Shown here: piece by piece, positions 1 to 58,950 of the stretch
Numbering within the stretch: position 1 is the stretch's first letter
Layout: every line of letters begins with the position of its first letter
Assembly (NCBI RefSeq): GCF_900129315.1
Contig: NZ_FQUS01000026.1
Coordinates: 1-58,950 of the forward strand
DNA length: 58,950 bases
Reading direction: 5' to 3'
Source: Fodinibius roseus
GTDB taxonomy: Bacteria; Bacteroidota; Rhodothermia; Balneolales; Balneolaceae
The notes under the pieces: generated by a model
Database searches by the model: none
Told to the model about the DNA's origin: nothing
Seen by the model: the letters and a program-made list of their open reading frames with translations, nothing else
Position numbers and translations under genes: made by a program

Positions 1-95
1 GCAACTTCACCTGTTAGGTGAATATACAAAAACTGGTAACTGCTTGTTATTAGTAAAGTTATATAACTAATTTTAAATTAACTCACGGATTCAGG
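1..95. repeat. Left terminal inverted repeat (probable insertion-sequence end)
   Basis: These 95 bases are the exact reverse complement of 58856-58950. Identity stops sharply at base 95 (TCAGG). At the other copy the same boundary interrupts a hydrolase gene, which suggests the outer end of an insertion sequence present in two inverted copies. No transposase lies inside the window, so the family cannot be assigned. A small palindrome, CACCT-gtt-AGGTG, is at 8-20. Assembly break at a repeat is an alternative reason for the exact length. Confidence 0.8.
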
Positions 96-112
96 CTTAA
101 ATTAACCTTAAA
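96..112 (-). promoter_or_regulatory. Orphan TTTAAG direct-repeat box
   Basis: Read leftward this is TTTAAG-N5-TTTAAG, the same 11-bp-period box found before 12 other transcription units of the window. No -7 element follows at the usual distance because the terminal repeat begins one base beyond the box, so the gene it once served to the left appears cut off. It could still act on the response regulator gene at 356. The rest of 113-355 holds no gene; a perfect 6-bp-arm palindrome (ATTGCA-CA-TGCAAT) is at 137-150. Confidence 0.6.
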
Positions 113-355
113 TCGGTTGCTGCTATATGAAATGATATTGCACATGCAATTGCCATAAAGTGAGATTTCTTCCATGTACTATTTTGGCACCTATTTTATT
201 TTAGACTAAAACGTTTAATGTTAAAATTAATATAAGGGTCAGGCCAGTTCACCATGAGAGATTTTTGATACGTGTGATGTAAGAGAAATCCCTACATGAG
301 GGTTTTCCAATCTTTATTCCTATCTTTTGGGAAAATGAAAAAATAATTTTTTGCC

Positions 356-1075
356 ATGTGGATATTATTAGTGGAAGACGAAAAACAGCTTGCCAACTCA
401 TTGAAGCGCGGGCTTGAGGAAGAAGGGCATGTGGTGGAAGTCATGCATGATGGTGAGGAAGCGGAGCTGCAGGGATTTGTGAACGATTACGACGTCGTAG
501 TATTAGACTGGCGGCTGCCGAACCGGGATGGAAAAGAAATTCTGGAAAGCTGGCGGGCAGAAGAACGGGCATACCCGGTGTTGATGCTTACGGCGCTGGG
601 AGACCTGGATCACAAGGTTTCGGGGTTGGATGCGGGGGCGGACGACTATATGAGTAAACCATTCTCGTTCGAAGAACTGCTGGCCCGGGTGAGAGCGCTT
701 GGGAGGCGATCCTCGGATATCACACGATCTGAAAAAGTAACGGTTGGTCCCATCGAGTTAGATTCCCGCCAGCATTGGGTTAAAATTTGCGGCGTTGAAC
801 AGTCCCTGAGGCCCAAAGAATTTATCCTGCTGGAATTGCTGCTCAAGGAGCCAGAAACCGTTTTTTCCAAGACACAGATTGCCGAGCGGGTATGGGGATC
901 GGCGGACTATGTAAGTGACAACACCATCGAGGCTACCATTTCAACCCTTCGCCAGAAACTGGCCGAGTCATTTAAGGAGTGCGGGGAAGTTTTATTAAAT
1001 GATGATTCCCAAATCATTGAAACCATCCGCGGGGCGGGTTATCGACTAAACAGCGCACTAATAAATTCAGATTAA
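356..1075 (+). CDS. OmpR/PhoB-family response regulator (CusR/CopR-like)
   Basis: This is a two-domain transcription factor of 239 residues. Residues 1-115 form a receiver domain: the acidic pair is in LLVEDE, the phospho-acceptor is Asp51 in VVVLDWRLP and the switch lysine is in MSKPFS. Residues ~125-230 form an OmpR-type winged helix ending in the RGAGYRL wing. The sensor kinase follows after 7 bases, so they form one operon. Proteins of this class bind direct repeats with an 11-bp period, which matches the TTTAAG-N5-TTTAAG boxes throughout the window; that link is inference. Its signal is unknown, but neighbouring copper and efflux genes suggest metal or envelope stress. Confidence 0.92.
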   Translation: MWILLVEDEKQLANSLKRGLEEEGHVVEVMHDGEEAELQGFVNDYDVVVLDWRLPNRDGKEILESWRAEERAYPVLMLTALGDLDHKVSGLDAGADDYMSKPFSFEELLARVRALGRRSSDITRSEKVTVGPIELDSRQHWVKICGVEQSLRPKEFILLELLLKEPETVFSKTQIAERVWGSADYVSDNTIEATISTLRQKLAESFKECGEVLLNDDSQIIETIRGAGYRLNSALINSD

Positions 1076-1082
1076 TAGTACT

Positions 1083-2531
1083 TTGGCTAACATATCCTCT
1101 TTTTTTAATCGGCTATCCATTTCAAAGAAACTGGCTTTTTGGTATGGGTTGAGCCTGTTTCTAATGCTCAGCCTGTTCGGGTATTTTCTGTACGAGACGT
1201 TCCACCAGTCGATCCATCACAATTACGACCGGCACCTTCGTTTTGAGGCTGAACAGTTATTATCACATATCAATACGACGGGTGATACCCTCTCGATTGA
1301 CCTGTCGGAATACAGCAGAAATGAAGCGCTCAAAAGCGGCATTGAATACGGCACCTACGTACGGCTATATAATGAGAACGGCAGCCTTATTTATCAAAGT
1401 CCAAACTACACCGAAGTAGATCAGCCGCTGGAAACAGATATTCCAGATTCGCCCCAAGAGCACTCCTTCAGCAGCCAGTGGCAGGACCTTCCCGCACGAA
1501 CGTTGTTTTATCCTATCAAAGATAATGACGGTAAATTTTGCGGATGGCTGGAGGTTACCGGCTTCGAGTGGACCCTTCATGAAGAGCTAAACCGCTTCAG
1601 GCGGTATATCATCATATTGATAGCTATTAGTGTTGCATTTTCGATTCTGGGGGGATACTGGCTTTCCAGGCGGGCACTGTCACCGGTTGCTTCTATTATT
1701 GAGGCTGCTAAAAACATTTCCGCGACGGATTTGGATAATCGCATTCCGGTCAACTACCAGGTGCGGGATGAGCTAACCGACCTGGCAGAGACTTTCAATA
1801 TCATGTTAAACCGCCTGCAAAAGGGCTTTGAGCGTGAAAAAAGATTTACCTCGGATGCAGCCCATGAACTCATGACTCCTCTTTCTTCGTTGCGGAGTGA
1901 GGCGGAAATCATGCTCAGAAAACCCCGGTCAGAAGAAGAATACAGAGAAACCATTGATCGCATGCTGACCGAAGTCAGGAGAATGAGTAAAATGGTGAAC
2001 CTGCTGCTTCAGCTTTCGCGGGTGGAATCCGTGCATCGTTCCAAACCGGAGGTCATTAATATAAGCCGGATAACCGAAGTTGTGGCAGGTGAATATGAAA
2101 AAAAAGCATGTAAAAAGGATATTACTATGGAGGTAACTATTGATTCTGAACTATATATTCGAGCTCATGGGGCCTATATCGAAGAGGTCATCACTAATCT
2201 CCTGGAAAATGCTTTAAAATATACTCCCGAAGCAGGAAACGTGAACCTGCAGCTACAACGATCCAGTGGCAAGGCGGTACTCCATACCATTGATTCCGGC
2301 ATCGGTTTTGATGAAAAAACACAAAAGCACCTGTTTGAACGGTTTTACCGGGCCACACAGCAAGAGGTTCAGGAACAACCCGGCAGCGGACTGGGATTGC
2401 CACTCGTAAAGGCTATTGTTAAACTTTATGAGGGTAGAATTCGAGCATACAGTGACGGCCCCGGGAAAGGCAGTACTTTCGTGGTTGAGCTGCCGCTGGT
2501 GGACCCACCCCAACCCCTCCCTATGCCGTAA
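1083..2531 (+). CDS. Membrane sensor histidine kinase, partner of the upstream regulator
   Basis: The 482-residue protein has a transmembrane segment at ~20-38, a periplasmic sensor region of ~130 residues, a second membrane helix at ~174-194, HAMP at ~195-250, a HisKA domain with the phospho-accepting His261 in DAAHELMTPLSSL, and an HATPase domain with an N box (NLLENALKYTP) and DSGIGF. The overall plan resembles CusS-type metal sensors, but the sensor region has no clear metal motif. The start is probably TTG at 1083, as no ATG fits the N-terminal helix and no Shine-Dalgarno sequence is evident. The last ~10 residues (VDPPQPLPMP) and the stop codon come from a dispersed palindromic repeat that overlaps the gene end. 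Confidence 0.9.
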   Translation: MANISSFFNRLSISKKLAFWYGLSLFLMLSLFGYFLYETFHQSIHHNYDRHLRFEAEQLLSHINTTGDTLSIDLSEYSRNEALKSGIEYGTYVRLYNENGSLIYQSPNYTEVDQPLETDIPDSPQEHSFSSQWQDLPARTLFYPIKDNDGKFCGWLEVTGFEWTLHEELNRFRRYIIILIAISVAFSILGGYWLSRRALSPVASIIEAAKNISATDLDNRIPVNYQVRDELTDLAETFNIMLNRLQKGFEREKRFTSDAAHELMTPLSSLRSEAEIMLRKPRSEEEYRETIDRMLTEVRRMSKMVNLLLQLSRVESVHRSKPEVINISRITEVVAGEYEKKACKKDITMEVTIDSELYIRAHGAYIEEVITNLLENALKYTPEAGNVNLQLQRSSGKAVLHTIDSGIGFDEKTQKHLFERFYRATQQEVQEQPGSGLGLPLVKAIVKLYEGRIRAYSDGPGKGSTFVVELPLVDPPQPLPMP

Positions 2532-2555
2532 ATTCACGGCACAAGGAGGGGCAGT
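2502..2555. repeat. Dispersed GC-rich palindromic repeat, copy 1
   Basis: The sequence runs GACCCACCCC, CCCCTCCCTA, a CG-containing middle, then CAAGGAGGGG-CAGTT; the CCCCTCC and GGAGGGG arms pair. A second copy is at 19238-19292. This copy sits at the convergent ends of the histidine kinase and the methyltransferase and supplies both C-terminal tails and stop codons. It may act as a two-way terminator. Confidence 0.7.
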
Positions 2556-3184
2556 TGCTTTGTAATAGGACAAGGACCCTGTAAAAAAGTCAGTTCTTCT
2601 TTTTTCAGGATCTCCCACCCGGCTTTCTCCACATTTTCTACGGTCTTTCGAGCAATATGTACGCCACTTATATAGTGGATAGGAGTATCCAGTTTATCCA
2701 TGACGGATGCTAATGCAGGGTGATCAGCCCGCATATGTTCCAGAAGGTAAAGTTTTCCACGGGGTTTTGTAACACGGAGGGCTTCTTTCAATCCAAGAAC
2801 AGGATCGGGAACGGAGCAAAACGCAAAAGTCGCCACAACTTCATCGTAGGTATCATCGGGGAATTCCATCTGCTGGGCATCCATCTCCTGCAGAGTGACA
2901 TGATTATTCTTAGCTTCTGCCAACAGTTTTTTCGCACGCTTGAGCATGCCGGAAGAGAGATCAACTCCGGTTACCTCAATATCATCAGGATACCAACGGA
3001 TATTTTTGCCGGTCCCCACACCGATTTCAAGCACTTGGGGACCGTTGACCTTTTTCCACAGCATTTTGCGCCATGTTTTATACCACAGTTGTTCTACAGG
3101 CCATTCCATAATGTTGTACACTACCGAAGTGGCGTTATATCGCTTTTTGGTATGTCCGGTATGTTGTCGGTTGTGTTCCACCAT
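2534..3184 (-). CDS. Class I SAM-dependent methyltransferase
   Basis: This 216-residue cytosolic enzyme has motif I as VLEIGVGTGKN (~55-65), an acidic motif II (VTGVDLSSGML) and a later LKEALRVTKPRGKLYLLEH block. These are typical of UbiE/phosphatidylethanolamine-methyltransferase-like proteins that methylate a small molecule or lipid. The substrate cannot be read from the sequence. The gene converges on the sensor kinase, and its last residues (TKQLPLLVP) are encoded by the palindromic repeat at 2502-2555. About 50 bases separate it from the YceI genes upstream on the same strand, so co-transcription is possible. Confidence 0.85.
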   Translation of the reverse strand: MVEHNRQHTGHTKKRYNATSVVYNIMEWPVEQLWYKTWRKMLWKKVNGPQVLEIGVGTGKNIRWYPDDIEVTGVDLSSGMLKRAKKLLAEAKNNHVTLQEMDAQQMEFPDDTYDEVVATFAFCSVPDPVLGLKEALRVTKPRGKLYLLEHMRADHPALASVMDKLDTPIHYISGVHIARKTVENVEKAGWEILKKEELTFLQGPCPITKQLPLLVP

Positions 3185-3231
3185 TTCATGTTAACTATAA
3201 TTGCAGCAGATTTTTTTGCACTGGAATTCTA

Positions 3232-3933
3232 TCAGGAAGATTTAAGTCGCACCGTTACGTCAAAATAGACCGTTAACTCGTTGCTGGCCTTGATTAATCC
3301 AAGCAAAGCCGTAGGTGGTTTTATATCATATGTTTTCATGCTGATTTGTTTGCGTCCCTTTACCCGGAACCGATCATCGCTGAGCAGCTTGCCTTTTACG
3401 TACACCTGCGTGGTATCTTGTGCACCCGCTATTTCGAGCACTCCGGTTGTTTTGATGTTCATCCAGTTGTTCAGTTGATCAACTGAAGAAGTTGTACTAT
3501 CAACCAGGATCGCATGAAGGAGTTTGTAACTAATGGAGGGGTATTCCCCGGCCTTAAGGGCTTTATACATGTCGTTGTTCATGGCTTTTCTGCCACATTC
3601 CAGGGAATAAACCGGAATACTGACGGAGATAGTAACCGCACCGTGACCTTTAACATTTTCTTGAGGATTGCCGGTATTTTCAATCGTTCCGTTGCCGGAT
3701 AACCGCTCGGCCTGACATCTGTAATCGACAATGCTGGCAGATCCCTCGATCCAAAGTTTGCCTCCCTGTTCTATCTCAATCGCACCTTGTGGCGAAATTT
3801 GAGCTTCTGCCGGAAAAGGAATCACTGCCAATAAGCTAACAAACACGATGGGATAAATCCCGGGGAAACGGGGTAAATACCTGCCAGCCAAAGATTGAAC
3901 AATACTTCTGGTCGGGGACATGAGTTGTCTCAA
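3232..3933 (-). CDS. YceI-like exported protein (second of pair)
   Basis: The 233-residue protein has an N-terminal export signal ending near FPAEAQ (~45) and then a YceI-like lipocalin-fold domain: a GSASIVDYRC start, a paired strand region and a final KTYDIKPPTALLG...LTVYFDVTVRL block. YceI proteins bind polyisoprenoid or amphiphilic ligands in the periplasm and are often induced by stress. The gene lies 2 bases from a paralogue of similar plan, so the two probably arose by duplication and are co-transcribed. The ligand is not predictable. Confidence 0.8.
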   Translation of the reverse strand: MRQLMSPTRSIVQSLAGRYLPRFPGIYPIVFVSLLAVIPFPAEAQISPQGAIEIEQGGKLWIEGSASIVDYRCQAERLSGNGTIENTGNPQENVKGHGAVTISVSIPVYSLECGRKAMNNDMYKALKAGEYPSISYKLLHAILVDSTTSSVDQLNNWMNIKTTGVLEIAGAQDTTQVYVKGKLLSDDRFRVKGRKQISMKTYDIKPPTALLGLIKASNELTVYFDVTVRLKSS

Positions 3934-3935
3934 CG

Positions 3936-4541
3936 TTAATTCGCTGTTAAAAGAATATTGAATTTTATTTCTACTTCTTCCCTGCTTTTAATGGTGCCAA
4001 AAATGGCGGAAGGCGGATCAACATCATAATCTTTCATATTGATACCATAGGTTCCTTCAAACCGGTAGTTGTCTTCTCCAACCCTGGTTCCTTTCACCGG
4101 AAAGGAAACCTCATTTACGGTCCCGGCAACACTCAAATTTCCTTCCACCTTCAGGGTAAACAATTCAGCAGACTGTACCGTATCGGCCAATGCTGCAGAA
4201 ATAAGGTTGAACATAATTTCGGGATGATCTTCCTCTTTCAACGCCCCGTAAATTTTTCTATTCATTCCTCCTTTTCCGCTTTCTATTTCCTTGACAGGAA
4301 TGGTCAGCGAAAATTGTGAAACCGGACTTGCCATGCTGTCCTGTTCAAGCAGGGAAGGCGTTAGCGAGATTTTTGCATTCATCTCTTCTACTTCGGCTTT
4401 CCAGTCTTTAATGTTGGAAGTTCCGTTAATGACCATGGTACTGCTCTTGTCTATGGTATATTCGGTTGTTTGAGCCCATCCCTGCCCGGTAATAAGCAGC
4501 AGCCCGAGCGATATCCATATAGAGTTAATTATTGTTTTCAT
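3936..4541 (-). CDS. YceI-like exported protein (first of pair)
   Basis: The 201-residue protein has a signal peptide (MKTIINSIWISLG...GWAQ, cleavage near 24) followed by a YceI-like domain. Diagnostic stretches are STMVINGTSNIKDWKAEVEEM, the MNRKIYGALKEEDHPEIMF helix-strand region and MKDYDVDPPSAIFGTIKSREEVEIKF. It is expected to be a periplasmic lipid- or quinone-binding lipocalin-like protein. It is the first gene of a pair with the paralogue at 3232-3933. A hairpin at 4601-4637 separates it from the porin upstream. No TTTAAG box is visible before it. Confidence 0.85.
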   Translation of the reverse strand: MKTIINSIWISLGLLLITGQGWAQTTEYTIDKSSTMVINGTSNIKDWKAEVEEMNAKISLTPSLLEQDSMASPVSQFSLTIPVKEIESGKGGMNRKIYGALKEEDHPEIMFNLISAALADTVQSAELFTLKVEGNLSVAGTVNEVSFPVKGTRVGEDNYRFEGTYGINMKDYDVDPPSAIFGTIKSREEVEIKFNILLTAN

Positions 4542-4600
4542 AATAAAGGGATTAGTAATTAATTTTCTTGTGAATAACCCAGGTTAATATCACTTACTTT

Positions 4601-4637
4601 TAATTAATGACGCAGTTAGCAACTGCGCCATTAATTA
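4601..4637. terminator. Hairpin between porin and YceI genes
   Basis: Two near-perfect 17-base arms (TAATTAATGACGCAGTT and its complement, one mismatch) enclose a 3-base loop. It lies just beyond the porin stop codon, so it probably ends porin transcription. The T-run after the stem is weak on either strand. Confidence 0.55.
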
Positions 4638-4671
4638 TTTAAGCTCTGATGGTAGAATAATTATGTCTGGC

Positions 4672-5961
4672 TTAGAAACTGATGACCGCTTCGATTACAA
4701 CACCGTCAAAGCTTGCACCCTGGAAGTCGGTGTCTTCGTAGCCAGCGCCATCGTAATTTTGTGTTACATACTCAAGTTTTGCGAGTACGTTCTTGGTCAG
4801 GAACCAGCCGCCGCCAATGTTGAAGCGATCGATTTCAGTGTCACCACTGGTCATTTCCCCATCGACCATGTTGTAGCGACCGCCGATATAGAGATCTTCG
4901 CCGGCACCGAATCTATACAGCAGTTCGGCTCCATACTGGTTGAAGGTGCGGCGGTCATCGGCAGATTTGATTTTGCCGCTGGTATTTTCAAAGACCCCAT
5001 AGAATTCCAGACCCTGGTATTTTATGAACGGGTTGATCATGAAGGCGGTCATTTCGCCGGGGGCTGCAGGCTGGCCGAAGCCCGGAGTAAAGCTTGGGGC
5101 AAAGCGGCCGGCGCGAAAGTTGTCCGGGGTAATAACATCGTAATAGCGGGAACCGGCCCGGTCACCCGAGTACAGGTAAATGGATGCCGACTGTGCAATA
5201 TTGAGGATGGAGCCGGTTAGGCGCACGCGCAGATCCGGGTTCACTTGTTTGTCGAACCCAAGTTTCCCGTACACGGAGGGTTTAGTTTTAAAGTCATTCT
5301 CGGCCGCATCGGTCACGCTTTGGTTCAGTTTGCCGTTGCTTACCCCGAACATGGCCAGCAGGCCTTCATTGTAGTAGTACACCTCACCGGCCACTTCGGT
5401 GGTAAACGAATCCATAATGTAGTTGCCTACAAAGGGGTTGTGAATGGCCTGGGCATTGTCTGTTCTTCGGAAGTGATTATCGCCGTAGTTCAACTCCATG
5501 TGGCCCACTTTAAAGCGTACCTTGTCCATCAGTCCGCCCAGAAATCCTTCTTGGATAAAGTCGAGTCGGTCTACCTGCAGGAAACCACCTTTAACATAGG
5601 CTTCGGTATGGTTTTGAGAAGAGAGGTAGGTACGCAGGTGCATGCGCACGCCGTTGGCAAGCGCAACATCCAGATCCAGATTGGAGGTGGCCAGGTTAAA
5701 GTTCGATTCCAAATCGGAGAGGCTGCCTACATCGTTATCTTGATTCAGCGCTTGAAATTGCAGGGTGTTCGCCCCGCCGATACGTATGTTTAAGCCATCG
5801 AATTCAACGTCGGTTTTGAACGGGGCTTCAAACTGGTTGAGGCCACGTTGGTCTGGGTATTGGAAGTATTGCATGTCCCGGGTAAATTGTCCGAATGCGC
5901 TTCCTACACTCACAAAGAATGTGATAAGTACTAAGGTGATATGTTTGGTTGAAAGTTTCAT
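4672..5961 (-). CDS. Outer-membrane porin-like beta-barrel
   Basis: The 429-residue protein has a signal peptide (cleaved near SAFGQ, ~25) followed by alternating hydrophobic/polar strands rich in Tyr, Asn, Asp and Gly. It ends in an aromatic-terminated strand (VVIEAVISF), as in outer-membrane barrels. It resembles phosphate-selective porin O/P-like or DUF3138-like proteins, but the substrate is unknown. It is a single-gene unit with its own promoter carrying a TTTAAG box at 6074-6090 and a leader almost identical to that of copA, so it is probably co-regulated with metal export. Confidence 0.8.
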   Translation of the reverse strand: MKLSTKHITLVLITFFVSVGSAFGQFTRDMQYFQYPDQRGLNQFEAPFKTDVEFDGLNIRIGGANTLQFQALNQDNDVGSLSDLESNFNLATSNLDLDVALANGVRMHLRTYLSSQNHTEAYVKGGFLQVDRLDFIQEGFLGGLMDKVRFKVGHMELNYGDNHFRRTDNAQAIHNPFVGNYIMDSFTTEVAGEVYYYNEGLLAMFGVSNGKLNQSVTDAAENDFKTKPSVYGKLGFDKQVNPDLRVRLTGSILNIAQSASIYLYSGDRAGSRYYDVITPDNFRAGRFAPSFTPGFGQPAAPGEMTAFMINPFIKYQGLEFYGVFENTSGKIKSADDRRTFNQYGAELLYRFGAGEDLYIGGRYNMVDGEMTSGDTEIDRFNIGGGWFLTKNVLAKLEYVTQNYDGAGYEDTDFQGASFDGVVIEAVISF

Positions 5962-6043
5962 AATGGACTCCTGTAATGATGTTTGGAATTAAGAAAGTTA
6001 TAGTTGTTTAGGTTACCGAGCCATGTTTAGTGACTCTTTATTT

Positions 6044-6090
6044 AAGTTTCTACTCAATGATAATACCTTAACCCTTAAAGCAAGCTTAAA
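6044..6090 (-). promoter_or_regulatory. Porin promoter with TTTAAG box
   Basis: Read leftward: TTTAAG-N5-TTTAAG (6090-6074), N11, then TATCATTG (6062-6055). The bases 6044-6062 match the copA leader (38192-38210) at 18 of 19 positions. A third CTTAA lies at 6067-6071. The remaining stretch up to 6343 holds no convincing gene. Confidence 0.7.
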
Positions 6091-6343
6091 TCAGACAAAA
6101 AAGACTGGATTTGATTAAAATGAAACATAGCTCAAATTCAAGGTATGACGGGTTTCCTGAAGGTCACGTTTTATGAATCGAATTTTAAACATTGGCCAAC
6201 GTTCAGGAGAAGAGTTCTGCACATTGTTCTGCATGAACTATTACGCATCATTTTATTAGGCACCTGTCTGAAAGAGATGAGGTAAAAAATAGTATTCGAA
6301 CCCGGGACGCTTCTTTATTTTCCTGAATTCAGCTATCCAAAAC

Positions 6344-6544
6344 TTATTCCTTTTTTGTTGACAGCCCGAACGGCATGTACAGCGGACAGGTACTGACCAG
6401 GCTGGTAAGCAGAAATACGATAGCCAAGATGCCCAGCACAATGGCAACCGTTCCTGAAATAATGTTCATGTAGTATAGCACACCAACCAAGATGGCCAGC
6501 AGTGTGCGAATCAACCGGTCAAGTGTTCCCATGTTTTGTTTCAT
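6344..6544 (-). CDS. DUF2892/YgaP-like small inner-membrane protein
   Basis: The 66-residue protein begins MKQNMGTLDRLIRTLLA, the usual N-terminus of DUF2892 proteins, and has two hydrophobic helices (~12-28 and ~32-50) followed by STCPLYMPFG. Members often accompany rhodanese or heavy-metal genes and lie in the inner membrane; their biochemical role is not established. A second DUF2892 gene is in the efflux operon at 16342. It is the last gene of a minus-strand group with a 35-residue protein and the haem lipoprotein. Confidence 0.8.
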   Translation of the reverse strand: MKQNMGTLDRLIRTLLAILVGVLYYMNIISGTVAIVLGILAIVFLLTSLVSTCPLYMPFGLSTKKE

Positions 6545-6576
6545 AATAAAACCTCGTACTTATTTATTGATTAAGA

Positions 6577-6684
6577 TTAGGATGTAATCCATTGTACCAA
6601 ATACACAAGTCCTGTGATAATGCCTACACAAAGCAGGCAAACCAGCAATAGCTTTTTTAATGTATTGCTCGTCCCATTTTGCAT
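6577..6684 (-). CDS. Very small single-helix membrane protein (35 aa)
   Basis: An ATG at 6684 opens a 35-residue frame with a lysine pair followed by one hydrophobic helix (LLLVCLLCVGIITGLVYLV). It sits between the haem lipoprotein (22 bases upstream) and the DUF2892 gene (32 bases downstream), all on one strand, which is the main support. No family is recognised. Single-helix peptides of this kind often accompany larger membrane complexes; its function is unknown. Confidence 0.5.
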   Translation of the reverse strand: MQNGTSNTLKKLLLVCLLCVGIITGLVYLVQWITS

Positions 6685-6705
6685 ATCTAAAAAGACTGTT
6701 AGTTG

Positions 6706-7626
6706 TTATTCATTTGACTGAGGCTGAAGCTCGGAAGCATTCCAGGGCCGGTTTCGTTTGCTGTAGGTTTTTGCAACACGGCTCACATCATCCCGGTTGA
6801 TTTCCGGAAGGTCGCCCCCGCTTTGAGAACGCAGATAATTTAAAATGGCCGCTATTTCTGATGCACTCAGGCGGGCCTTAAAAGAAGGCATTACTCCCTG
6901 GTAGGTTTGCCCGTTCACTTTAATTTCTCCATTAAGCCCGTGCAGAAGGATGCGTATGGGCACGAATTTATCAGTGGTAACCCACTTTGAGTTAACAAGA
7001 GGAGGAAACGTCCCGGCTATTCCCCCGGCGTCACTTCCATGACAGGATGCACAGTTCTGGGCATACAAGGTTTTTCCGTTCTTCAGTGCAGAGGGATCTA
7101 TTTCTTCGCTGGATGAAACACCTGACGGTTCATCAATACCAGGAATCATTCCCATCATCTGCTCAAACCGGCCGGAGAGCTGCCTGTGCATTTCGGCCAT
7201 CGGCTGCTGCCCCATTTCCCGGTGCATAGCAGCCATTTGTTCGTGCATACCCATCATTTGCTGGTACCATTCCCCGGTCATGTGTCCCTGCCTCTGCATG
7301 CTCATCCTCATGCCTCCACCCATCATACCGTCGCCTTGCATATGCCCCTCCATATTTCCGGACATCATTTGCCGGTGGTTGGTCTCCATCTGCCCGTGCA
7401 TCTGCTGCATTTGGGCGTACAAATACTGCAGATCGGCGGGCAGAGAATCCGGAGAAGTCTCGTATTCCGCGACCAGTGTTTTATAGGCGTTCTGCAGCGA
7501 GTCGTAAGTCGTTTCGAGCTGCCGACGCTGTTCGTCGCTCATATAGTTCGAACGTCCCATGTGACAGGAGGCAAAAAACACGGTTACCGATAAAATTAAA
7601 ACAAATTTCAGGGTGGAATATCTCAT
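6706..7626 (-). CDS. Met-rich lipoprotein with C-terminal cytochrome c domain
   Basis: The 306-residue protein has a lipoprotein signal with lipobox FFASC (Cys21). The region ~70-165 is unusually rich in Met, Gln and His (many MQ, MM and HM pairs), as in copper- or silver-binding envelope proteins. From ~180 follows a class I cytochrome c domain with haem motif CASCH (~192-196) and a distal Met in QGVMPSFKARLS. It should face the periplasm, anchored by lipid. It may couple Cu(I) binding or oxidation to electron transfer; that is inference. It is probably co-transcribed with the two small membrane genes downstream. Confidence 0.85.
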   Translation of the reverse strand: MRYSTLKFVLILSVTVFFASCHMGRSNYMSDEQRRQLETTYDSLQNAYKTLVAEYETSPDSLPADLQYLYAQMQQMHGQMETNHRQMMSGNMEGHMQGDGMMGGGMRMSMQRQGHMTGEWYQQMMGMHEQMAAMHREMGQQPMAEMHRQLSGRFEQMMGMIPGIDEPSGVSSSEEIDPSALKNGKTLYAQNCASCHGSDAGGIAGTFPPLVNSKWVTTDKFVPIRILLHGLNGEIKVNGQTYQGVMPSFKARLSASEIAAILNYLRSQSGGDLPEINRDDVSRVAKTYSKRNRPWNASELQPQSNE

Positions 7627-7835
7627 GATTCGTAAAAATTGGTTGTTAATGTTGTTGCCACAAAAAAAAAGTAAAGTGGCTATTAATCCATTAGAGTAGT
7701 CATGGTCATTAGTTTTCTGTTACGAGTCAAAGGGGGCCGATTACCCTGCAACCTGCAACTCTAAGAACTATAATGTTAAATTACTACTAAGTGCTGGTTG
7801 GCTGCTATAGAAGGATGCAGGTGGTGTTATCTTTC

Positions 7836-8624
7836 TCATGCATTTATGCGGGCAGTAAATTCATTGACCTGCGCATTCTCCGGTCTCTTCCGATCTGAGC
7901 CTCCTCTCTGGGTACGGACCTCAAATACGATCTTGTCGTTCCGGTAGAACCGCTTCTGAAAATAGATCGGTTTATCCCCGATGGTGTACGAAATCCTGTT
8001 GATCAAAAGCAAGGGAGTATGTTCTTCTACTTCCAGATGGGAAGCCAGCGTTGCATCGGTGAGCGTCGCCTCCAGGCGATAGCAGCCTTTTTCCACCGGA
8101 ATTTCAAATTCGTTTTCCAAAACCTTGAATATGGTTGTCTCCTCCAAGTCAAATCCTTCAATAAGCTGTCCATAAAATACGGGTAACCAGGTAATATCAT
8201 AAGCGATAGGCTGTCCGTTGCCGAGCCGGATACGCTCAAGTCTTACTACGATACCGCCTTCTTTAACATTCAGGTAGGAAGCGACCACTTCACTGACTTT
8301 TTCCTGTCCCAGGGATATCACTTTTGAGGAAGTCTGTAAACCGGATCCGGCCAACTCTTCGTTAAAATCCTTTAGCTGTGCGAACGACTGATGCGTTCGA
8401 TGGTCGCTCACAAACGACCCCAGTCCCTGGCAGCGGTAAATAAGCTGCTCATTTTCCAGCGTTTGCAAAGCCCGCCTGACGGTAACACGGCTGACCTCGA
8501 AGGTGTCGCTCAGCTCGTTCTCGGAGGGCAGTTTTTCATTTACCTTTAACGAGCCATTCTGGATCTGTTCGCGCAGCCAGTCGCTGATCTGCTTGTGAAG
8601 GGGGATACCATCTTGTAATTCCAT
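7836..8624 (-). CDS. GntR-family regulator (HutC/UTRA type)
   Basis: This 262-residue DNA-binding repressor or activator has a GntR winged helix at ~5-75 (IPLHKQISDWL, LPSENELSDTFEVSRVTVRRALQTL, GLGSFVSDH) and a UTRA effector domain at ~90-240 (IAYDITWLP, LLLINRISYT, YFQKRFYRNDKIVFEV). The ligand is unknown. It is divergent from the DUF302-efflux operon, and a perfect 14-bp palindrome in between (8798-8811) could be its operator. The 209 bases between it and the haem lipoprotein hold no gene. Confidence 0.88.
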   Translation of the reverse strand: MELQDGIPLHKQISDWLREQIQNGSLKVNEKLPSENELSDTFEVSRVTVRRALQTLENEQLIYRCQGLGSFVSDHRTHQSFAQLKDFNEELAGSGLQTSSKVISLGQEKVSEVVASYLNVKEGGIVVRLERIRLGNGQPIAYDITWLPVFYGQLIEGFDLEETTIFKVLENEFEIPVEKGCYRLEATLTDATLASHLEVEEHTPLLLINRISYTIGDKPIYFQKRFYRNDKIVFEVRTQRGGSDRKRPENAQVNEFTARINA

Positions 8625-8745
8625 AAGCTTTCCAATTTACAAGGTTCAATTTTTAACAAATATAGTCATTAATAATTAAAATAACCATACCTGTAAATAC
8701 AAGTACAATTCGTGATTCATAAGAAAAGAGTAATTTTTTTTAAAA

Positions 8746-8780
8746 TTTAAGCTTTATTTAAGGTTTAGGCTGTATCTTTC
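8746..8780 (+). promoter_or_regulatory. Efflux-operon promoter with TTTAAG box
   Basis: TTTAAG-N5-TTTAAG (8746-8762), N10, then TATCTTTC (8773-8780). The start codon of the DUF302 gene is 80 bases further on. Confidence 0.7.
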
Positions 8781-8797
8781 AAACAGTAATAACTTGT

Positions 8798-8811
8798 ATT
8801 GACATGTCAAT
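8798..8811. promoter_or_regulatory. Perfect palindrome, possible GntR operator
   Basis: ATTGACATGTCAAT is a perfect 14-bp palindrome between the predicted -7 element and the start of the efflux operon, facing the divergent GntR gene. The position would suit a repressor roadblock. The assignment to the GntR protein is inference. Confidence 0.4.
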
Positions 8812-8859
8812 TATAATCATATTTTGGGACTCGCAAAAAATACCGAAAGAGCACATATT

Positions 8860-9246
8860 ATGAAATACTTCACTTCAAAAACGACAGACCGATCGTACGA
8901 ACAGGCCATAGCCGATGTAACCGAACTCCTTAAAGAAGAAGGATTCGGCGTCTTGACGGAAATCGACGTCAAAGAAACCCTGAAAAAGAAGCTGGACGTG
9001 GATTTTAAAAAGTATAAGATATTGGGGGCTTGTAATCCCAACTTTGCCCACCAGGCTTTGCAAGCAGAAGACAAAATTGGCGTAATGCTGCCGTGCAATG
9101 TGATCGTAGAGGAGCACGAAGACGGTACGGTAGAAGTCTCGGCCGTGGACCCGGTAGCGTCCATGCAGGCCGTTGACAATGACAAACTGCAGCCCATAGC
9201 CGAACAGGTTCGGGCCAACCTTAAAAAGGTGATCAACAAACTGTAA
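8860..9246 (+). CDS. DUF302 family protein
   Basis: The protein has 128 residues from the ATG at 8860; a TTG at 8824 would add 12. It has the DUF302 fold: YEQAIADVTELLKEEGFGVLTEIDVKETLKKKL, then KYKILGACNPNFAHQAL and IGVMLPCNVIVEE. The two conserved cysteines are in GACNP and LPCNV. Such proteins are small, soluble and often found beside heavy-metal and redox-stress genes; their activity is not established. It is the first gene of the plus-strand efflux operon and directly follows the TTTAAG-box promoter. Confidence 0.85.
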   Translation: MKYFTSKTTDRSYEQAIADVTELLKEEGFGVLTEIDVKETLKKKLDVDFKKYKILGACNPNFAHQALQAEDKIGVMLPCNVIVEEHEDGTVEVSAVDPVASMQAVDNDKLQPIAEQVRANLKKVINKL

Positions 9247-9320
9247 TCACAACACGCTCTATTTGAAGTATCTGAATAAATGTTTAGTTCAAATCATACA
9301 CAAAACAAATGGTGACTATT

Positions 9321-9827
9321 ATGAAACGCTTAACCACAATATTCGCACTCATGTTCTCTTTGATGCTGATCGCAAGCACTGGCTTTGCCCAGCAGAAGAA
9401 AGCTGACATGAGCCAAAAGAAACAACAAATGATGGAAATGATGCAGGATTCGACCATGCGGTCCATGATGATGGAGCATATGGCACAGAATCCCGAAATG
9501 CGCAAGCAGATGATGCAGTCCATGATGCAAAACATGAAGATGGACAGTACCATGATGATGGGTAATATGCAGGGTATGATGGATAACCCTGAAATGAAGC
9601 AACGCATGCAAACCCATATGCAGATGATGCAATCCATGATGAAGGATGGAAATATGGATCAGGCCAAGATGAAGGAGATGATGAACAATCCCATGATGAA
9701 AAAGATGATGCCGATGCATATGATGTGCATGCAGATGATGCAGGGGGATATGATGGATCAGAAAGGCATGATGAACAAGGACGGAATGAAGTCCGGCAAC
9801 GGTGACCATCAGCAACATCATAATTAA
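9321..9827 (+). CDS. Exported methionine-rich protein (about 30% Met)
   Basis: The start is probably ATG 9321 (MKRLTTIFALMFSL), which gives a signal peptide cleaved near GFAQ; ATG 9309 would add four residues. The rest contains some 50 methionines in MM, MQ and MK pairs, one Cys (MMCMQMM) and a C-terminal HQQHH. There is little else to fold, so it is likely a disordered periplasmic Met-rich binder of soft metals such as Cu(I) or Ag(I), by analogy with Met-rich copper proteins. It sits between DUF302 and the RND efflux genes. No named family is recognised. Confidence 0.75.
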   Translation: MKRLTTIFALMFSLMLIASTGFAQQKKADMSQKKQQMMEMMQDSTMRSMMMEHMAQNPEMRKQMMQSMMQNMKMDSTMMMGNMQGMMDNPEMKQRMQTHMQMMQSMMKDGNMDQAKMKEMMNNPMMKKMMPMHMMCMQMMQGDMMDQKGMMNKDGMKSGNGDHQQHHN

Positions 9828-9844
9828 TCAATGAACTGGCATCT

Positions 9845-9867
9845 GCCCGGGGACCAATAACCCGGGC
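9845..9867 (+). terminator. Intra-operon hairpin
   Basis: GCCCGGG and CCCGGGC (7-bp GC stem, 9-base loop) are followed by GGTTATTAACTA. It may partially terminate or stabilise mRNA between the Met-rich gene and the downstream genes. The T-run is poor, so full termination is unlikely. Confidence 0.45.
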
Positions 9868-9898
9868 GGTTATTAACTATTAAAATTATGGAGCAATT

Positions 9899-10132
9899 AT
9901 GCATGGATTTGACGGCTTCGGAGGCGGCTGGATGATGATACTCTGGTGGATACTGATCATTGTGGCAATTGTAGCCCTGCTTAAATGGGCGGTCCCCTCA
10001 TCCGGAAGATGGCCCGGAAGTGAGCGGCAGCCCCAAAGCAAAAGCGCACTGGACATTCTAAAAGAACGGTACGCCAGGGGTGAAATTGACAAGGACGAGT
10101 ATGAAAGAAAGAAGAAAGACTTGCTGAATTAG
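9899..10132 (+). CDS. SHOCT-domain small membrane protein
   Basis: The 77-residue protein has one membrane helix (~10-32, [18 protein letters not shown]) and a C-terminal SHOCT motif ([27 protein letters not shown]). SHOCT segments occur at the ends of many small membrane proteins and probably mediate oligomerisation. A good Shine-Dalgarno (GGAG) precedes the ATG. It belongs to the efflux operon. A similar gene is at 42760. Confidence 0.85.
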
Positions 10133-10183
10133 CAACACAGAATACCAATCTGATTAAACGAATTTATAAATAGAATTAAACCT

Positions 10184-11551
10184 ATGAGCATCCCTTTATC
10201 CATACTACTTCGGGTTCTGCCAGCCGGGCTGCTACTGTTGGCAACAATACAGCCCCTGGCGGCCCAAAATAATGAAACCGGCGGTCAGAGTGTACGCAAG
10301 ATGAGTCTCGTAAAAGTGCTGAATATAGCAGAAAAAGAGAACTTCCAGGTACGCATGGCTGAGTCCGACATTGAAATAACACGGTCGCAATACCGGCAGA
10401 CGAACGCCGCCTTTTTGCCCCGGATTTCACTGGAAGAGACGGGAGTCAGCACTAATGATCCGCTGAATGTCTTCGGCTTTAAACTGAAGCAGGAATCGGC
10501 AACGACCGCCGATTTTAACCCTGCACGGTTAAACGCTCCCGACCCGTATGAGAACTTTACGACCAAACTGCAAGTACAACAGCCTCTGTTTAATCCCGAT
10601 CAGCTATTCCGGCGCAGTGCGGTGAAGAACCAGCTCAATGCTGTAAAAGAGCAACTGGAGGGCACACAAAGCTATGCCCGGTTTCAGGTTAAGGATACCT
10701 ATTACCAGCTGCTGCTTACCGAAGAACGGCTTTCTGTTATCAATACGTCGCTGAAAGCGGCGCATAAAAATGAAGAACGGGCCCGGGATTTACGCGAGCA
10801 GGGTATGGTAAGCAAGGCTGACTACCTGGCCGCGGCCGTTCGGGTCCGGGATTTGGAAAGCCGTCAGTCCGAGGCAGAAAATCAGCGGCAATCGGTTCAG
10901 GAGAATTTACGTTTTCTGCTGGGGATGAACGAAGAGGTTGTTATTCAACCGACGGACAGCCTGCAGATGGCTTCGGCTTCTCTGGGTTCGATACCAGATA
11001 ACCCGCCAGTAGAAAATTCAACATTACAAGCTCTGCAATACCGGGTTCAGGCAGCCGAAGAGATGGTAAAATCCTCGAAGTTCAGTTTTTTACCGAGTTT
11101 AAACGCCTTTGGCAGTTACGAATTTAATGACAAGGTGCTGCTGGGCACCCGCGGCGAAAGTTACTTTGTGGGCGCCACCCTGAAATGGGACCTATTCAGC
11201 GGCTTCAGCAAAGCGGGCAAGGTGATGCAATCACGGGCTGAGCTGAAAAAAGCCGAAGTGGCCTACCGGAGCCGGTCGCTGAAAACCCGGATGGAAATCA
11301 AGCAGGCCCGCCGCTCGGTAAAACAGGCCCAAAAACAGTTCGATTTCGCCGATGCTTCCGTGGAGCAGGCTGCTGAAGATTTTCGCATCCGCTCCGACCG
11401 CTATCAGCAGGGCATGGAAACAACCTCAGATCTGCTACAGGCAGAAGCGAGGTTATCACAAGCCCGTCTGCAGCGGCTTAATGCCCTGTATCAGTATAAT
11501 ATCAGTATTGCCAGGCTGGAGCTGCTGCTCGAACAGGAGCTACCCAATTAA
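10184..11551 (+). CDS. TolC-family outer-membrane efflux protein
   Basis: The 455-residue protein has a signal peptide (~1-27, ending PLAAQ) and two repeated TolC-type helical hairpins (~45-240 and ~265-450) with the usual GMVSKADYLAA and QGMETTSDLLQAEARLSQARLQRLNALYQYNIS signatures. It forms the outer-membrane channel of a tripartite pump with the adaptor and RND permease encoded directly downstream (gaps of 46 and 23 bases). Substrate specificity lies in the pump, not here. Confidence 0.93.
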   Translation: MSIPLSILLRVLPAGLLLLATIQPLAAQNNETGGQSVRKMSLVKVLNIAEKENFQVRMAESDIEITRSQYRQTNAAFLPRISLEETGVSTNDPLNVFGFKLKQESATTADFNPARLNAPDPYENFTTKLQVQQPLFNPDQLFRRSAVKNQLNAVKEQLEGTQSYARFQVKDTYYQLLLTEERLSVINTSLKAAHKNEERARDLREQGMVSKADYLAAAVRVRDLESRQSEAENQRQSVQENLRFLLGMNEEVVIQPTDSLQMASASLGSIPDNPPVENSTLQALQYRVQAAEEMVKSSKFSFLPSLNAFGSYEFNDKVLLGTRGESYFVGATLKWDLFSGFSKAGKVMQSRAELKKAEVAYRSRSLKTRMEIKQARRSVKQAQKQFDFADASVEQAAEDFRIRSDRYQQGMETTSDLLQAEARLSQARLQRLNALYQYNISIARLELLLEQELPN

Positions 11552-11597
11552 CCCCCAAAATTTTTGAGATAAGATGAATATCAAAACGACAAATACC

Positions 11598-12692
11598 ATG
11601 AAAAGGAACCAAATATTTACGACCACCGCCAAGCTGTTGGCAGTCGTACTGCTTTCTTTTTCGGCCTATTCGTGCAGTTCACCGGAAGAACCCCCGCAGG
11701 AAACTGAAAATCCTGTCACGGTGGCCATAGAAACGGCGGAACGTAGTCAAATGCCAGCTTCGTACCATTTTTCAGGGACCGTCAAAAGCGAACATACGGT
11801 ACATCTCAGTACCAAAGTGATGGGAAAGATTACGCAGCTGGATGTGGAGGCCGGGGATTTTGCCCGGAAGGGAGACGTACTGGTACGTATCAAAGACGAT
11901 AACCTGCAGGCACAGAAAAACCAGGTGGAGGCGAACCTGGCACAGGCTCGTTCAGCCCTGCAGAATACCGAAACCAACTACAAGCGCCTGAAGGCCCTGC
12001 ATGAAAAAGGGAGCGCCACCCAAAAAGAATTCGATGACATTAGTACCCAATACGAGTCGGCTAGGGCAAATGTAACCGCCCTCAACGGAAAGCTGCAGGA
12101 AATCAACGATATGCTGGATTATACGGTGCTGGAAGCTCCCTTTAACGGCTACGTGGTTGCAAAGCAGGTTTCGCAGGGCGACATGGCGGGACCCGGACAG
12201 CCGCTCATATCTTTTGAACAGGAAAAGGGAATGAAGGTGATAGTAACGGTGCCGGAGACGGAAATTGCTCTGTTTAGTCTTAATGATACGGTGTCGGTGG
12301 ATGTTAAAGCGGCCGGGCGGCAACAGCTTGCCGGTGTAGTATCCAGTGTAAATCCTTCAGGCAGCCGGGCAAGCCGTCAATTTATGGTGGAAGTAAGGTT
12401 GCCGGAGTTGAGCAGGAATCACGGCCTTAAATCAGGAATGTTTGCCGAAATCGGGCTCGGGTCTGTCTCAGATTCTTCGTTGACCGTACCCAAAACCGCC
12501 ATTGTAGAGCGGGGGCAGCTTACCGGCCTGTACACACTTACCGACGATTCAGAAGTACTGCTTCGCTGGGTTCGTCTCGGAGATTCAAGCGGGGACCAGG
12601 TTGAGGTACTGTCAGGTCTGGCGCCGGGCGAACGATATGTATCGTCTTTTGGAGCCCCGCTTCGCGAAGGACAAAAAGTGAATGCACAGTAA
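11598..12692 (+). CDS. RND efflux periplasmic adaptor (membrane fusion lipoprotein)
   Basis: From ATG 11598 the protein has 364 residues with a lipobox (SAYSC, Cys ~26); ATG 11574 is also open. It has the HlyD/AcrA plan: a lipoyl half-motif (VHLSTKVMGKITQLDVEAGDFARKGDVLVRI), a coiled-coil hairpin (~95-165), a second lipoyl half (YTVLEAPFNGYVV...QGDMAGPGQPL) and a beta-barrel plus membrane-proximal domain. It links the TolC-like channel upstream with the RND permease 23 bases downstream. Confidence 0.93.
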   Translation: MKRNQIFTTTAKLLAVVLLSFSAYSCSSPEEPPQETENPVTVAIETAERSQMPASYHFSGTVKSEHTVHLSTKVMGKITQLDVEAGDFARKGDVLVRIKDDNLQAQKNQVEANLAQARSALQNTETNYKRLKALHEKGSATQKEFDDISTQYESARANVTALNGKLQEINDMLDYTVLEAPFNGYVVAKQVSQGDMAGPGQPLISFEQEKGMKVIVTVPETEIALFSLNDTVSVDVKAAGRQQLAGVVSSVNPSGSRASRQFMVEVRLPELSRNHGLKSGMFAEIGLGSVSDSSLTVPKTAIVERGQLTGLYTLTDDSEVLLRWVRLGDSSGDQVEVLSGLAPGERYVSSFGAPLREGQKVNAQ

Positions 12693-12715
12693 CAGCACAG
12701 AACGAAACAGATATT

Positions 12716-15700
12716 ATGAAAACCGGAATAGCAGGAAACATTGCAAAGGCCTTTATTGACTCAAAGCTGACACCACTGCTAATGGTGGTGTTTTTGGGAC
12801 TGGGTTTCTATGGAACCTATTTAACGCCCCGCGAGGAGGAGCCGCAAATTGATGTACCGATGGCTGATATCTTTGTCGGTTACCCGGGCGCTTCGCCAGA
12901 TGAGGTGGAAAAAAACATCTCCATACCGCTTGAAAAAGTGCTCTCAAATATTGAGGGAGTGGAATATGTCTATTCTACCTCCATGCCTGACCAGGCGATG
13001 GTCTCGGCCCGCTTCTATGTGGGCGAAGATGTGGAGCGAAGCCTGGTACGCTTGTATAACGAGCTGATGAAAAATATAGACCGGCTGCCTGAGGGGGCCA
13101 CCATGCCGATGGTCAAGTCGCGCTCCATCGACGACGTGCCCATTATGACGCTGACGCTCTGGAGCAAATCGTACAGCGATTTTGAGATCCGCCGTGTGGC
13201 TGATGAGCTGGCGCTGGAGATCAAACAAATCGAGAATGTTGCCCAGACCGATATCCACGGCGGGCGGACGCGCCAGGTTGAGGTCTCCCTCGACAAAAAT
13301 AGAATGGCCTCCTACGGTATCTCCCCGATGAAGGTAGCCCGGCAGATACAGGCGGCCAACCAGGAGCTTTCCTCGGGTTCATTCAGTAAAAATGACACGC
13401 AGTACCTGGTAGAAACCGGCAGTTTCTTTCGCAATGCCGAAGAGGTGCGCAACCTGGTGGTTGATGTACAGGGCGGCGACCCGATTTACCTGAAGAGTAT
13501 TGCGGAAGTGACCGACGGGCCGCAGGAACCGGGCGAATATGTTTCCTACGGGGTGGGAAATGCCAAAGCGGAGAGGACCGGAATGAATATCGGGGAATCC
13601 TATCCCGCGGTGACGCTTTCGATAGCCAAGCGTCCGGGTTCGGATGCCATGTTTATTGCCGAAAAAGTTCAGGAAAAAGTGGATAAGTTGGATGGCAACC
13701 TTATGCCTGCGGACATCACTGTGACGACTACGCGTAATTACGGAGAGACCGCCGCCGCGAAAGTGCTTTCCCTGCTGGAACACCTGTTGGCTGCTATACT
13801 TGCGGTGACCGTGGTGGTTGCGCTGGCTATGGGATGGCGGGGTGGTCTGGTGGTCTTTTTGTCGGTACCGGTTACCTTCGCCCTGACCCTGTTCCTTTAC
13901 TACATGTTCGGCTACACCCTGAACCGCATCACCCTTTTTGCGCTGATATTTGTAACAGGTATTGTGGTGGACGACTCCATTATTATAGCTGAAAATATGC
14001 ACCGCCACTTTAAGATGCGCAAGTTGCCGTTGAAGCAGGCGGCGATTGCAGCAATTAACGAGGTAGGAAACCCGACCATCCTGGCTACCTTCACCGTCAT
14101 TTCGGCGGTACTACCGATGGCTTTTGTATCAGGTTTGATGGGGCCGTATATGAGCCCTATGCCCATTGGCGCATCGTTGGCTATGATCTTTTCTCTGGTC
14201 GTAGCACTGGTTATCACTCCGTGGCTGGCTTACATGCTACTGCCCCATGTGAAGCCGGAAAAAGACGAGAGCGGCGCCGACAAGGAGTACCGGCTTGAAG
14301 AGACCCGTATCTACAAATGGTACTCGCGCATTGTGAAACCGCTGCTGGAGAGCGTAACCAAGCGATGGGTGTTTATCGGAGGCGTAACCGCTTTGCTTTT
14401 CGCCTCAATGCTGCTCTTCGTATTTCGCATGGTGGAAGTAAAAATGCTGCCTTTTGACAATAAAAACGAGGTACAGCTCATCATCGATATGCCCGAAGGC
14501 ACCACCCTGGAGCGGACCAATGCCGTGGCACGGGAAGTGGGATTAAGTTTAAAAGAAGTGCCGGAAATTCTTGATTATCAAATTTATGCCGGTACCAACG
14601 CCCCTATTAATTTCAACGGACTGGTACGGCACTACGACCTGCGCAACGGGGCAAATATCGCGGATATACAGGTGAACCTGATGGATAAAGGGAATCGCAG
14701 CGATCAAAGCCATGCTATTGCCAAGCGCATCCGTCCCATCGTGCAAAAGGTGGGCGATAAATACAACGCCAACATCAAAGTGGTAGAAGTACCGCCGGGC
14801 CCGCCCGTACTATCCACGCTGGTTACCGAAATATATGGCCCTGATGAAGAACAGCGCCAGAGGGTAGGGCGTAAGGTGAAAAATATCTTCGAAGATATGG
14901 AGGGAATTGTTGATGTAGACTGGATGAAGGAAGCGCCCCAGACCAAATATAAGATGGATGTGAATACCGAAAAAGCGATGCTTTCCGGCATTTCATCCCG
15001 GCAGGTGGTGCAGACGGTCAGGATGGCGCTGAGCGGCAAGCCTGTTTCACGACTTTATAGCGAAAAGGAGGTCAATGATATCCCTATTGTTTTAAAGCTA
15101 TCTGAAAACGAGCGTTCCGGAATTGAGCAGTTAAGCCGCCTTTATATGCAGTCGGCTTCCGGCGCTATGATTCCGGTAACAGATTTAGTAACGGTGACCG
15201 AAGATACGTTGGAGCCGAGTATCTATCGCAAAAACCAGCGCCGGGTGTTGTATGTAACGGCCGAGGTGGCCGGGGCCATCGAGAGCCCGGTCTATGCCAT
15301 CCTGGATACCGGCGAAAAGATTGATGCCATTGATATGCCTGCCGGTTACAACCTGGATCAGATTTTTGCAGGTCAGCCCTTCATGCAGGAGGATTATACG
15401 CTGAAGTGGGACGGAGAATGGCAGATTACCTACGAAGTATTTCGTGACCTCGGGATCGCTTTCGCCGTTGTACTGGTGATTATCTATATGCTCATTATCG
15501 GCTGGTTCCAGGATTTTATGGTCCCCATTATTATGATGATCGCTATTCCGCTTTCACTGGTCGGTATTCTCATCGGGCACTGGCTGCTGGGGGCTTTCTT
15601 TACAGCAACCTCGATGATCGGTATGATCGCCCTGGCAGGAATCATGGTGCGCAATTCCGTGCTGTTGATTGACTTTATCGAAATACGGCTTAATGAAGGA

Positions 15701-15946
15701 GAAAAGATGAAGCAGGCGGTTATTGAAGCCGGGGCCGTGCGCAGTATGCCTATTTTGTTGACGGCCGGTACGGTGGTTATAGGGGCATTTGTAATACTGT
15801 TCGATCCGATTTTCCAGGGATTGGCCATTTCTCTGATGGGCGGAGCAATAGCGTCAACCGCCCTTACGCTGCTGATGGTTCCGCTAATTTATTACATGGT
15901 GGAAAAGAAAGCCGATCAGCTGAAAGACAGCAACACGGAAACATAG
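12716..15946 (+). CDS. RND-family efflux permease
   Basis: This 1076-residue inner-membrane proton-driven pump has twelve predicted helices, with two large periplasmic loops after TM1 and TM7. The proton-relay aspartates are in GIVVDDSIIIAENMHRH, and the repeat-specific GIMVRNSVLLIDFIE motif is present near the C-terminus. Length and motifs fit the AcrB/ACR_tran superfamily. There is no clear Met-triad run as in CusA, so drug, lipid or sulfur-compound export is as likely as metal export. It is the core of the efflux operon. Confidence 0.92.
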   Translation: MKTGIAGNIAKAFIDSKLTPLLMVVFLGLGFYGTYLTPREEEPQIDVPMADIFVGYPGASPDEVEKNISIPLEKVLSNIEGVEYVYSTSMPDQAMVSARFYVGEDVERSLVRLYNELMKNIDRLPEGATMPMVKSRSIDDVPIMTLTLWSKSYSDFEIRRVADELALEIKQIENVAQTDIHGGRTRQVEVSLDKNRMASYGISPMKVARQIQAANQELSSGSFSKNDTQYLVETGSFFRNAEEVRNLVVDVQGGDPIYLKSIAEVTDGPQEPGEYVSYGVGNAKAERTGMNIGESYPAVTLSIAKRPGSDAMFIAEKVQEKVDKLDGNLMPADITVTTTRNYGETAAAKVLSLLEHLLAAILAVTVVVALAMGWRGGLVVFLSVPVTFALTLFLYYMFGYTLNRITLFALIFVTGIVVDDSIIIAENMHRHFKMRKLPLKQAAIAAINEVGNPTILATFTVISAVLPMAFVSGLMGPYMSPMPIGASLAMIFSLVVALVITPWLAYMLLPHVKPEKDESGADKEYRLEETRIYKWYSRIVKPLLESVTKRWVFIGGVTALLFASMLLFVFRMVEVKMLPFDNKNEVQLIIDMPEGTTLERTNAVAREVGLSLKEVPEILDYQIYAGTNAPINFNGLVRHYDLRNGANIADIQVNLMDKGNRSDQSHAIAKRIRPIVQKVGDKYNANIKVVEVPPGPPVLSTLVTEIYGPDEEQRQRVGRKVKNIFEDMEGIVDVDWMKEAPQTKYKMDVNTEKAMLSGISSRQVVQTVRMALSGKPVSRLYSEKEVNDIPIVLKLSENERSGIEQLSRLYMQSASGAMIPVTDLVTVTEDTLEPSIYRKNQRRVLYVTAEVAGAIESPVYAILDTGEKIDAIDMPAGYNLDQIFAGQPFMQEDYTLKWDGEWQITYEVFRDLGIAFAVVLVIIYMLIIGWFQDFMVPIIMMIAIPLSLVGILIGHWLLGAFFTATSMIGMIALAGIMVRNSVLLIDFIEIRLNEGEKMKQAVIEAGAVRSMPILLTAGTVVIGAFVILFDPIFQGLAISLMGGAIASTALTLLMVPLIYYMVEKKADQLKDSNTET

Positions 15947-15974
15947 TTTAAAATTAATCTTCAACCTCAGACCA

Positions 15975-16292
15975 ATGAAACTACTGATTATTTTGAGCAT
16001 CGAAGAATACGCGGATGAGGTACGCCGTATTCTGGTCAGGCAACGCATCCCCATTTACAGTGAAACCGAAATCCGGGGTTGCCGGTGCGACACGAAAGAT
16101 AAGGCAACCGACCTGACGAACTGGTTTGCCCATACGGATACGATGGTGTATTCTCACCTGTTTTTCGCCTTTCAGAATGAGGAATCAGTCGATACGATTC
16201 TTTCGGAAGTGGATCACTATAACCGGATGCATGGCGAAGAACAGACCAACCCTCTTCACGCATACCAGTTGAACGTAGAAAAATCCGTTTAA
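15975..16292 (+). CDS. PII/CutA-like small ferredoxin-fold protein
   Basis: The 105-residue soluble protein has a beta-alpha-beta pattern (MKLLIILSIEEYADEVRRILVRQRIPIYSETEIRGC). It contains a Cys pair (GCRCD) and a C-terminal FAFQNEESVDTILSEVDHYN helix. Small PII-like or DUF3240 proteins often follow RND metal pumps and may gate them. The fold call rests on the pattern only. It lies 28 bases after the permease gene. Confidence 0.6.
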   Translation: MKLLIILSIEEYADEVRRILVRQRIPIYSETEIRGCRCDTKDKATDLTNWFAHTDTMVYSHLFFAFQNEESVDTILSEVDHYNRMHGEEQTNPLHAYQLNVEKSV

Positions 16293-16341
16293 CCAAGACA
16301 ACTAATAACGATCTAATAATTTTAAACAAATACTTAATATT

Positions 16342-16575
16342 ATGAGAAAAATGGAACGCATTATACGAGCGGTCGCAGGAAGTTTTGTAACTATCAGCCT
16401 GATACTGGGCTACTTTTACAGCCCCTGGTGGTACCTGTTCACCCTGTTTGTGGGATTGAACCTGTTTCAGTCGGCCTTCACCAAGTGGTGCCTGGCCGAA
16501 GAGATATTGAAGAAATTCGGTATTGGCGTGCCCTGCGCTACAGACGAGAGTACAACCACCCAACCTACAGAATAA
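16342..16575 (+). CDS. DUF2892 inner-membrane protein
   Basis: The 77-residue protein starts RKMERIIRAVAGSFV and has two hydrophobic helices (~9-26, ~29-45), the family-typical WYLFTLFVGLNLFQSAFTKWCL segment, and Cys residues in TKWCLAE and GVPCAT. In YgaP-like proteins such helices anchor a rhodanese domain; here a separate rhodanese is encoded two genes downstream, which suggests a split version of the same pairing. Confidence 0.82.
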   Translation: MRKMERIIRAVAGSFVTISLILGYFYSPWWYLFTLFVGLNLFQSAFTKWCLAEEILKKFGIGVPCATDESTTTQPTE

Positions 16576-16592
16576 AAGTAAAGGTAGTAACC

Positions 16593-16835
16593 ATGAATGT
16601 ACTTATTATAGCAACCGAAAATTGTAATCATCGTCCCTTAGTGGAAGAACGACTAAAGAAGATGAACATACCATACGAGGTCCGGTTTATAGATAAGCAC
16701 CCGGAACTGGTTAAAAAGTTCGACGTTTCTTCTTCCCCCAATATTATCGTAGACGAAGAAGTCATTTTCCGCGGCGACTGTGGACAACCTCTTCCTACAG
16801 AAGGGGAGTTGAAAGCACTATTTTCTAAAAAATAG
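16593..16835 (+). CDS. Glutaredoxin/thioredoxin-like small protein
   Basis: From ATG 16593 the protein has 80 residues. It has a thioredoxin-like start (MNVLIIATENCNHRPLVEERLKKMNIPYEVRFIDKHPELVKKFDV), the cis-proline region SSSPNIIVDEEVIFRG and a final helix. The usual CxxC is reduced to a single Cys-Asn-His, so it is monothiol-like. It sits between DUF2892 and the rhodanese, suggesting thiol or persulfide handling. Confidence 0.75.
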   Translation: MNVLIIATENCNHRPLVEERLKKMNIPYEVRFIDKHPELVKKFDVSSSPNIIVDEEVIFRGDCGQPLPTEGELKALFSKK

Positions 16836-16885
16836 CCGTGATTGGAATTCGTAAAAATGAATCGTAATACAGAAAGCATATACCA

Positions 16886-17347
16886 ATGGAACAGACGATA
16901 GAACGATTTCCCCAGCGAGCCGAAACGCAAATGATTCCCGAATATGCAGCGGATAAGAAAGGATTGGTGACGGTTGATATAACGTGGGGAGAAATTCAAC
17001 CGATGCAGGCCGCCGAAGGAGTACAAACCGTCGGTGAAGAGGAAGTAATCAGGCATCTTGAAAAGGGACTGCCGGTGGTTGATGTACGTGCTCCGGGTAC
17101 GCGTCATGGAGCGGGTATTCCCGGAACAGCTGCCATTCGCCTTTCAGATATTGTGGAACGCATGGATGAGCTGGACCGGGCAAAGCCGACGGTTTTCTTC
17201 TGCAACGGTCCGCAGTGCCCGCAGTCGCAGAAGGCGATCAACATGCTGCTTGAGGCAGGGTATCCCGCTGAAAAGATGTGGTACTACCGCGGAGGAATAC
17301 ACGACTGGATCACCCTGGGGTTACCGGTTGTGAAAGACAGTGAATAA
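16886..17347 (+). CDS. Rhodanese-domain sulfurtransferase
   Basis: The 153-residue protein has an N-terminal extension (~1-50) and a single rhodanese domain: VVDVRAPGTRHGAGIPGTAAIRLSDI, then the active loop VFFCNGPQCPQSQKA. The catalytic Cys is in this loop with a second Cys three to four residues on, and YYRGGIHDWITLGLP follows. It transfers sulfane sulfur. It is the last gene of the efflux operon and converges on the next gene with a 9-base gap. Confidence 0.88.
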   Translation: MEQTIERFPQRAETQMIPEYAADKKGLVTVDITWGEIQPMQAAEGVQTVGEEEVIRHLEKGLPVVDVRAPGTRHGAGIPGTAAIRLSDIVERMDELDRAKPTVFFCNGPQCPQSQKAINMLLEAGYPAEKMWYYRGGIHDWITLGLPVVKDSE

Positions 17348-17356
17348 CGATTTAGA

Positions 17357-18055
17357 TCAAATCAGCCGTATTACAAAATAGCTGCCATCATCTTTACTGG
17401 TAAATTTTTGCCATATAATACCCCGGTTCCTTTCAATGATTTCAAAGACACGGTACCCAAATCCTTTCATTTTGATGCCCAGTACATATACACCGATATC
17501 TACTTCCGAGTTAATTTGATACTGTCCGGCTTGTAGCGTATCGTTGGATACCACCCGGCGGTCAAAAATGGTTATTTTGCTTTTACCTCCCAGAAAACCC
17601 ACCAGTCCCTTGTCGATATTCAAAGCAAATTCAATAGGTTTCATCTCCCATCCGGGCTCGGGAGAAACCGGGTAAAATGTTTTCGTATCCAGCAGATTGA
17701 CTTTAATTTCGCTGCCTTTGCCATAGTCGGTAAACGGAAAAACATTTAACAATACCTGTTGTTCATCCGGCCTGCAGGTATAAAGGGTTTTGGTGCTGTC
17801 CTGAAGTTCTCCTTCTGCGTTATACGAATACAGCTCTACCGGAAGGCGGTAGGTTTCGTCGTTCTCCTCGATAGAACCGACTAGGAGCTTTTGAAAGGAT
17901 TCCAGCTCTCCCTCTTTGTTATAATTGCACTTTTTGTACTCGTTGTCGTCGATCTCAAAGAGCAGCATTTCTTCAGATTGTTGGGCATGGAGGAGATGAG
18001 CCGGAAGCAAAACCGCCAAAAGGATAATGCTTAAGGAGAAAATATTTAAACGCAT
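17357..18055 (-). CDS. Exported protein of unknown function
   Basis: The 232-residue protein has a signal peptide (MRLNIFSLSIILLAVLLPAHLLHAQ). The mature part looks beta-rich (LYSYNAEGELQDS, KSKITIFDRRVV, QINSEVDIGVYVLGIKMKGFGYRVF). I recognise no family. It follows the ion-channel gene by 8 bases on the same strand, so the two are probably co-transcribed, and it would act in the periplasm or outer membrane. Confidence 0.7.
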   Translation of the reverse strand: MRLNIFSLSIILLAVLLPAHLLHAQQSEEMLLFEIDDNEYKKCNYNKEGELESFQKLLVGSIEENDETYRLPVELYSYNAEGELQDSTKTLYTCRPDEQQVLLNVFPFTDYGKGSEIKVNLLDTKTFYPVSPEPGWEMKPIEFALNIDKGLVGFLGGKSKITIFDRRVVSNDTLQAGQYQINSEVDIGVYVLGIKMKGFGYRVFEIIERNRGIIWQKFTSKDDGSYFVIRLI

Positions 18056-18063
18056 AATGACGG

Positions 18064-19089
18064 TTAATCTGAGTTGGTAATTTGTTGTTTGGGATAAATA
18101 TCATTCCAACTCCAGCCATTGCTTTGCAACAGTCCATTCAATGAACACCTGCGTTCGTGAATTTCTTTCTGGCAGGAAGAAATTGCAGATTTTTGTTCCA
18201 ATGGAATCTTGTTGGATTTCAGATACTGAAGATGCGGTGTATTGTGAGTAATTTCAAAATTTTTTTGCTGATAATGATGACTGGCTGTATCAAGAAACTT
18301 TGTAATCGCATCCCTGAGCGGTCTAATATCTTTTTCTCGCCATGTTTTTGATTCAACGTGATGGGTCAGAATAGTTAATGCTTCATCTACATTTACCAGA
18401 TTTATGGATAGTGATTCATCCCTGGCAGTACTGTAAAAATAATGCACAGCCGGGTGAGCATAGTGATTCTGGTTATGTTTGTTGATCATCTCCCTGAGTC
18501 TGGCAGAAATATCAGTCAAAATAGAGAAGCGCTCTCCATCATAGAAACTGGCTGCAAGTTCTTCGGGAGAATCTCCCATATTTGTTATAAAAAGGCTGAG
18601 ATTTCTCTTGTGGATCACCGCCGTGGTCAGGCTCATCAGATAAGTCATGGCGGTAGTTATGAAAATAAAGCCGGCAAACGAAAAGGCGGCCATTATAATT
18701 TGCCACCCTTCGGAACCCGGTACATAGTCACCTACTCCCAGGGTGGAAAGGGTATATCCGCTTACATACAGCTTGGTAAGAACGCTTGCGGCAGATCCTG
18801 TGCCCGCCTCTACTATAGCGCGGGGATCGCTGACGAGCAGCAGGAAAAATCCGATCCATAAAAGCCCGATCCACATTCCAAGAAGAAAAAGGATATGCGT
18901 TACCCCGGAGTAGCGCAACGCGTTTCTCCGGGGGACATACCTGTTCAAAAAAAGAAAAAGAGACGAGAGGAACCGGCTCGTCAACCGGGACAGGTATCCT
19001 GCCCCGTTGAAGGAAAGCGTGGTATAGAAAAAGTCGTAAGCAATTACGACGATTATGGTGATACCTAAAATAAGATAAAATGTATGCAT
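18064..19089 (-). CDS. Two-helix potassium/ion channel family protein
   Basis: The 341-residue protein has hydrophobic helices at ~3-22, ~65-87 and ~130-158 and a pore loop with the selectivity-filter-like STLGVGDYVPG (~115-125), close to the TVGYGD of K+ channels. The cytoplasmic C-terminal half is mostly helical with no recognised nucleotide-binding domain. It probably conducts K+ or another monovalent cation. It lies directly downstream of the complex I-like operon on the same strand, with 246 bases and a palindromic repeat between. Confidence 0.78.
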   Translation of the reverse strand: MHTFYLILGITIIVVIAYDFFYTTLSFNGAGYLSRLTSRFLSSLFLFLNRYVPRRNALRYSGVTHILFLLGMWIGLLWIGFFLLLVSDPRAIVEAGTGSAASVLTKLYVSGYTLSTLGVGDYVPGSEGWQIIMAAFSFAGFIFITTAMTYLMSLTTAVIHKRNLSLFITNMGDSPEELAASFYDGERFSILTDISARLREMINKHNQNHYAHPAVHYFYSTARDESLSINLVNVDEALTILTHHVESKTWREKDIRPLRDAITKFLDTASHHYQQKNFEITHNTPHLQYLKSNKIPLEQKSAISSCQKEIHERRCSLNGLLQSNGWSWNDIYPKQQITNSD

Positions 19090-19237
19090 GTTTGGTTTCC
19101 TAATTAATTTTTCTTTGTCTGACCCACTGCTAACCCTCCTTCCAAGAACTTATGATCCCGACAGATCGAAAACTATCAAATTTTTGAACTTAAATTTATT
19201 ATCCAAGTGCATATTTTCAGTATCTCTTGTCTATGTT

Positions 19238-19292
19238 GACCCACCCCCGGCCCCTCCCTACGTCGAAAGACACGCCGCAAGGAGGGGGAGTT
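19238..19292. repeat. Dispersed GC-rich palindromic repeat, copy 2
   Basis: It matches 2502-2555 over GACCCACCCC, CCCCTCCCTA, a CG-rich middle and CAAGGAGGGG-AGTT. It lies between the complex I-like operon and the ion-channel gene and may attenuate read-through. The rest of 19090-19335 holds no gene; one isolated TTTAAG is at 19189-19194 (reverse strand). Confidence 0.7.
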
Positions 19293-19335
19293 TTTCGATG
19301 CCCTTGAAGGAGGTTTGGAGGATGGCATTTTCTAT

Positions 19336-20697
19336 TCAAGCCAGAAACCACTGCACGCCAATTCCCGCAGCTATAGTTAAGGCAAATGTGCTTATCCATA
19401 CGAAGGATGTTCCCGGAGCGTAAGTTTTGATTTGCCTATCTTCGGTCTCTTGAAAAAACATGGGTACCACAATGCGCATATAGACCGCCAGAGAGATGGC
19501 ACTGTTCAGGATGGCAACAACCGCCAGCCAGCTATACCCGGATTCTATGGCTGCCCCAAACAGTAGAAATTTACCGGCAAAGCCAGCCAGGGGCGGCATC
19601 CCCACCAGGGAGAGCAGGAAAATGGTCATGCCCACGGCCTGCCAGGGGCGGCGTTTTCCCATGCCTTTAAAATCGTCCAGCCGGGTACCTTCTCCCAAAG
19701 TAATGGCAAAAGCGCCGGTGTTCATAAGGGCATAGGCTACCCCGAATACCACCAGTGAATCGATCGCAAGCGAACTTTGTCCCACTCCGATAACGCCCAA
19801 CACGTAATACCCTGACTGGGCAACGGTGGAGTAGGCCAGCAGCCGGATCACATTGTTCTGCCAAAGGGCCACCACATTGCCAAAGGTCATGGACAGCGCG
19901 GCCAGTACGGCCAGGATCAGCGGCCAGTCAACAAGGGAAACCGGAAGATCACGAACCACCTGTGCGAGTGCAAACAGGGCTCCTATCTTGGGAACTACCG
20001 ACAGATAGGCGGCGATGGAGACGGGGGCGCCTTCGAAGGTGTCGGGTATCCAGAAATGGACGGGAAACAGGGAAGCCGCATAGCCGATTCCAATTACCAG
20101 GGTAATAAAGCCGAACATAACGGCATAAGAGGATAAGTCAGGATTGTTAATCCCGGAAATCAGCGTGGTGCCGGCAAGGCCCGCCCAGTAGGTTAGCCCG
20201 AAAAGCATGATGGCTCCGGCAACCGATCCGTAAATAAAATACTTCATTGCTCCTTCGCTGGAAGGGCCGTTTCTGGGGTGAGCTGCCATGGCCATACCGG
20301 CAAGAGTACCAATAAGCAGGCCCAGTACAATGAACATGAGATCTCCGCTGCCCGCCAAAATCATGGCTCCCAAGGCTGAAAAGCCCATCAGACTGTATAT
20401 GGTGCCTTCGCGGGCCGAATCTTTCAGCTCCGACCGGCCCAGCAATGCAAAAAGGATGGTTGCCGGTCCCAGAATGATGACGGCCCACAAGCTGAGTGCG
20501 TCAACACGGAAGGTAGTGGAAAAAGCGGTGGTATCTGTCCCCAGCAAATCTACGGCAACACCGGTGGCTGTGAGCATGCCAACCACCAAAGCCCATAGTG
20601 CAGCCCGGGGGAGTCGGGCCATTTCCAGGCATAACACGATAGCCGTGGTGGATAAAACAATAAGCTGTGGTAAAATATTCAGTAAATCTGTGGCCAT
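19336..20697 (-). CDS. NuoN-like antiporter-type subunit
   Basis: The 453-residue polytopic protein of the NuoN/Mrp antiporter family includes SLFPVHFWIPDTFEGAPVSIAAYLSVVPKIGALFAL, GNVVALWQNNVIRLLAYSTVAQSGY and SLVGMPPLAGFAGKF. Compared with E. coli NuoN, the TM5 Glu position appears hydrophobic (LGLLIGTLAG) and the TM7 Lys appears to be Ala (GYAASLFP); the TM8 Lys (VPKIG) is kept. This subunit may therefore not pump. It is the last gene of the A-BD-H-J-K-L-M-N operon; NuoM ends 5 bases upstream. Confidence 0.88.
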   Translation of the reverse strand: MATDLLNILPQLIVLSTTAIVLCLEMARLPRAALWALVVGMLTATGVAVDLLGTDTTAFSTTFRVDALSLWAVIILGPATILFALLGRSELKDSAREGTIYSLMGFSALGAMILAGSGDLMFIVLGLLIGTLAGMAMAAHPRNGPSSEGAMKYFIYGSVAGAIMLFGLTYWAGLAGTTLISGINNPDLSSYAVMFGFITLVIGIGYAASLFPVHFWIPDTFEGAPVSIAAYLSVVPKIGALFALAQVVRDLPVSLVDWPLILAVLAALSMTFGNVVALWQNNVIRLLAYSTVAQSGYYVLGVIGVGQSSLAIDSLVVFGVAYALMNTGAFAITLGEGTRLDDFKGMGKRRPWQAVGMTIFLLSLVGMPPLAGFAGKFLLFGAAIESGYSWLAVVAILNSAISLAVYMRIVVPMFFQETEDRQIKTYAPGTSFVWISTFALTIAAGIGVQWFLA

Positions 20698-20702
20698 TGT
20701 TA

Positions 20703-22181
20703 TTACAGTCCGAAGAAATTAGTGGTAGCGTGAATCATCGAGAGCAGGGAATCGGGATAGATACCAATCAGTATGGTAGCTAATATCAAAGGAACAATAG
20801 CCCACAGCTCCCGGCTTCCCAAATCTTTAACTCCGCTAAATCCTTCCGCCAGGGTACCTAAAAATACTTTTTGAATAGCCCGCAGGTACAGGGCTGTGGT
20901 AATCGGCAAGCCAATGATAATGATGCCGACGGCGATCGGGTACACATCGAAGCCGCCTAAAAAGATTTGAAACTCGGCAGGGAAATGAGCCAGCCCGGGC
21001 AACCCCAGAGAAGCAAAGGCCGCGAGCATAAAAAGTCCGCTTAAAATCGGATAGGCTTTTAGCAGCCCGCTCATTTCGTTCATTTCCCGCGTACCAGTGC
21101 GATCCTGGAGAGCTCCTACCAGCAGGAAAAGCACCCCTGTAACCACACCGTGGCTTATCATTTGAAGTACCGCTCCGTCCAGGGCAATCATGCCGGATGT
21201 GGTAGTGGTGACGGCTGCTATGGCCACACCGAATATCAGATACCCCATGTGGTTTACACTGGTGTAGGCCACCATCCGCTTGATATCGGTTTGGGCCAGG
21301 GCTACGAAAGCCCCGTACAGCGCTGTAAAGACGGCAACGACGATGACGTAGGGTGCAAATTCACGAAATGCATCAGGCGTCATTTGCAAAGGAAAGCGAA
21401 TAAAACCATAGGTGCCCAGTTTCAGCAACACCCCCGCCAGGATGGCACTTCCCGCAGCAGGTGCTTCGGTGTGGGCCAAAGGAAGCCAGGTGTGGAACGG
21501 GAAAAGCGGTGTTTTAATAGCAAAAGCGATAAATAATCCCCAGAACGTAAGCGTAGCTGCAAGTCCGGTTATGGTGGGATTTGCTACCAACTGTTGTATG
21601 TCAAACGTATTGGGATCGGAAAAAAGATACAGCGCCAAAAACGCCAGCAGCAGAAACAAACTGCCTACCAGGGTATAGATAAAGAAAGTTAAAGCCGCCT
21701 TTTTGCGATGTTCGTGCCCCCATTTGGCTATTATGAAATACATGCCAACAAGAGTGATTTCAAAAAACACGTAAAAAAGGAAGAGGTCAAGCGAAAGGAA
21801 TACCCCAAGACAGGCGGTCTCCAGCATCAGAACCAGTTCAATAAAGATATTGGCATTATCCTTGATCTTTGCAGAAAAAATCAGCGAGGTCAGGAACAAA
21901 AATGCCGTCAACAGCACCAGGGGAAAACTGATGCCGTCCACCCCGAGCCGGTAAGCTATGCCTAAGGATGGTATCCAGCTGAGTTCTTCAATTTGTGACA
22001 AACCACTGCCTATACCCTGTATCCAGATCATAATAGCAGCCAACAGGGTGAGTGAGGCAAAGGCTATCCCAATACCATAGGCGGTTTTGGTTTGTTTGGG
22101 GCGGAGTACCATAATGACAAGGGCCCCAAAAACCGGCAGGAATGTAGTGATAGAGAGTAATGGTAATGATGAAAAATCCAT
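20703..22181 (-). CDS. NuoM-like antiporter-type subunit
   Basis: This 492-residue membrane subunit has family motifs FYVFFEITLVGMYFIIAKWG (TM5 Glu), FAIKTPLFPFHTWLPLAHTEAPAAGSAILAGVLLKLGTYGF (two channel lysines), KRMVAYTSVNHMGY and ASLGLPGLAHFPAEF. The residues thought essential for proton transfer in complex I are all present. It lies 3 bases after NuoL and 5 before NuoN. Confidence 0.93.
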   Translation of the reverse strand: MDFSSLPLLSITTFLPVFGALVIMVLRPKQTKTAYGIGIAFASLTLLAAIMIWIQGIGSGLSQIEELSWIPSLGIAYRLGVDGISFPLVLLTAFLFLTSLIFSAKIKDNANIFIELVLMLETACLGVFLSLDLFLFYVFFEITLVGMYFIIAKWGHEHRKKAALTFFIYTLVGSLFLLLAFLALYLFSDPNTFDIQQLVANPTITGLAATLTFWGLFIAFAIKTPLFPFHTWLPLAHTEAPAAGSAILAGVLLKLGTYGFIRFPLQMTPDAFREFAPYVIVVAVFTALYGAFVALAQTDIKRMVAYTSVNHMGYLIFGVAIAAVTTTTSGMIALDGAVLQMISHGVVTGVLFLLVGALQDRTGTREMNEMSGLLKAYPILSGLFMLAAFASLGLPGLAHFPAEFQIFLGGFDVYPIAVGIIIIGLPITTALYLRAIQKVFLGTLAEGFSGVKDLGSRELWAIVPLILATILIGIYPDSLLSMIHATTNFFGL

Positions 22182-22184
22182 GAT

Positions 22185-24071
22185 TTACAGATAGGTTAGT
22201 GATAAAATAATTAAAGCTAAGATCATACCGTACACCGACCACGCCAGCTCCCGGTGAACCAGTCCCGATTGAATGCTCCGGCTGTAATGGCCCAGTCGCT
22301 GGACGGAGGCTACGAGCCCGGCAATCCACTCCACAATGCCGCGATCGTCCGTTATTTGGGTCCATTGGCTGATGTTCAGATTGAATGCCCCGATTTGGTT
22401 AACCACAAATGACACCGCACGGTCCGGAACGTCCGCCAGCCAGCGCGCCAACATCAAAAACGCCTTGCCAATCTCAAAGACAGATTGAAGGAGAAATTGT
22501 TCGATCAGGTTTGCGGCGGCTGCCAGCATCTGAAACGGTTGCACGATAACATTGGTGTAGCCGCCTGCTACGGGATAGTTATCCCGGAAAAATATCCACA
22601 CCCGGTTTTTAAAGACGGGAGCGGTGGCAACCCAGCCTGCTGCCAAACCAAGAAAAGCAGCTCCAAGACCGCTTATCATGGCAATGTTGTCTTTTGGAAT
22701 GGAAAAACCTGACGTTTCAACCAAAGGATCCAGAAACAACCAGCCTGCAATAACAGCCGTTACCAGGGTTAGAAATCCGAGATGCATCCAGGACAGTTTT
22801 TTTGGCTTTTCTTCCGGTTCGCTGTGTCCTTTCCATAAAATTCCGAATGCGCGGCCCATATAGATAGCAGTAAAAAAGGCTCCAATCAGCACAGCGGGAA
22901 AGTACCATGAGGCCGGGTCGGCCTGCAGGCCTGCCGTCAGGATGGCATCCTTCGACCAAAAGCCGATTAATGGAGGGATCCCGGCCAGGGCCAGCCCGGA
23001 CACAGCGAATCCTGAAAAAGCCAGTTTCAGTTTCTTTCCGGAGCCTTTGAGTTTTTCGTAATTTGTGGAATGCATCTCGTGCTGAAAGATTCCGGCTCCC
23101 AGGAACAAGCTGCTTTTCATAAAGGCGTGGGCAATCAGGTGGGCCAGGGCCGCGGCCGGATACCCGGCGCCAATAGCCAGCGCCATAAAACCAAGCTGAC
23201 TTGAGGTGGACGCGGCAAGCATGCGTTTGATATCTTCGGAAAATATGGCGGTTGCACCGGTGAGCAGGATGGTTATTCCTCCCACTAAGCCGATCCAGAA
23301 CAGGGCCTCCGGCGGGAAAAGAGGGAAGGCTTTAAGCAGCAGAATAATACCTGCCGCCACCATTGTGGCCGAATGCAGCAGGGCCGAAACAGGTGTTGGG
23401 CCTGCCATGGCTGCCGAAAGCCAGCTCTGGAAAGGAACCTGTGCCGATTTACCCATTACCGCCAGCAGCAGAGCCAGGGTTCCCACTACAGAAACGCCCT
23501 GTACGGGTTCAGCCAAAATCTGGCTGGACCCGCCGGCAAGAATGATAACAAACACCCCGACATAGAGCCCAAGGTCGGCCACACGGTTCATAGTAAACGC
23601 TTTGTTTGCGGCGTCACCAGCTTCTTTCTTCCAGTACCAGGTACCGATCAGCAAATAGGAGGCAAAGCCCATAACTTCCCAGGCTATCACAAACAAGATC
23701 CAGTCTCCGGCTAACACCAACAGCTGCATGGCTCCCATAAACAGCGTTATGCCGCTCCAAAAACGGAGTTTTCCTTTTTCTTCTTTCATATACCCGATGG
23801 CATACACAAAAATGGAGGTGGTAATCACAGCGACAACCAGGGAAAGTACGGCTGCCATTTCTGTGGCTTCAAGGCGAAAGAGCATTCTCGGAAGCCCGGC
23901 AAATTGCAGTTGAGTAACAGCGCCGTTCAAAGCGGCCCTAAAAAGCAGTATCGAACCGGCCAGCGAGCCTGCTGCTCCGGTTAAGGCTGCATACCCTATT
24001 TTTTTTCGGGTTACGATAATCAAGGCACTTGCCGCCAGGGGAGCTAATATGGTAAGTAATATTGCTGCCAT
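22185..24071 (-). CDS. NuoL-like antiporter-type subunit
   Basis: This 628-residue membrane subunit has WEVMGFASYLLIGTWYWKKEA (TM5 Glu), MGKSAQVPFQSWLSAAMAGPTPVSALLHSATMV (channel Lys and His), DIKRMLAASTSSQLGF and a C-terminal tail long enough for the lateral helix that spans the arm in complex I. It appears fully equipped for proton translocation. It follows NuoK by 7 bases. Confidence 0.93.
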   Translation of the reverse strand: MAAILLTILAPLAASALIIVTRKKIGYAALTGAAGSLAGSILLFRAALNGAVTQLQFAGLPRMLFRLEATEMAAVLSLVVAVITTSIFVYAIGYMKEEKGKLRFWSGITLFMGAMQLLVLAGDWILFVIAWEVMGFASYLLIGTWYWKKEAGDAANKAFTMNRVADLGLYVGVFVIILAGGSSQILAEPVQGVSVVGTLALLLAVMGKSAQVPFQSWLSAAMAGPTPVSALLHSATMVAAGIILLLKAFPLFPPEALFWIGLVGGITILLTGATAIFSEDIKRMLAASTSSQLGFMALAIGAGYPAAALAHLIAHAFMKSSLFLGAGIFQHEMHSTNYEKLKGSGKKLKLAFSGFAVSGLALAGIPPLIGFWSKDAILTAGLQADPASWYFPAVLIGAFFTAIYMGRAFGILWKGHSEPEEKPKKLSWMHLGFLTLVTAVIAGWLFLDPLVETSGFSIPKDNIAMISGLGAAFLGLAAGWVATAPVFKNRVWIFFRDNYPVAGGYTNVIVQPFQMLAAAANLIEQFLLQSVFEIGKAFLMLARWLADVPDRAVSFVVNQIGAFNLNISQWTQITDDRGIVEWIAGLVASVQRLGHYSRSIQSGLVHRELAWSVYGMILALIILSLTYL

Positions 24072-24078
24072 AGAGGGA

Positions 24079-24387
24079 CTATCCTTTTAATTCTGCTGAT
24101 TCTTCCATTTCAACCGTTCCCGAGGTACGGAACCGCTGGGTGGCAATGGCAAAGCCGACGGCTCCTTCCAAAGCCATCACGGTCATCGCGATCAATACAA
24201 ACATTTGTATAGAAAAAGCCTCGGGGTGCAGGTATCGCCAAAAAGCCACAAGGTTTATCATGGAGGCCCCAAGCATCAGTTCAATGCCCATCATGATCAT
24301 GACCAAATTTGTCTGGCTCAAGGCGCCGTAGAGCCCTATACCAAAAAGGACGGCGGCAATAATAAGGGCTGTAATTAATAGCTCCAT
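24079..24387 (-). CDS. NuoK-like subunit
   Basis: The 102-residue protein has three helices. Both conserved membrane glutamates are visible: GIELML (TM2) and ALEGAVGFAI (TM3). These form part of the central hydrophilic axis in complex I and in MrpC proteins. It lies 5 bases after NuoJ. Confidence 0.93.
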   Translation of the reverse strand: MELLITALIIAAVLFGIGLYGALSQTNLVMIMMGIELMLGASMINLVAFWRYLHPEAFSIQMFVLIAMTVMALEGAVGFAIATQRFRTSGTVEMEESAELKG

Positions 24388-24392
24388 AGTGT

Positions 24393-24911
24393 TTACTTCT
24401 CCACGCTGTTTTTAATTGACAATGCGACTGCAATAGAGGCGATCATTCCGGTAAGAATGGTCACCCCGGCGGTTTCGAAGATCATCATCGACCGCTTCAG
24501 AATTTCCATACCCAGCAGCCGGTTTTGCTCATGCGGCCCCGGGAACTGAGTAGCTATTGTACCCCAGTCGGCGGCAAGAGCGGCACCGACTATCAATACA
24601 GTTACAATTACGCCCGCTGCTATGGAGATATTTTTCTGGTGATACATATCCATCTGTCCCAGCCCGCCCGGATCCATCATGTACATCATCATAAAGATGG
24701 CCATAATGCTCATTTCGGTTCCCATCATCATGATTTGCAGAACACCCAAAAATTCGGCTTCCATAACGAGAAATAATATGCCGATGGCCACCATGGACGC
24801 CAGAAGTGAGAGAGCGGAACGGACCATGGAGCTGGTCATGAAGACGCGCCACCCGAACCAGATGGCCGCCAGGCCGAATATAATAAGTAATATGAGTTGT
24901 ACAGATATCAT
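24393..24911 (-). CDS. NuoJ-like subunit
   Basis: The 172-residue protein has five predicted helices. It carries the family pattern VRSALSLLASMVAIGILFLVMEAEFLGVLQIMMMGTEMSIMAIFMMMYM, a Met-rich variant of the usual QIIVYVGAIMVLFLFVIML region. The usual Y-VGA kink segment is altered to MMMGTEM, which is odd for NuoJ. Its start overlaps the NuoH stop by 4 bases, indicating translational coupling. Confidence 0.85.
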   Translation of the reverse strand: MISVQLILLIIFGLAAIWFGWRVFMTSSMVRSALSLLASMVAIGILFLVMEAEFLGVLQIMMMGTEMSIMAIFMMMYMMDPGGLGQMDMYHQKNISIAAGVIVTVLIVGAALAADWGTIATQFPGPHEQNRLLGMEILKRSMMIFETAGVTILTGMIASIAVALSIKNSVEK

Positions 24912-25810
24912 AACAGCAAGACTACTCCTACTTGAAAAATGTTATAAAGAGCTAAAGGCACCCCGTACTTCCAGTTGTATTCCAACAGGTGGTCGTGCCG
25001 GATGCGCGGCATAAAACGGCCAATGGCAAAAAAGGAGGCCGCCACCAGCAGGGTCTTCAGAAAGGTCCAGACAAAATCGGGCAGCCAGGGCCCCATCCAT
25101 CCTCCCAGGTACAGTACCACTACCGCTGCCGATACGGTGAACACCAGGGTAAGCCGCCCCAGGCGAAACAGCAGCTTGCGGGCGCCGGTGAGATCAGCCC
25201 AGACGCCTCCTGCCAATTCTCCCCTGGCTGTCGGCAGGTCGAAAGGGGGAAGAAAGGTAATAGCCAGCGCTGAAATATAGAATAAAATAAAGCCCACCGG
25301 CTGGTACAAAATGTTCCACAGCCCTTGTTGGGATTCGACGATATCGGTTAAAAACATCGATTCGGCCCGCATCACCGTAGCCGTCAATGCCATAACCACC
25401 GGCATGGAGTAGGCGATAAGCTGGGCCAGCGCACGCCATCCCCCTACCATGGCGTACACACCGTTTATGGCCCACCCGGCCATCAAAAGTGCTACCATCA
25501 CATACACCAGGGCTGCATTGATAAACAGGGCGCCTGTCCCCAGATCGATGACCACGCTGCCCCGGCCGAAGGGCAGGATGGAAATGGTGAGTAGTATCAC
25601 TCCGATAAACAGAACCGGGGCGGTTTCAAAAAAGACTTTGTCGTGCTTCCGGGTTTTGATCTCCTCCCGGGCAAACAGCAGTAAAAATGAGCGAACGGGG
25701 CCGCCCCAGTTTACATGTCCCGTCACCGACCAGCGTTCCATTACTGCTGCCACATAAACACCGCTCAGAAACAGGAGGATAATGATAAAACCGGTTAAAA
25801 AAGGAGTCAT
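24908..25810 (-). CDS. NuoH-like subunit
   Basis: The 300-residue polytopic protein has the ER-containing first loop (AAVMERWSVTGHVNWGGPVRSFLLLFARE), the quinone-chamber loop FDLPTARGELAGG and a later LLEYNWKYGVPLALYN. In complex I this subunit links the membrane arm to the B and D subunits. The first-loop GPNRVG motif is altered to GPVRSF. It begins 12 bases after the His-rich B/D fusion, its expected physical partner. Confidence 0.88.
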   Translation of the reverse strand: MTPFLTGFIIILLFLSGVYVAAVMERWSVTGHVNWGGPVRSFLLLFAREEIKTRKHDKVFFETAPVLFIGVILLTISILPFGRGSVVIDLGTGALFINAALVYVMVALLMAGWAINGVYAMVGGWRALAQLIAYSMPVVMALTATVMRAESMFLTDIVESQQGLWNILYQPVGFILFYISALAITFLPPFDLPTARGELAGGVWADLTGARKLLFRLGRLTLVFTVSAAVVVLYLGGWMGPWLPDFVWTFLKTLLVAASFFAIGRFMPRIRHDHLLEYNWKYGVPLALYNIFQVGVVLLL

Positions 25811-25822
25811 AAATAGCGTCTG

Positions 25823-28069
25823 TTAATGATGAATTTCCCAGGGTGAAATGTCCAGTGAAGCTACAGCCGTCAGCGCATCGGCCAGCTCGTACTGTTCGGT
25901 TAGGTGTTGTATGATGCCCGCCAGCGCTTCCGATGGCGTGTTAAGCTGCATGTGAGCCAGTTTGCCTTCATGAATATGAAATTTAAGCGTCACGGTACCG
26001 CGGGGGCTCTCGATGCGTGCGATGCCATTTCCCATTCCGGCAGAGGGTATGTCGATTTTTTGTGAAGATTCACCGCCGGAATCATTTTCCGCCCTGGCTA
26101 TAAACCGAAGGCTTTGTTCCATTTCGTCCAGCCGTACCATCAGCCGGCTCCAGGCGTTATTTCCGGCAGCGGTTACAGGAGTCCAGCCGGCTTGCTGATA
26201 TACAGGTTCCTCTAAGCGGTGGTCTTTTTCAATGCCCGCTGCCCGTGCCACCGGGCCTGTGATCTCATCCGGCAGCTGACCGGAAATCTGATCTTTGCCT
26301 CTGCTTCCATGGCCGTGATCGTGGCTTTCATGACCCGCGTGGCCGCTGTGCTCATGGTGATGATGTTCGTGCCCTTCATGTCCTCCATGCTCATGATCTT
26401 CATGTCCATGATTATGCCCGCTATGCCTTGAGTGATCGTGCCCGCCATGCTCACGATGTTCATGCCCCTTGTGCTCTTCGTGGCTATGACCTGCATGATG
26501 GTGTTCGTTACCCGCTTGATCTCCGTGGTTATGGCCGTGTCCGCTATGATCGTGGACCTCATGTCCGTGACCCAGGTTGTGATCTCCCATTTCCACCCGG
26601 TGTTTTCCGGCGGCGGATAATTTTAATTTCAAATAGGGCATCTTTTTTATACGGCTGATAAATTCGGAGAGCCGGCTGGCATTTCCGGCCCCGTTTTGGA
26701 AACGGTGGTAATGTTTTATAGCCCGATCCCGCATCCAGTCGCTGCCCAGTGCTGTGGCAAAAACAGCCAGCCAGTTCAGGTGACTGGTTATCCGCTTTTT
26801 TTCCAGCAGTACTGCCTCTGAAAGGGTCAGTGTGGAATCCGGCGTTTTACCGGAAAAGTTGGCCAGCGCTTTTTGTGCCAGCAGCCGGTAGGTAACCGGT
26901 GCCAGAGGATGGGCCGCCGCAAGATACTCAGGCAGGGACGCAGGGTCGTTCAGGACGGATGCCGGCAGGTTGTGTCCCAACAGGCCTTGGCCAGCCTCTG
27001 CTATGACGACGGTATCTCCGTCGAGCTTCATGGAGAGGCGCAACCCGCCCGGCAGGCCCGGGTGAAAGGGGCCAAAATGTACATCACTCCACTCCATCGG
27101 CAGTCCGTCGGGGCTGCGGGGGAGATCTTTGGTCATGGCTATCATCGACATAAAGCCCGGGCCGTGGTCGTGCCCGCCATGCCCGTGATCGCCATGGCCC
27201 GAATGATCGTGCTGCCCGCCATGTCCAGGCCCTCCGTGGCCAGAGTGGTCGTGAGCAGAATGATCATCATCCTGGTGCTCCTCTCCATGGTTGTGTCCCT
27301 TGTGCTGATGACCTTCATGCCCGTGTTCATGTTCTCCATGATCATGATGTCGATGCCCTTCGTGTTCGCTATGTGAGTCGTGTTGATGGCTGTCGTGGCT
27401 GTGCTTGGCCGGTGCTCCGTGGCAGTCTTTGGTATCTCCGGCTTCGGCATCATCAGAATGGTCGTGGTGGTGATTTTTACGATCTCCTTGATCATGGTTG
27501 TGGCCTCCATCCGTTTCACCGTGATGATGGGCGGAATGATCATGCCCTTCATGACCGTGATCGTGCGACCCGTGGCCGCCATGGTCATGCATATGGCCCT
27601 GCTGCTGACCGGCTTCTTCTATTTTGCTGACCACTGGTTCCGGCCGGTACGGCTCCGCCTTTTCTGTCCACGAGTAGCCGCTCAGGCATTCGCGGGCGGC
27701 AGGTATTGCGGTTCCAAGAAAATCTTTTTCCAGGGGTACGTGAACGTCCGGGTGTGGAAGCGGGTCAAGATGTTCCGGCCCGGCGATAACCAGCACCCGG
27801 GGGCGCGGCATCTGTGCGTAAACGGTGGCCGCCCGTTCAGCCAGTTCTGTACTTACATCGCCAATAAGCAGCAGTACATTGGCCTCTTTGGGGCTGTCTG
27901 CCAGCCGGGCTTCTCCGTGCAAAGGTTCAGATTGATACATGCGCAGCAGGTCGGCACCCGGAACCGGAAATATTACCAGCTCCTGTGAAGCGGCTTTTGC
28001 CAGCCATCGCCGCCAGAAATTCATAGTTCCTTTTCGTGCTCCGTATTTCATAGTCGTTTCCATTGGCAT
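25823..28069 (-). CDS. NuoB/NuoD-like fusion with two long His-rich blocks and no cofactor ligands
   Basis: The 748-residue frame is numbered from ATG 28069. ATG 28024 (residue 16), with AAAAGGAA 7 bases before it, is the better start. Residues ~16-130 resemble NuoB (SPKEANVLLLIGDVSTELAERAATVYAQMPRPR), but all four cluster-N2 cysteines are absent. Residues 159-302 are a block with ~49 His (HDHG, GHEGHDH units). Residues ~315-493 resemble NuoD (FGPFHPGLPGGLRLSMKLDG; RITSHLNWLAVFATALGS). Residues 497-588 form a second block with ~37 His. Residues 603-748 complete NuoD (GPVARAAGIEKDHRLEEPV; MEQSLRFIARA; SLDISPWE). The NuoD quinone-binding His of HPSTHG is lost. It probably docks on NuoH and binds Zn, Ni, Co or Cu instead of passing electrons; this is inference. 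Confidence 0.85.
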   Translation of the reverse strand: MPMETTMKYGARKGTMNFWRRWLAKAASQELVIFPVPGADLLRMYQSEPLHGEARLADSPKEANVLLLIGDVSTELAERAATVYAQMPRPRVLVIAGPEHLDPLPHPDVHVPLEKDFLGTAIPAARECLSGYSWTEKAEPYRPEPVVSKIEEAGQQQGHMHDHGGHGSHDHGHEGHDHSAHHHGETDGGHNHDQGDRKNHHHDHSDDAEAGDTKDCHGAPAKHSHDSHQHDSHSEHEGHRHHDHGEHEHGHEGHQHKGHNHGEEHQDDDHSAHDHSGHGGPGHGGQHDHSGHGDHGHGGHDHGPGFMSMIAMTKDLPRSPDGLPMEWSDVHFGPFHPGLPGGLRLSMKLDGDTVVIAEAGQGLLGHNLPASVLNDPASLPEYLAAAHPLAPVTYRLLAQKALANFSGKTPDSTLTLSEAVLLEKKRITSHLNWLAVFATALGSDWMRDRAIKHYHRFQNGAGNASRLSEFISRIKKMPYLKLKLSAAGKHRVEMGDHNLGHGHEVHDHSGHGHNHGDQAGNEHHHAGHSHEEHKGHEHREHGGHDHSRHSGHNHGHEDHEHGGHEGHEHHHHEHSGHAGHESHDHGHGSRGKDQISGQLPDEITGPVARAAGIEKDHRLEEPVYQQAGWTPVTAAGNNAWSRLMVRLDEMEQSLRFIARAENDSGGESSQKIDIPSAGMGNGIARIESPRGTVTLKFHIHEGKLAHMQLNTPSEALAGIIQHLTEQYELADALTAVASLDISPWEIHH

Positions 28070-28432
28070 TTATTGGCGTTTGAGTCCGAGTTGAGTCCAG
28101 GTATATATAAGCCCGAGAAACAGGATCATAAGAAAAACACCCATATCCAACAAAGCTACAAGTCCGACTTCCTTATACACCACTGCCCAGGGATACATGT
28201 AGGCCATCTCCATATCAAAGGCCAAAAAGAGCAGGGCATAGCCGTAGTAGTGTACATGATAACGCAGCCAGGCCGGTTTGGGTGCCAGGTTTCCGCTTTC
28301 GGCGGGGATGTTCTTGCCCGGCTCGTCCAGCGTTTGGCCCAGCGACTGCTTGATAAGATAAAGCATCCATACCAGGCCCGCCGTGGCAACGAGCATGCCC
28401 AATAAGATGAGGTATTGTGTTAAGGGAGCCAT
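28070..28432 (-). CDS. NuoA-like subunit
   Basis: The 120-residue protein has three helices and the diagnostic segment RYHVHYYGYALLFLAFDMEMAYMYPWAVVYKEVG. The YECG loop of ordinary NuoA is replaced by AESGN, so its conserved Cys is lost, in line with the loss of redox residues in the neighbouring B/D fusion. It is the first gene of the complex I-like operon. Its 203-base leader holds the TTTAAG box (28635-28651) and an 8-bp-arm inverted repeat at 28473-28495. Confidence 0.9.
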   Translation of the reverse strand: MAPLTQYLILLGMLVATAGLVWMLYLIKQSLGQTLDEPGKNIPAESGNLAPKPAWLRYHVHYYGYALLFLAFDMEMAYMYPWAVVYKEVGLVALLDMGVFLMILFLGLIYTWTQLGLKRQ

Positions 28433-28615
28433 GCGAATTCTTTCTCGGTTTTCTGGTTAATGGCTGTCAGGGTTGTTATTTGCTATTAATAACAATCATT
28501 AAACCTAATTAAGCAAATATCCATTTTCTTAAAATAACGCATCAAACTGCGGGTTTATGAATGCCAAAAATCGCTGTGCAGGATTTCCTGATTCGCAGTA
28601 TTCAGCAATATGTGC

Positions 28616-28651
28616 CAGAAAATATGAGATGCAGCTTAAATTAAGCTTAAA
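28616..28651 (-). promoter_or_regulatory. Complex I-like operon promoter with TTTAAG box
   Basis: Read leftward: TTTAAG-N5-TTTAAG (28651-28635), N10, TATTTTCTG (28624-28616). The first gene starts at 28432. Confidence 0.65.
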
Positions 28652-28702
28652 GTCTTTGTTATTCCCGGATTAATCAGGAAATATTTGAGGTGGGTACAGA
28701 AC

Positions 28703-30010
28703 TCAATCCAGGGGAATGATTTTTCTTTTAAGCACATCCCGTTCGAAATACAGAAGCTCTGCCGTTATCACCAGCGCTGCTATAATAAGCACCGAGTAAA
28801 AGGTTTCCGGTTCGGCATTGTACAGGTGCCAGAACATCAGCACAAAGAATGCCGCAGTACCAATCATGCCCACTGCCGGTATTACGCTTGAAAATTGCGG
28901 CCTTTTTCGCTGGCGGAAGGCGAGGTAGCTCATGGTACCGAAAATGATGATGAAAGCCAGCGAAGCAAATGAGGTAATGGCATCGAGGCTTCCATAAGCG
29001 GTAAACGCAGCGGTAATGACGGCAAGAATGACGAGCGTACGATTGGGGATACCCTCTGCTTTCGGACTTCCAAACTGGTCGGGCAGCAGATGGTCAGAGA
29101 GCATGCCTTTTGCAAGATAGCCGCTGCTGAATAAGGTCGCGTTAATAGCGCTGCCGGTTGAAAACAGGGCGGCCAGCGAAATGATGGTGAAGCCAAACGG
29201 GATGAGCGGCTCGGCGGCCACGGCCAGCGCCCGCTCGGGATCTTCCCGGATCACCTCCATCGGTGCCAGGCTAAGCGTCGTAAGAGCTACCAGAATATAG
29301 ATACCCACAGAAGAAAGTATGGCTATATAGACGGCTTTAGGGATGGTGTTGTCGGGATCCTTGATGCTCTCGCGGTCATAAAACAGCAGCTGCCAGCCCT
29401 GAAAAGCCACAAACGAAACAGCCGCAGCCATAATCGGGCCAAAACCAACCGTCTGTTCAAGGCCAAAGCTTATCTTCTCCTGCGAAAATCCCAGCCAGAC
29501 TCCTCCGATACCAAAAGCCACAAGAACCAGAATTTTAATGCCGACCATGATGTTTTCGGCTGTTCCCGTTGAGCGGGCGCCCATCAGGTTGAGCCCGAGA
29601 AAGGCCAACACTATCAGGATGGATATGAGAGGACGTGCGGGCAGCCCCAGCAGGGAGTCGGGAATTATATCAAAACCCACTGTATAACTGCCAAAGGCGT
29701 AGGCGTACATCGCCATCGACCCGATATAGCCGAACAGGAGCGTCCACCCTGCCATGCCCGCAAGCCTGGTGTTGCCGGTACAGCACTGAATCATGGAAAC
29801 AGACCCGCCCGGATTCTTGCTGATGCTGTTGAGTTTGTTATAGGAGTAGCCTGCACACAGTGCCACGATGCCGGCCAGCACAAAGGCAAACCAGGTGGCT
29901 GCCTCCACAATTTGAGCTACCACACCCAGAACGGCAAAAATGCCGCCGCCGATCATGCCGCCCAGCGCTATGGATACACATTCTTTAAGTCCCAGTTTTT
30001 CTGTTGTCAT
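28703..30010 (-). CDS. APC-superfamily amino-acid permease
   Basis: From ATG 30010 (MTTEKLGLKECVSIALGGMIGGGIFAVLG) this is a 435-residue, 12-helix transporter; an upstream ATG at 30088 would add an unlikely hydrophilic tail. The GGMIGGGIF motif of helix 1 is the substrate-binding break of APC transporters. It presumably imports an amino acid or polyamine by proton symport. It is a single-gene unit between the complex I-like operon and a strong terminator. Its leader shares 15 bases with the terminal repeat. Confidence 0.88.
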   Translation of the reverse strand: MTTEKLGLKECVSIALGGMIGGGIFAVLGVVAQIVEAATWFAFVLAGIVALCAGYSYNKLNSISKNPGGSVSMIQCCTGNTRLAGMAGWTLLFGYIGSMAMYAYAFGSYTVGFDIIPDSLLGLPARPLISILIVLAFLGLNLMGARSTGTAENIMVGIKILVLVAFGIGGVWLGFSQEKISFGLEQTVGFGPIMAAAVSFVAFQGWQLLFYDRESIKDPDNTIPKAVYIAILSSVGIYILVALTTLSLAPMEVIREDPERALAVAAEPLIPFGFTIISLAALFSTGSAINATLFSSGYLAKGMLSDHLLPDQFGSPKAEGIPNRTLVILAVITAAFTAYGSLDAITSFASLAFIIIFGTMSYLAFRQRKRPQFSSVIPAVGMIGTAAFFVLMFWHLYNAEPETFYSVLIIAALVITAELLYFERDVLKRKIIPLD

Positions 30011-30238
30011 AATGTCATTAGATTCTGTGAGTCGGGTTGTTTTTTTAAGATTGTTTGGTAGCAAATAACATATGACTTGGGAAAACAAGCAGTTACCAAC
30101 TTTTTATGATTTCCAAAGTATATCAGTAAAATTAAATAATGCAATTTTCAGGTTTTCCAAAAATACACGATAGGCGGACTTTAAAAATGATCCAAGACAT
30201 CTTCTGACTCATTTGCAGTTACCAAAACATCAAATAAT

Positions 30239-30272
30239 AACAATAGCCGGGACGAACGTTCCGGCTATTGTT
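30239..30272. terminator. Rho-independent terminator after the SDR gene
   Basis: AACAATAGCCGG and CCGGCTATTGTT form a 12-bp stem with a 10-base loop. On the minus strand TATTATTT follows. It ends transcription of the short-chain dehydrogenase gene before the permease. Confidence 0.8.
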
Positions 30273-30304
30273 ATTTACAAGGTTAAATTTTATGTATTCT
30301 CATT

Positions 30305-31075
30305 TTATTGAGCAGTATATCCACCGTCAATAACCAGCTCGCTGCCGGTCATAAAGCCGGCTTCCTCAGATGCCAAAAAGGCAATACCGTTGGCGATATC
30401 TTCCGGCTGGCCAATATGTCCCATCGGGTGCAGGCTGTCCAGCTGGCTACGGAACTCTTCCGCACTGATATTCTTTCGCTCGGCCAGCTCGTCCACAAGG
30501 GGCGTATCAATAAAACCGGGATGCACCGAGTTGATTCGGATATTCTCCTCGGCGTAGGTCAATGCATCGTTTTTAGTCATGAGCCGAACCGCTCCTTTTG
30601 AGGCGTGGTAGGGAGGCAAATCCTTATTCCCGATAATACCATAAATAGAAGACAGATTGATAATGCTGCCGCCCCCATTTTCTTTCATATAAGGGATAAC
30701 GTATTTGGTGCATAAGAATACCCCATCTACGTTAATTTTCATCACCTGTTCCCACTCTTCTTTGGTAACCTGGTCGGTGGGCTTGTCAGCACCGCTTATG
30801 CCGGCGTTATTTACCAGTCCATAGATCGCCCCAAAGTTTTCATTAATCTCTGAGAAGATCTCTTCAATCCGGTTTTCATCGGTAACGTCCAGGTTCCAGT
30901 ACCGGGCGCTGCCGCCGGTTTCATTGATTTCATCGGCCAAATCTTTACCGGGTGCATCCTGCACATCGGTGATGGCAACCTTCGCGCCTTCTTCGGCTAA
31001 TTTTCTGCAGGTTGCTTGTCCTATACCGGAAGCTCCGCCGGTTACGATAATCGTTTTTTCTTTAAGTCCTTTCAT
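30305..31075 (-). CDS. Short-chain dehydrogenase/reductase
   Basis: The start is ATG 31075, preceded by AAGGTGA; a GTG at 31084 overlaps that ribosome-binding site. The 256-residue protein has the classical SDR motifs TGGASGIG (cofactor), NNAG, catalytic Ser in INLSSIYG, YHASK (Tyr and Lys) and the C-terminal GSELVIDGGYTAQ. An Asp after the second strand (AITDVQ) favours NAD(H). The substrate is probably a secondary alcohol or sugar but is not predictable. Its promoter carries a slightly imperfect TTTAAG box. Confidence 0.9.
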   Translation of the reverse strand: MKGLKEKTIIVTGGASGIGQATCRKLAEEGAKVAITDVQDAPGKDLADEINETGGSARYWNLDVTDENRIEEIFSEINENFGAIYGLVNNAGISGADKPTDQVTKEEWEQVMKINVDGVFLCTKYVIPYMKENGGGSIINLSSIYGIIGNKDLPPYHASKGAVRLMTKNDALTYAEENIRINSVHPGFIDTPLVDELAERKNISAEEFRSQLDSLHPMGHIGQPEDIANGIAFLASEEAGFMTGSELVIDGGYTAQ

Positions 31076-31180
31076 AATATTCACCTTAAATAGTTTGTGT
31101 TGAAATTTTGCCGTAATTGGCTCTTTGTTTGTTGGATTACCAACTTTTTTTACTAAGCTGTGAGTACAGCCTTATGCTTT

Positions 31181-31217
31181 CTTAAAGATACGTATGACAC
31201 CTTAAATTGAGCGTAAA
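31181..31217 (-). promoter_or_regulatory. SDR promoter with TTTAAG box
   Basis: Read leftward: TTTACG-N5-TTTAAG (31217-31201, one mismatch), N10, TATCTTTAA (31190-31182). The bases 31218-31461 show no gene or clear signal. Confidence 0.65.
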
Positions 31218-31461
31218 TTGAGGAAGTGATTCCCGTTTTATTCAGGCTCATAAATGAAGGTTACTGCAATGATTGAATAAAATGTTAAATCCTCATTTCA
31301 AATGAATAGAGCGAGATATACTGAATCCGGGGGAGGGCAGCCTAAAGCTGGGTTATTATTGTTATGAAGGTTGAAATACATGTCGGCGACTGATAAATAT
31401 TGCCTTATGTATCATAGAAGGTACTTTAGTCGTGAGACGAGTGGCTTGTGCAAAGTTCTCA

Positions 31462-31708
31462 TTGAGGCTGTCCCAAAAGTCCAAACCAGAAAATGGGTGC
31501 CTTAATAATTAAGGTAATATCAATCTCCCTAAATCCCTCTTCGCTAAGAGGGACTTCAAAAGTATCTTTATGGCATCCTGGGGTAGATTGTAATCCAAGA
31601 GTTCCTCCTTGGAGAAGGAGGATAGGAGGATTGACCAACCAATTGGAACCATAGGCCTTATTTTTTTAGGAATCTGATTGTTGAACATGACTTTTTAGAC
31701 AGCCTCAA
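31462..31708. mobile_element. MITE-like non-coding element
   Basis: A 247-base segment is bounded by 20-bp inverted repeats TTGAGGCTGTCCCAAAAGTC and its complement with two mismatches. GAGGCTGTC termini are typical of IS5/IS1182-type elements. No open frame lies inside; there are internal short palindromes (CCCTCTTCGCTAAGAGGG, CTCCTTGGAGAAGGAG). No clear target duplication is seen. A transposase elsewhere would be needed to move it. Confidence 0.65.
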
Positions 31709-31778
31709 CCATAAATGGCAATTCTTCTACTATTTCAACCGGTTAACGCCTTACAATAAATTGATAGGGTTCTGAGTG

Positions 31779-32045
31779 TCATTCTATAGAATAAAGCGTA
31801 CCTGTTTTTGCGGTATTGTTTGGCGGGTTGATTTCTGGTCCCGACTCTGATTCCACCTCCTCATACTCCACTTCCTCCATTGCATCAAGGTTGGGCTTGG
31901 AATATAATTTTCCTCCTGTGCCCGGTGCACGGCGATCGCGGGACCCGTTGACGTGTCCGCCGCCATAATCGCCAATCGAGCTGTAGCCGCGATGCATAAA
32001 GAACATAAAAGCGGCAATGAGAATAAACCAAGGTAATATTGACAC
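31779..32045 (-). CDS. Small membrane-anchored acidic protein
   Basis: The 88-residue frame begins with GTG at 32045. It has one N-terminal hydrophobic helix (ILPWFILIAAFMFFM), a Gly/Arg linker and an acidic tail (AMEEVEYEEVESESG). No family is recognised. It lies 48 bases downstream of the Lgt gene on the same strand and is probably co-transcribed. The start is uncertain because no ribosome-binding site is visible. Confidence 0.5.
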   Translation of the reverse strand: MSILPWFILIAAFMFFMHRGYSSIGDYGGGHVNGSRDRRAPGTGGKLYSKPNLDAMEEVEYEEVESESGPEINPPNNTAKTGTLYSIE

Positions 32046-32093
32046 AGGAGTTTTCTTTAGAATTAAATTAGAGTAAACAGGCTGTTTGGTGCA

Positions 32094-32885
32094 TTATTGA
32101 GATGTATCGAGCTTCAAACTCTTGTACTGATGCAGCTTTTTAAAAAACAGCCACAGGGCCGGAATCACCACCAGCAGGCTGATAATCTGCGAAGTGGAGA
32201 TGAGTCCGTCAAGGTACACCCCGCGCGGGTCGTCTCGGAATATTTCCACGAAGGATCGTACGAGGGCATACAGCATGATGAAGGCCAGGAAGAGCTCCCC
32301 TTTAAACCGTTGCTGCTTTTTCCACCACAACAAGACACCGAACACCACCAGCAATACGAGCGTGGAGTATATCTGAGTGGGATGCAAGGGAATGCCCGTC
32401 GGGGCCATGGAAAGCGGGTCGCTAAAAGTGACGGCCCACGGTAGATCGGTCGGCTTGCCGTAGCTGTCGCCGGAGAAGAAACAGCCCAGACGCCCGAATG
32501 CGATCCCCAGCGCCAGGCCGGGCGCCGCCATATCACTTACCTTCCAAACATCCATTTTATGTTTGCGAACATACCAGATGCCGGCCCCGAGCCCGAACAG
32601 GAAGCCACCGTAAAAGGTAAAGCCGCCATTCCACAGCATCAGCATCTTTACCGGATTTTGCAGGTACCACTGCAGGCTTCCATCGAACAGGATGGAAAAC
32701 AGCCGGGCGCCGATAACAGCCCACAGAACGACAACGAGCGATAGATCCATGATTTTTTGAGGGTCAAGGCGGTTTTTTATGGCCTGACGATAAAGCCACC
32801 AGATACCTATAAGAATTCCACCGGTATGAAAGATGCTGACGGTGTGTATGGTTATGGGGCCGATTTCAAAAAGAATGGGAAGCAT
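32094..32885 (-). CDS. lgt: Prolipoprotein diacylglyceryl transferase (Lgt-like)
   Basis: This 263-residue, seven-helix inner-membrane enzyme moves diacylglycerol from phosphatidylglycerol to the lipobox Cys of prelipoproteins. The core signature GRLGCFFSGDSYGKPTD, with its catalytic Arg and Asn/Asp region, and HPTQIY are present. It lacks the usual longer periplasmic head, so it may be an accessory paralogue rather than the housekeeping copy. It is 24 bases downstream of the FAD oxidoreductase gene. Confidence 0.88.
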   Translation of the reverse strand: MLPILFEIGPITIHTVSIFHTGGILIGIWWLYRQAIKNRLDPQKIMDLSLVVVLWAVIGARLFSILFDGSLQWYLQNPVKMLMLWNGGFTFYGGFLFGLGAGIWYVRKHKMDVWKVSDMAAPGLALGIAFGRLGCFFSGDSYGKPTDLPWAVTFSDPLSMAPTGIPLHPTQIYSTLVLLVVFGVLLWWKKQQRFKGELFLAFIMLYALVRSFVEIFRDDPRGVYLDGLISTSQIISLLVVIPALWLFFKKLHQYKSLKLDTSQ

Positions 32886-32909
32886 TTTGGTATAGGTTTA
32901 GTTTACCGG

Positions 32910-34055
32910 TTAGCATTCCACTTCGGCATAGGCGTGCTCGCCGTGTCTGCACCATACACACGAGCAGTTCTCGTGCATGCACTGCTTGTCTTCCAGGCGG
33001 GTTTTAAAGGCTCGTTTGGCCACCGGCAATACCGTCTTTTTATACCAGCTCGGGTTATACTGTGTTTGCAGGGTGGGGATGATATCCTCTTTGTCCGCCA
33101 GCCGGTCCAGCATAATCGTGTAGCCCAGGTTTTCCAGGCGCGTAAACAGCCAGCGGTTGGCCAGGGAGGTTTCCATCTTCGGGATAATATGCTCCCTGCA
33201 CAAGGCCGGGTAGGAGAGGTCTTCCATGATGCTTTGGGCCGCCAGATATCCAGAGTGCATGGCAAAGCGTATGCCGAAGCCGAACAACAAATCCTGGAAG
33301 CCCGCATTTTCGCCTACATAGTAGATACGGTGGTCTTTCATCAGTGGTTGGTTCAGGGAAAAATTGATATATCCGCCGAAACTTTTGGAATCGATGATAT
33401 CAATATTGACATGCTCCTGCATACGTTCAAAAGCCGCATCAAAATAGGTGAAGGATTCGGAAAATTTCTCGAACAGACAGGTAGCAAAGGTCGCCTTGCC
33501 GTCGTTCACCAGCAGATAGGCGTACCCCTGTGGGGCGATTTCGTCATCAAGGAAAGCCGCGTAATAGTTTTCATGCATAGTTTTGAATACCATACCGCGG
33601 GCCACGACATCGGCGGCCTTGGGTCCGGTACTGATGATCACTTTCCCGCCCGGGGCGTGGGTCATGCGCCGTCCCCATTCAAACTGCACGCCCGTCTGCA
33701 GGGCCTGCCGCTTCAGCCCTTGGTCTAAGCTCCACTCGCTGGTGCCGCGTTCCACCAGGTAGAAGAGCGGGCGGGACATGTTAAAATAGTACTTTTCTCC
33801 GGAGGGATTAAAGAAGTCGCCGTCGGCATACGGTTCAAAGCGAAAATTCGTTTCGACGCCGACGGTCTGCAGGAACTGGCGGGCGTCTTCTTCGGTCGAC
33901 CAGTTTTCGATGCCCTGGTAATCGCCGTTAAAGCGCGTGCCTACATCTTCTTTCATTTCGTAAACCGTAACGGGATAGCCGTTTTTTGCCAGGTTGATCG
34001 CGGCCACCAGCCCGGCCGGGCCGGCGCCAATAACGTGTACGTGTTCTTTTTTCAT
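32910..34055 (-). CDS. FAD-dependent oxidoreductase with Cys-rich tail
   Basis: The 381-residue protein has an N-terminal dinucleotide-binding motif (HVIGAGPAGLVAAINLAKNGYPVTVYE) and a geranylgeranyl-reductase-like middle region (YYVGENAGFQDLLFGFGIRFAMHSGYLAAQSI). The last ~25 residues carry four cysteines and three histidines (CMHENCSCVWCRHGEH, then a final EVEC), an unusual metal-ligand-like tail. It lies between the YHS genes and Lgt on one strand. The substrate is unknown; it could be a metal-linked reductase. Confidence 0.78.
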   Translation of the reverse strand: MKKEHVHVIGAGPAGLVAAINLAKNGYPVTVYEMKEDVGTRFNGDYQGIENWSTEEDARQFLQTVGVETNFRFEPYADGDFFNPSGEKYYFNMSRPLFYLVERGTSEWSLDQGLKRQALQTGVQFEWGRRMTHAPGGKVIISTGPKAADVVARGMVFKTMHENYYAAFLDDEIAPQGYAYLLVNDGKATFATCLFEKFSESFTYFDAAFERMQEHVNIDIIDSKSFGGYINFSLNQPLMKDHRIYYVGENAGFQDLLFGFGIRFAMHSGYLAAQSIMEDLSYPALCREHIIPKMETSLANRWLFTRLENLGYTIMLDRLADKEDIIPTLQTQYNPSWYKKTVLPVAKRAFKTRLEDKQCMHENCSCVWCRHGEHAYAEVEC

Positions 34056-34150
34056 GACGGTGTTTTTCTTTCAGGTTGAAATGCACCCGGCCGGTTCAGG
34101 GTCCGGGCGCATGAGAGTGTATTGGGGATGGTATGTCAGGATTCAATATG

Positions 34151-34333
34151 TTAATGGCAGCCACTTTTATGCGAAGCGCTGCCGGATAGATAGTGATCCG
34201 GGTCCTCCAGGAAGGTATCCTGGCAGGAAGGGCAGCAGAAATAGAGCGTTTTGCCCTCGTACTCCATATTGGGAGCCGTGGCCAGGTCGTCGATCTGCAG
34301 GCCGCTTACCGGGCACGTTTCATGATGTGCCAT
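34151..34333 (-). CDS. Small YHS-domain protein 1
   Basis: From ATG 34333, preceded by AGGAGG, the protein has 60 residues. It has the YHS/TRASH pattern CPVSG...EYEGKTLYFCCPSCQDTFLEDPDHYL with a Cys pair that binds soft metals, and a C-terminal His/Cys end (SHKSGCH). YHS modules act as Cu(I) or other metal chaperone units next to CopA. It is one of three such genes in tandem. Confidence 0.85.
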   Translation of the reverse strand: MAHHETCPVSGLQIDDLATAPNMEYEGKTLYFCCPSCQDTFLEDPDHYLSGSASHKSGCH

Positions 34334-34343
34334 AATAGGCCTC

Positions 34344-34562
34344 CTATGGTTTAAATTTGAGATTAAGGGTTGTTGAATAAGACGGCTGGCCGTTTGCCGG
34401 ATAACGTTTCTCGGCGAACTTGACCAGGTGCCGGTCAAAAATATCTTTGCAGGTCGAAGTACAGAAGGTAATCACCTTCCCATTTACGCTGCTCCTGGGA
34501 GCTTGGGTGGGGTTGATGACTTCATTACCGGTCACTGCGCATACCTTGTTTGTTCTTGCCAT
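34344..34562 (-). CDS. Small YHS-like protein 2
   Basis: The 72-residue protein has the pattern CAVTGNEV...VNGKVITFCTSTCKDIFDRHLVKF, a YHS/TRASH-type motif with Cys-x3-Cys spacing in place of the CC-x2-C of its neighbours. A short basic tail follows. It lies between the other two YHS genes, with gaps of 10 and 36 bases, and is probably co-transcribed with them. Confidence 0.78.
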   Translation of the reverse strand: MARTNKVCAVTGNEVINPTQAPRSSVNGKVITFCTSTCKDIFDRHLVKFAEKRYPANGQPSYSTTLNLKFKP

Positions 34563-34598
34563 AAAGGGTTGGTTTAGCGGTTGTCGATTATCTCCTAG

Positions 34599-34787
34599 TT
34601 AGTGATGGTGATGATGGTGTCCTTCGGCGCCGCCGTTGCCTGTATAGGTCGCCGGGTTGCTGTCGAAGGTTTCCTTGCAGTTCTCGCAGCAGAAGTAGTA
34701 GGTCGTTCCCTTGTACTCACTACTGGGTGCGGTTGATATGTCATTGATTTCGTGTCCCATTACGGGGCATATTTGTTCGTTGTTCAT
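34599..34787 (-). CDS. Small YHS-domain protein 3 with natural His6 tail
   Basis: From ATG 34787, preceded by GGAG (a first ATG at 34799 overlaps that site), the protein has 62 residues. It has the motif CPVMGHEI...EYKGTTYYFCCENCKETFDSNPATY and ends in six consecutive histidines. It is presumably a cytosolic metal chaperone or buffer. It follows the cupredoxin-copA operon terminator and starts the YHS group. Confidence 0.83.
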   Translation of the reverse strand: MNNEQICPVMGHEINDISTAPSSEYKGTTYYFCCENCKETFDSNPATYTGNGGAEGHHHHHH

Positions 34788-34820
34788 GATGTTCTCCATG
34801 TTTGGTTAATGTTTAAAAAA

Positions 34821-34874
34821 TGGAGGCCCGGCCTGGGGATTGGGAGTAATCGTATAGAAAGGCCGGGCCGTCCA
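34821..34874 (-). terminator. Rho-independent terminator of the copA-cupredoxin operon
   Basis: On the minus strand GGCCCGGCCT and AGGCCGGGCC form a 10-bp GC stem extended by TGGA/TCCA, followed directly by ATTTTTT. It separates the copA-cupredoxin unit from the YHS genes. The rest of 34800-35040 shows no credible gene. Confidence 0.85.
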
Positions 34875-35040
34875 TCGGGGGATTAATCTTGTTCGAGGCA
34901 TCCACAGATTGTTCCATGTAAGGGCCCGGGCTACGCTTAACAGCTTGTGACCAGGGACTCTTCCCCGCTGTATGAGATTCAATATGGATCGTCGGTTCTT
35001 CATGATGCGTTCTGCGGATTTGTTTGATTTTAGATTTTTG

Positions 35041-35418
35041 TTATTCGACTATCAGTTTGCCACGGAGCATCCCCATGGCGCACTGAAACTCATATTCGCC
35101 GGGCTGCTCCGGAGTAAACTCAACCGGAATGGTTTTATGCGGGGTCAGTGTCGCCTGCTTGCCGAAGTCAGGGAACACCACCTGTTCGGAACAGGCGGCC
35201 GTTTCTTCGCGCAGAAAGTTCAGCTTCACCGGTTTTCCGGCTTCCACGACAACAATATTGGGGCTGTAGCCGCCTTTTACTTTAATCAAAGCTTCCTGCA
35301 GTCCGCCAGTACCGCTTTGGGCGTGTGCGCCTTCGGAACTGGAAAACCAGAAATACCAGGCCACGAGTGCAATAAGTAGTATGCCGCCGATCAGTACAAA
35401 AATTTCATCGAGTGTCAT
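35041..35418 (-). CDS. Membrane-anchored cupredoxin-like protein
   Basis: The 125-residue protein has an N-terminal helix (~5-25, IFVLIGGILLIALVAWYFWF) and a periplasmic cupredoxin-like domain: GGYSPNIVVVEAGKPVKLNF, ETAACSEQVVFPDFG, and EFQCAMGMLRGKLIVE. The ACSE and CAMGM cysteines with neighbouring Met residues are likely copper ligands. It is 17 bases downstream of copA and ends at a strong terminator, so the two form an operon. It probably receives or delivers copper on the outer face. Confidence 0.85.
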   Translation of the reverse strand: MTLDEIFVLIGGILLIALVAWYFWFSSSEGAHAQSGTGGLQEALIKVKGGYSPNIVVVEAGKPVKLNFLREETAACSEQVVFPDFGKQATLTPHKTIPVEFTPEQPGEYEFQCAMGMLRGKLIVE

Positions 35419-35435
35419 AATAATCTCCTTTTAAT

Positions 35436-38141
35436 TTAGTTGGCTTTTGAAAATTTTGGTTGGAACTTGCGCAGCCGGTTGGCATTGGTAACAACTGTTA
35501 CAGAACTAAAGGCCATGGCGGCGGCTGCAATCAATGGAGAGAGCAGTAGACCGAACAGCGGGTAGAACACTCCTGCGGCAATCGGCAGTCCGGCCGTGTT
35601 ATAGGCAAAGGCGCCAAACAGGTTCTGTTTGATATTTCTCATGGTCGCCTTGGAAAGCTGGATCGCCAGTACCACGCCTTTCAGGCTGCCTTTGATCAGG
35701 GTGATATCGGAGGCCTCGATCGCCACGTCTGTTCCGGTGCCGATCGCCAGCCCGATGTCGGCCTGGGCCAGCGCGGGCGCATCGTTGATGCCGTCACCCA
35801 CCATGGCAACCCGTTTGCCTTCGTTCTGCAGTTTCTGCACATTCATCGCCTTGTCTTCGGGCAGCACTTCGGCCATCACGCGGTCCACGCCTACCTGCCG
35901 GGCAATAGCATCGGCGGTACGCCGGTTGTCACCGGTTATCATGACGACCTCAAGGCCCATTTTCTTAAGTTGAGCTATTGCCTCTTTGGAGTCGGCTTTT
36001 ACGGTATCGGCCACAGCCACGATTCCAGCGGCCTTGCCGTCCACGGCGACAAACATCGGGGTTTTACCGTCATCGGCCAGGGTTACGCTCTGATCCTGCA
36101 GGCCGCCGACATCAATATTGTTATCGAGCATCATTTTAATATTTCCGAGGAGTACCTTGCGTCCTTCTACATTGGCTTCTACACCGTGGCCGGGTACGGC
36201 GTTAAAGTTTTTGGGGTCGAGGAGCGTGATGCTGCGGTCTTCAGCGCCCCTGATGATGGCTTCGCCCAGCGGGTGTTCGGAAGCGCGCTCCACGCTGGCG
36301 CTCCAGGCCAGTATATCTTCTTCACTAAATCCATTTGCAGTAATCACATCAGTCAGCGAGGGCTGGCCTTCGGTAATAGTACCGGTTTTGTCCAGTACAA
36401 TGGCGTCAAGCTTTTGTGCGGTTTCGAGCGCCTCGCCACTGCGAATCAGGATGCCGTTTTCGGCGCCTTTACCTACACCCACCATCAGAGAGATCGGGGT
36501 AGCCAGACCCAGCGCGCAGGGGCAGGCGATAATCAGTACGGTCACGGCTACAACGAGCGCGTAAATAAGTGCGGGAGCCGGACCTACAAGATACCAGATT
36601 ACGAAAGCAGCGATAGCCAAGATAATGACGGCGGGCACGAAGTAGCCGGAAACTCTGTCCACCACCCGCTGAATGGGCGGCTTGGAACTCTGGGCTTCCT
36701 CGACCATCTGTACAATCTGGGCCAGGGCGGTGTCTTTGCCCACTTTGGTGGCCCGGAATTTAAATGAACCCGTTTTATTGATGGTGGCGCCGATCACCTC
36801 ATCACCAGTATGTTTTTCAACCGGAATGGATTCCCCGGTGATCATAGATTCGTCAATAGCCGAAGAGCCTTCCACGATTTCGCCGTCAACCGGTATCTTC
36901 TCACCGGGACGAACTACAATTATATCGTCCAATACTACTTCTTCGACGGGTATATCTTGTTCTTTCCCATCACGCACTACACGCGCGGTTTTGGCCTGCA
37001 AGCCCATCAATTTCTTAATGGCCTCAGAACTGCGCCCTTTGGCTCTAATCTCTAAAGCCAGGCCTAAATCTACCAGTGCTACAACCACCGCTGTAACATC
37101 ATAAAATACTTCAGCCAGTGCTTCAGTTGGAAAGATTTCCGGGAATAATACTGCTACCGTAGAGTACAGCCAGGCTGCCGTAATACCCACGGCAATAAGG
37201 GTATGCATGTTCGCCGACCGGTTTTTGAAAGCTGCCCACGCTCCGGTATAGAAATGTGAACCTGCCCAGAACATTACCGGCAGGGTTACAACGCCCATCG
37301 AGAACCAGATCCAGTACAGCAGGTCGGTGCCCCGCTGGAACTGGTCCGGCAGGCCCAGGAAATCGGGATAGCTGAAAATCATCACAGGTATGGAGATCAC
37401 TGCGGAAAAAATAAATTTCCACATCAATGATTTATATTCTTTTTCGCGGGCCAGCTGATTCTCGTCCACCGGTTCTTCTTTGGTTTTGAGCTTCTCTTGT
37501 TTGCCGGTTTTTTTATCGTCTTCAACCGGATCGGATAGTCGGGAAGCCTCAAAGGTTTCATATCCCAGCCGTTCAATAATGTTCTTGATTGCGGGCATGT
37601 CCACCTCTGAGGGCAGGTATTTGACAACGGCCGATTCGGTCCCCAGGTCGACACTGGCGCTGAGCACACCGGGGGTCTGGTCAAGCTCGCGCTCAATCTG
37701 GGAGACGCACGAATTGCAGTGCATGCCTCCGATGCCCAACCGGAGTGTGGCATAACCTGCCTTATAGCCTGATTTCTTAATGGCCCCGATGATCTGTGTT
37801 ACCGACGTTTCAGAACGATCGAACTCTACATAGGCCTTTTCGGTGGCTCCGTTCACCACTGCTTTTTGAATACCAGGCAGCCGGCGGATCTCCTTCTCGA
37901 TCGTAACCGCGCAGGAAGCACAGCTCATATCCACGATCGGCAGCTGCAATTTTTCCACCCCGTTGGGGGTGATGTTGTAGGTTGCTCCCGCTTTATCTTT
38001 CCCGGTAACAAATTTTTCCGGGTTCTCTTCAAATTCGTTTTTGCATTTTTCCGAGCAAAATTCGAAGGTCTCTCCCTGGTACGTACTTTGCCAGTCGGAG
38101 GGACTCTCCACTTCCATTCTGCAAACAATATCTTTAGCCAT
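35436..38141 (-). CDS. copA: YHS-HMA-HMA copper-exporting P1B-ATPase
   Basis: The 901-residue Cu(I)-exporting ATPase has a YHS domain (~1-45, [10 protein letters not shown]) fused at the N-terminus, then two HMA domains with DMSCASC (~74) and GGMHCNSC (~141). The membrane and soluble core has TGES, CPC in [34 protein letters not shown] and [10 protein letters not shown]. All catalytic motifs are present. The start is preceded by GGAG. The promoter has a TTTAAG box and a leader nearly identical to that of the porin. The cupredoxin follows in the same operon. Confidence 0.95.
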
Positions 38142-38191
38142 TGGGTACTCCGTTATAGGTTATAATGAATATTTTATCAAGTATCTTTTTC

Positions 38192-38238
38192 AAGTTTCTA
38201 CCCAATGATAACACTTGCTACCTTAACGCAACCTTAAA
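38192..38238 (-). promoter_or_regulatory. copA promoter with TTTAAG box
   Basis: Read leftward: TTTAAG-N5-GTTAAG (38238-38222), N11, TATCATTG (38210-38203). The leader 38192-38210 matches the porin leader at 18 of 19 bases. Confidence 0.72.
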
Positions 38239-38323
38239 TGAGACAAGTAAATCTGAAATAAATCTTTCAACAATTTATATATGGTAAATAGGTGAGCTTT
38301 GGGCTTCAGACTGGAATCTGAAA

Positions 38324-40732
38324 CTAAATCTGCCGCCTGATAGCTGTGAAAAGCAAGCCGGTAATTAGATAGAGCACACCTCCAATGAAAAGGACCTCAG
38401 TAAACCCCCATTCGATGCCAATGATCATCGCAGTGATCGCCCCGGCGACCGACGCCAGGCCGTTGGCGCCCCACATCGCTGCGGTAAATTCTCCCAGCCC
38501 GTGCTTATTCATCATCCGCAGGGCCAAAGGAAAGGGGAAGCCCATGGCCACCCCGAGCAGTCCCGTGATCAAACCGGCCCGAAACGGAACGATGGCGGCC
38601 GAGGTCATCAAATCTTCCAGCACATAATTATAGGCCAGGCTGAGAGCAAAGACGGCCCCCGTGCTGATAACGACGGCGATCCACAGGCGATGAGTGATCC
38701 GGCTACTGCCGAGACTACCCACTCCAACGCCGAGCAGCAGCGAAAAAAGCAGCACTGATGTTGACGAGACCGGGTTTCCCAGGTACAAGGTCAATTTTTG
38801 GAAAAGGGCAATTTCCAGCATCATAAAACCCATCCCCAAGAGTAAAAAGATCATCAAGAACCATTTCAGTTTCGTGTGCCGCGCAAACGGACGGATAAAT
38901 CCCGTTTTCACATGCGCGGACGGCTTTTTAACCGACACCACCCATATTACGATTCCTATCCCCAGTATGATCAACCCGTATAGCTGGCGGAACGGGGAGG
39001 GCAACTCCTTGTCAAAATTGTAAAAGAAGGGATTGTCATCGCGCACGGGCTCAATGTTCAAAGACGCAGTATTTACGAGTTCATCCAGTGTCAGTGTCCC
39101 TTTTGACAGGTTCACCATGGTCTGATCGAACATATTCCATGTTAAGGTGGAGGCGGTATCATGGGAAAGGGCCAGGCTACGAGAAACTTGTTCCTGGAAA
39201 GGTAAAAAGTAGTCTCCGTCGTCAAATCCCAGCTCGTGCAAAGCGGCATGCCGGGTTTTCATCTCTTCGGGGCTGAATGGGTTTTTCTGAATTATCAATG
39301 TGGGCATTCCGTGCCGGGCGATGGTGTAGAGGTGGTTCATGGCCTGATCCACCGGGATCCCTCGCTCCTCAAAGGCCGTCAAGGTTAGTGCCAGCAGGCG
39401 GTAGAGTTCAGCCTTGCCGTGTGTAACAAAAATAATGCGTCCTTCAGGGGTAAGACGGCCGAGATAATCACCGAAGGCCTCCACGGTAAACAGGTAATTT
39501 TCGGTCAGGGCATAGCCGTTGATACTGCGGCTGCTCTTGGTTACCGGCAAGGCCAACATGAGGAGATCATATTTTTCAGAAGTATTTCGGAGAAAACTAC
39601 GCCCTTCATCAACTACTATTTCAACATTGGGCAGCTGCGTATATAAACCGCCATTGAAATCCTCATAATCCTTAACTATCTGCACCAGCTCGGGGTTCAC
39701 TTCAACGGCGGTAATGAATGATACGCCCCCGAAAAGAGCTACTAACACGTCCCGGCCGCCGCCCGGACCAATAACCAGGGCACTGTCTTTCTGGTTTTTC
39801 TGTAAAAAATAGAACGGGAAGTACTGCCCGAAATTTGTGGTCAGGTCCCGGAGTTTTGTCGAGTCGTTCAACAGCGACTGGTACCCGTACATGGATGTCC
39901 CCGCAGCCCCGTCGATGTAGATGATCTTTTCACCGGGCAGCAAGTCGCTTTCCACCAAATCTGTTTGTCCAAAGGCACTCCAGCGCGTTTCTACGATGCG
40001 GCCATCCCCGGAATCTTTGTATATAATGCGATTGATATCTTTGTTCAGATCGTTCTTGATCGGGAGGATACGCGGCGGAGCCAGCCATATGCCACCGGCA
40101 CCTAACAGGAGCCCAATCAGCGAAAATATAGCAATCTTCATATTGAAATATTCTACTGCCGCCAGGATCATCGAAGCGAAAACTACGACAAGTACCACGA
40201 TAAAAGCCACTTGGGGCGCAGGAACCGTATTGAGCAGGGGTACGGCAGCCAGGGCGGCCAGCGCCCCACCGACTATATCAAAGCCGTAGAGCACTGAACT
40301 TTGCCCCGGGGCCTGTTGAAAAAAGGAGGCGATAGTCATGCCGAAAAACAGGAACGGTATTACCGGTAAAAACAGGATAACCCAAGTGACCGTATTTCCC
40401 CATGATACCGGAGCTGCCTGTGAAAGGTAAAGGGTCAAGGCTGTTATAATGCCTGCTACCAGCGCAGTTACAGCCGTAACCATATACAGGTGAGGGCCTC
40501 GGGTGGTTCGACACCACTTTTTTAGCAGGAATCCACCCATGCCCAGCCCGAGCATGGCCAGCGAAAGGATGGCAAATACGTAATGGTAGCTCAGGATGAC
40601 CGAAAAGATCCGCGTCAATACGATTTCGTAGAGTATCATGCCAAAGGAGACCAGGGCCAGCGAGCATAACATATGTATTGGTGTGCCGGTGGCGTTATAC
40701 CATCGTTTACCCATATTATGTTTATCAGTCAT
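38324..40732 (-). CDS. Membrane-embedded spermidine-synthase-like protein
   Basis: From ATG 40732 the protein has 802 residues; an upstream ATG at 40807 is open. It has N-terminal and C-terminal bundles of hydrophobic helices around a soluble Rossmann domain (~310-470) with SALVIGPGGGRDVLVAL and VTAVEVNPELVQIVKDYE, as in spermidine synthase and related SAM enzymes. Proteins of this class have been annotated as fused MFS/spermidine synthase; the reaction is unproven. No TTTAAG box precedes it. Confidence 0.8.
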   Translation of the reverse strand: MTDKHNMGKRWYNATGTPIHMLCSLALVSFGMILYEIVLTRIFSVILSYHYVFAILSLAMLGLGMGGFLLKKWCRTTRGPHLYMVTAVTALVAGIITALTLYLSQAAPVSWGNTVTWVILFLPVIPFLFFGMTIASFFQQAPGQSSVLYGFDIVGGALAALAAVPLLNTVPAPQVAFIVVLVVVFASMILAAVEYFNMKIAIFSLIGLLLGAGGIWLAPPRILPIKNDLNKDINRIIYKDSGDGRIVETRWSAFGQTDLVESDLLPGEKIIYIDGAAGTSMYGYQSLLNDSTKLRDLTTNFGQYFPFYFLQKNQKDSALVIGPGGGRDVLVALFGGVSFITAVEVNPELVQIVKDYEDFNGGLYTQLPNVEIVVDEGRSFLRNTSEKYDLLMLALPVTKSSRSINGYALTENYLFTVEAFGDYLGRLTPEGRIIFVTHGKAELYRLLALTLTAFEERGIPVDQAMNHLYTIARHGMPTLIIQKNPFSPEEMKTRHAALHELGFDDGDYFLPFQEQVSRSLALSHDTASTLTWNMFDQTMVNLSKGTLTLDELVNTASLNIEPVRDDNPFFYNFDKELPSPFRQLYGLIILGIGIVIWVVSVKKPSAHVKTGFIRPFARHTKLKWFLMIFLLLGMGFMMLEIALFQKLTLYLGNPVSSTSVLLFSLLLGVGVGSLGSSRITHRLWIAVVISTGAVFALSLAYNYVLEDLMTSAAIVPFRAGLITGLLGVAMGFPFPLALRMMNKHGLGEFTAAMWGANGLASVAGAITAMIIGIEWGFTEVLFIGGVLYLITGLLFTAIRRQI

Positions 40733-40837
40733 GATATATTCGTTTCGCATCCCGTCAGAAACGTTCCTGAAAAACGGGGGCCGGGCTATAACGATCTTGG
40801 TAAGCACCTGGCCTTATTGATTATTGTTTTTTGAATC

Positions 40838-41104
40838 TCAGGCCGTTACCGATCCCCACCTTTTATAAAAAAAGTTATAAATCGGTACGTAAACCAGACC
40901 GATATAGGCACCCCAGGCAAAGCTCTCGATCAGTCCGAGAAAGAAGCTGCCGACCGAGAGCCATTCGAATGCGGGCAAAACAATTTCCAGAAACTGATGC
41001 ATGTGAATACTCTCGGGCGTTACCAGCCCGTAAATAACGCAGAAAATAAAACTGACTGCCGTAAAAGTTCCTGCCGCCCAGCTAACGATTTTGATATTAA
41101 GCAT
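40838..41104 (-). CDS. DUF5676-like small membrane protein
   Basis: The 88-residue protein has two hydrophobic segments (~8-28 and ~48-78) and the GLIESFAWGAYIGLVYVPIYNFFYKRW ending of DUF5676 proteins. AAGGTGA precedes the ATG. Such proteins are common near metal resistance loci; the role is unknown. It lies between the synthase-like gene and nhaA. Confidence 0.72.
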   Translation of the reverse strand: MLNIKIVSWAAGTFTAVSFIFCVIYGLVTPESIHMHQFLEIVLPAFEWLSVGSFFLGLIESFAWGAYIGLVYVPIYNFFYKRWGSVTA

Positions 41105-41153
41105 AATGAATCACCTTTTGTTTTGTTATTGATGTTGATTTTAGAATCCATTT

Positions 41154-42500
41154 TTATGTATCGGTTTTTACAGAACGGTATTGGGAACTTGACCTTGAGG
41201 ACACCCAAAGCATAAAAGAGCCACCTATACCGGCCAAAACGGAAGTAAACAGGATGCTTAGCTTGGCAATATATCTAAGCTCTTCACTTTGGAATGCCAG
41301 ATCGGTGATAAAAAAGGACATTGTAAATCCAATGCCTGCAATCAAAGCCACACCGCAAAGTTGCCCCCATGTTACTCCTTCTCCCAGTTGTGCAATTTTT
41401 AGTTTTACTAAAATCCATGAAAAGCCAGCAATCCCGATAAATTTGCCAACTATAAGTCCTGCCATGATGCCCAAGCTGATTTGCTGGCTCAGAGTATTCA
41501 GAATATCACCATGAATATGGATGCCCGCATTTACCAGTGCAAAAACAGGTAGTATAAAAAAGCCGACGATAGGCGATAATCCATGTTCTAATTTTTGTAA
41601 TGGGGTTTCAGCATCATTGGTATTACTTTTGATTTTTTCAAGTATCTCCAGTTGACTTTCAGAAATGAAACTTCCTTTAATGGGGGTGGCTTCGATAAAT
41701 TTCCGGTGAAGGATCGTTAGATTTTTCAGGTAATCTTGTTCCTTAATTTTTACTTTTCCGGGGATGGCAAAAGCGATAAGAATGCCGGCAACGGTAGGGT
41801 GAACCCCTGAAAAGAAAAAGGCCAGCCAGACCCCTCCAATACCAATGATGAAATAAAACCAGGCACTCCTGACTCCAAAATAGTTACCTCCTAAAAGTAC
41901 CAGGAAAAAAAGGAAACCATGGAGTAAATCCATTTCTGATATTCCCGAAGTATAGAAAATCGCGATCACCAATACCGCCCCCAAATCATCTACAATAGCA
42001 AGAGCAACTAAAAAGATTTTAAGCGAAACCGGTACTCGATTTCCAAACAGGGAAAGTACACCCAATGCAAAAGCAATATCGGTGGCCATTGGTATTCCCC
42101 AACCACTTTGTCCAATGCCATTGCCATTAAAGAATGAATAGATTAGTGCCGGGACAAGCATTCCGCCCACGGCGGCCCCAATCGGCAGTATGGCTTTACG
42201 GGGATTCGAGAGTTTTCCACCAAGTATTTCACGTTTTAACTCTAAACCAACAAATAGAAAGAATACGGCCATTAACCCATCATTTACCCACAACAGTAAG
42301 GGCTCTGATAAGGTATTTCCATTTAGCCCCATGAAAATTTCCATATGAATAAATTCATTGTAATATTCTTTTAAAGGAGAATTTGCCCATAGCATAGCAA
42401 CAATGACTGCCAATAAAATTGCAATACCGACCCCTGCCTGATTCTTTCCTTTTAGGGATTCCAAAAAAATCACCAGGGGATTTCGCTTTAACGGTCTCAT
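41154..42500 (-). CDS. nhaA: Na+/H+ antiporter NhaA
   Basis: The 448-residue antiporter has the essential aspartate pair in ALAIVDDLGAVLVIAIFY, PMATDIAFALGVLSLFGNRVP and a late GIGFTMSFFITDLAF segment. A soluble insert of ~60 residues (KVKIKEQDYLKNLTILHRKF...) is longer than in E. coli NhaA. It exchanges Na+ or Li+ for protons across the inner membrane. It lies in a unit with the SHOCT and His-rich small proteins behind a TTTAAG box, linking pH/Na+ homeostasis to the regulon. Confidence 0.93.
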   Translation of the reverse strand: MRPLKRNPLVIFLESLKGKNQAGVGIAILLAVIVAMLWANSPLKEYYNEFIHMEIFMGLNGNTLSEPLLLWVNDGLMAVFFLFVGLELKREILGGKLSNPRKAILPIGAAVGGMLVPALIYSFFNGNGIGQSGWGIPMATDIAFALGVLSLFGNRVPVSLKIFLVALAIVDDLGAVLVIAIFYTSGISEMDLLHGFLFFLVLLGGNYFGVRSAWFYFIIGIGGVWLAFFFSGVHPTVAGILIAFAIPGKVKIKEQDYLKNLTILHRKFIEATPIKGSFISESQLEILEKIKSNTNDAETPLQKLEHGLSPIVGFFILPVFALVNAGIHIHGDILNTLSQQISLGIMAGLIVGKFIGIAGFSWILVKLKIAQLGEGVTWGQLCGVALIAGIGFTMSFFITDLAFQSEELRYIAKLSILFTSVLAGIGGSFMLWVSSRSSSQYRSVKTDT

Positions 42501-42520
42501 GCTTATTCTCTTATGTCAGG

Positions 42521-42748
42521 CTAATGATGCTGGTGTTTGTTGTTGTCATCCTCGGTGTGGTCATGGCCTTGGTGCGAACCGTGTTTGTGTCCGTGTCCGC
42601 CGCAACCGCCATGGCCGCCGCCTTGTTTTCCGTGTCCGCCATGTCCTCCGTGCCCGCCATGTCCGTGTCCAAACATATGCATCCCCACAAAAAGGATGAT
42701 GATCAATATGAGGAACCAGTTTTCAGCTATCCATTCCATAGTATTCAC
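42521..42748 (-). CDS. Small membrane protein with His/Gly-rich tail
   Basis: The 75-residue protein has one helix (WFLILIIILFVGMHMFG) followed by a tail of GHGG and GGH repeats holding about 16 His and one Cys. AAGGTGA precedes the ATG. The tail resembles the His-rich blocks of the NuoB/D fusion and would bind Zn, Ni, Co or Cu. It is encoded between the SHOCT gene and nhaA. No named family is certain. Confidence 0.75.
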   Translation of the reverse strand: MNTMEWIAENWFLILIIILFVGMHMFGHGHGGHGGHGGHGKQGGGHGGCGGHGHKHGSHQGHDHTEDDNNKHQHH

Positions 42749-42759
42749 CTTAAAGTTAT

Positions 42760-43038
42760 TTATCGTTTTTCCAGCGTTTTCAGCTGATGTGTTGGTGTTC
42801 GTTTTTTCTTAGACTTAATCTTTTTTTCATATTCCTGCAGATCCTTTTTCAACTCTTCAAAATCGTCCCGGCTTAGTTCACCACGGGCATAGCACCGGCA
42901 AATGCGATCCAAATGTTCCTTTACCGGATCGACCTTCTTTTGCCTCCGTATGAGGACCAATATGATGAGTCCTGCACCGAAAACGACCAACAGGAGCCAC
43001 CAAAGCAGCGGGGTATTCCATATATTTTCAAACCACAT
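42760..43038 (-). CDS. SHOCT-domain membrane protein
   Basis: The 92-residue protein has one helix (~10-30) and a SHOCT motif (DPVKEHLDRICRCYARGELSRDDFEELKKDLQEYEKK) with a basic tail. AAGGAGG precedes the ATG. It is the first gene of the SHOCT/His-rich/nhaA unit behind the TTTAAG box at 43128-43144. It contains CRC next to the SHOCT core, absent from the copy at 9899. Confidence 0.83.
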   Translation of the reverse strand: MWFENIWNTPLLWWLLLVVFGAGLIILVLIRRQKKVDPVKEHLDRICRCYARGELSRDDFEELKKDLQEYEKKIKSKKKRTPTHQLKTLEKR

Positions 43039-43108
43039 AAGCGCCTCCTTTCGGGGTTAAAGGGTTCGTACTTGTAAAACAGAAAAGTAAAACATCCTTT
43101 TTCTATAT

Positions 43109-43144
43109 ACAGGTTAACACATGGAGGCTTAAAAGAAGCTTAAA
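43109..43144 (-). promoter_or_regulatory. SHOCT-nhaA unit promoter with TTTAAG box
   Basis: Read leftward: TTTAAG-N5-TTTAAG (43144-43128), N11, TAACCTGT (43116-43109). No gene is seen in 43145-43254. Confidence 0.65.
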
Positions 43145-43254
43145 TTCGGGGTAAATTTTTTATGAGTTATGCAGGCTGGGCCGCAATGCCCTGCGGTGTA
43201 TTAAATATGGAACAGGTTTATCGAAAGCGGGTGAACCGGTGGGAAATTCATAAT

Positions 43255-45335
43255 TCATACGGAGCGCTCCCGTATCAATACGACTACCGAACGGGCATTT
43301 ACGGTGTAAGTGACTTGATCTATTGTTTTCTCATCTCCGGGAATGGCAATGTCGTCAGGACTTGGCAGGCTGGTATCAATCACCCGCTTCCATTCCCCGG
43401 CATTTCCTTTTTGTATGGTAAAGTCCAGGCCGTTCCACCAGGCATTGATTATCACATACAAATCATCATCTTCCTCGGAAGCGCCGTCCAGGTAGAAGGC
43501 GATACTGTGCGATGCATGCGAGGTATCGGCCGCCCCGTCTGTGCCAAACCATTGCACATCATCGCGCCAGAACCGACTTCGTGCCAGGGAAGGATGCTGT
43601 TTACGAAAGGCGATCATCAACTTAAAAAAACGAAATATCTCTCCATTTTCTTCTTTCCGGCTCCAGTCCAGCCAATTGATTTCGTTATTCTGGTTATAGG
43701 GATTGTTGTTGCCGTACTGGGTATTTAAGAACTCGTCTCCGGCCCGGAACATGGGCGTGCCATTCGACAGAAACAGCAGGCAGCCGAAATTTTTGGCCTG
43801 ACGCCTGCGCAGCTCCATCACCTCTTCGGGCACATTTTTATCGCCCTCCCAGCCGCAATTCCAGCTGAAATTCTGGTCCATCCCGTCCCGGTTATCATGG
43901 CCGTTGGTTTCGTTGTGCTTCCGGTTGTAGGAAACCAGGTCGTACAGCGTAAACCCGTCGTGCGAATTGATGAAGTTGACGCTCTGCCAGGCGTGGCAGG
44001 CATACTCTACCGAATCGGGAAACAAATCATCACTTCCGTACATGCGGGTCATAACTGCACCCACCATACCGGGGTCTCCTTTTACAAACTGCCGCAGGTC
44101 GTCGCGATACTGCCCGTTCCACTGCATCCAGGTGATGCCCGGGAAACGAACGCCCAGCTGGTAGCTGCTTACGTCCCACGCTTCGGCAATAAGCCGGGTC
44201 TTTGAGAAAGCGGGATCCCCGGAAATTTCGGCAATGAGAGGGGGATCGTCCAGGTTCAGCGAACCGTCCCGATTGCGGGTAAAAATAGATCAAACCGGAA
44301 GCCGTCCACCTGCATCTCCTTTACCCAGAAGCGCAGGCTGTCCATAATCATTTTCCGGACGGCCGGGTCGGCGCAATTCAGCACGTTCCCGGTACCCGTA
44401 TCGTTGCGGTATCGGCGGCGGTCCTCTTCCAGCAGATAGTAGGTTTCATTGTCGATTCCCCGGTAGCTGTAGGCCGGGCCGTTTTCGTCACCTTCGACCG
44501 TATGGTTGTACACCACATCCATGATAACCTCGATACTCGCCTGGTGAAAGGCCTTTACCATAGCGCGAAACTCATTCATCAGGGCATCAGGCTGCCTGCA
44601 GCTGCCATAACTGCGGTTGGGGGAGAAAAAATTGAGCGGCATATAGCCCCAATAATCCTCCTCCTGCGGATCGTTCTGGTGCACCGGCATCAGCTCTACC
44701 ACGGTTATACCCAGTTCTTTGAGGTAAGGTATTTTTTCAATCAGCCCGCGAAAGGTTCCCCGTTTGTCCGGCGAAAGACCTGAACTGGCGTGTCGGGTAA
44801 AGCCGTGTACGTGCAGCTCATAAATGATGGTATCGTGGCTGTGCTTTGGCTTTACGGTCTCCTCCCAGTCGAAGGCCGGGGCGTGGGTGTGTATGACTCC
44901 AAGAGGTGCCTTGCCGGCATTTGGTCCCGGTTTGCACGCTGCTTCACGATCAAAATCCGGCGGAAAATAGACCGCTTCGGCATAGGGATCGAGCAATATT
45001 TTATCGGGATCAAACCGCTTGCCGGAGGCTGGATCGTCAGGGCCCTCTACCCGGTAGGCGTAATAGGCCGCCTTGTGCATAATGGAGTGCGGAACCCGGC
45101 AGTGCCAGATATGAGCGGTTTTGTTGATGGCCGGATCAAAGGGATATCGATAGCAGGGTGTGTCGGTGTCATCTTTGGCATACAGCAGCAGCGTTACACC
45201 CGTGGCAGCCTCGGAATACAGGGCAAAATTACAGGCATGATTCTCGTCTATACTTGTAACCCCAAGCGGATAAGGCGTGCCTTCCCGCTGCGCCCATTTA
45301 TTAACCTGTTTTTCTTCGGTCGCTTTTTTGTTCAT
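43255..45335 (-). pseudogene. glgX: Glycogen debranching enzyme/isoamylase, frameshifted
   Basis: Two overlapping frames together make a full GlgX-type enzyme. From ATG 45335 the first covers the N-terminal CBM48 domain and half of the GH13 barrel (DVVYNHTVEGDENG, VDGFRFDL). The second continues with TRNRDGSLNLDDPPLIAEISGDP, RLIAEAWDVSSYQLG, the FINSHDGFTLYDLVSYNRKHNETNG region and the C-terminal domain. Coding shifts at about 44290, where GATCT joins ATTTTTACC; family sequences have extra residues there, so a 7-base deletion is likely. The shift falls just after the catalytic FRFD motif, so the intact enzyme is probably not made unless this is a sequencing error. Confidence 0.8.
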
Positions 45336-45486
45336 ATCAAGCTTGGCTATGTTTAAATATAAGCGGCTCAAAAATCCCGCTTATCAATTTCGAAAGTATT
45401 ACTCTGATCAAAGGTTAAATTCATTTTCATCAAAACTTGCAAGCTGACCGCTGCGTTTTGTCATGTGCATTATACAGCTTCTACCG

Positions 45487-46764
45487 CTATTCGATTTGAT
45501 GGATTTTCTGCCCCAGCATCTCTGGTTCCACCAGCACGATGCCTCCCGGACTTACATCAAACCGCCGCCGGTCTTCCTCCGGATCTTCTCCAATTACCGT
45601 GCCTTCCGGTATCACGCACTCTTTGTCGATAATGGCATTAGTGATCCGGCACCGCGCCCCGATTTTGACGTTGGGAAGGATGACTGAATTTTTTACGGAA
45701 CTGTACTCTTCTACGCGCACGTTGGTGGACAGCAGGGAATGCTGCACCTCAGCCCCGGAAACAATACATCCCTCCGAAACAATGGAATCGATGGCTTTAC
45801 CCTGGCGCCCGTTTTCATTAAAGATAAACTTGGCCGAGGGATAGTGATGGGGCGAAGTTCGGATGGGCCAGTCCATGTCGTACAGGTTTAACTCCGGGGA
45901 AACACCGATCAGTTCCATGCTGGCTTCCCAGTAGGAATCGACGGTCCCCACATCCCGCCAGTAGAAGGGGCGGTCGTTGTCGAAATCGATAAAGGGATAT
46001 GCGTAAATGCGGTTACTTTCGATAACCGGGGGAATGATATCTTTGCCGAAATCGTGGGAAGAGTGTTCGTTTTTAGCATCCTGCAGAAGCTGTTCCACAA
46101 GAAATGAAGTGTTAAAAATGTAGATGCCCATCGAGGCCAGCGCCCGGTCGTCGCGGTCTGGCATGGGTACGGGCTGATCGGGTTTTTCCTGAAAGCCAGT
46201 AATGCGGTACTGCTCATTCACGCTCATAATACCGAATCGCCGGGCTTCCTCCAGCGGCACGTCAATACACCCCACGGTCAAGTCTGCCTTTGAGCTTTTA
46301 TGGAAAGCCAGCATGTGGCGGTAATCCATTTTATAGATATGATCTCCGGCCAGAATCAGTACATACTTGGGGTTGTAAAACCGGATGAGATCGATGTTCT
46401 GATAAATCGCATCGGCTGTTCCGGTGTACCAATCCTCACCAAGGCGTTTTTGGGCGGGAACGCATTCGATAAACTCATCAAGTTCCGAACGAAGCAACTC
46501 CCACCCCCGCATTACATGACGAATCAACGATTGTGACTTATATTGGGTCAGGATACCGATCTTGCGGATATCGGAGTTGACCAGGTTCGACAGTACGAAA
46601 TCAATAATCCGGAATTTCCCCCCGAATGGAACGGCGGGTTTCACCCGCCACTGGGTCAGTTCTTTTAGCCGGGTGCCACGGCCTCCGGCCAAGATCAATG
46701 CCAGGGTATTTTTTATATCATTTCCGATATCACAGTAATGCTCAAATGGCTCAAATGATTTCAT
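45487..46764 (-). CDS. glgC: Glucose-1-phosphate adenylyltransferase
   Basis: This 425-residue enzyme makes ADP-glucose for glycogen. It has the nucleotide motif LILAGGRGTRLKELT, KPAVPFGGKFRIIDFVLSN, the catalytic LAGDHIYKMDY, GFQEKPDQP and a C-terminal left-handed beta-helix (SIVSEGCIVSGAEVQHSLL). It heads a unit with the frameshifted glgX 115 bases downstream and is preceded by a TTTAAG box. No glgA or glgB is in the window. Confidence 0.94.
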   Translation of the reverse strand: MKSFEPFEHYCDIGNDIKNTLALILAGGRGTRLKELTQWRVKPAVPFGGKFRIIDFVLSNLVNSDIRKIGILTQYKSQSLIRHVMRGWELLRSELDEFIECVPAQKRLGEDWYTGTADAIYQNIDLIRFYNPKYVLILAGDHIYKMDYRHMLAFHKSSKADLTVGCIDVPLEEARRFGIMSVNEQYRITGFQEKPDQPVPMPDRDDRALASMGIYIFNTSFLVEQLLQDAKNEHSSHDFGKDIIPPVIESNRIYAYPFIDFDNDRPFYWRDVGTVDSYWEASMELIGVSPELNLYDMDWPIRTSPHHYPSAKFIFNENGRQGKAIDSIVSEGCIVSGAEVQHSLLSTNVRVEEYSSVKNSVILPNVKIGARCRITNAIIDKECVIPEGTVIGEDPEEDRRRFDVSPGGIVLVEPEMLGQKIHQIE

Positions 46765-46840
46765 AGCTGCTTAATTAAAAGTGAGTGCTTGTTGTGTTTC
46801 GAGCAGTTTTATGGATTTGATAGGATAAAATCCTTATCAT

Positions 46841-46878
46841 ACTGAAATTACATGACTACACCTTAAATAGACCTTAAA
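46841..46878 (-). promoter_or_regulatory. glgC promoter with TTTAAG box
   Basis: Read leftward: TTTAAG-N5-TTTAAG (46878-46862), N11, TAATTTCAG (46850-46842). The box is perfect; the -7 match is moderate. Confidence 0.65.
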
Positions 46879-46958
46879 AAGGATCGAATTTTCTGTGGAA
46901 ATGCAGGATTTTCTGTTTATTTACAAATGCCTTGAATACCGGAAAGGTTATAATATTC

Positions 46959-46984
46959 ACAGCCTCCCATTACAGGATGGCTGT
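46959..46984 (-). terminator. Probable terminator of the class V aminotransferase gene
   Basis: ACAGCC and GGCTGT arms, with an inner TCC/GGGA pairing, form a hairpin shortly after the stop at 47024. On the minus strand GAATATTATAA follows. The T-run is modest. Confidence 0.5.
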
Positions 46985-47023
46985 CGCATGGGGTAAGCAT
47001 TAAGGAGTAATAAAAACTCTTTT

Positions 47024-48505
47024 CTACGGCTCAAACCATTCGGCCAATTCAGGATCGGTCTTTTCCGACCGGTGGTAAAATTCATTGGTTGAAGAAGAAT
47101 AGCGGTAGTCCCGGGTCCATGTTTCTGCATTATCAACAACCAAGTTTATGGCGTCCAGGATATAGTATAATTCGCTGTTGGTCATGGTTGGATGTAGTGA
47201 TAATCTTACCCATCCGGGTTTTTGGGAAAGGTCGCCATGATCTATCAGATTGGTGATTTGTCGGGATTGCTTCCTGGAGACGTGCAGCAACAGATGCCCA
47301 TAGGTGCCGGCACACGAACATCCTCCCCGCACCTGGATGCCATAGCGGTCATTTAGAAGTTTTACCATCAGGTTATGGTGCATATTTTCTACATAAAAAG
47401 AAAATACGCCCAACCGGTGCTTTACGTTATCCGCAAGCACGTGGACTTCAGGTATTTTGGCAAATTCGGTAAAACAGATGGATATCAACTCTTCTTCGCG
47501 TGCCATCATTTTTTCCACCGTCATCTTTTCCTTGAGCCTGACGGCCAGCGCCGCTCGTATAGCCTGAAGGAAGCCGGGGGTGCCGCCATCTTCCCTCACC
47601 TCAATATCGTTAAAGTAGCTGCGGCCGCCCCAGGGGTTGGTCCAGGCAACTGTGCCCCCGCCCGGATGGTCGGGAATGCGGTTTTTGTATAGTTTTTTGT
47701 CGAACACAAGCACGCCCGAACCGCCCGGGCCGCCCAAAAATTTGTGGGGAGAGAAAAAGATAGCATCCAGGCGTTCAGCCTCCTTTTCCGGGTGCATGTT
47801 GATATCCACGTAAGGAGCCGAAGCGGCAAAGTCGACAAAGCAGTATCCGCCATGATCATGCATGATTTCAGCCAGGCGATGATAAGGAGTAACGATGCCG
47901 GTTACGTTGGAACAGGCTGTAAACGAACCGATTTTTACCTTTCGGTCCTTGTATTGTTCAAGAGCTTTGGTTAAATGTTCCGGATCGACCATAAGATCTT
48001 CGGTTGGTTCCAGAACAACAACGTCGGCGATGGTTTCCAGCCAGCTGGTATGGTTGGAATGGTGTTCCATATGGGTAACAAATACCACCGGTCGTTCCTG
48101 TTCGGGTATATCGAGTTTGCCACTGTATTTTTCCGGGAGTTTCAACCCCAGGATGCGCTGAAACTTGCACAACACGCCGGTCATGCCTGAATCTGCAGTA
48201 ATAATCACATCCCCGGAAGAGGCATTTACATGATTTTTGAGGATAGCATGAGCTTCATGATAAGCACGGGTCATCAGCTTTCCGGTATAGCTCGACTCGG
48301 AATGCGTGTTGCCTACCCGCGGGCCAACCTGTTCCCGCAAAATATCCTCAATGGGCCCGTACAGCCTGCCGCTGGCTACCCAGTCGGCATAGACCAAAGA
48401 TTTCAGACCGTTGGGGGTTTCAAATTCAGCATCTGTTCCAACAATATTTGATCGGAATTTCTGAAAATAGTGCTCTAACGACGTGACTTGTTTGTTGGTC
48501 ATCAT
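47024..48505 (-). CDS. Class V aminotransferase (cysteine-desulfurase-like)
   Basis: This 493-residue PLP enzyme has HMEHHSNHTSWLE, FASAAPYVDINM and the PLP lysine in FFSPHKFLGGPGGSGVLVF. A Cys-rich loop, VRGGCSCAGTYGH, sits where cysteine desulfurases carry the catalytic Cys. It is longer than IscS or SufS and fits the Csd/selenocysteine-lyase-like branch. It may liberate sulfur from cysteine. It is a single-gene unit between two hairpins with no TTTAAG box. Confidence 0.85.
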   Translation of the reverse strand: MMTNKQVTSLEHYFQKFRSNIVGTDAEFETPNGLKSLVYADWVASGRLYGPIEDILREQVGPRVGNTHSESSYTGKLMTRAYHEAHAILKNHVNASSGDVIITADSGMTGVLCKFQRILGLKLPEKYSGKLDIPEQERPVVFVTHMEHHSNHTSWLETIADVVVLEPTEDLMVDPEHLTKALEQYKDRKVKIGSFTACSNVTGIVTPYHRLAEIMHDHGGYCFVDFAASAPYVDINMHPEKEAERLDAIFFSPHKFLGGPGGSGVLVFDKKLYKNRIPDHPGGGTVAWTNPWGGRSYFNDIEVREDGGTPGFLQAIRAALAVRLKEKMTVEKMMAREEELISICFTEFAKIPEVHVLADNVKHRLGVFSFYVENMHHNLMVKLLNDRYGIQVRGGCSCAGTYGHLLLHVSRKQSRQITNLIDHGDLSQKPGWVRLSLHPTMTNSELYYILDAINLVVDNAETWTRDYRYSSSTNEFYHRSEKTDPELAEWFEP

Positions 48506-48632
48506 AGTAAAGAAAATTTTTGTCTTCCACTTACCGAATATCCCCCATTGGCCGGTACAAAATCGCAGTATTTTGCACAGTATTGGGGTAAACGATCCCT
48601 TTTACCGGTTTGTCAGAATGATGCTTTTATCA

Positions 48633-48661
48633 AACAGCCTCCCTGCAGCAGGGAGGCTGTT
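48633..48661 (-). terminator. Terminator of the SPW gene
   Basis: AACAGCCTCCCTG and CAGGGAGGCTGTT form a perfect 13-bp stem with a 3-base loop, 37 bases beyond the SPW stop on the minus strand. Confidence 0.8.
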
Positions 48662-48697
48662 ATTGTTATATTATTAGAAATTTGGCCTGATACTACT

Positions 48698-49024
48698 TTA
48701 GACGGCTTGCTTCTGCTTTGGAGATGTGCTCAGGGCATAGAATCCATCATAGGTTACGATGATGCCCGCGATGATGCCATTCCAAAGCAGTCCCATACCT
48801 TCGTGCAGGCCGGGGATAAAAGCGGTTACAATAAGCCATAGACCCAAAATACCGGCCGTCCATCCGAGACCCGGTTTTTCAGAGACCAGGGCAAATCCAA
48901 AGCCGCTAACCAGCGCACCTGCAATCAGGTTGCTCCATAGTATGAATTCATGACCAACATTCAGGAATGCCGATGCCAGAATCCAAAGTCCTACTATACC
49001 GATAATCCAGCTTTTCGTTTTCAT
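48698..49024 (-). CDS. SPW-repeat membrane protein
   Basis: The 108-residue protein has four hydrophobic helices in two repeats (ILASAFLNVGHEFILWSNLIAG and LIVTAFIPGLHEGMGLLWNGIIAG), the pattern of SPW-repeat proteins. They are integral inner-membrane proteins of unknown activity, often stress-induced. It is a monocistronic unit with a TTTAAG box upstream and a strong terminator downstream. Confidence 0.82.
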   Translation of the reverse strand: MKTKSWIIGIVGLWILASAFLNVGHEFILWSNLIAGALVSGFGFALVSEKPGLGWTAGILGLWLIVTAFIPGLHEGMGLLWNGIIAGIIVTYDGFYALSTSPKQKQAV

Positions 49025-49115
49025 AATATTCTCCGTTTAATTAAAAATTCAGTTACGTACAACGGTGACGGCAGCTTAGCCTTTTTAAAGCCCTTATCTG
49101 CGGGCTCCGTCTATA

Positions 49116-49151
49116 TTTAAGATACAAATCATATCTTAAAATAAGCTTAAA
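49116..49151 (-). promoter_or_regulatory. SPW gene promoter with TTTAAG box
   Basis: Read leftward: TTTAAG-N5-TTTAAG (49151-49135), N10, TATCTTAAA (49124-49116). Confidence 0.68.
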
Positions 49152-49196
49152 TCAGGCGGGACGATTGAAAGGTCCTTAAAATAATATGCCCGGGTG

Positions 49197-50366
49197 CTAT
49201 CCTTCCGACCGGTAACGGGGCGGAACAAACCCTCCGGAGATACCCTGTTTGGAAAAGACGATTTGCCAAAGCTGATTTTTGCGCGCCCTGAAGCTGCCTG
49301 CGCAGCTAAGCAGGTAATAGGTCCACATGCGGTAGAACCGTTCGGAATAGGTTGATTTCAGTTCATCCCACCCTGCATCGAAATTTTGGTACCAGGCCAT
49401 CAGGGTTTTATCGTAATGCACGCCAAAGTTCTGCCAGTCTTCCATCACGAAGAGACCCTCGGATGCCAGGGCCAGCTGCCGGATAGATGGCAGTTGGGAA
49501 TTTGGGAAGATGTATTTTTCAATCCAGGGATCGGTGGTGCGAACCGAACGGTTGCTGCCGATGGTATGAAGCAGAAAAATGCCGTCGTCTTTCAAACACC
49601 GGTGGGCTGTTTGCATATAGGTGCGGTAATTTTTGCTGCCTACGTGCTCGATCATGCCCAGCGAGACGATATGGTCGAACGGTTCGTTGACCTCGCGGTA
49701 GTCCTGCAGCCGGATTTCTACCGGCAGGCCTTTGCACCGTTCTCTGCCCAGTTCCACCTGTTCTTTGGAAACAGTGATTCCCACCACCTCGGCACCATAT
49801 TCTTCGGCGGCATATTGGGCAAAACTTCCCCACCCGCAGCCGATATCGAGAACGCGCTGTCCGGATTGCAGGCCTATTTTCCGGCATACCAGGTCCAGTT
49901 TGGCCTCCTGGGCTTCATCCAGCGTTTCAGTCTCCTGCCAGTACCCACAGGTATAGACCATGCGTTTGTCCAGCATGATTTTATACAGATCGTTGCCGGC
50001 ATCGTAATGATGCTCTCCTATTTCATAGGCCTTATCTTGGTTCTGCCGGTTGGTCAGCAGGGATTTCAGGTATTCGAGTATAACAGCCGGTTTGAGAGCA
50101 AGTTTTTTTTCCAATCGGGCCTGCAACACCCGGGTGAAAAACCGGTCGAGCGCTTCGGCCTCCCACCAGCCGTCCATATACGCTTCGCCCAGCCCCAGTG
50201 AACCGTTGCGCACGACTCGTTCAAAAAGACGATCATCTTTAACTTGTATATCCCAGGGCCGGGTACCGTTAATGTGAATCCCGGCCGGTTCCAGTTCAGC
50301 TTTTATCTTTTTGATAATGCGATTCATGATCGTCACCTTTTCCTTAACTTCCTGCCAATTGATCAA
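49197..50366 (-). CDS. cfa: Cyclopropane-fatty-acyl-phospholipid synthase
   Basis: This 389-residue enzyme adds a methylene from SAM across double bonds of membrane phospholipid acyl chains, which hardens membranes against acid and other stress. Motifs are AYEIGEHHYDAGNDLYKIMLDKRMVYTCGYW, the SAM motif VLDIGCGWGSFAQYAAEEYGAEVVGITVS, SLGMIEHVGSKNY and the C-terminal RMWTYYLLSCAGSFRAR. It is a single gene with its own TTTAAG-box promoter. Confidence 0.94.
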   Translation of the reverse strand: MINWQEVKEKVTIMNRIIKKIKAELEPAGIHINGTRPWDIQVKDDRLFERVVRNGSLGLGEAYMDGWWEAEALDRFFTRVLQARLEKKLALKPAVILEYLKSLLTNRQNQDKAYEIGEHHYDAGNDLYKIMLDKRMVYTCGYWQETETLDEAQEAKLDLVCRKIGLQSGQRVLDIGCGWGSFAQYAAEEYGAEVVGITVSKEQVELGRERCKGLPVEIRLQDYREVNEPFDHIVSLGMIEHVGSKNYRTYMQTAHRCLKDDGIFLLHTIGSNRSVRTTDPWIEKYIFPNSQLPSIRQLALASEGLFVMEDWQNFGVHYDKTLMAWYQNFDAGWDELKSTYSERFYRMWTYYLLSCAGSFRARKNQLWQIVFSKQGISGGFVPPRYRSEG

Positions 50367-50489
50367 TGTTGTGTATTGATTGCCTTACATTTCACCACTG
50401 ACAAAAACGGGTTATTAATAGTAACATTTATAGAAAGTCCTCATTCGGGTTTTAAGAAAAATTTTTAAACTCCTTCTATTGTTCTAAGG

Positions 50490-50525
50490 ATAGAATACAA
50501 TAGAAAGGCTTAAAAGAAGCTTAAA
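50490..50525 (-). promoter_or_regulatory. cfa promoter with TTTAAG box
   Basis: Read leftward: TTTAAG-N5-TTTAAG (50525-50509), N11, TATTCTAT (50497-50490). Confidence 0.66.
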
Positions 50526-50556
50526 TCTTGCAAGTGCCAGCGAGAAAAGTAAATGA

Positions 50557-51789
50557 TTACTGGCTGATTTCGCTGTTCAGATATCTCTTGATAATGTAAA
50601 CAGGCACTACCAACACTACGATGGAGAAGGAAAAGTAGGGCAGATGTATATCCAGTGAATACAATCCGGCCCCAATAAAAGAACCGGCGGCCAGGCCCAG
50701 GCTGCTGATGGATGCCAGCAGCCCCATGCGTTCACCGACCCGGCTTTCTTCTATTTTGCTCGTCAGCGAAGCCAGACTTGGGGTAACCAGCGCCATACCC
50801 AACGCCAAAATGCTGACTACCGTAATAATGAGGACAAAAGCATTGGCAAACATCAACAGAAACAAAGACAGACCCACCAGCAGATATCCAACAGGCAACA
50901 GCCGCTCTTCCCCCCAGTGGTCGATTAAAAACCCCGTCAAACCAATCTGACTGATACTCATCCCGAGTGCACAGGCCATAAAGATAAATCCCATTTCCAA
51001 AACGCTATACCCCAGGATCTGCTGCGCGTGCAGGGCATAGGTGCTTTCAAACATGGAGAGCGCCCCCTGTGCAATCAGGGCATAGATCAGTATCGGGAGC
51101 ATCTCTCCCTTTATAATGCTTAAAAAACTGAGATTACCCTGTTGAAAGCTGCTACTTTTACTCTGAGATGGCACATCGGACAACCAGAATAATACGCCCA
51201 TCAGGGCCAGCACTGAAAACCCGCCTGCTATCAAGAAGGGAACCGTGTAGGCGTTTGCCGCCAGCAGCTTCCAGGACCATCCCTCAAACCAGTTAACATC
51301 CATAAAGAATGAGCTCAGCACCGGTCCGAAGATCACTCCAAGGCTGGCCCCTCCGCCCGTCCACGCCAATACTTTGCCCCTGTTTTTAACCGGACTGAGA
51401 TCCGTAACCCATGAGTTGACTGTGGGCAGTACAGCTGCCGAAAAAAGTCCACCGGCTATCCGAAGTACATACAACAGCATCAGGCCGTCCGTCCAGCCAA
51501 ACAGGATCAGGGATAGGGCATAGCCGCCCATGCCTGTCGCTAACACGGGCGGCCGTCCGATTCGGTCGGACCACCGTCCCCAAAGCGGAGCTGCAAAAAA
51601 CTGCATTAAGGGAAAAATCCCAGTCATCAACCCTACATGCATAGCCGGGGAAAGAGTGAACAGTTCATTCGAACGCGCTGATTGTTCTACCAAAAACGGA
51701 AGAATGGGTAGTGTCAACCCGTAGCCGATCATTACCAGAAACAGACAGAAAAGTAAAATGACAATTTCTTTTTTCTTCATGCCGGACAC
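50557..51789 (-). CDS. MFS drug efflux transporter (TetA-like)
   Basis: The 410-residue, 12-helix transporter has the MFS motif A loop (APLWGRWSDRIGRPPVL, helix 2-3) and the antiporter motif C region in helix 5 (GGGASLGVIFGPVLSSFF), which marks drug/H+ exporters. The substrate is unknown. It is a single-gene unit; its TTTAAG box lies back to back with that of the divergent beta-propeller gene. Confidence 0.88.
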   Translation of the reverse strand: MSGMKKKEIVILLFCLFLVMIGYGLTLPILPFLVEQSARSNELFTLSPAMHVGLMTGIFPLMQFFAAPLWGRWSDRIGRPPVLATGMGGYALSLILFGWTDGLMLLYVLRIAGGLFSAAVLPTVNSWVTDLSPVKNRGKVLAWTGGGASLGVIFGPVLSSFFMDVNWFEGWSWKLLAANAYTVPFLIAGGFSVLALMGVLFWLSDVPSQSKSSSFQQGNLSFLSIIKGEMLPILIYALIAQGALSMFESTYALHAQQILGYSVLEMGFIFMACALGMSISQIGLTGFLIDHWGEERLLPVGYLLVGLSLFLLMFANAFVLIITVVSILALGMALVTPSLASLTSKIEESRVGERMGLLASISSLGLAAGSFIGAGLYSLDIHLPYFSFSIVVLVVPVYIIKRYLNSEISQ

Positions 51790-51824
51790 TGAATTATTTA
51801 TGAAGGTATGTGTAGGTATTTTGA

Positions 51825-51860
51825 CAAGGATAACACCGACATCCTTAAGGCAAGCTTAAA
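51825..51860 (-). promoter_or_regulatory. MFS gene promoter with TTTAAG box
   Basis: Read leftward: TTTAAG-N5-CTTAAG (51860-51844), N11, TATCCTTG (51832-51825). Confidence 0.7.
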
Positions 51861-51944
51861 TAAGTCCAAGTTTTGCTGCCGTGCAATATTATGTAAACAG
51901 CAGTGCAAGAGTGGTATTGGTTTCAGTAATTGAATTGCTGTCAC

Positions 51945-51980
51945 TTTAAGGTTGGTTTAAGGTCACTGAACGTATCTTAT
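51945..51980 (+). promoter_or_regulatory. Beta-propeller gene promoter with TTTAAG box
   Basis: TTTAAG-N5-TTTAAG (51945-51961), N11, TATCTTAT (51973-51980). With the MFS box it makes a divergent double-box region. Confidence 0.72.
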
Positions 51981-52039
51981 CCCTTGTAAGTAATTATGGA
52001 CATACACTGTTTTCAGCTAAAGAAAAAAAGGAGATTGTT

Positions 52040-53185
52040 ATGAAAAATAAAATGCATGTTATTAGACAGTTAGATTTTACAAGATTGATACGAAATCTTT
52101 TATATGGCGAACTCATCAAACGAGGTGCGAGCAAAACAAATGTTATCCCTACTCAGGGTTTTACGGCCGGTGTAGTGATGATTGCTACGATTTTGTTTTC
52201 CACTTTTGTTCCATCGTTGTTGCTTGCACAGAAAACATCCGTCACAACAAACCCGAAGGGTAGTGTGGGTTATGCCATGATGGGACCTTCCAATGAGATT
52301 GCCGTGATCGATATGAACGACAAAAAAATTCTGGGTTCAATCCCGGTAGATGGCAATCCGCACGGCGGTGCACTCACACCCGATGGAAAATACATATACG
52401 CCTCCAGCATGGGATCGGATTGGGTTTCTGTGGTTGATACCCGTTCTCAAAAGGTGGTGGAAAAAATTGAAGTTGGATCAGTCTCCCACCATGCCACAGT
52501 ACGCCCGGATGGCCGGTACGTGTATGTTGCCGCTGGCCAACTGGTTGTCATCGACACCGCTACCAACGAGATTGTCGGACGTATAGAAACCCCGGAATCC
52601 CCATTCTACCCGATCTTTGCGCCTGACGGACGCCGGCTCTATGTGCTAAACATGGGGAGTACAATAAGTGTAATTGATACGAAAACACAGAAGCTAATCA
52701 ACACTATGGATATGGGGGCAAAATCAATGATGGGACATCTGGCGGCAGCACACGATGGAAAAACGATTTATGCTACAAATGACACGGCCGACAGACTTTC
52801 CATTCTTGATGTCGAGACCGGTAAACTGCGTGCTAAAGTACCGGTGGGTAAACAACCCCACGGTGTTGCGGTGAGCGAAGATGACAAATATGTATTTGTA
52901 AGTAATCGTGGCGAACCCAATTTATCTGTGATTAATGCTGAGACAGCAGAAGTAGTTGAAACCCTTGAACTGGGCGGATATCCCGAACATCTCAGCATGA
53001 CGGCAGATGGAAATTATTTACTTGCTGGTCTCAAAGATCGTTTCCAGAAGAAAGATTCCCGACAGAGTAGCTCACGTAATATGACGGCTGCGATTACCTT
53101 TATTGATCCGAATACCCTGAAAATTGTGGAGGAGATTTCCGCTTGGGCACAAGTCCATGACATTCTGGTTCCCCAAAACAAATAA
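52040..53185 (+). CDS. Exported YVTN-type beta-propeller protein
   Basis: The 381-residue protein has a long N-terminal region with a hydrophobic export segment (~42-65, GVVMIATILFSTFVPSLLLAQ). It then has about seven ~40-residue blades with the usual D-G-x-x-x-Y-V pattern (ALTPDGKYIYASSMGSDWVSVVDTRSQKVVEKI; VSEDDKYVFVSNRGEPNLSVINAETAEVVETL). Such propellers bind proteins or redox carriers in the periplasm; no specific partner is visible. AGGAG precedes the ATG. Confidence 0.85.
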   Translation: MKNKMHVIRQLDFTRLIRNLLYGELIKRGASKTNVIPTQGFTAGVVMIATILFSTFVPSLLLAQKTSVTTNPKGSVGYAMMGPSNEIAVIDMNDKKILGSIPVDGNPHGGALTPDGKYIYASSMGSDWVSVVDTRSQKVVEKIEVGSVSHHATVRPDGRYVYVAAGQLVVIDTATNEIVGRIETPESPFYPIFAPDGRRLYVLNMGSTISVIDTKTQKLINTMDMGAKSMMGHLAAAHDGKTIYATNDTADRLSILDVETGKLRAKVPVGKQPHGVAVSEDDKYVFVSNRGEPNLSVINAETAEVVETLELGGYPEHLSMTADGNYLLAGLKDRFQKKDSRQSSSRNMTAAITFIDPNTLKIVEEISAWAQVHDILVPQNK

Positions 53186-53208
53186 CTGGCGTTGGCAAAC
53201 AATTTATA

Positions 53209-53793
53209 ATGGAAAAGATGATGAATACGGTTAATTGTATACTGCATATCAAAAATATGGTGTGTCCGCGGTGCAAATATGTCGTTAAGCAAATCTGTGA
53301 AGAGCTCGGCTATACCGTACTTGCCATTGAATTGGGACAAGTCGTTATCAAATCACAGGAGCCTGTTGCTGAACAGTTAAAATTGCGCCTGGAAGAACAG
53401 GGATTTCAACTGTTGGATTCCGACCATGAATGTCTTGTCGAACGCGTAAAAGTTTTACTCATCGACTTACTCTATTGGAACGGGGGCATAAAGCAACCTG
53501 TGAATTTGGCAGAAATTCTTGAGATGGGTACCCAAACAAGATTTGATAAACTGGAATCGATCTTTTATTCCGCCTGCGGGTGTACTATTCAGGAATATTT
53601 TGATTTGCTGCGATTTGAACGGGCCAAAGAACTTGTCTCTTACCATCAACACGTTCAATGTATTACCGAATCGTTGGGATATGGAGCGTGTGAAAGGCTG
53701 GAGCTTGAATTCAGACGAAGACTCAATATGGATCTTTCTGCTTTTATCGCATCAGAAAATAACTACAGAATCTCCCTTGATGCCCTTGTTTAA
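53209..53793 (+). CDS. HMA-domain plus AraC-type DNA-binding regulator
   Basis: The 194-residue protein has an N-terminal HMA-like metal-binding fold (~5-72) with CxxC in HIKNMVCPRCKYVV, and a C-terminal AraC-family double helix-turn-helix (~85-185: RFDKLESIFYSACGCTIQEYFDLLRFERAKELV...ITESLGYGACERLELEFRRRL). This makes it a candidate direct metal-sensing transcription factor. It lies 23 bases after the propeller gene. Its stop codon overlaps the TTTAAG box of the next gene. Confidence 0.85.
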   Translation: MEKMMNTVNCILHIKNMVCPRCKYVVKQICEELGYTVLAIELGQVVIKSQEPVAEQLKLRLEEQGFQLLDSDHECLVERVKVLLIDLLYWNGGIKQPVNLAEILEMGTQTRFDKLESIFYSACGCTIQEYFDLLRFERAKELVSYHQHVQCITESLGYGACERLELEFRRRLNMDLSAFIASENNYRISLDALV

Positions 53794-53805
53794 GCTTGTT
53801 TTAAG
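53789..53805 (+). promoter_or_regulatory. TTTAAG box before the MMPL exporter
   Basis: A perfect TTTAAG-N5-TTTAAG overlaps the stop codon of the regulator gene, 55 bases before the exporter start. The -7 element is unclear (TTACTTAC at 53821). Confidence 0.6.
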
Positions 53806-53859
53806 AATCCTCGTTGCAAGTTACTTACAACAGATATAGATAACTTAAAATCTAAAAAT

Positions 53860-56799
53860 ATGACACGCCTTGCCAACCTGATTATTAAATTCCGATGGTG
53901 GGTGATTGCTGCAACGCTGCTGATCACAGGTTTTATGGGATGGAAAACGATACAGACCATCAGCCTGAACGCCGATTTTTCTACCTATCTGAGCCAGGAT
54001 GATCCCCTCGTGCAGGAATATAACCGGATCGGGGAGGTGTATGGCAGCAACTCCACCGGCATGGTGCTGATTACTTCGGAAAAGGTTTTTACCTCCGAAA
54101 CCCTTGGGCTGATCAACCGGCTGACCGAGGCCTACGGCGATGTGGAAGGGATCCGGTATGTCACCAGTTTAACGAACGTACTTGACTTCAGGAAAACCGA
54201 CTGGGGGCTGGAGGTTGGCAAGCTGCTCAATAAGGGAGAGGTCCCCGAGGACCCGGAAGTGTTGAACCGGCTGGAAGAGTATGTGATGAACAAGGAGCGC
54301 TATGAAGGCAACCTGGTTTCCAATGACGAAACCACAACGGCCATCATTTTGCGCTTTGCCAACGGCAGTAACGAATTCGCAACCAGCCTGCGCGTACGCG
54401 AGGCTTCCGATCAGGTGCTTGGAGAAGGCTACCCCGGCGGTGAAACACTGTACTATGGCGGCATGCCGTTCCTGATTTATAACATGACCCTGCTTATCGG
54501 CGAAAATATGACGGTGCTGATCCCGCTGATGCTTCTCCTGCTGATTGTAGTGCTCTACCTGGGCCTGCGCCACTGGACCGGGGTCGTATTTCCGCTGACG
54601 GTGGTGGTGGTCAGTACGGTATGGGTTACAGGATTTATGGGCCTGTGGGGATTGCAATTCGATTTGCTGACCGGGATCATGCCCGTCGTGCTTATTGCCC
54701 TGGGCAGTGCCGACGGCATCCACCTGATGAAGCGGTTTTATGAGCGCCGTCAACTGGGGGAAACACCGGAGAAAGCCGCCCGTTTCACCTTCCGGGATAT
54801 GGGCATCCCCATTATTCTCACCACCATCACCACCATGGTGGGTTTTGCCTCGCTGAGCATTTCGGATTTTTCCGTAATCCGCCAGTTTGGCCTGCTTACG
54901 GCCCTGGGCGTGGTGCTGGCGCTGGTCGTCACCCTCACCTTGCTTCCCGCGCTGTTGTCATTCGGGGTGGGTGTGGAAGCAAAAACAGCGGCGGCTAAAA
55001 ACAGAGGCAAAGTGCCCGGTACCGACCGCTTTGCTGCCTGGCTCTTTAATCATCGCTGGACACTCATCTCGGCCACAGCCGTGGTAGTAGCGGCCTCGCT
55101 GATAGCCATTCCCCGCATCAAAAAAGATGTGGACTGGACCCTCTGCCTGGCCAAAGGCAGCGATGCCTACCACGCCGAAATGCTGCTGCGGAATAAATTC
55201 GGGGGTTCGCTGCCACTTCAGGTCGTTGTTCGCGGCGATCTGAAAGACCCGGCCGTCCTTACGGCCATGCGTACCGTTGAGCGTAAATTGCAGACCGTCA
55301 CTGAAGTCAGCAAGCCGCAGTCTATGGCCAATATCATCGGGGAAATGAACGAGGTAATGAACGGCCGTTTTGTGATTCCGGAGACCCGGCAGGGCGTTAC
55401 CAACTTGTGGTTCCTGGTAGAAGGTGAAGATGAGATGGATCAACTGATCGGCCCCGAAGAAGACGAGAGCCTGATGAACTTTAAGCTGGGCACCTGGCAT
55501 ACCGCTACCCTGGCTGCCTCGGTGGACAGCGTAAATGCGTACCTGAAGACCCTGCCCTCGAAAATGGCCTTGGTAAACCTGAATCAGGTTTCCGGGCAGG
55601 CCCGCGCCCGCCTTGACCAGCTGCGGCAGGCCGAACTGGCCCGGGAATTGGAATGGCTGTTGCAGCGCTACGACGTGCCTTCAACGGACGAACAGCGGAA
55701 CCGTATTGTTGCATCGGTACTTGAGTTTACTGTCAATGATGCGACCCGTACCCAGGTGCGCCGCTCGCTGGCCGATTACCTGCAAAGCCCGCAGGCCGAA
55801 CTGGAATTATCTTCCGGCCGTATCCAAACGACGGCCGCAGAAATTGCCCGGAGCCTGGATGAAGCGGCTGCACCCTCCGCCGAACAAATAGCTGAACAAA
55901 TTCGACAGGTCAATCCCGGTGTATCCGGCGAAGATGCCGAATGGCTGGCCGGTTCCCTGGCGGTTATTGTGGATGAAAGCCTGGGAGAAGCCATGATCGG
56001 GCCGGCGCTGAACCGCCTTGATCCGCTGATAGATCAAACAGCTGACCGGGCGCTGATACGAAAATATGCAAAAGGCCTGTTTTGGAGAGCTGCGGAAGAC
56101 CAGGTACTGGTGGATGCCGCCCGGGCGCCTGAACTGCTGGGCGACTATACGGCAGCCATCGACCGCGAGGCCGAATGGAATATATACCAGGCGGGCATGC
56201 CCAGCGTACTTAAAAGCATGGAAGAAAATCTAACACCTACCCAGGTCGAAAGCCTGCTTCTGTCCCTGGTTTTTGTGCTTATCCTGCTGGCTGTTATTTT
56301 TCGCTCCAGCCTTGTCGCTTTTATCGGCGTAGCTCCCATTACGCTTACTATTCTGATCAATTTTGCGGTGATGGGTTACCTGGGCATCGGGCTGGATTCG
56401 TTCACCGCTATGATCGCCTCCATCATTATCGGCCTGGGCATCGACACCGACATCCACTTTATTTCGCGCTTCCGCGACGAGTTCAACGCCTGCGGCGATA
56501 AGCTCAAAGCCTTGAAAACCACGCTCAGTACCACCGGCCTGGCCATCGTTACCAACGCCCTGGCGGTCGGCAGTGGATTTCTTGTACTCTTGTTTGCCGG
56601 CGGGCAGCACATCCGCCGGTTTGGAGGATTGACCTCGCTGACCATGTTCGTGAGTGCGACTTTCAGCCTGACGCTTCTGGCCGTGCTGCTGCTGTGGCTC
56701 AAGCCGAAGTATTTGCAAAGAAGCGGGCCAATACCAAGCAACCGGAAAAGGAAGGGGCTAAAAAAAGATGAAACCGAAAAACCGGTCTTTTATGAATAA
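53860..56799 (+). CDS. MMPL/RND-superfamily exporter
   Basis: The 979-residue inner-membrane exporter has two six-helix halves (TMs from ~12, ~225-380, ~400, ~790-940). Proton-relay-type polar positions are in GIMPVVLIALGSADGIHLMKRFYE and SIIIGLGIDTDIHFISRFRDEF. The large periplasmic loop between halves (~420-775) carries a long helical, Ala/Glu-rich segment. With the LolA-like protein encoded downstream, it fits lipid or lipoprotein transport between membranes rather than drug export; the substrate is inferred. Confidence 0.88.
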   Translation: MTRLANLIIKFRWWVIAATLLITGFMGWKTIQTISLNADFSTYLSQDDPLVQEYNRIGEVYGSNSTGMVLITSEKVFTSETLGLINRLTEAYGDVEGIRYVTSLTNVLDFRKTDWGLEVGKLLNKGEVPEDPEVLNRLEEYVMNKERYEGNLVSNDETTTAIILRFANGSNEFATSLRVREASDQVLGEGYPGGETLYYGGMPFLIYNMTLLIGENMTVLIPLMLLLLIVVLYLGLRHWTGVVFPLTVVVVSTVWVTGFMGLWGLQFDLLTGIMPVVLIALGSADGIHLMKRFYERRQLGETPEKAARFTFRDMGIPIILTTITTMVGFASLSISDFSVIRQFGLLTALGVVLALVVTLTLLPALLSFGVGVEAKTAAAKNRGKVPGTDRFAAWLFNHRWTLISATAVVVAASLIAIPRIKKDVDWTLCLAKGSDAYHAEMLLRNKFGGSLPLQVVVRGDLKDPAVLTAMRTVERKLQTVTEVSKPQSMANIIGEMNEVMNGRFVIPETRQGVTNLWFLVEGEDEMDQLIGPEEDESLMNFKLGTWHTATLAASVDSVNAYLKTLPSKMALVNLNQVSGQARARLDQLRQAELARELEWLLQRYDVPSTDEQRNRIVASVLEFTVNDATRTQVRRSLADYLQSPQAELELSSGRIQTTAAEIARSLDEAAAPSAEQIAEQIRQVNPGVSGEDAEWLAGSLAVIVDESLGEAMIGPALNRLDPLIDQTADRALIRKYAKGLFWRAAEDQVLVDAARAPELLGDYTAAIDREAEWNIYQAGMPSVLKSMEENLTPTQVESLLLSLVFVLILLAVIFRSSLVAFIGVAPITLTILINFAVMGYLGIGLDSFTAMIASIIIGLGIDTDIHFISRFRDEFNACGDKLKALKTTLSTTGLAIVTNALAVGSGFLVLLFAGGQHIRRFGGLTSLTMFVSATFSLTLLAVLLLWLKPKYLQRSGPIPSNRKRKGLKKDETEKPVFYE

Positions 56800-57089
56800 T
56801 ATTTTTAAAAAAATGCATTGGATGCCGCCCCAAAAATGGGGACACGGACAGCGGTGGATGCTGATCATTGACGCACTCAACGCCCTGCTCTCTATGGTTA
56901 TCGTGGGCGGCCCTGATTTTTGCCCTGGGAATTTTTCAACATGTCTGGCAGATCGGTTTTGTTATGGCAGGTGTAGTCATTTTGTTGATCTGCGGCGCCG
57001 TGCTGAACAGGTTCGCCGGATTTGAACCGGAGTCTATCAAACATAACGAAGAACCCAAAATAAAAGACGAACATGCACATCAATCCTGA
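56792..57089 (+). pseudogene. Small membrane protein gene with a frameshift
   Basis: An ATG at 56792, overlapping the exporter stop, opens a frame through HWMPPQKWGHGQRWMLIIDALNALLSMVIVG. Near 56905 the hydrophobic reading continues only in another frame (AALIFALGIFQHVWQIGFVMAGVVILLICGAVLNRFAG) to a stop at 57089. Removing one G from GTGGGCGGCC restores a single two-helix protein of about 98 residues. This is either a real mutation or a homopolymer sequencing error. No family is recognised. Confidence 0.6.
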
Positions 57090-57253
57090 CAGTCTCTTAA
57101 CCAAATAAACCCGGCGTGATGATTAATAAAACAATAAAACCTGATAGAACAGCAAGCAGCAGCATAGATTCGGGCTGCACCGAAAATAAAAACCTTGCTC
57201 ACTTAATAATTTATAAATTGCAACACCGGCAAAATATAATCCGAAATACCGCT

Positions 57254-58015
57254 ATGTTTACCAAACCATTTGCCTTCGCCTTGTTTTTGTTTGTCCTGTT
57301 TGGAGGGCTGGCCTTTTTACAACCGGTACAAGCCCAAAACGCAACTGCCATTCTGGCTAAAGTCGATTCCGTACAAAATGCCTTTTCTGATATGACGGCA
57401 AACGAGCAGATGATTATTACCGATGCAAGCGGCAGCCAGAAGGAACGTACGCTGCGCATCAACCAGAAAGGCAGTGAGCTGCGCATGGTGCGGTTTCTTG
57501 AGCCGGCCGACGTGCGCGGGGTGGGATTTCTCCGGGTGGCGGCTGACCGCCTCTACCTCTACCTGCCGGCCTTTCGAAGAGTGCGCCGGATTGCTTCTTC
57601 GGCTAAAAATGAAAACTTCATGGGAACGGACTTTACGTATGAAGACATGTCCCAAAGTGTCTATGCAGACGATTATACAGCCCGGGAATTGTCGACTCAA
57701 CAAGGACAATACCGTTTATTCCTTGAGCCAAAGCCCGGTGCGGATGTTAATTACCACCATTTGGTAATTTTAGCCGATACGTCCAACTATGTATTGCGTA
57801 AAGTTGAATTTTACGACCGGGAAGAGGAGAAGATCAAGGAACTGACGATTGATAATATAGAAAAAATAGATGGCTATTGGATGGGCAAAACGATGAGAAT
57901 GGTATCATTGGATGACAATCACGAAACGGTGTTGGAACTGTCTGATATCCGGTTTGACCAGGGGCTAAGCGACAGCGATTTCACAGAACGAATGTTAAAA
58001 CGACCGATACGTTAA
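57254..58015 (+). CDS. LolA-like outer-membrane lipoprotein-sorting protein
   Basis: From ATG 57254 the protein has 253 residues; an upstream start at 57116 lacks a signal. It has a signal peptide (MFTKPFAFALFLFVLFGGLAFL...VQAQ) and a LolA/LppX-type domain: MRMVRFLEPADVRGVGFLRV, YLYLPAFRRVRRIASSAKNENFMGTDFTYEDM and VLRKVEFYDREEEKIKELTIDNIEKIDGYW. It is a periplasmic lipid shuttle and probable partner of the MMPL exporter. The 57090-57253 spacer holds no gene. Confidence 0.87.
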   Translation: MFTKPFAFALFLFVLFGGLAFLQPVQAQNATAILAKVDSVQNAFSDMTANEQMIITDASGSQKERTLRINQKGSELRMVRFLEPADVRGVGFLRVAADRLYLYLPAFRRVRRIASSAKNENFMGTDFTYEDMSQSVYADDYTARELSTQQGQYRLFLEPKPGADVNYHHLVILADTSNYVLRKVEFYDREEEKIKELTIDNIEKIDGYWMGKTMRMVSLDDNHETVLELSDIRFDQGLSDSDFTERMLKRPIR

Positions 58016-58023
58016 TTTCAACT

Positions 58024-58860
58024 ATGGAGCCGTTCTCTATCTTAACTCTACCTTTTTATATGGTTTCCGCAGCCTTCATGGGACTGATGGGAATCGGTGC
58101 CTATGAATATATTAAAGTACTCTGGGCACCGGATTACGACCCTGAGCATACAGAGTTGAATTACACCATAGTGGCGAGCGGATCTAATAATATTCTTATG
58201 CTACACGGGCTGGCCGGCACCGGCAACTACTGGAAACGGGGTCTGGTAAATGCAGGTTCCAGGCACACCTTGTACCTGGTAGATCTGCTTGGCTTTGGCG
58301 ACTCACCAAAAACAAAATCGGAGTACAGCCTGGAGGAACATTTGTCTGCCATTGAACGCATTGTGCTGAAGGAAGGGCTTAACGACGGAGATACCCTGGT
58401 CGCCGGCCATTCTATGGGCGCCCTGCTCGCTTTGGCTCTGGTCTCCAATCACCCCGAATGGTACCGGGGGTTGACCCTTATATCATTGCCGGTTTTTTCC
58501 GGCAGGCAGGATATAAGAACCTTGTACGCAGAATCCGGTACTCTTTTTGAAAAACTCAGCGTAAGCAGATATGGTAAGTATCTCTGTATGATGCACCCGG
58601 TCTACTACACCGAATGGTTTCGTCCTGAAAACATCCCACCTGATGTCTTCTACGATTCCAAAAAACATACATGGTTGAGCTATGACAGCTCTCTGGAGCA
58701 TATTGTATTAAACAGGGATATCACCGAGCGTGCAAAAACTACTATCAACAATAAAAAAATACTACTTGCCCATGGTGACCGGGATCTGACGGCCCCTTGT
58801 AGACGGGCTCAGACATTCGCAGAACATTTTGGAGAAAGCCGGTTTCTAATTATTACCTGA
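58024..58860 (+). CDS. Alpha/beta hydrolase, 3' end truncated by the terminal repeat
   Basis: The 278-residue frame has an N-terminal membrane helix (~8-28) and an alpha/beta-hydrolase core: oxyanion HGLAGTGNYW, nucleophile elbow AGHSMGALLAL (Ser in GHSMG) and the acid-strand region ILLAHGDRDLTAPC. The catalytic His that should follow FLIIT by a few residues is missing, because the terminal inverted repeat starts at 58856 and supplies the TGA stop. The gene is therefore broken and probably inactive. It follows the LolA-like gene by 8 bases. Confidence 0.85.
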   Translation: MEPFSILTLPFYMVSAAFMGLMGIGAYEYIKVLWAPDYDPEHTELNYTIVASGSNNILMLHGLAGTGNYWKRGLVNAGSRHTLYLVDLLGFGDSPKTKSEYSLEEHLSAIERIVLKEGLNDGDTLVAGHSMGALLALALVSNHPEWYRGLTLISLPVFSGRQDIRTLYAESGTLFEKLSVSRYGKYLCMMHPVYYTEWFRPENIPPDVFYDSKKHTWLSYDSSLEHIVLNRDITERAKTTINNKKILLAHGDRDLTAPCRRAQTFAEHFGESRFLIIT

Positions 58861-58950
58861 ATCCGTGAGTTAATTTAAAATTAGTTATATAACTTTACTA
58901 ATAACAAGCAGTTACCAGTTTTTGTATATTCACCTAACAGGTGAAGTTGC
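58856..58950. repeat. Right terminal inverted repeat (probable insertion-sequence end)
   Basis: Exact reverse complement of 1-95. It begins inside the hydrolase gene and provides its stop codon, as expected for an insertion-sequence junction. The internal 15 bases 58903-58917 also occur at 30084-30098. Confidence 0.8.

Follow-up and report, generated by a model that had tools for sequence, protein, structure and literature searches.

Which task is performed by a set of complex I-like genes whose NuoB and NuoD are fused into one protein with two very large histidine-rich blocks? The question arises from an operon on contig NZ_FQUS01000026.1 of Fodinibius roseus; the window, that is, the whole stretch of DNA which we analyzed, comprises 58,950 nucleotides. 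The operon consists of eight genes in the order A-[BD]-H-J-K-L-M-N, all on the minus strand, and a canonical nuo set is present separately on other contigs of the same genome. The first-pass annotation had described the fusion and had proposed that metal ions, bound at the site that normally holds the cluster N2 and quinone, drive or gate the membrane arm. The features to which we refer are the following.

28070..28432, minus strand: nuoA-like gene, first gene of the operon (PF00507, E = 3.3e-25)
25823..28069, minus strand: BD, NuoB-NuoD fusion of 748 amino acids, gene 2 of the operon
27668..28021, minus strand: NuoB-like fold of BD, residues 17-134, without the N2 cysteines (profile comparison and fold)
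27164..27595, minus strand: histidine block 1, residues 159-302, 49 His, at the B-D junction (counts and AlphaFold2 model)
26609..27154, minus strand: NuoD-like fold, part 1, residues 306-487 (model and structural match)
26306..26581, minus strand: histidine block 2, residues 497-588, 37 His, a loop inside the D fold
25826..26263, minus strand: NuoD-like fold, part 2, residues 603-748 (PF00346 with best stretch 603-662, model and structural match)
24908..25810, minus strand: nuoH-like gene without the quinone-loop motif
24393..24911, minus strand: nuoJ-like gene with a methionine-rich helix 3
24636..24755, minus strand: NuoJ residues 53-92, the methionine-rich helix 3 followed by an MDM.HQ loop
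24079..24387, minus strand: nuoK-like gene
22185..24071, minus strand: nuoL-like gene, channel residues kept
20703..22181, minus strand: nuoM-like gene, channel residues kept
19336..20697, minus strand: nuoN-like gene, equivalents of Glu133 and His305 changed
18064..19089, minus strand: K+-channel-like gene after nuoN (PF07885; near the operon in eight of nine Bacteroidota loci, the window included)
35436..38141, minus strand: neighboring P-type ATPase with YHS and two HMA domains
11574..15946, plus strand: neighboring membrane-fusion protein (HlyD_D23) and AcrB-family RND pump with a putative metal role

The frame which encodes BD (25823-28069, minus strand) runs through 748 amino acids with zero internal stops, so that a broken reading frame is ruled out. 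The blocks hold 49 (residues 159-302) and 37 (residues 497-588) histidines, exactly as counted in the first pass, and the other 501 residues hold 19. For block 1, with 49 histidines in 144 residues, the binomial chance is 2.6e-41 at a histidine background of 2.5%. The histidine codons of BD are a mixture of CAT and CAC, which speaks against a simple DNA repeat as the source of the blocks, and a search for structured RNA at the locus gave no Rfam match at gathering scores. The AlphaFold2 model of BD, for which 11 relatives were included in the alignment, has pLDDT values below 50 in the junction stretch 156-314 (block 1) and in the stretch 488-594 within the D fold (block 2), and confident B and D folds flank both stretches. 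The histidine blocks are predicted to be disordered, and their place between confident folds in the model agrees with the earlier description of them as insertions in a folded core.

In structural comparison the D part matches NuoD chains with a Z score of 32.5 over 317 residues at 2.5 A. As a comparison with the whole model tests mainly residues 299-748, the B domain was folded separately; alone it matches NuoB chains with a best Z score of 11.7 (130 residues, 3.5 A), and all of its best 50 structural matches are complex I or NDH chains. The NuoB signal by sequence is weak (Pfam PF01058 with E = 0.092, below the cut-off; best NCBIfam E = 0.0011), and the assignment of the B part therefore rests on the profile comparison with NuoB (E = 1.3e-6), the fold and the gene order. 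On these grounds the NuoB/NuoD fusion claimed initially holds. The CxxC pairs of the [NiFe] hydrogenase large subunit are absent from the window BD, whose only cysteines are C128 and C216, and no HMBD domain (PF19335) exceeds the Pfam cut-off in this protein.

What is left of the redox machinery? Cysteine ligands of N2 occur in 0 of 25 B domains at each of the four columns, whereas the canonical NuoB of the same genome and that of E. coli have them. The catalytic histidine of NuoD (H38-equivalent) is replaced by proline in 18 of 18 proteins, and the Y87-equivalent is not tyrosine in 17 of 18; we take His38 and Tyr87 to be T. thermophilus numbering. The quinone-loop motif of NuoH is present in both canonical controls, E. 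coli and the genome's own canonical NuoH, and in 0 of 26 family proteins (18 closer ones and two sets of 4), with one of these (L101) being unreadable at the loop as its N-terminus is out of frame. NuoC, NuoE, NuoF, NuoG and NuoI are not among the operon genes in the window or in the annotated regions of its relatives, and in these same regions the operon has no NADH- or ferredoxin-binding subunit. With the N2 ligands, the NuoD histidine and the NuoH motif gone, BD does not offer the N2 and quinone site at which the first-pass annotation had placed the metal.

An order-level search gave strong fusion matches in 7 of 128 genomes, the other counted matches being ordinary NuoD. In a phylum-level sample the fusion was found in 4 of 395 genomes; distant copies may be missed in this search because the query was built from four Balneolaceae proteins and at most three candidates were scored per genome. 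When 84,980 species genomes were scanned for the pattern, 11 loci emerged, which belong to Bacteroidota, Chloroflexota MAGs and one Rubrobacter MAG. Twelve closer plasmids from Sulfitobacter, Paracoccus, Rubrobacter, Roseovarius, Nitratireductor and Thioclava carry the operon, and queries with NuoJ led to two more plasmid clades, one of Halomonas, Roseivivax and Acuticoccus and the other of Actinobacteria. Relatives thus occur both chromosomally and on plasmids in Bacteroidota, Chloroflexota, Actinomycetota and Proteobacteria, and the order A-BD-H-J-K-L-M-N is held in all loci long enough to tell. In a tree of H, L and M the family forms one clade on a long branch, the canonical proteins being sampled by two sequences only. 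The genus of the window includes Fodinibius salsisoli and F. sediminis; in the same tree the window operon stands away from these two species and beside copies of other genera, a placement which suggests transfer of the operon within Balneolaceae.

Several single loci show peculiarities. On the Sulfitobacter dubius plasmid (L111, 12581-14996) a frameshift divides the annotation of BD into two parts; close relatives have intact copies. Two Roseivivax marinus plasmids of one strain (L148 and L151) carry very similar operon copies with cueR and a heavy-metal ATPase. Upstream of the operon, L103, L111 and L112 contain a short gene for a "proton-conducting transporter membrane subunit" and a DUF6629 gene. 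NuoJ relatives from Mycobacterium plasmids are among the matches listed, and a hit of the phylum search (G324, open frame of 717 amino acids) sits in a nuo operon which has a long ORF at the place of B-C-D.

The B-D insert has at least 10 histidines in all 25 closer BD proteins, the weakest being that of Salegentibacter with 10, and the HMBD pattern is found in 13. When six BD relatives were compared with Pfam, HMBD was matched in the three with the pattern (L101, L103 and L104) and not in the other three. Delimited by a simple rule, block 1 measures 57-335 amino acids across 25 proteins and is fixed in position and variable in length, as had been anticipated. Block 2 is shared by 5 Balneolaceae copies; of the 23 BD proteins whose length allows a judgment, the other 18 lack it. 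In the four loci of Halomonas, Roseivivax and Acuticoccus the B-D linker is without a histidine run, and the NuoJ tails beyond residue 170 contain 6, 32, 16 and 33 histidines. The BD-like proteins of Gordonia and Curtobacterium have 32 and 17 histidines; the Arthrobacter linker has 5 His and 10 Met of the MDHGxM type, and for Pseudonocardia the protein as annotated is too short to be informative for the linker. Homologues without histidine blocks in the same operon context do exist in part, in that the sister clade of four loci (Halomonas, Roseivivax and Acuticoccus) has no linker run and has a histidine-rich NuoJ tail. These histidine runs are not essential, as block 2 is mostly missing, block 1 is HMBD-containing in 13 of 25 proteins and the linker of the sister clade is without a run. 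The proposed metal role of the blocks fares better, being supported by the metal-resistance neighbors and by relatives which have HMBD domains at this position. Histidine-rich stretches are able to bind Zn, Ni and Co, and HMBD is not specific for copper.

A second candidate metal site lies in the membrane. Helix 3 of NuoJ contains 9-11 methionines in 18 of 18 proteins as opposed to 1-3 in 31 canonical ones, and residue 59 is methionine in 18 of 18 as opposed to tyrosine in 31 of 31, these controls being E. coli and 30 Bacteroidota loci only. Met59 together with Glu62 holds in 26 of 26 proteins, including 8 of 8 from the two distant clades. The new conserved methionine columns number 3 plus the start in A, 4 in H, 13 in J, 5 in K, 0 in L, 1 in M and 4 in N, with E. 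coli as sole reference for J and K. The conserved methionines could serve packing instead.

The proton channels are mostly kept. In NuoL the residues E144, K229, H254, H334, K342, K399 and D400 are retained in 18 of 18 proteins, in NuoM E144, K234, H241, K265, H322, H348 and E407 in 17 of 17, and in NuoK E36 in 18 of 18 and E72 in 17 of 18. The channel positions of L, M and K mostly hold in the distant clades as well; among the exceptions there are Asp in place of M-E144, Glu in place of L-D400 and, for three of the four actinobacterial loci, Gln in place of L-H334. NuoN keeps Lys247 and Lys395, has lost Glu133 and His305 and has Lys217 only in some proteins, and one channel may therefore be impaired. 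In E. coli the charge relay is described as leading over H-Glu157, A-Asp79, J-Gly61, J-Glu55, K-Glu36, K-Glu72 and N-Glu133 (accessible part of PMC8357420). J-Glu55 is replaced by Gln in 18 of 18 closer loci and by a different residue in the 8 distant ones, and N-Glu133 by Leu or Val in 17 of 17 closer and by Leu in 8 of 8 distant loci. H-Glu157 is changed to Ser or Ala in 18 of 18 closer loci and to Ile or Met in the 4 Halomonas-type loci; it is retained in 4 of 4 actinobacterial loci, and the changes in the E-channel are thus not uniform. All 20 proteins compared keep A-Asp79 and A-Glu81; in the Halomonas-type clade Asp79 is changed to Glu.

In which genetic setting is the operon found? Copper or heavy-metal genes lie within about 14 kb of it in 10 of 12 closer plasmids, and the remaining two have metal-handling genes elsewhere on the plasmid. 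Among the chromosomal and MAG loci 10 of 14 have such genes nearby as judged by BLAST, and three of the four misses are on contigs shorter than 11 kb. Such genes are also present on 7 of 8 scored distant plasmids, three of which (two from one strain) have cueR beside the operon. Of the canonical nuo loci of the same genome, taken as control, 0 of 2 have metal genes. Loci in which the stretch read contained no metal gene are those of Gordonia and L087, three short contigs and 2 of the 12 closer plasmids. Annotated neighbors across the islands include multicopper oxidase, CopB, cupredoxins and cueR, and some islands contain CDF transporters and ArsR/SmtB regulators. The neighbors in the window are the YHS/HMA P-type ATPase, a YHS protein and the RND pump; HMA domains are matched at 11 places genome-wide, and the neighboring P-type ATPases were matched as heavy-metal ATPases and are putative copper pumps at most. 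As the islands also carry genes for other stresses (NhaA, APC permease, arginine deiminase and Lgt), copper is the best but not the sole reading.

The window itself contains APC permease, Lgt-like and NhaA-like genes at 28703-30088, 32094-32885 and 41154-42500, respectively. Genes of these types are also found on some operon-bearing plasmids, hinting that the window operon belongs to a larger shared stress island. The K+-channel-like gene after nuoN is perhaps a charge-balancing path; a potassium channel family gene also adjoins the Acuticoccus operon. The source soil of F. salsisoli is given, in the available part of its description, as containing copper slightly over the local reference range (PMC9909488).

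Compared with complex I (NDH-1), the operon has homologous A, H, J, K, L, M and N genes in the same order, the NuoB and NuoD folds and the main channel residues of L, M and K. It differs in having B and D fused and in being without C, E, F, G and I, the N2 ligands, the NuoD histidine and the NuoH quinone motif, and further by its metal stretch and the methionine-rich helix 3 of NuoJ. The energy-converting hydrogenase-related (Ehr) complexes, which are related to group 4 hydrogenases, are likewise complex I relatives held to lack catalytic metal ligands; we know of no comparable metal-binding insert or copper setting among them. The Mrp Na+(K+)/H+ antiporter resembles the operon in that homologous membrane subunits work without redox chemistry and that an ion site has been proposed at the J/K-like subunits (PMC7419157, in its accessible part). 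Unlike Mrp, the operon includes A, H and BD, and none of MrpE, MrpF and MrpG is found among its eight genes in the window or on the annotated plasmids; its candidate site is methionine-rich and not histidine-based, and the proposed ion is different.

Operons of this gene content have been reported. One is the "partial NDH-1 operon 2" of Salinispora (PMC3314556; Penn and Jensen 2012), another, nuoA-H-J-K-L-M-N, is that of Kocuria flava (PMC6002675), and both were read as a marine adaptation that concerns energy or sodium. According to the accessible parts of both papers the operons were judged to be horizontally acquired and have relatives in other Actinobacteria and in Proteobacteria; the word copper does not occur in PMC3314556. 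Judged by gene content, namely the same seven nuo genes, these operons are likely identical in kind to the one described here. Within the portions of the open-licence literature at hand we found no description of the loss of redox centers, of the metal-binding stretches or of the copper setting, and the available parts of PMC8478169, PMC8879329, PMC9909488 and PMC9044938 do not mention the operon.

We suggest that the operon encodes a redox-free descendant of complex I which works as an Mrp-like cation/proton antiporter and exports Cu(I), possibly also Ag(I), and we consider this reading somewhat more probable than not. Its footing, read from the sequences, consists of the residue losses and retentions, the metal-binding stretch in most loci, the methionine helix with its new glutamate and the metal-resistance setting of most loci; the exported ion, the direction, the coupling and the sidedness are what we infer. 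In Mrp the cation site is formed by MrpA E706, MrpC H37/H40 and MrpD E137 and is coupled to proton flow (PMC7419157), and the connection from the quinone cavity of complex I to its antiporter subunits is gated by helix 3 of ND6 (NuoJ; PMC7613608), as far as the accessible parts of these papers go. Since the gating helix now offers soft-metal ligands and the redox parts have been dropped, a proton-driven export of Cu(I) suggests itself. The disordered histidine-rich or HMBD stretch would collect cytosolic copper, which could enter near the MDM.HQ loop of NuoJ. It might then move along the methionine helix past J-Glu62 and K-Glu36, near the place where Mrp coordinates Na+ or K+, and finally exit while protons flow inward via the antiporter-like subunits. 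That this amounts to a new class of heavy-metal exporters, in which several protons move inward for each Cu(I) or Ag(I) ion that leaves along a ladder of NuoJ methionines, with members in at least four phyla on plasmids and chromosomes, is a tentative view to which we give nearly even chances.

The operon could also encode a Na+ (or K+)/H+ antiporter or a proton pump for saline life, in which the metal-binding stretches only buffer or regulate. Many hosts are indeed marine or saline, the membrane arm resembles Mrp, in Bacteroidota the operon is linked to a K+-channel-like gene, a further such gene adjoins the Acuticoccus operon, and this is the printed reading of the seven-gene partial NDH-1 operon in the accessible text of PMC3314556 and PMC6002675. 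However, it leaves unexplained the methionine-rich NuoJ helix, the HMBD and histidine stretches and the metal-gene neighbors including cueR, and the hosts Pseudonocardia, Arthrobacter and Curtobacterium are not listed as marine; we regard it as unlikely. The same antiporter design might serve Zn, Ni, Co or Cd instead of copper. The HDHG histidine runs look like those of zinc and nickel proteins, and CDF transporters and ArsR/SmtB regulators are found in some islands. Methionine ligands in the membrane, however, suit Cu(I) and Ag(I) better than divalent ions, and multicopper oxidase, CopB, cupredoxins and cueR are among the annotated neighbors, so that this variant seems somewhat more unlikely still.

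Two further readings keep the metal at BD or NuoJ and do without its transport. Copper bound there might be a signal which gates proton flow, and the metal-binding stretches, being extramembrane, predicted to be disordered and variable in place, would fit such a role. A gate, however, needs no conserved methionine-rich helix near the Mrp cation site, and we think this improbable. For the same reason, that is, the methionines gained by NuoJ helix 3, we favor the metal as the transported ion over a metal load which drives or gates the membrane arm; this part of the first-pass annotation now seems less likely, the helix 3 path itself being enriched in methionine. Closest to that initial idea is a redox pump in which the BD metal has replaced N2. 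Copper is redox active, but the catalytic histidine of NuoD and the quinone motif of NuoH are lost, the metal stretch is disordered and in one clade has moved to NuoJ, and the operon is without an NADH- or ferredoxin-binding subunit. Such a pump is in our view very improbable.

How the quinone cavity is coupled to the antiporter subunits is a long-standing question in complex I. Here the redox chemistry is gone, the linking subunits H, A, J and K are rebuilt and the proton channels are mostly kept. If the proposed Cu(I) export is true, nature would in this operon have run the complex I experiment in reverse, an ion taking the place of the electron. A plasmid-borne proton-driven copper transporter would then join the P-type ATPases and the RND pumps, and some plasmid genes labeled as NADH-quinone oxidoreductase subunits would be misnamed.
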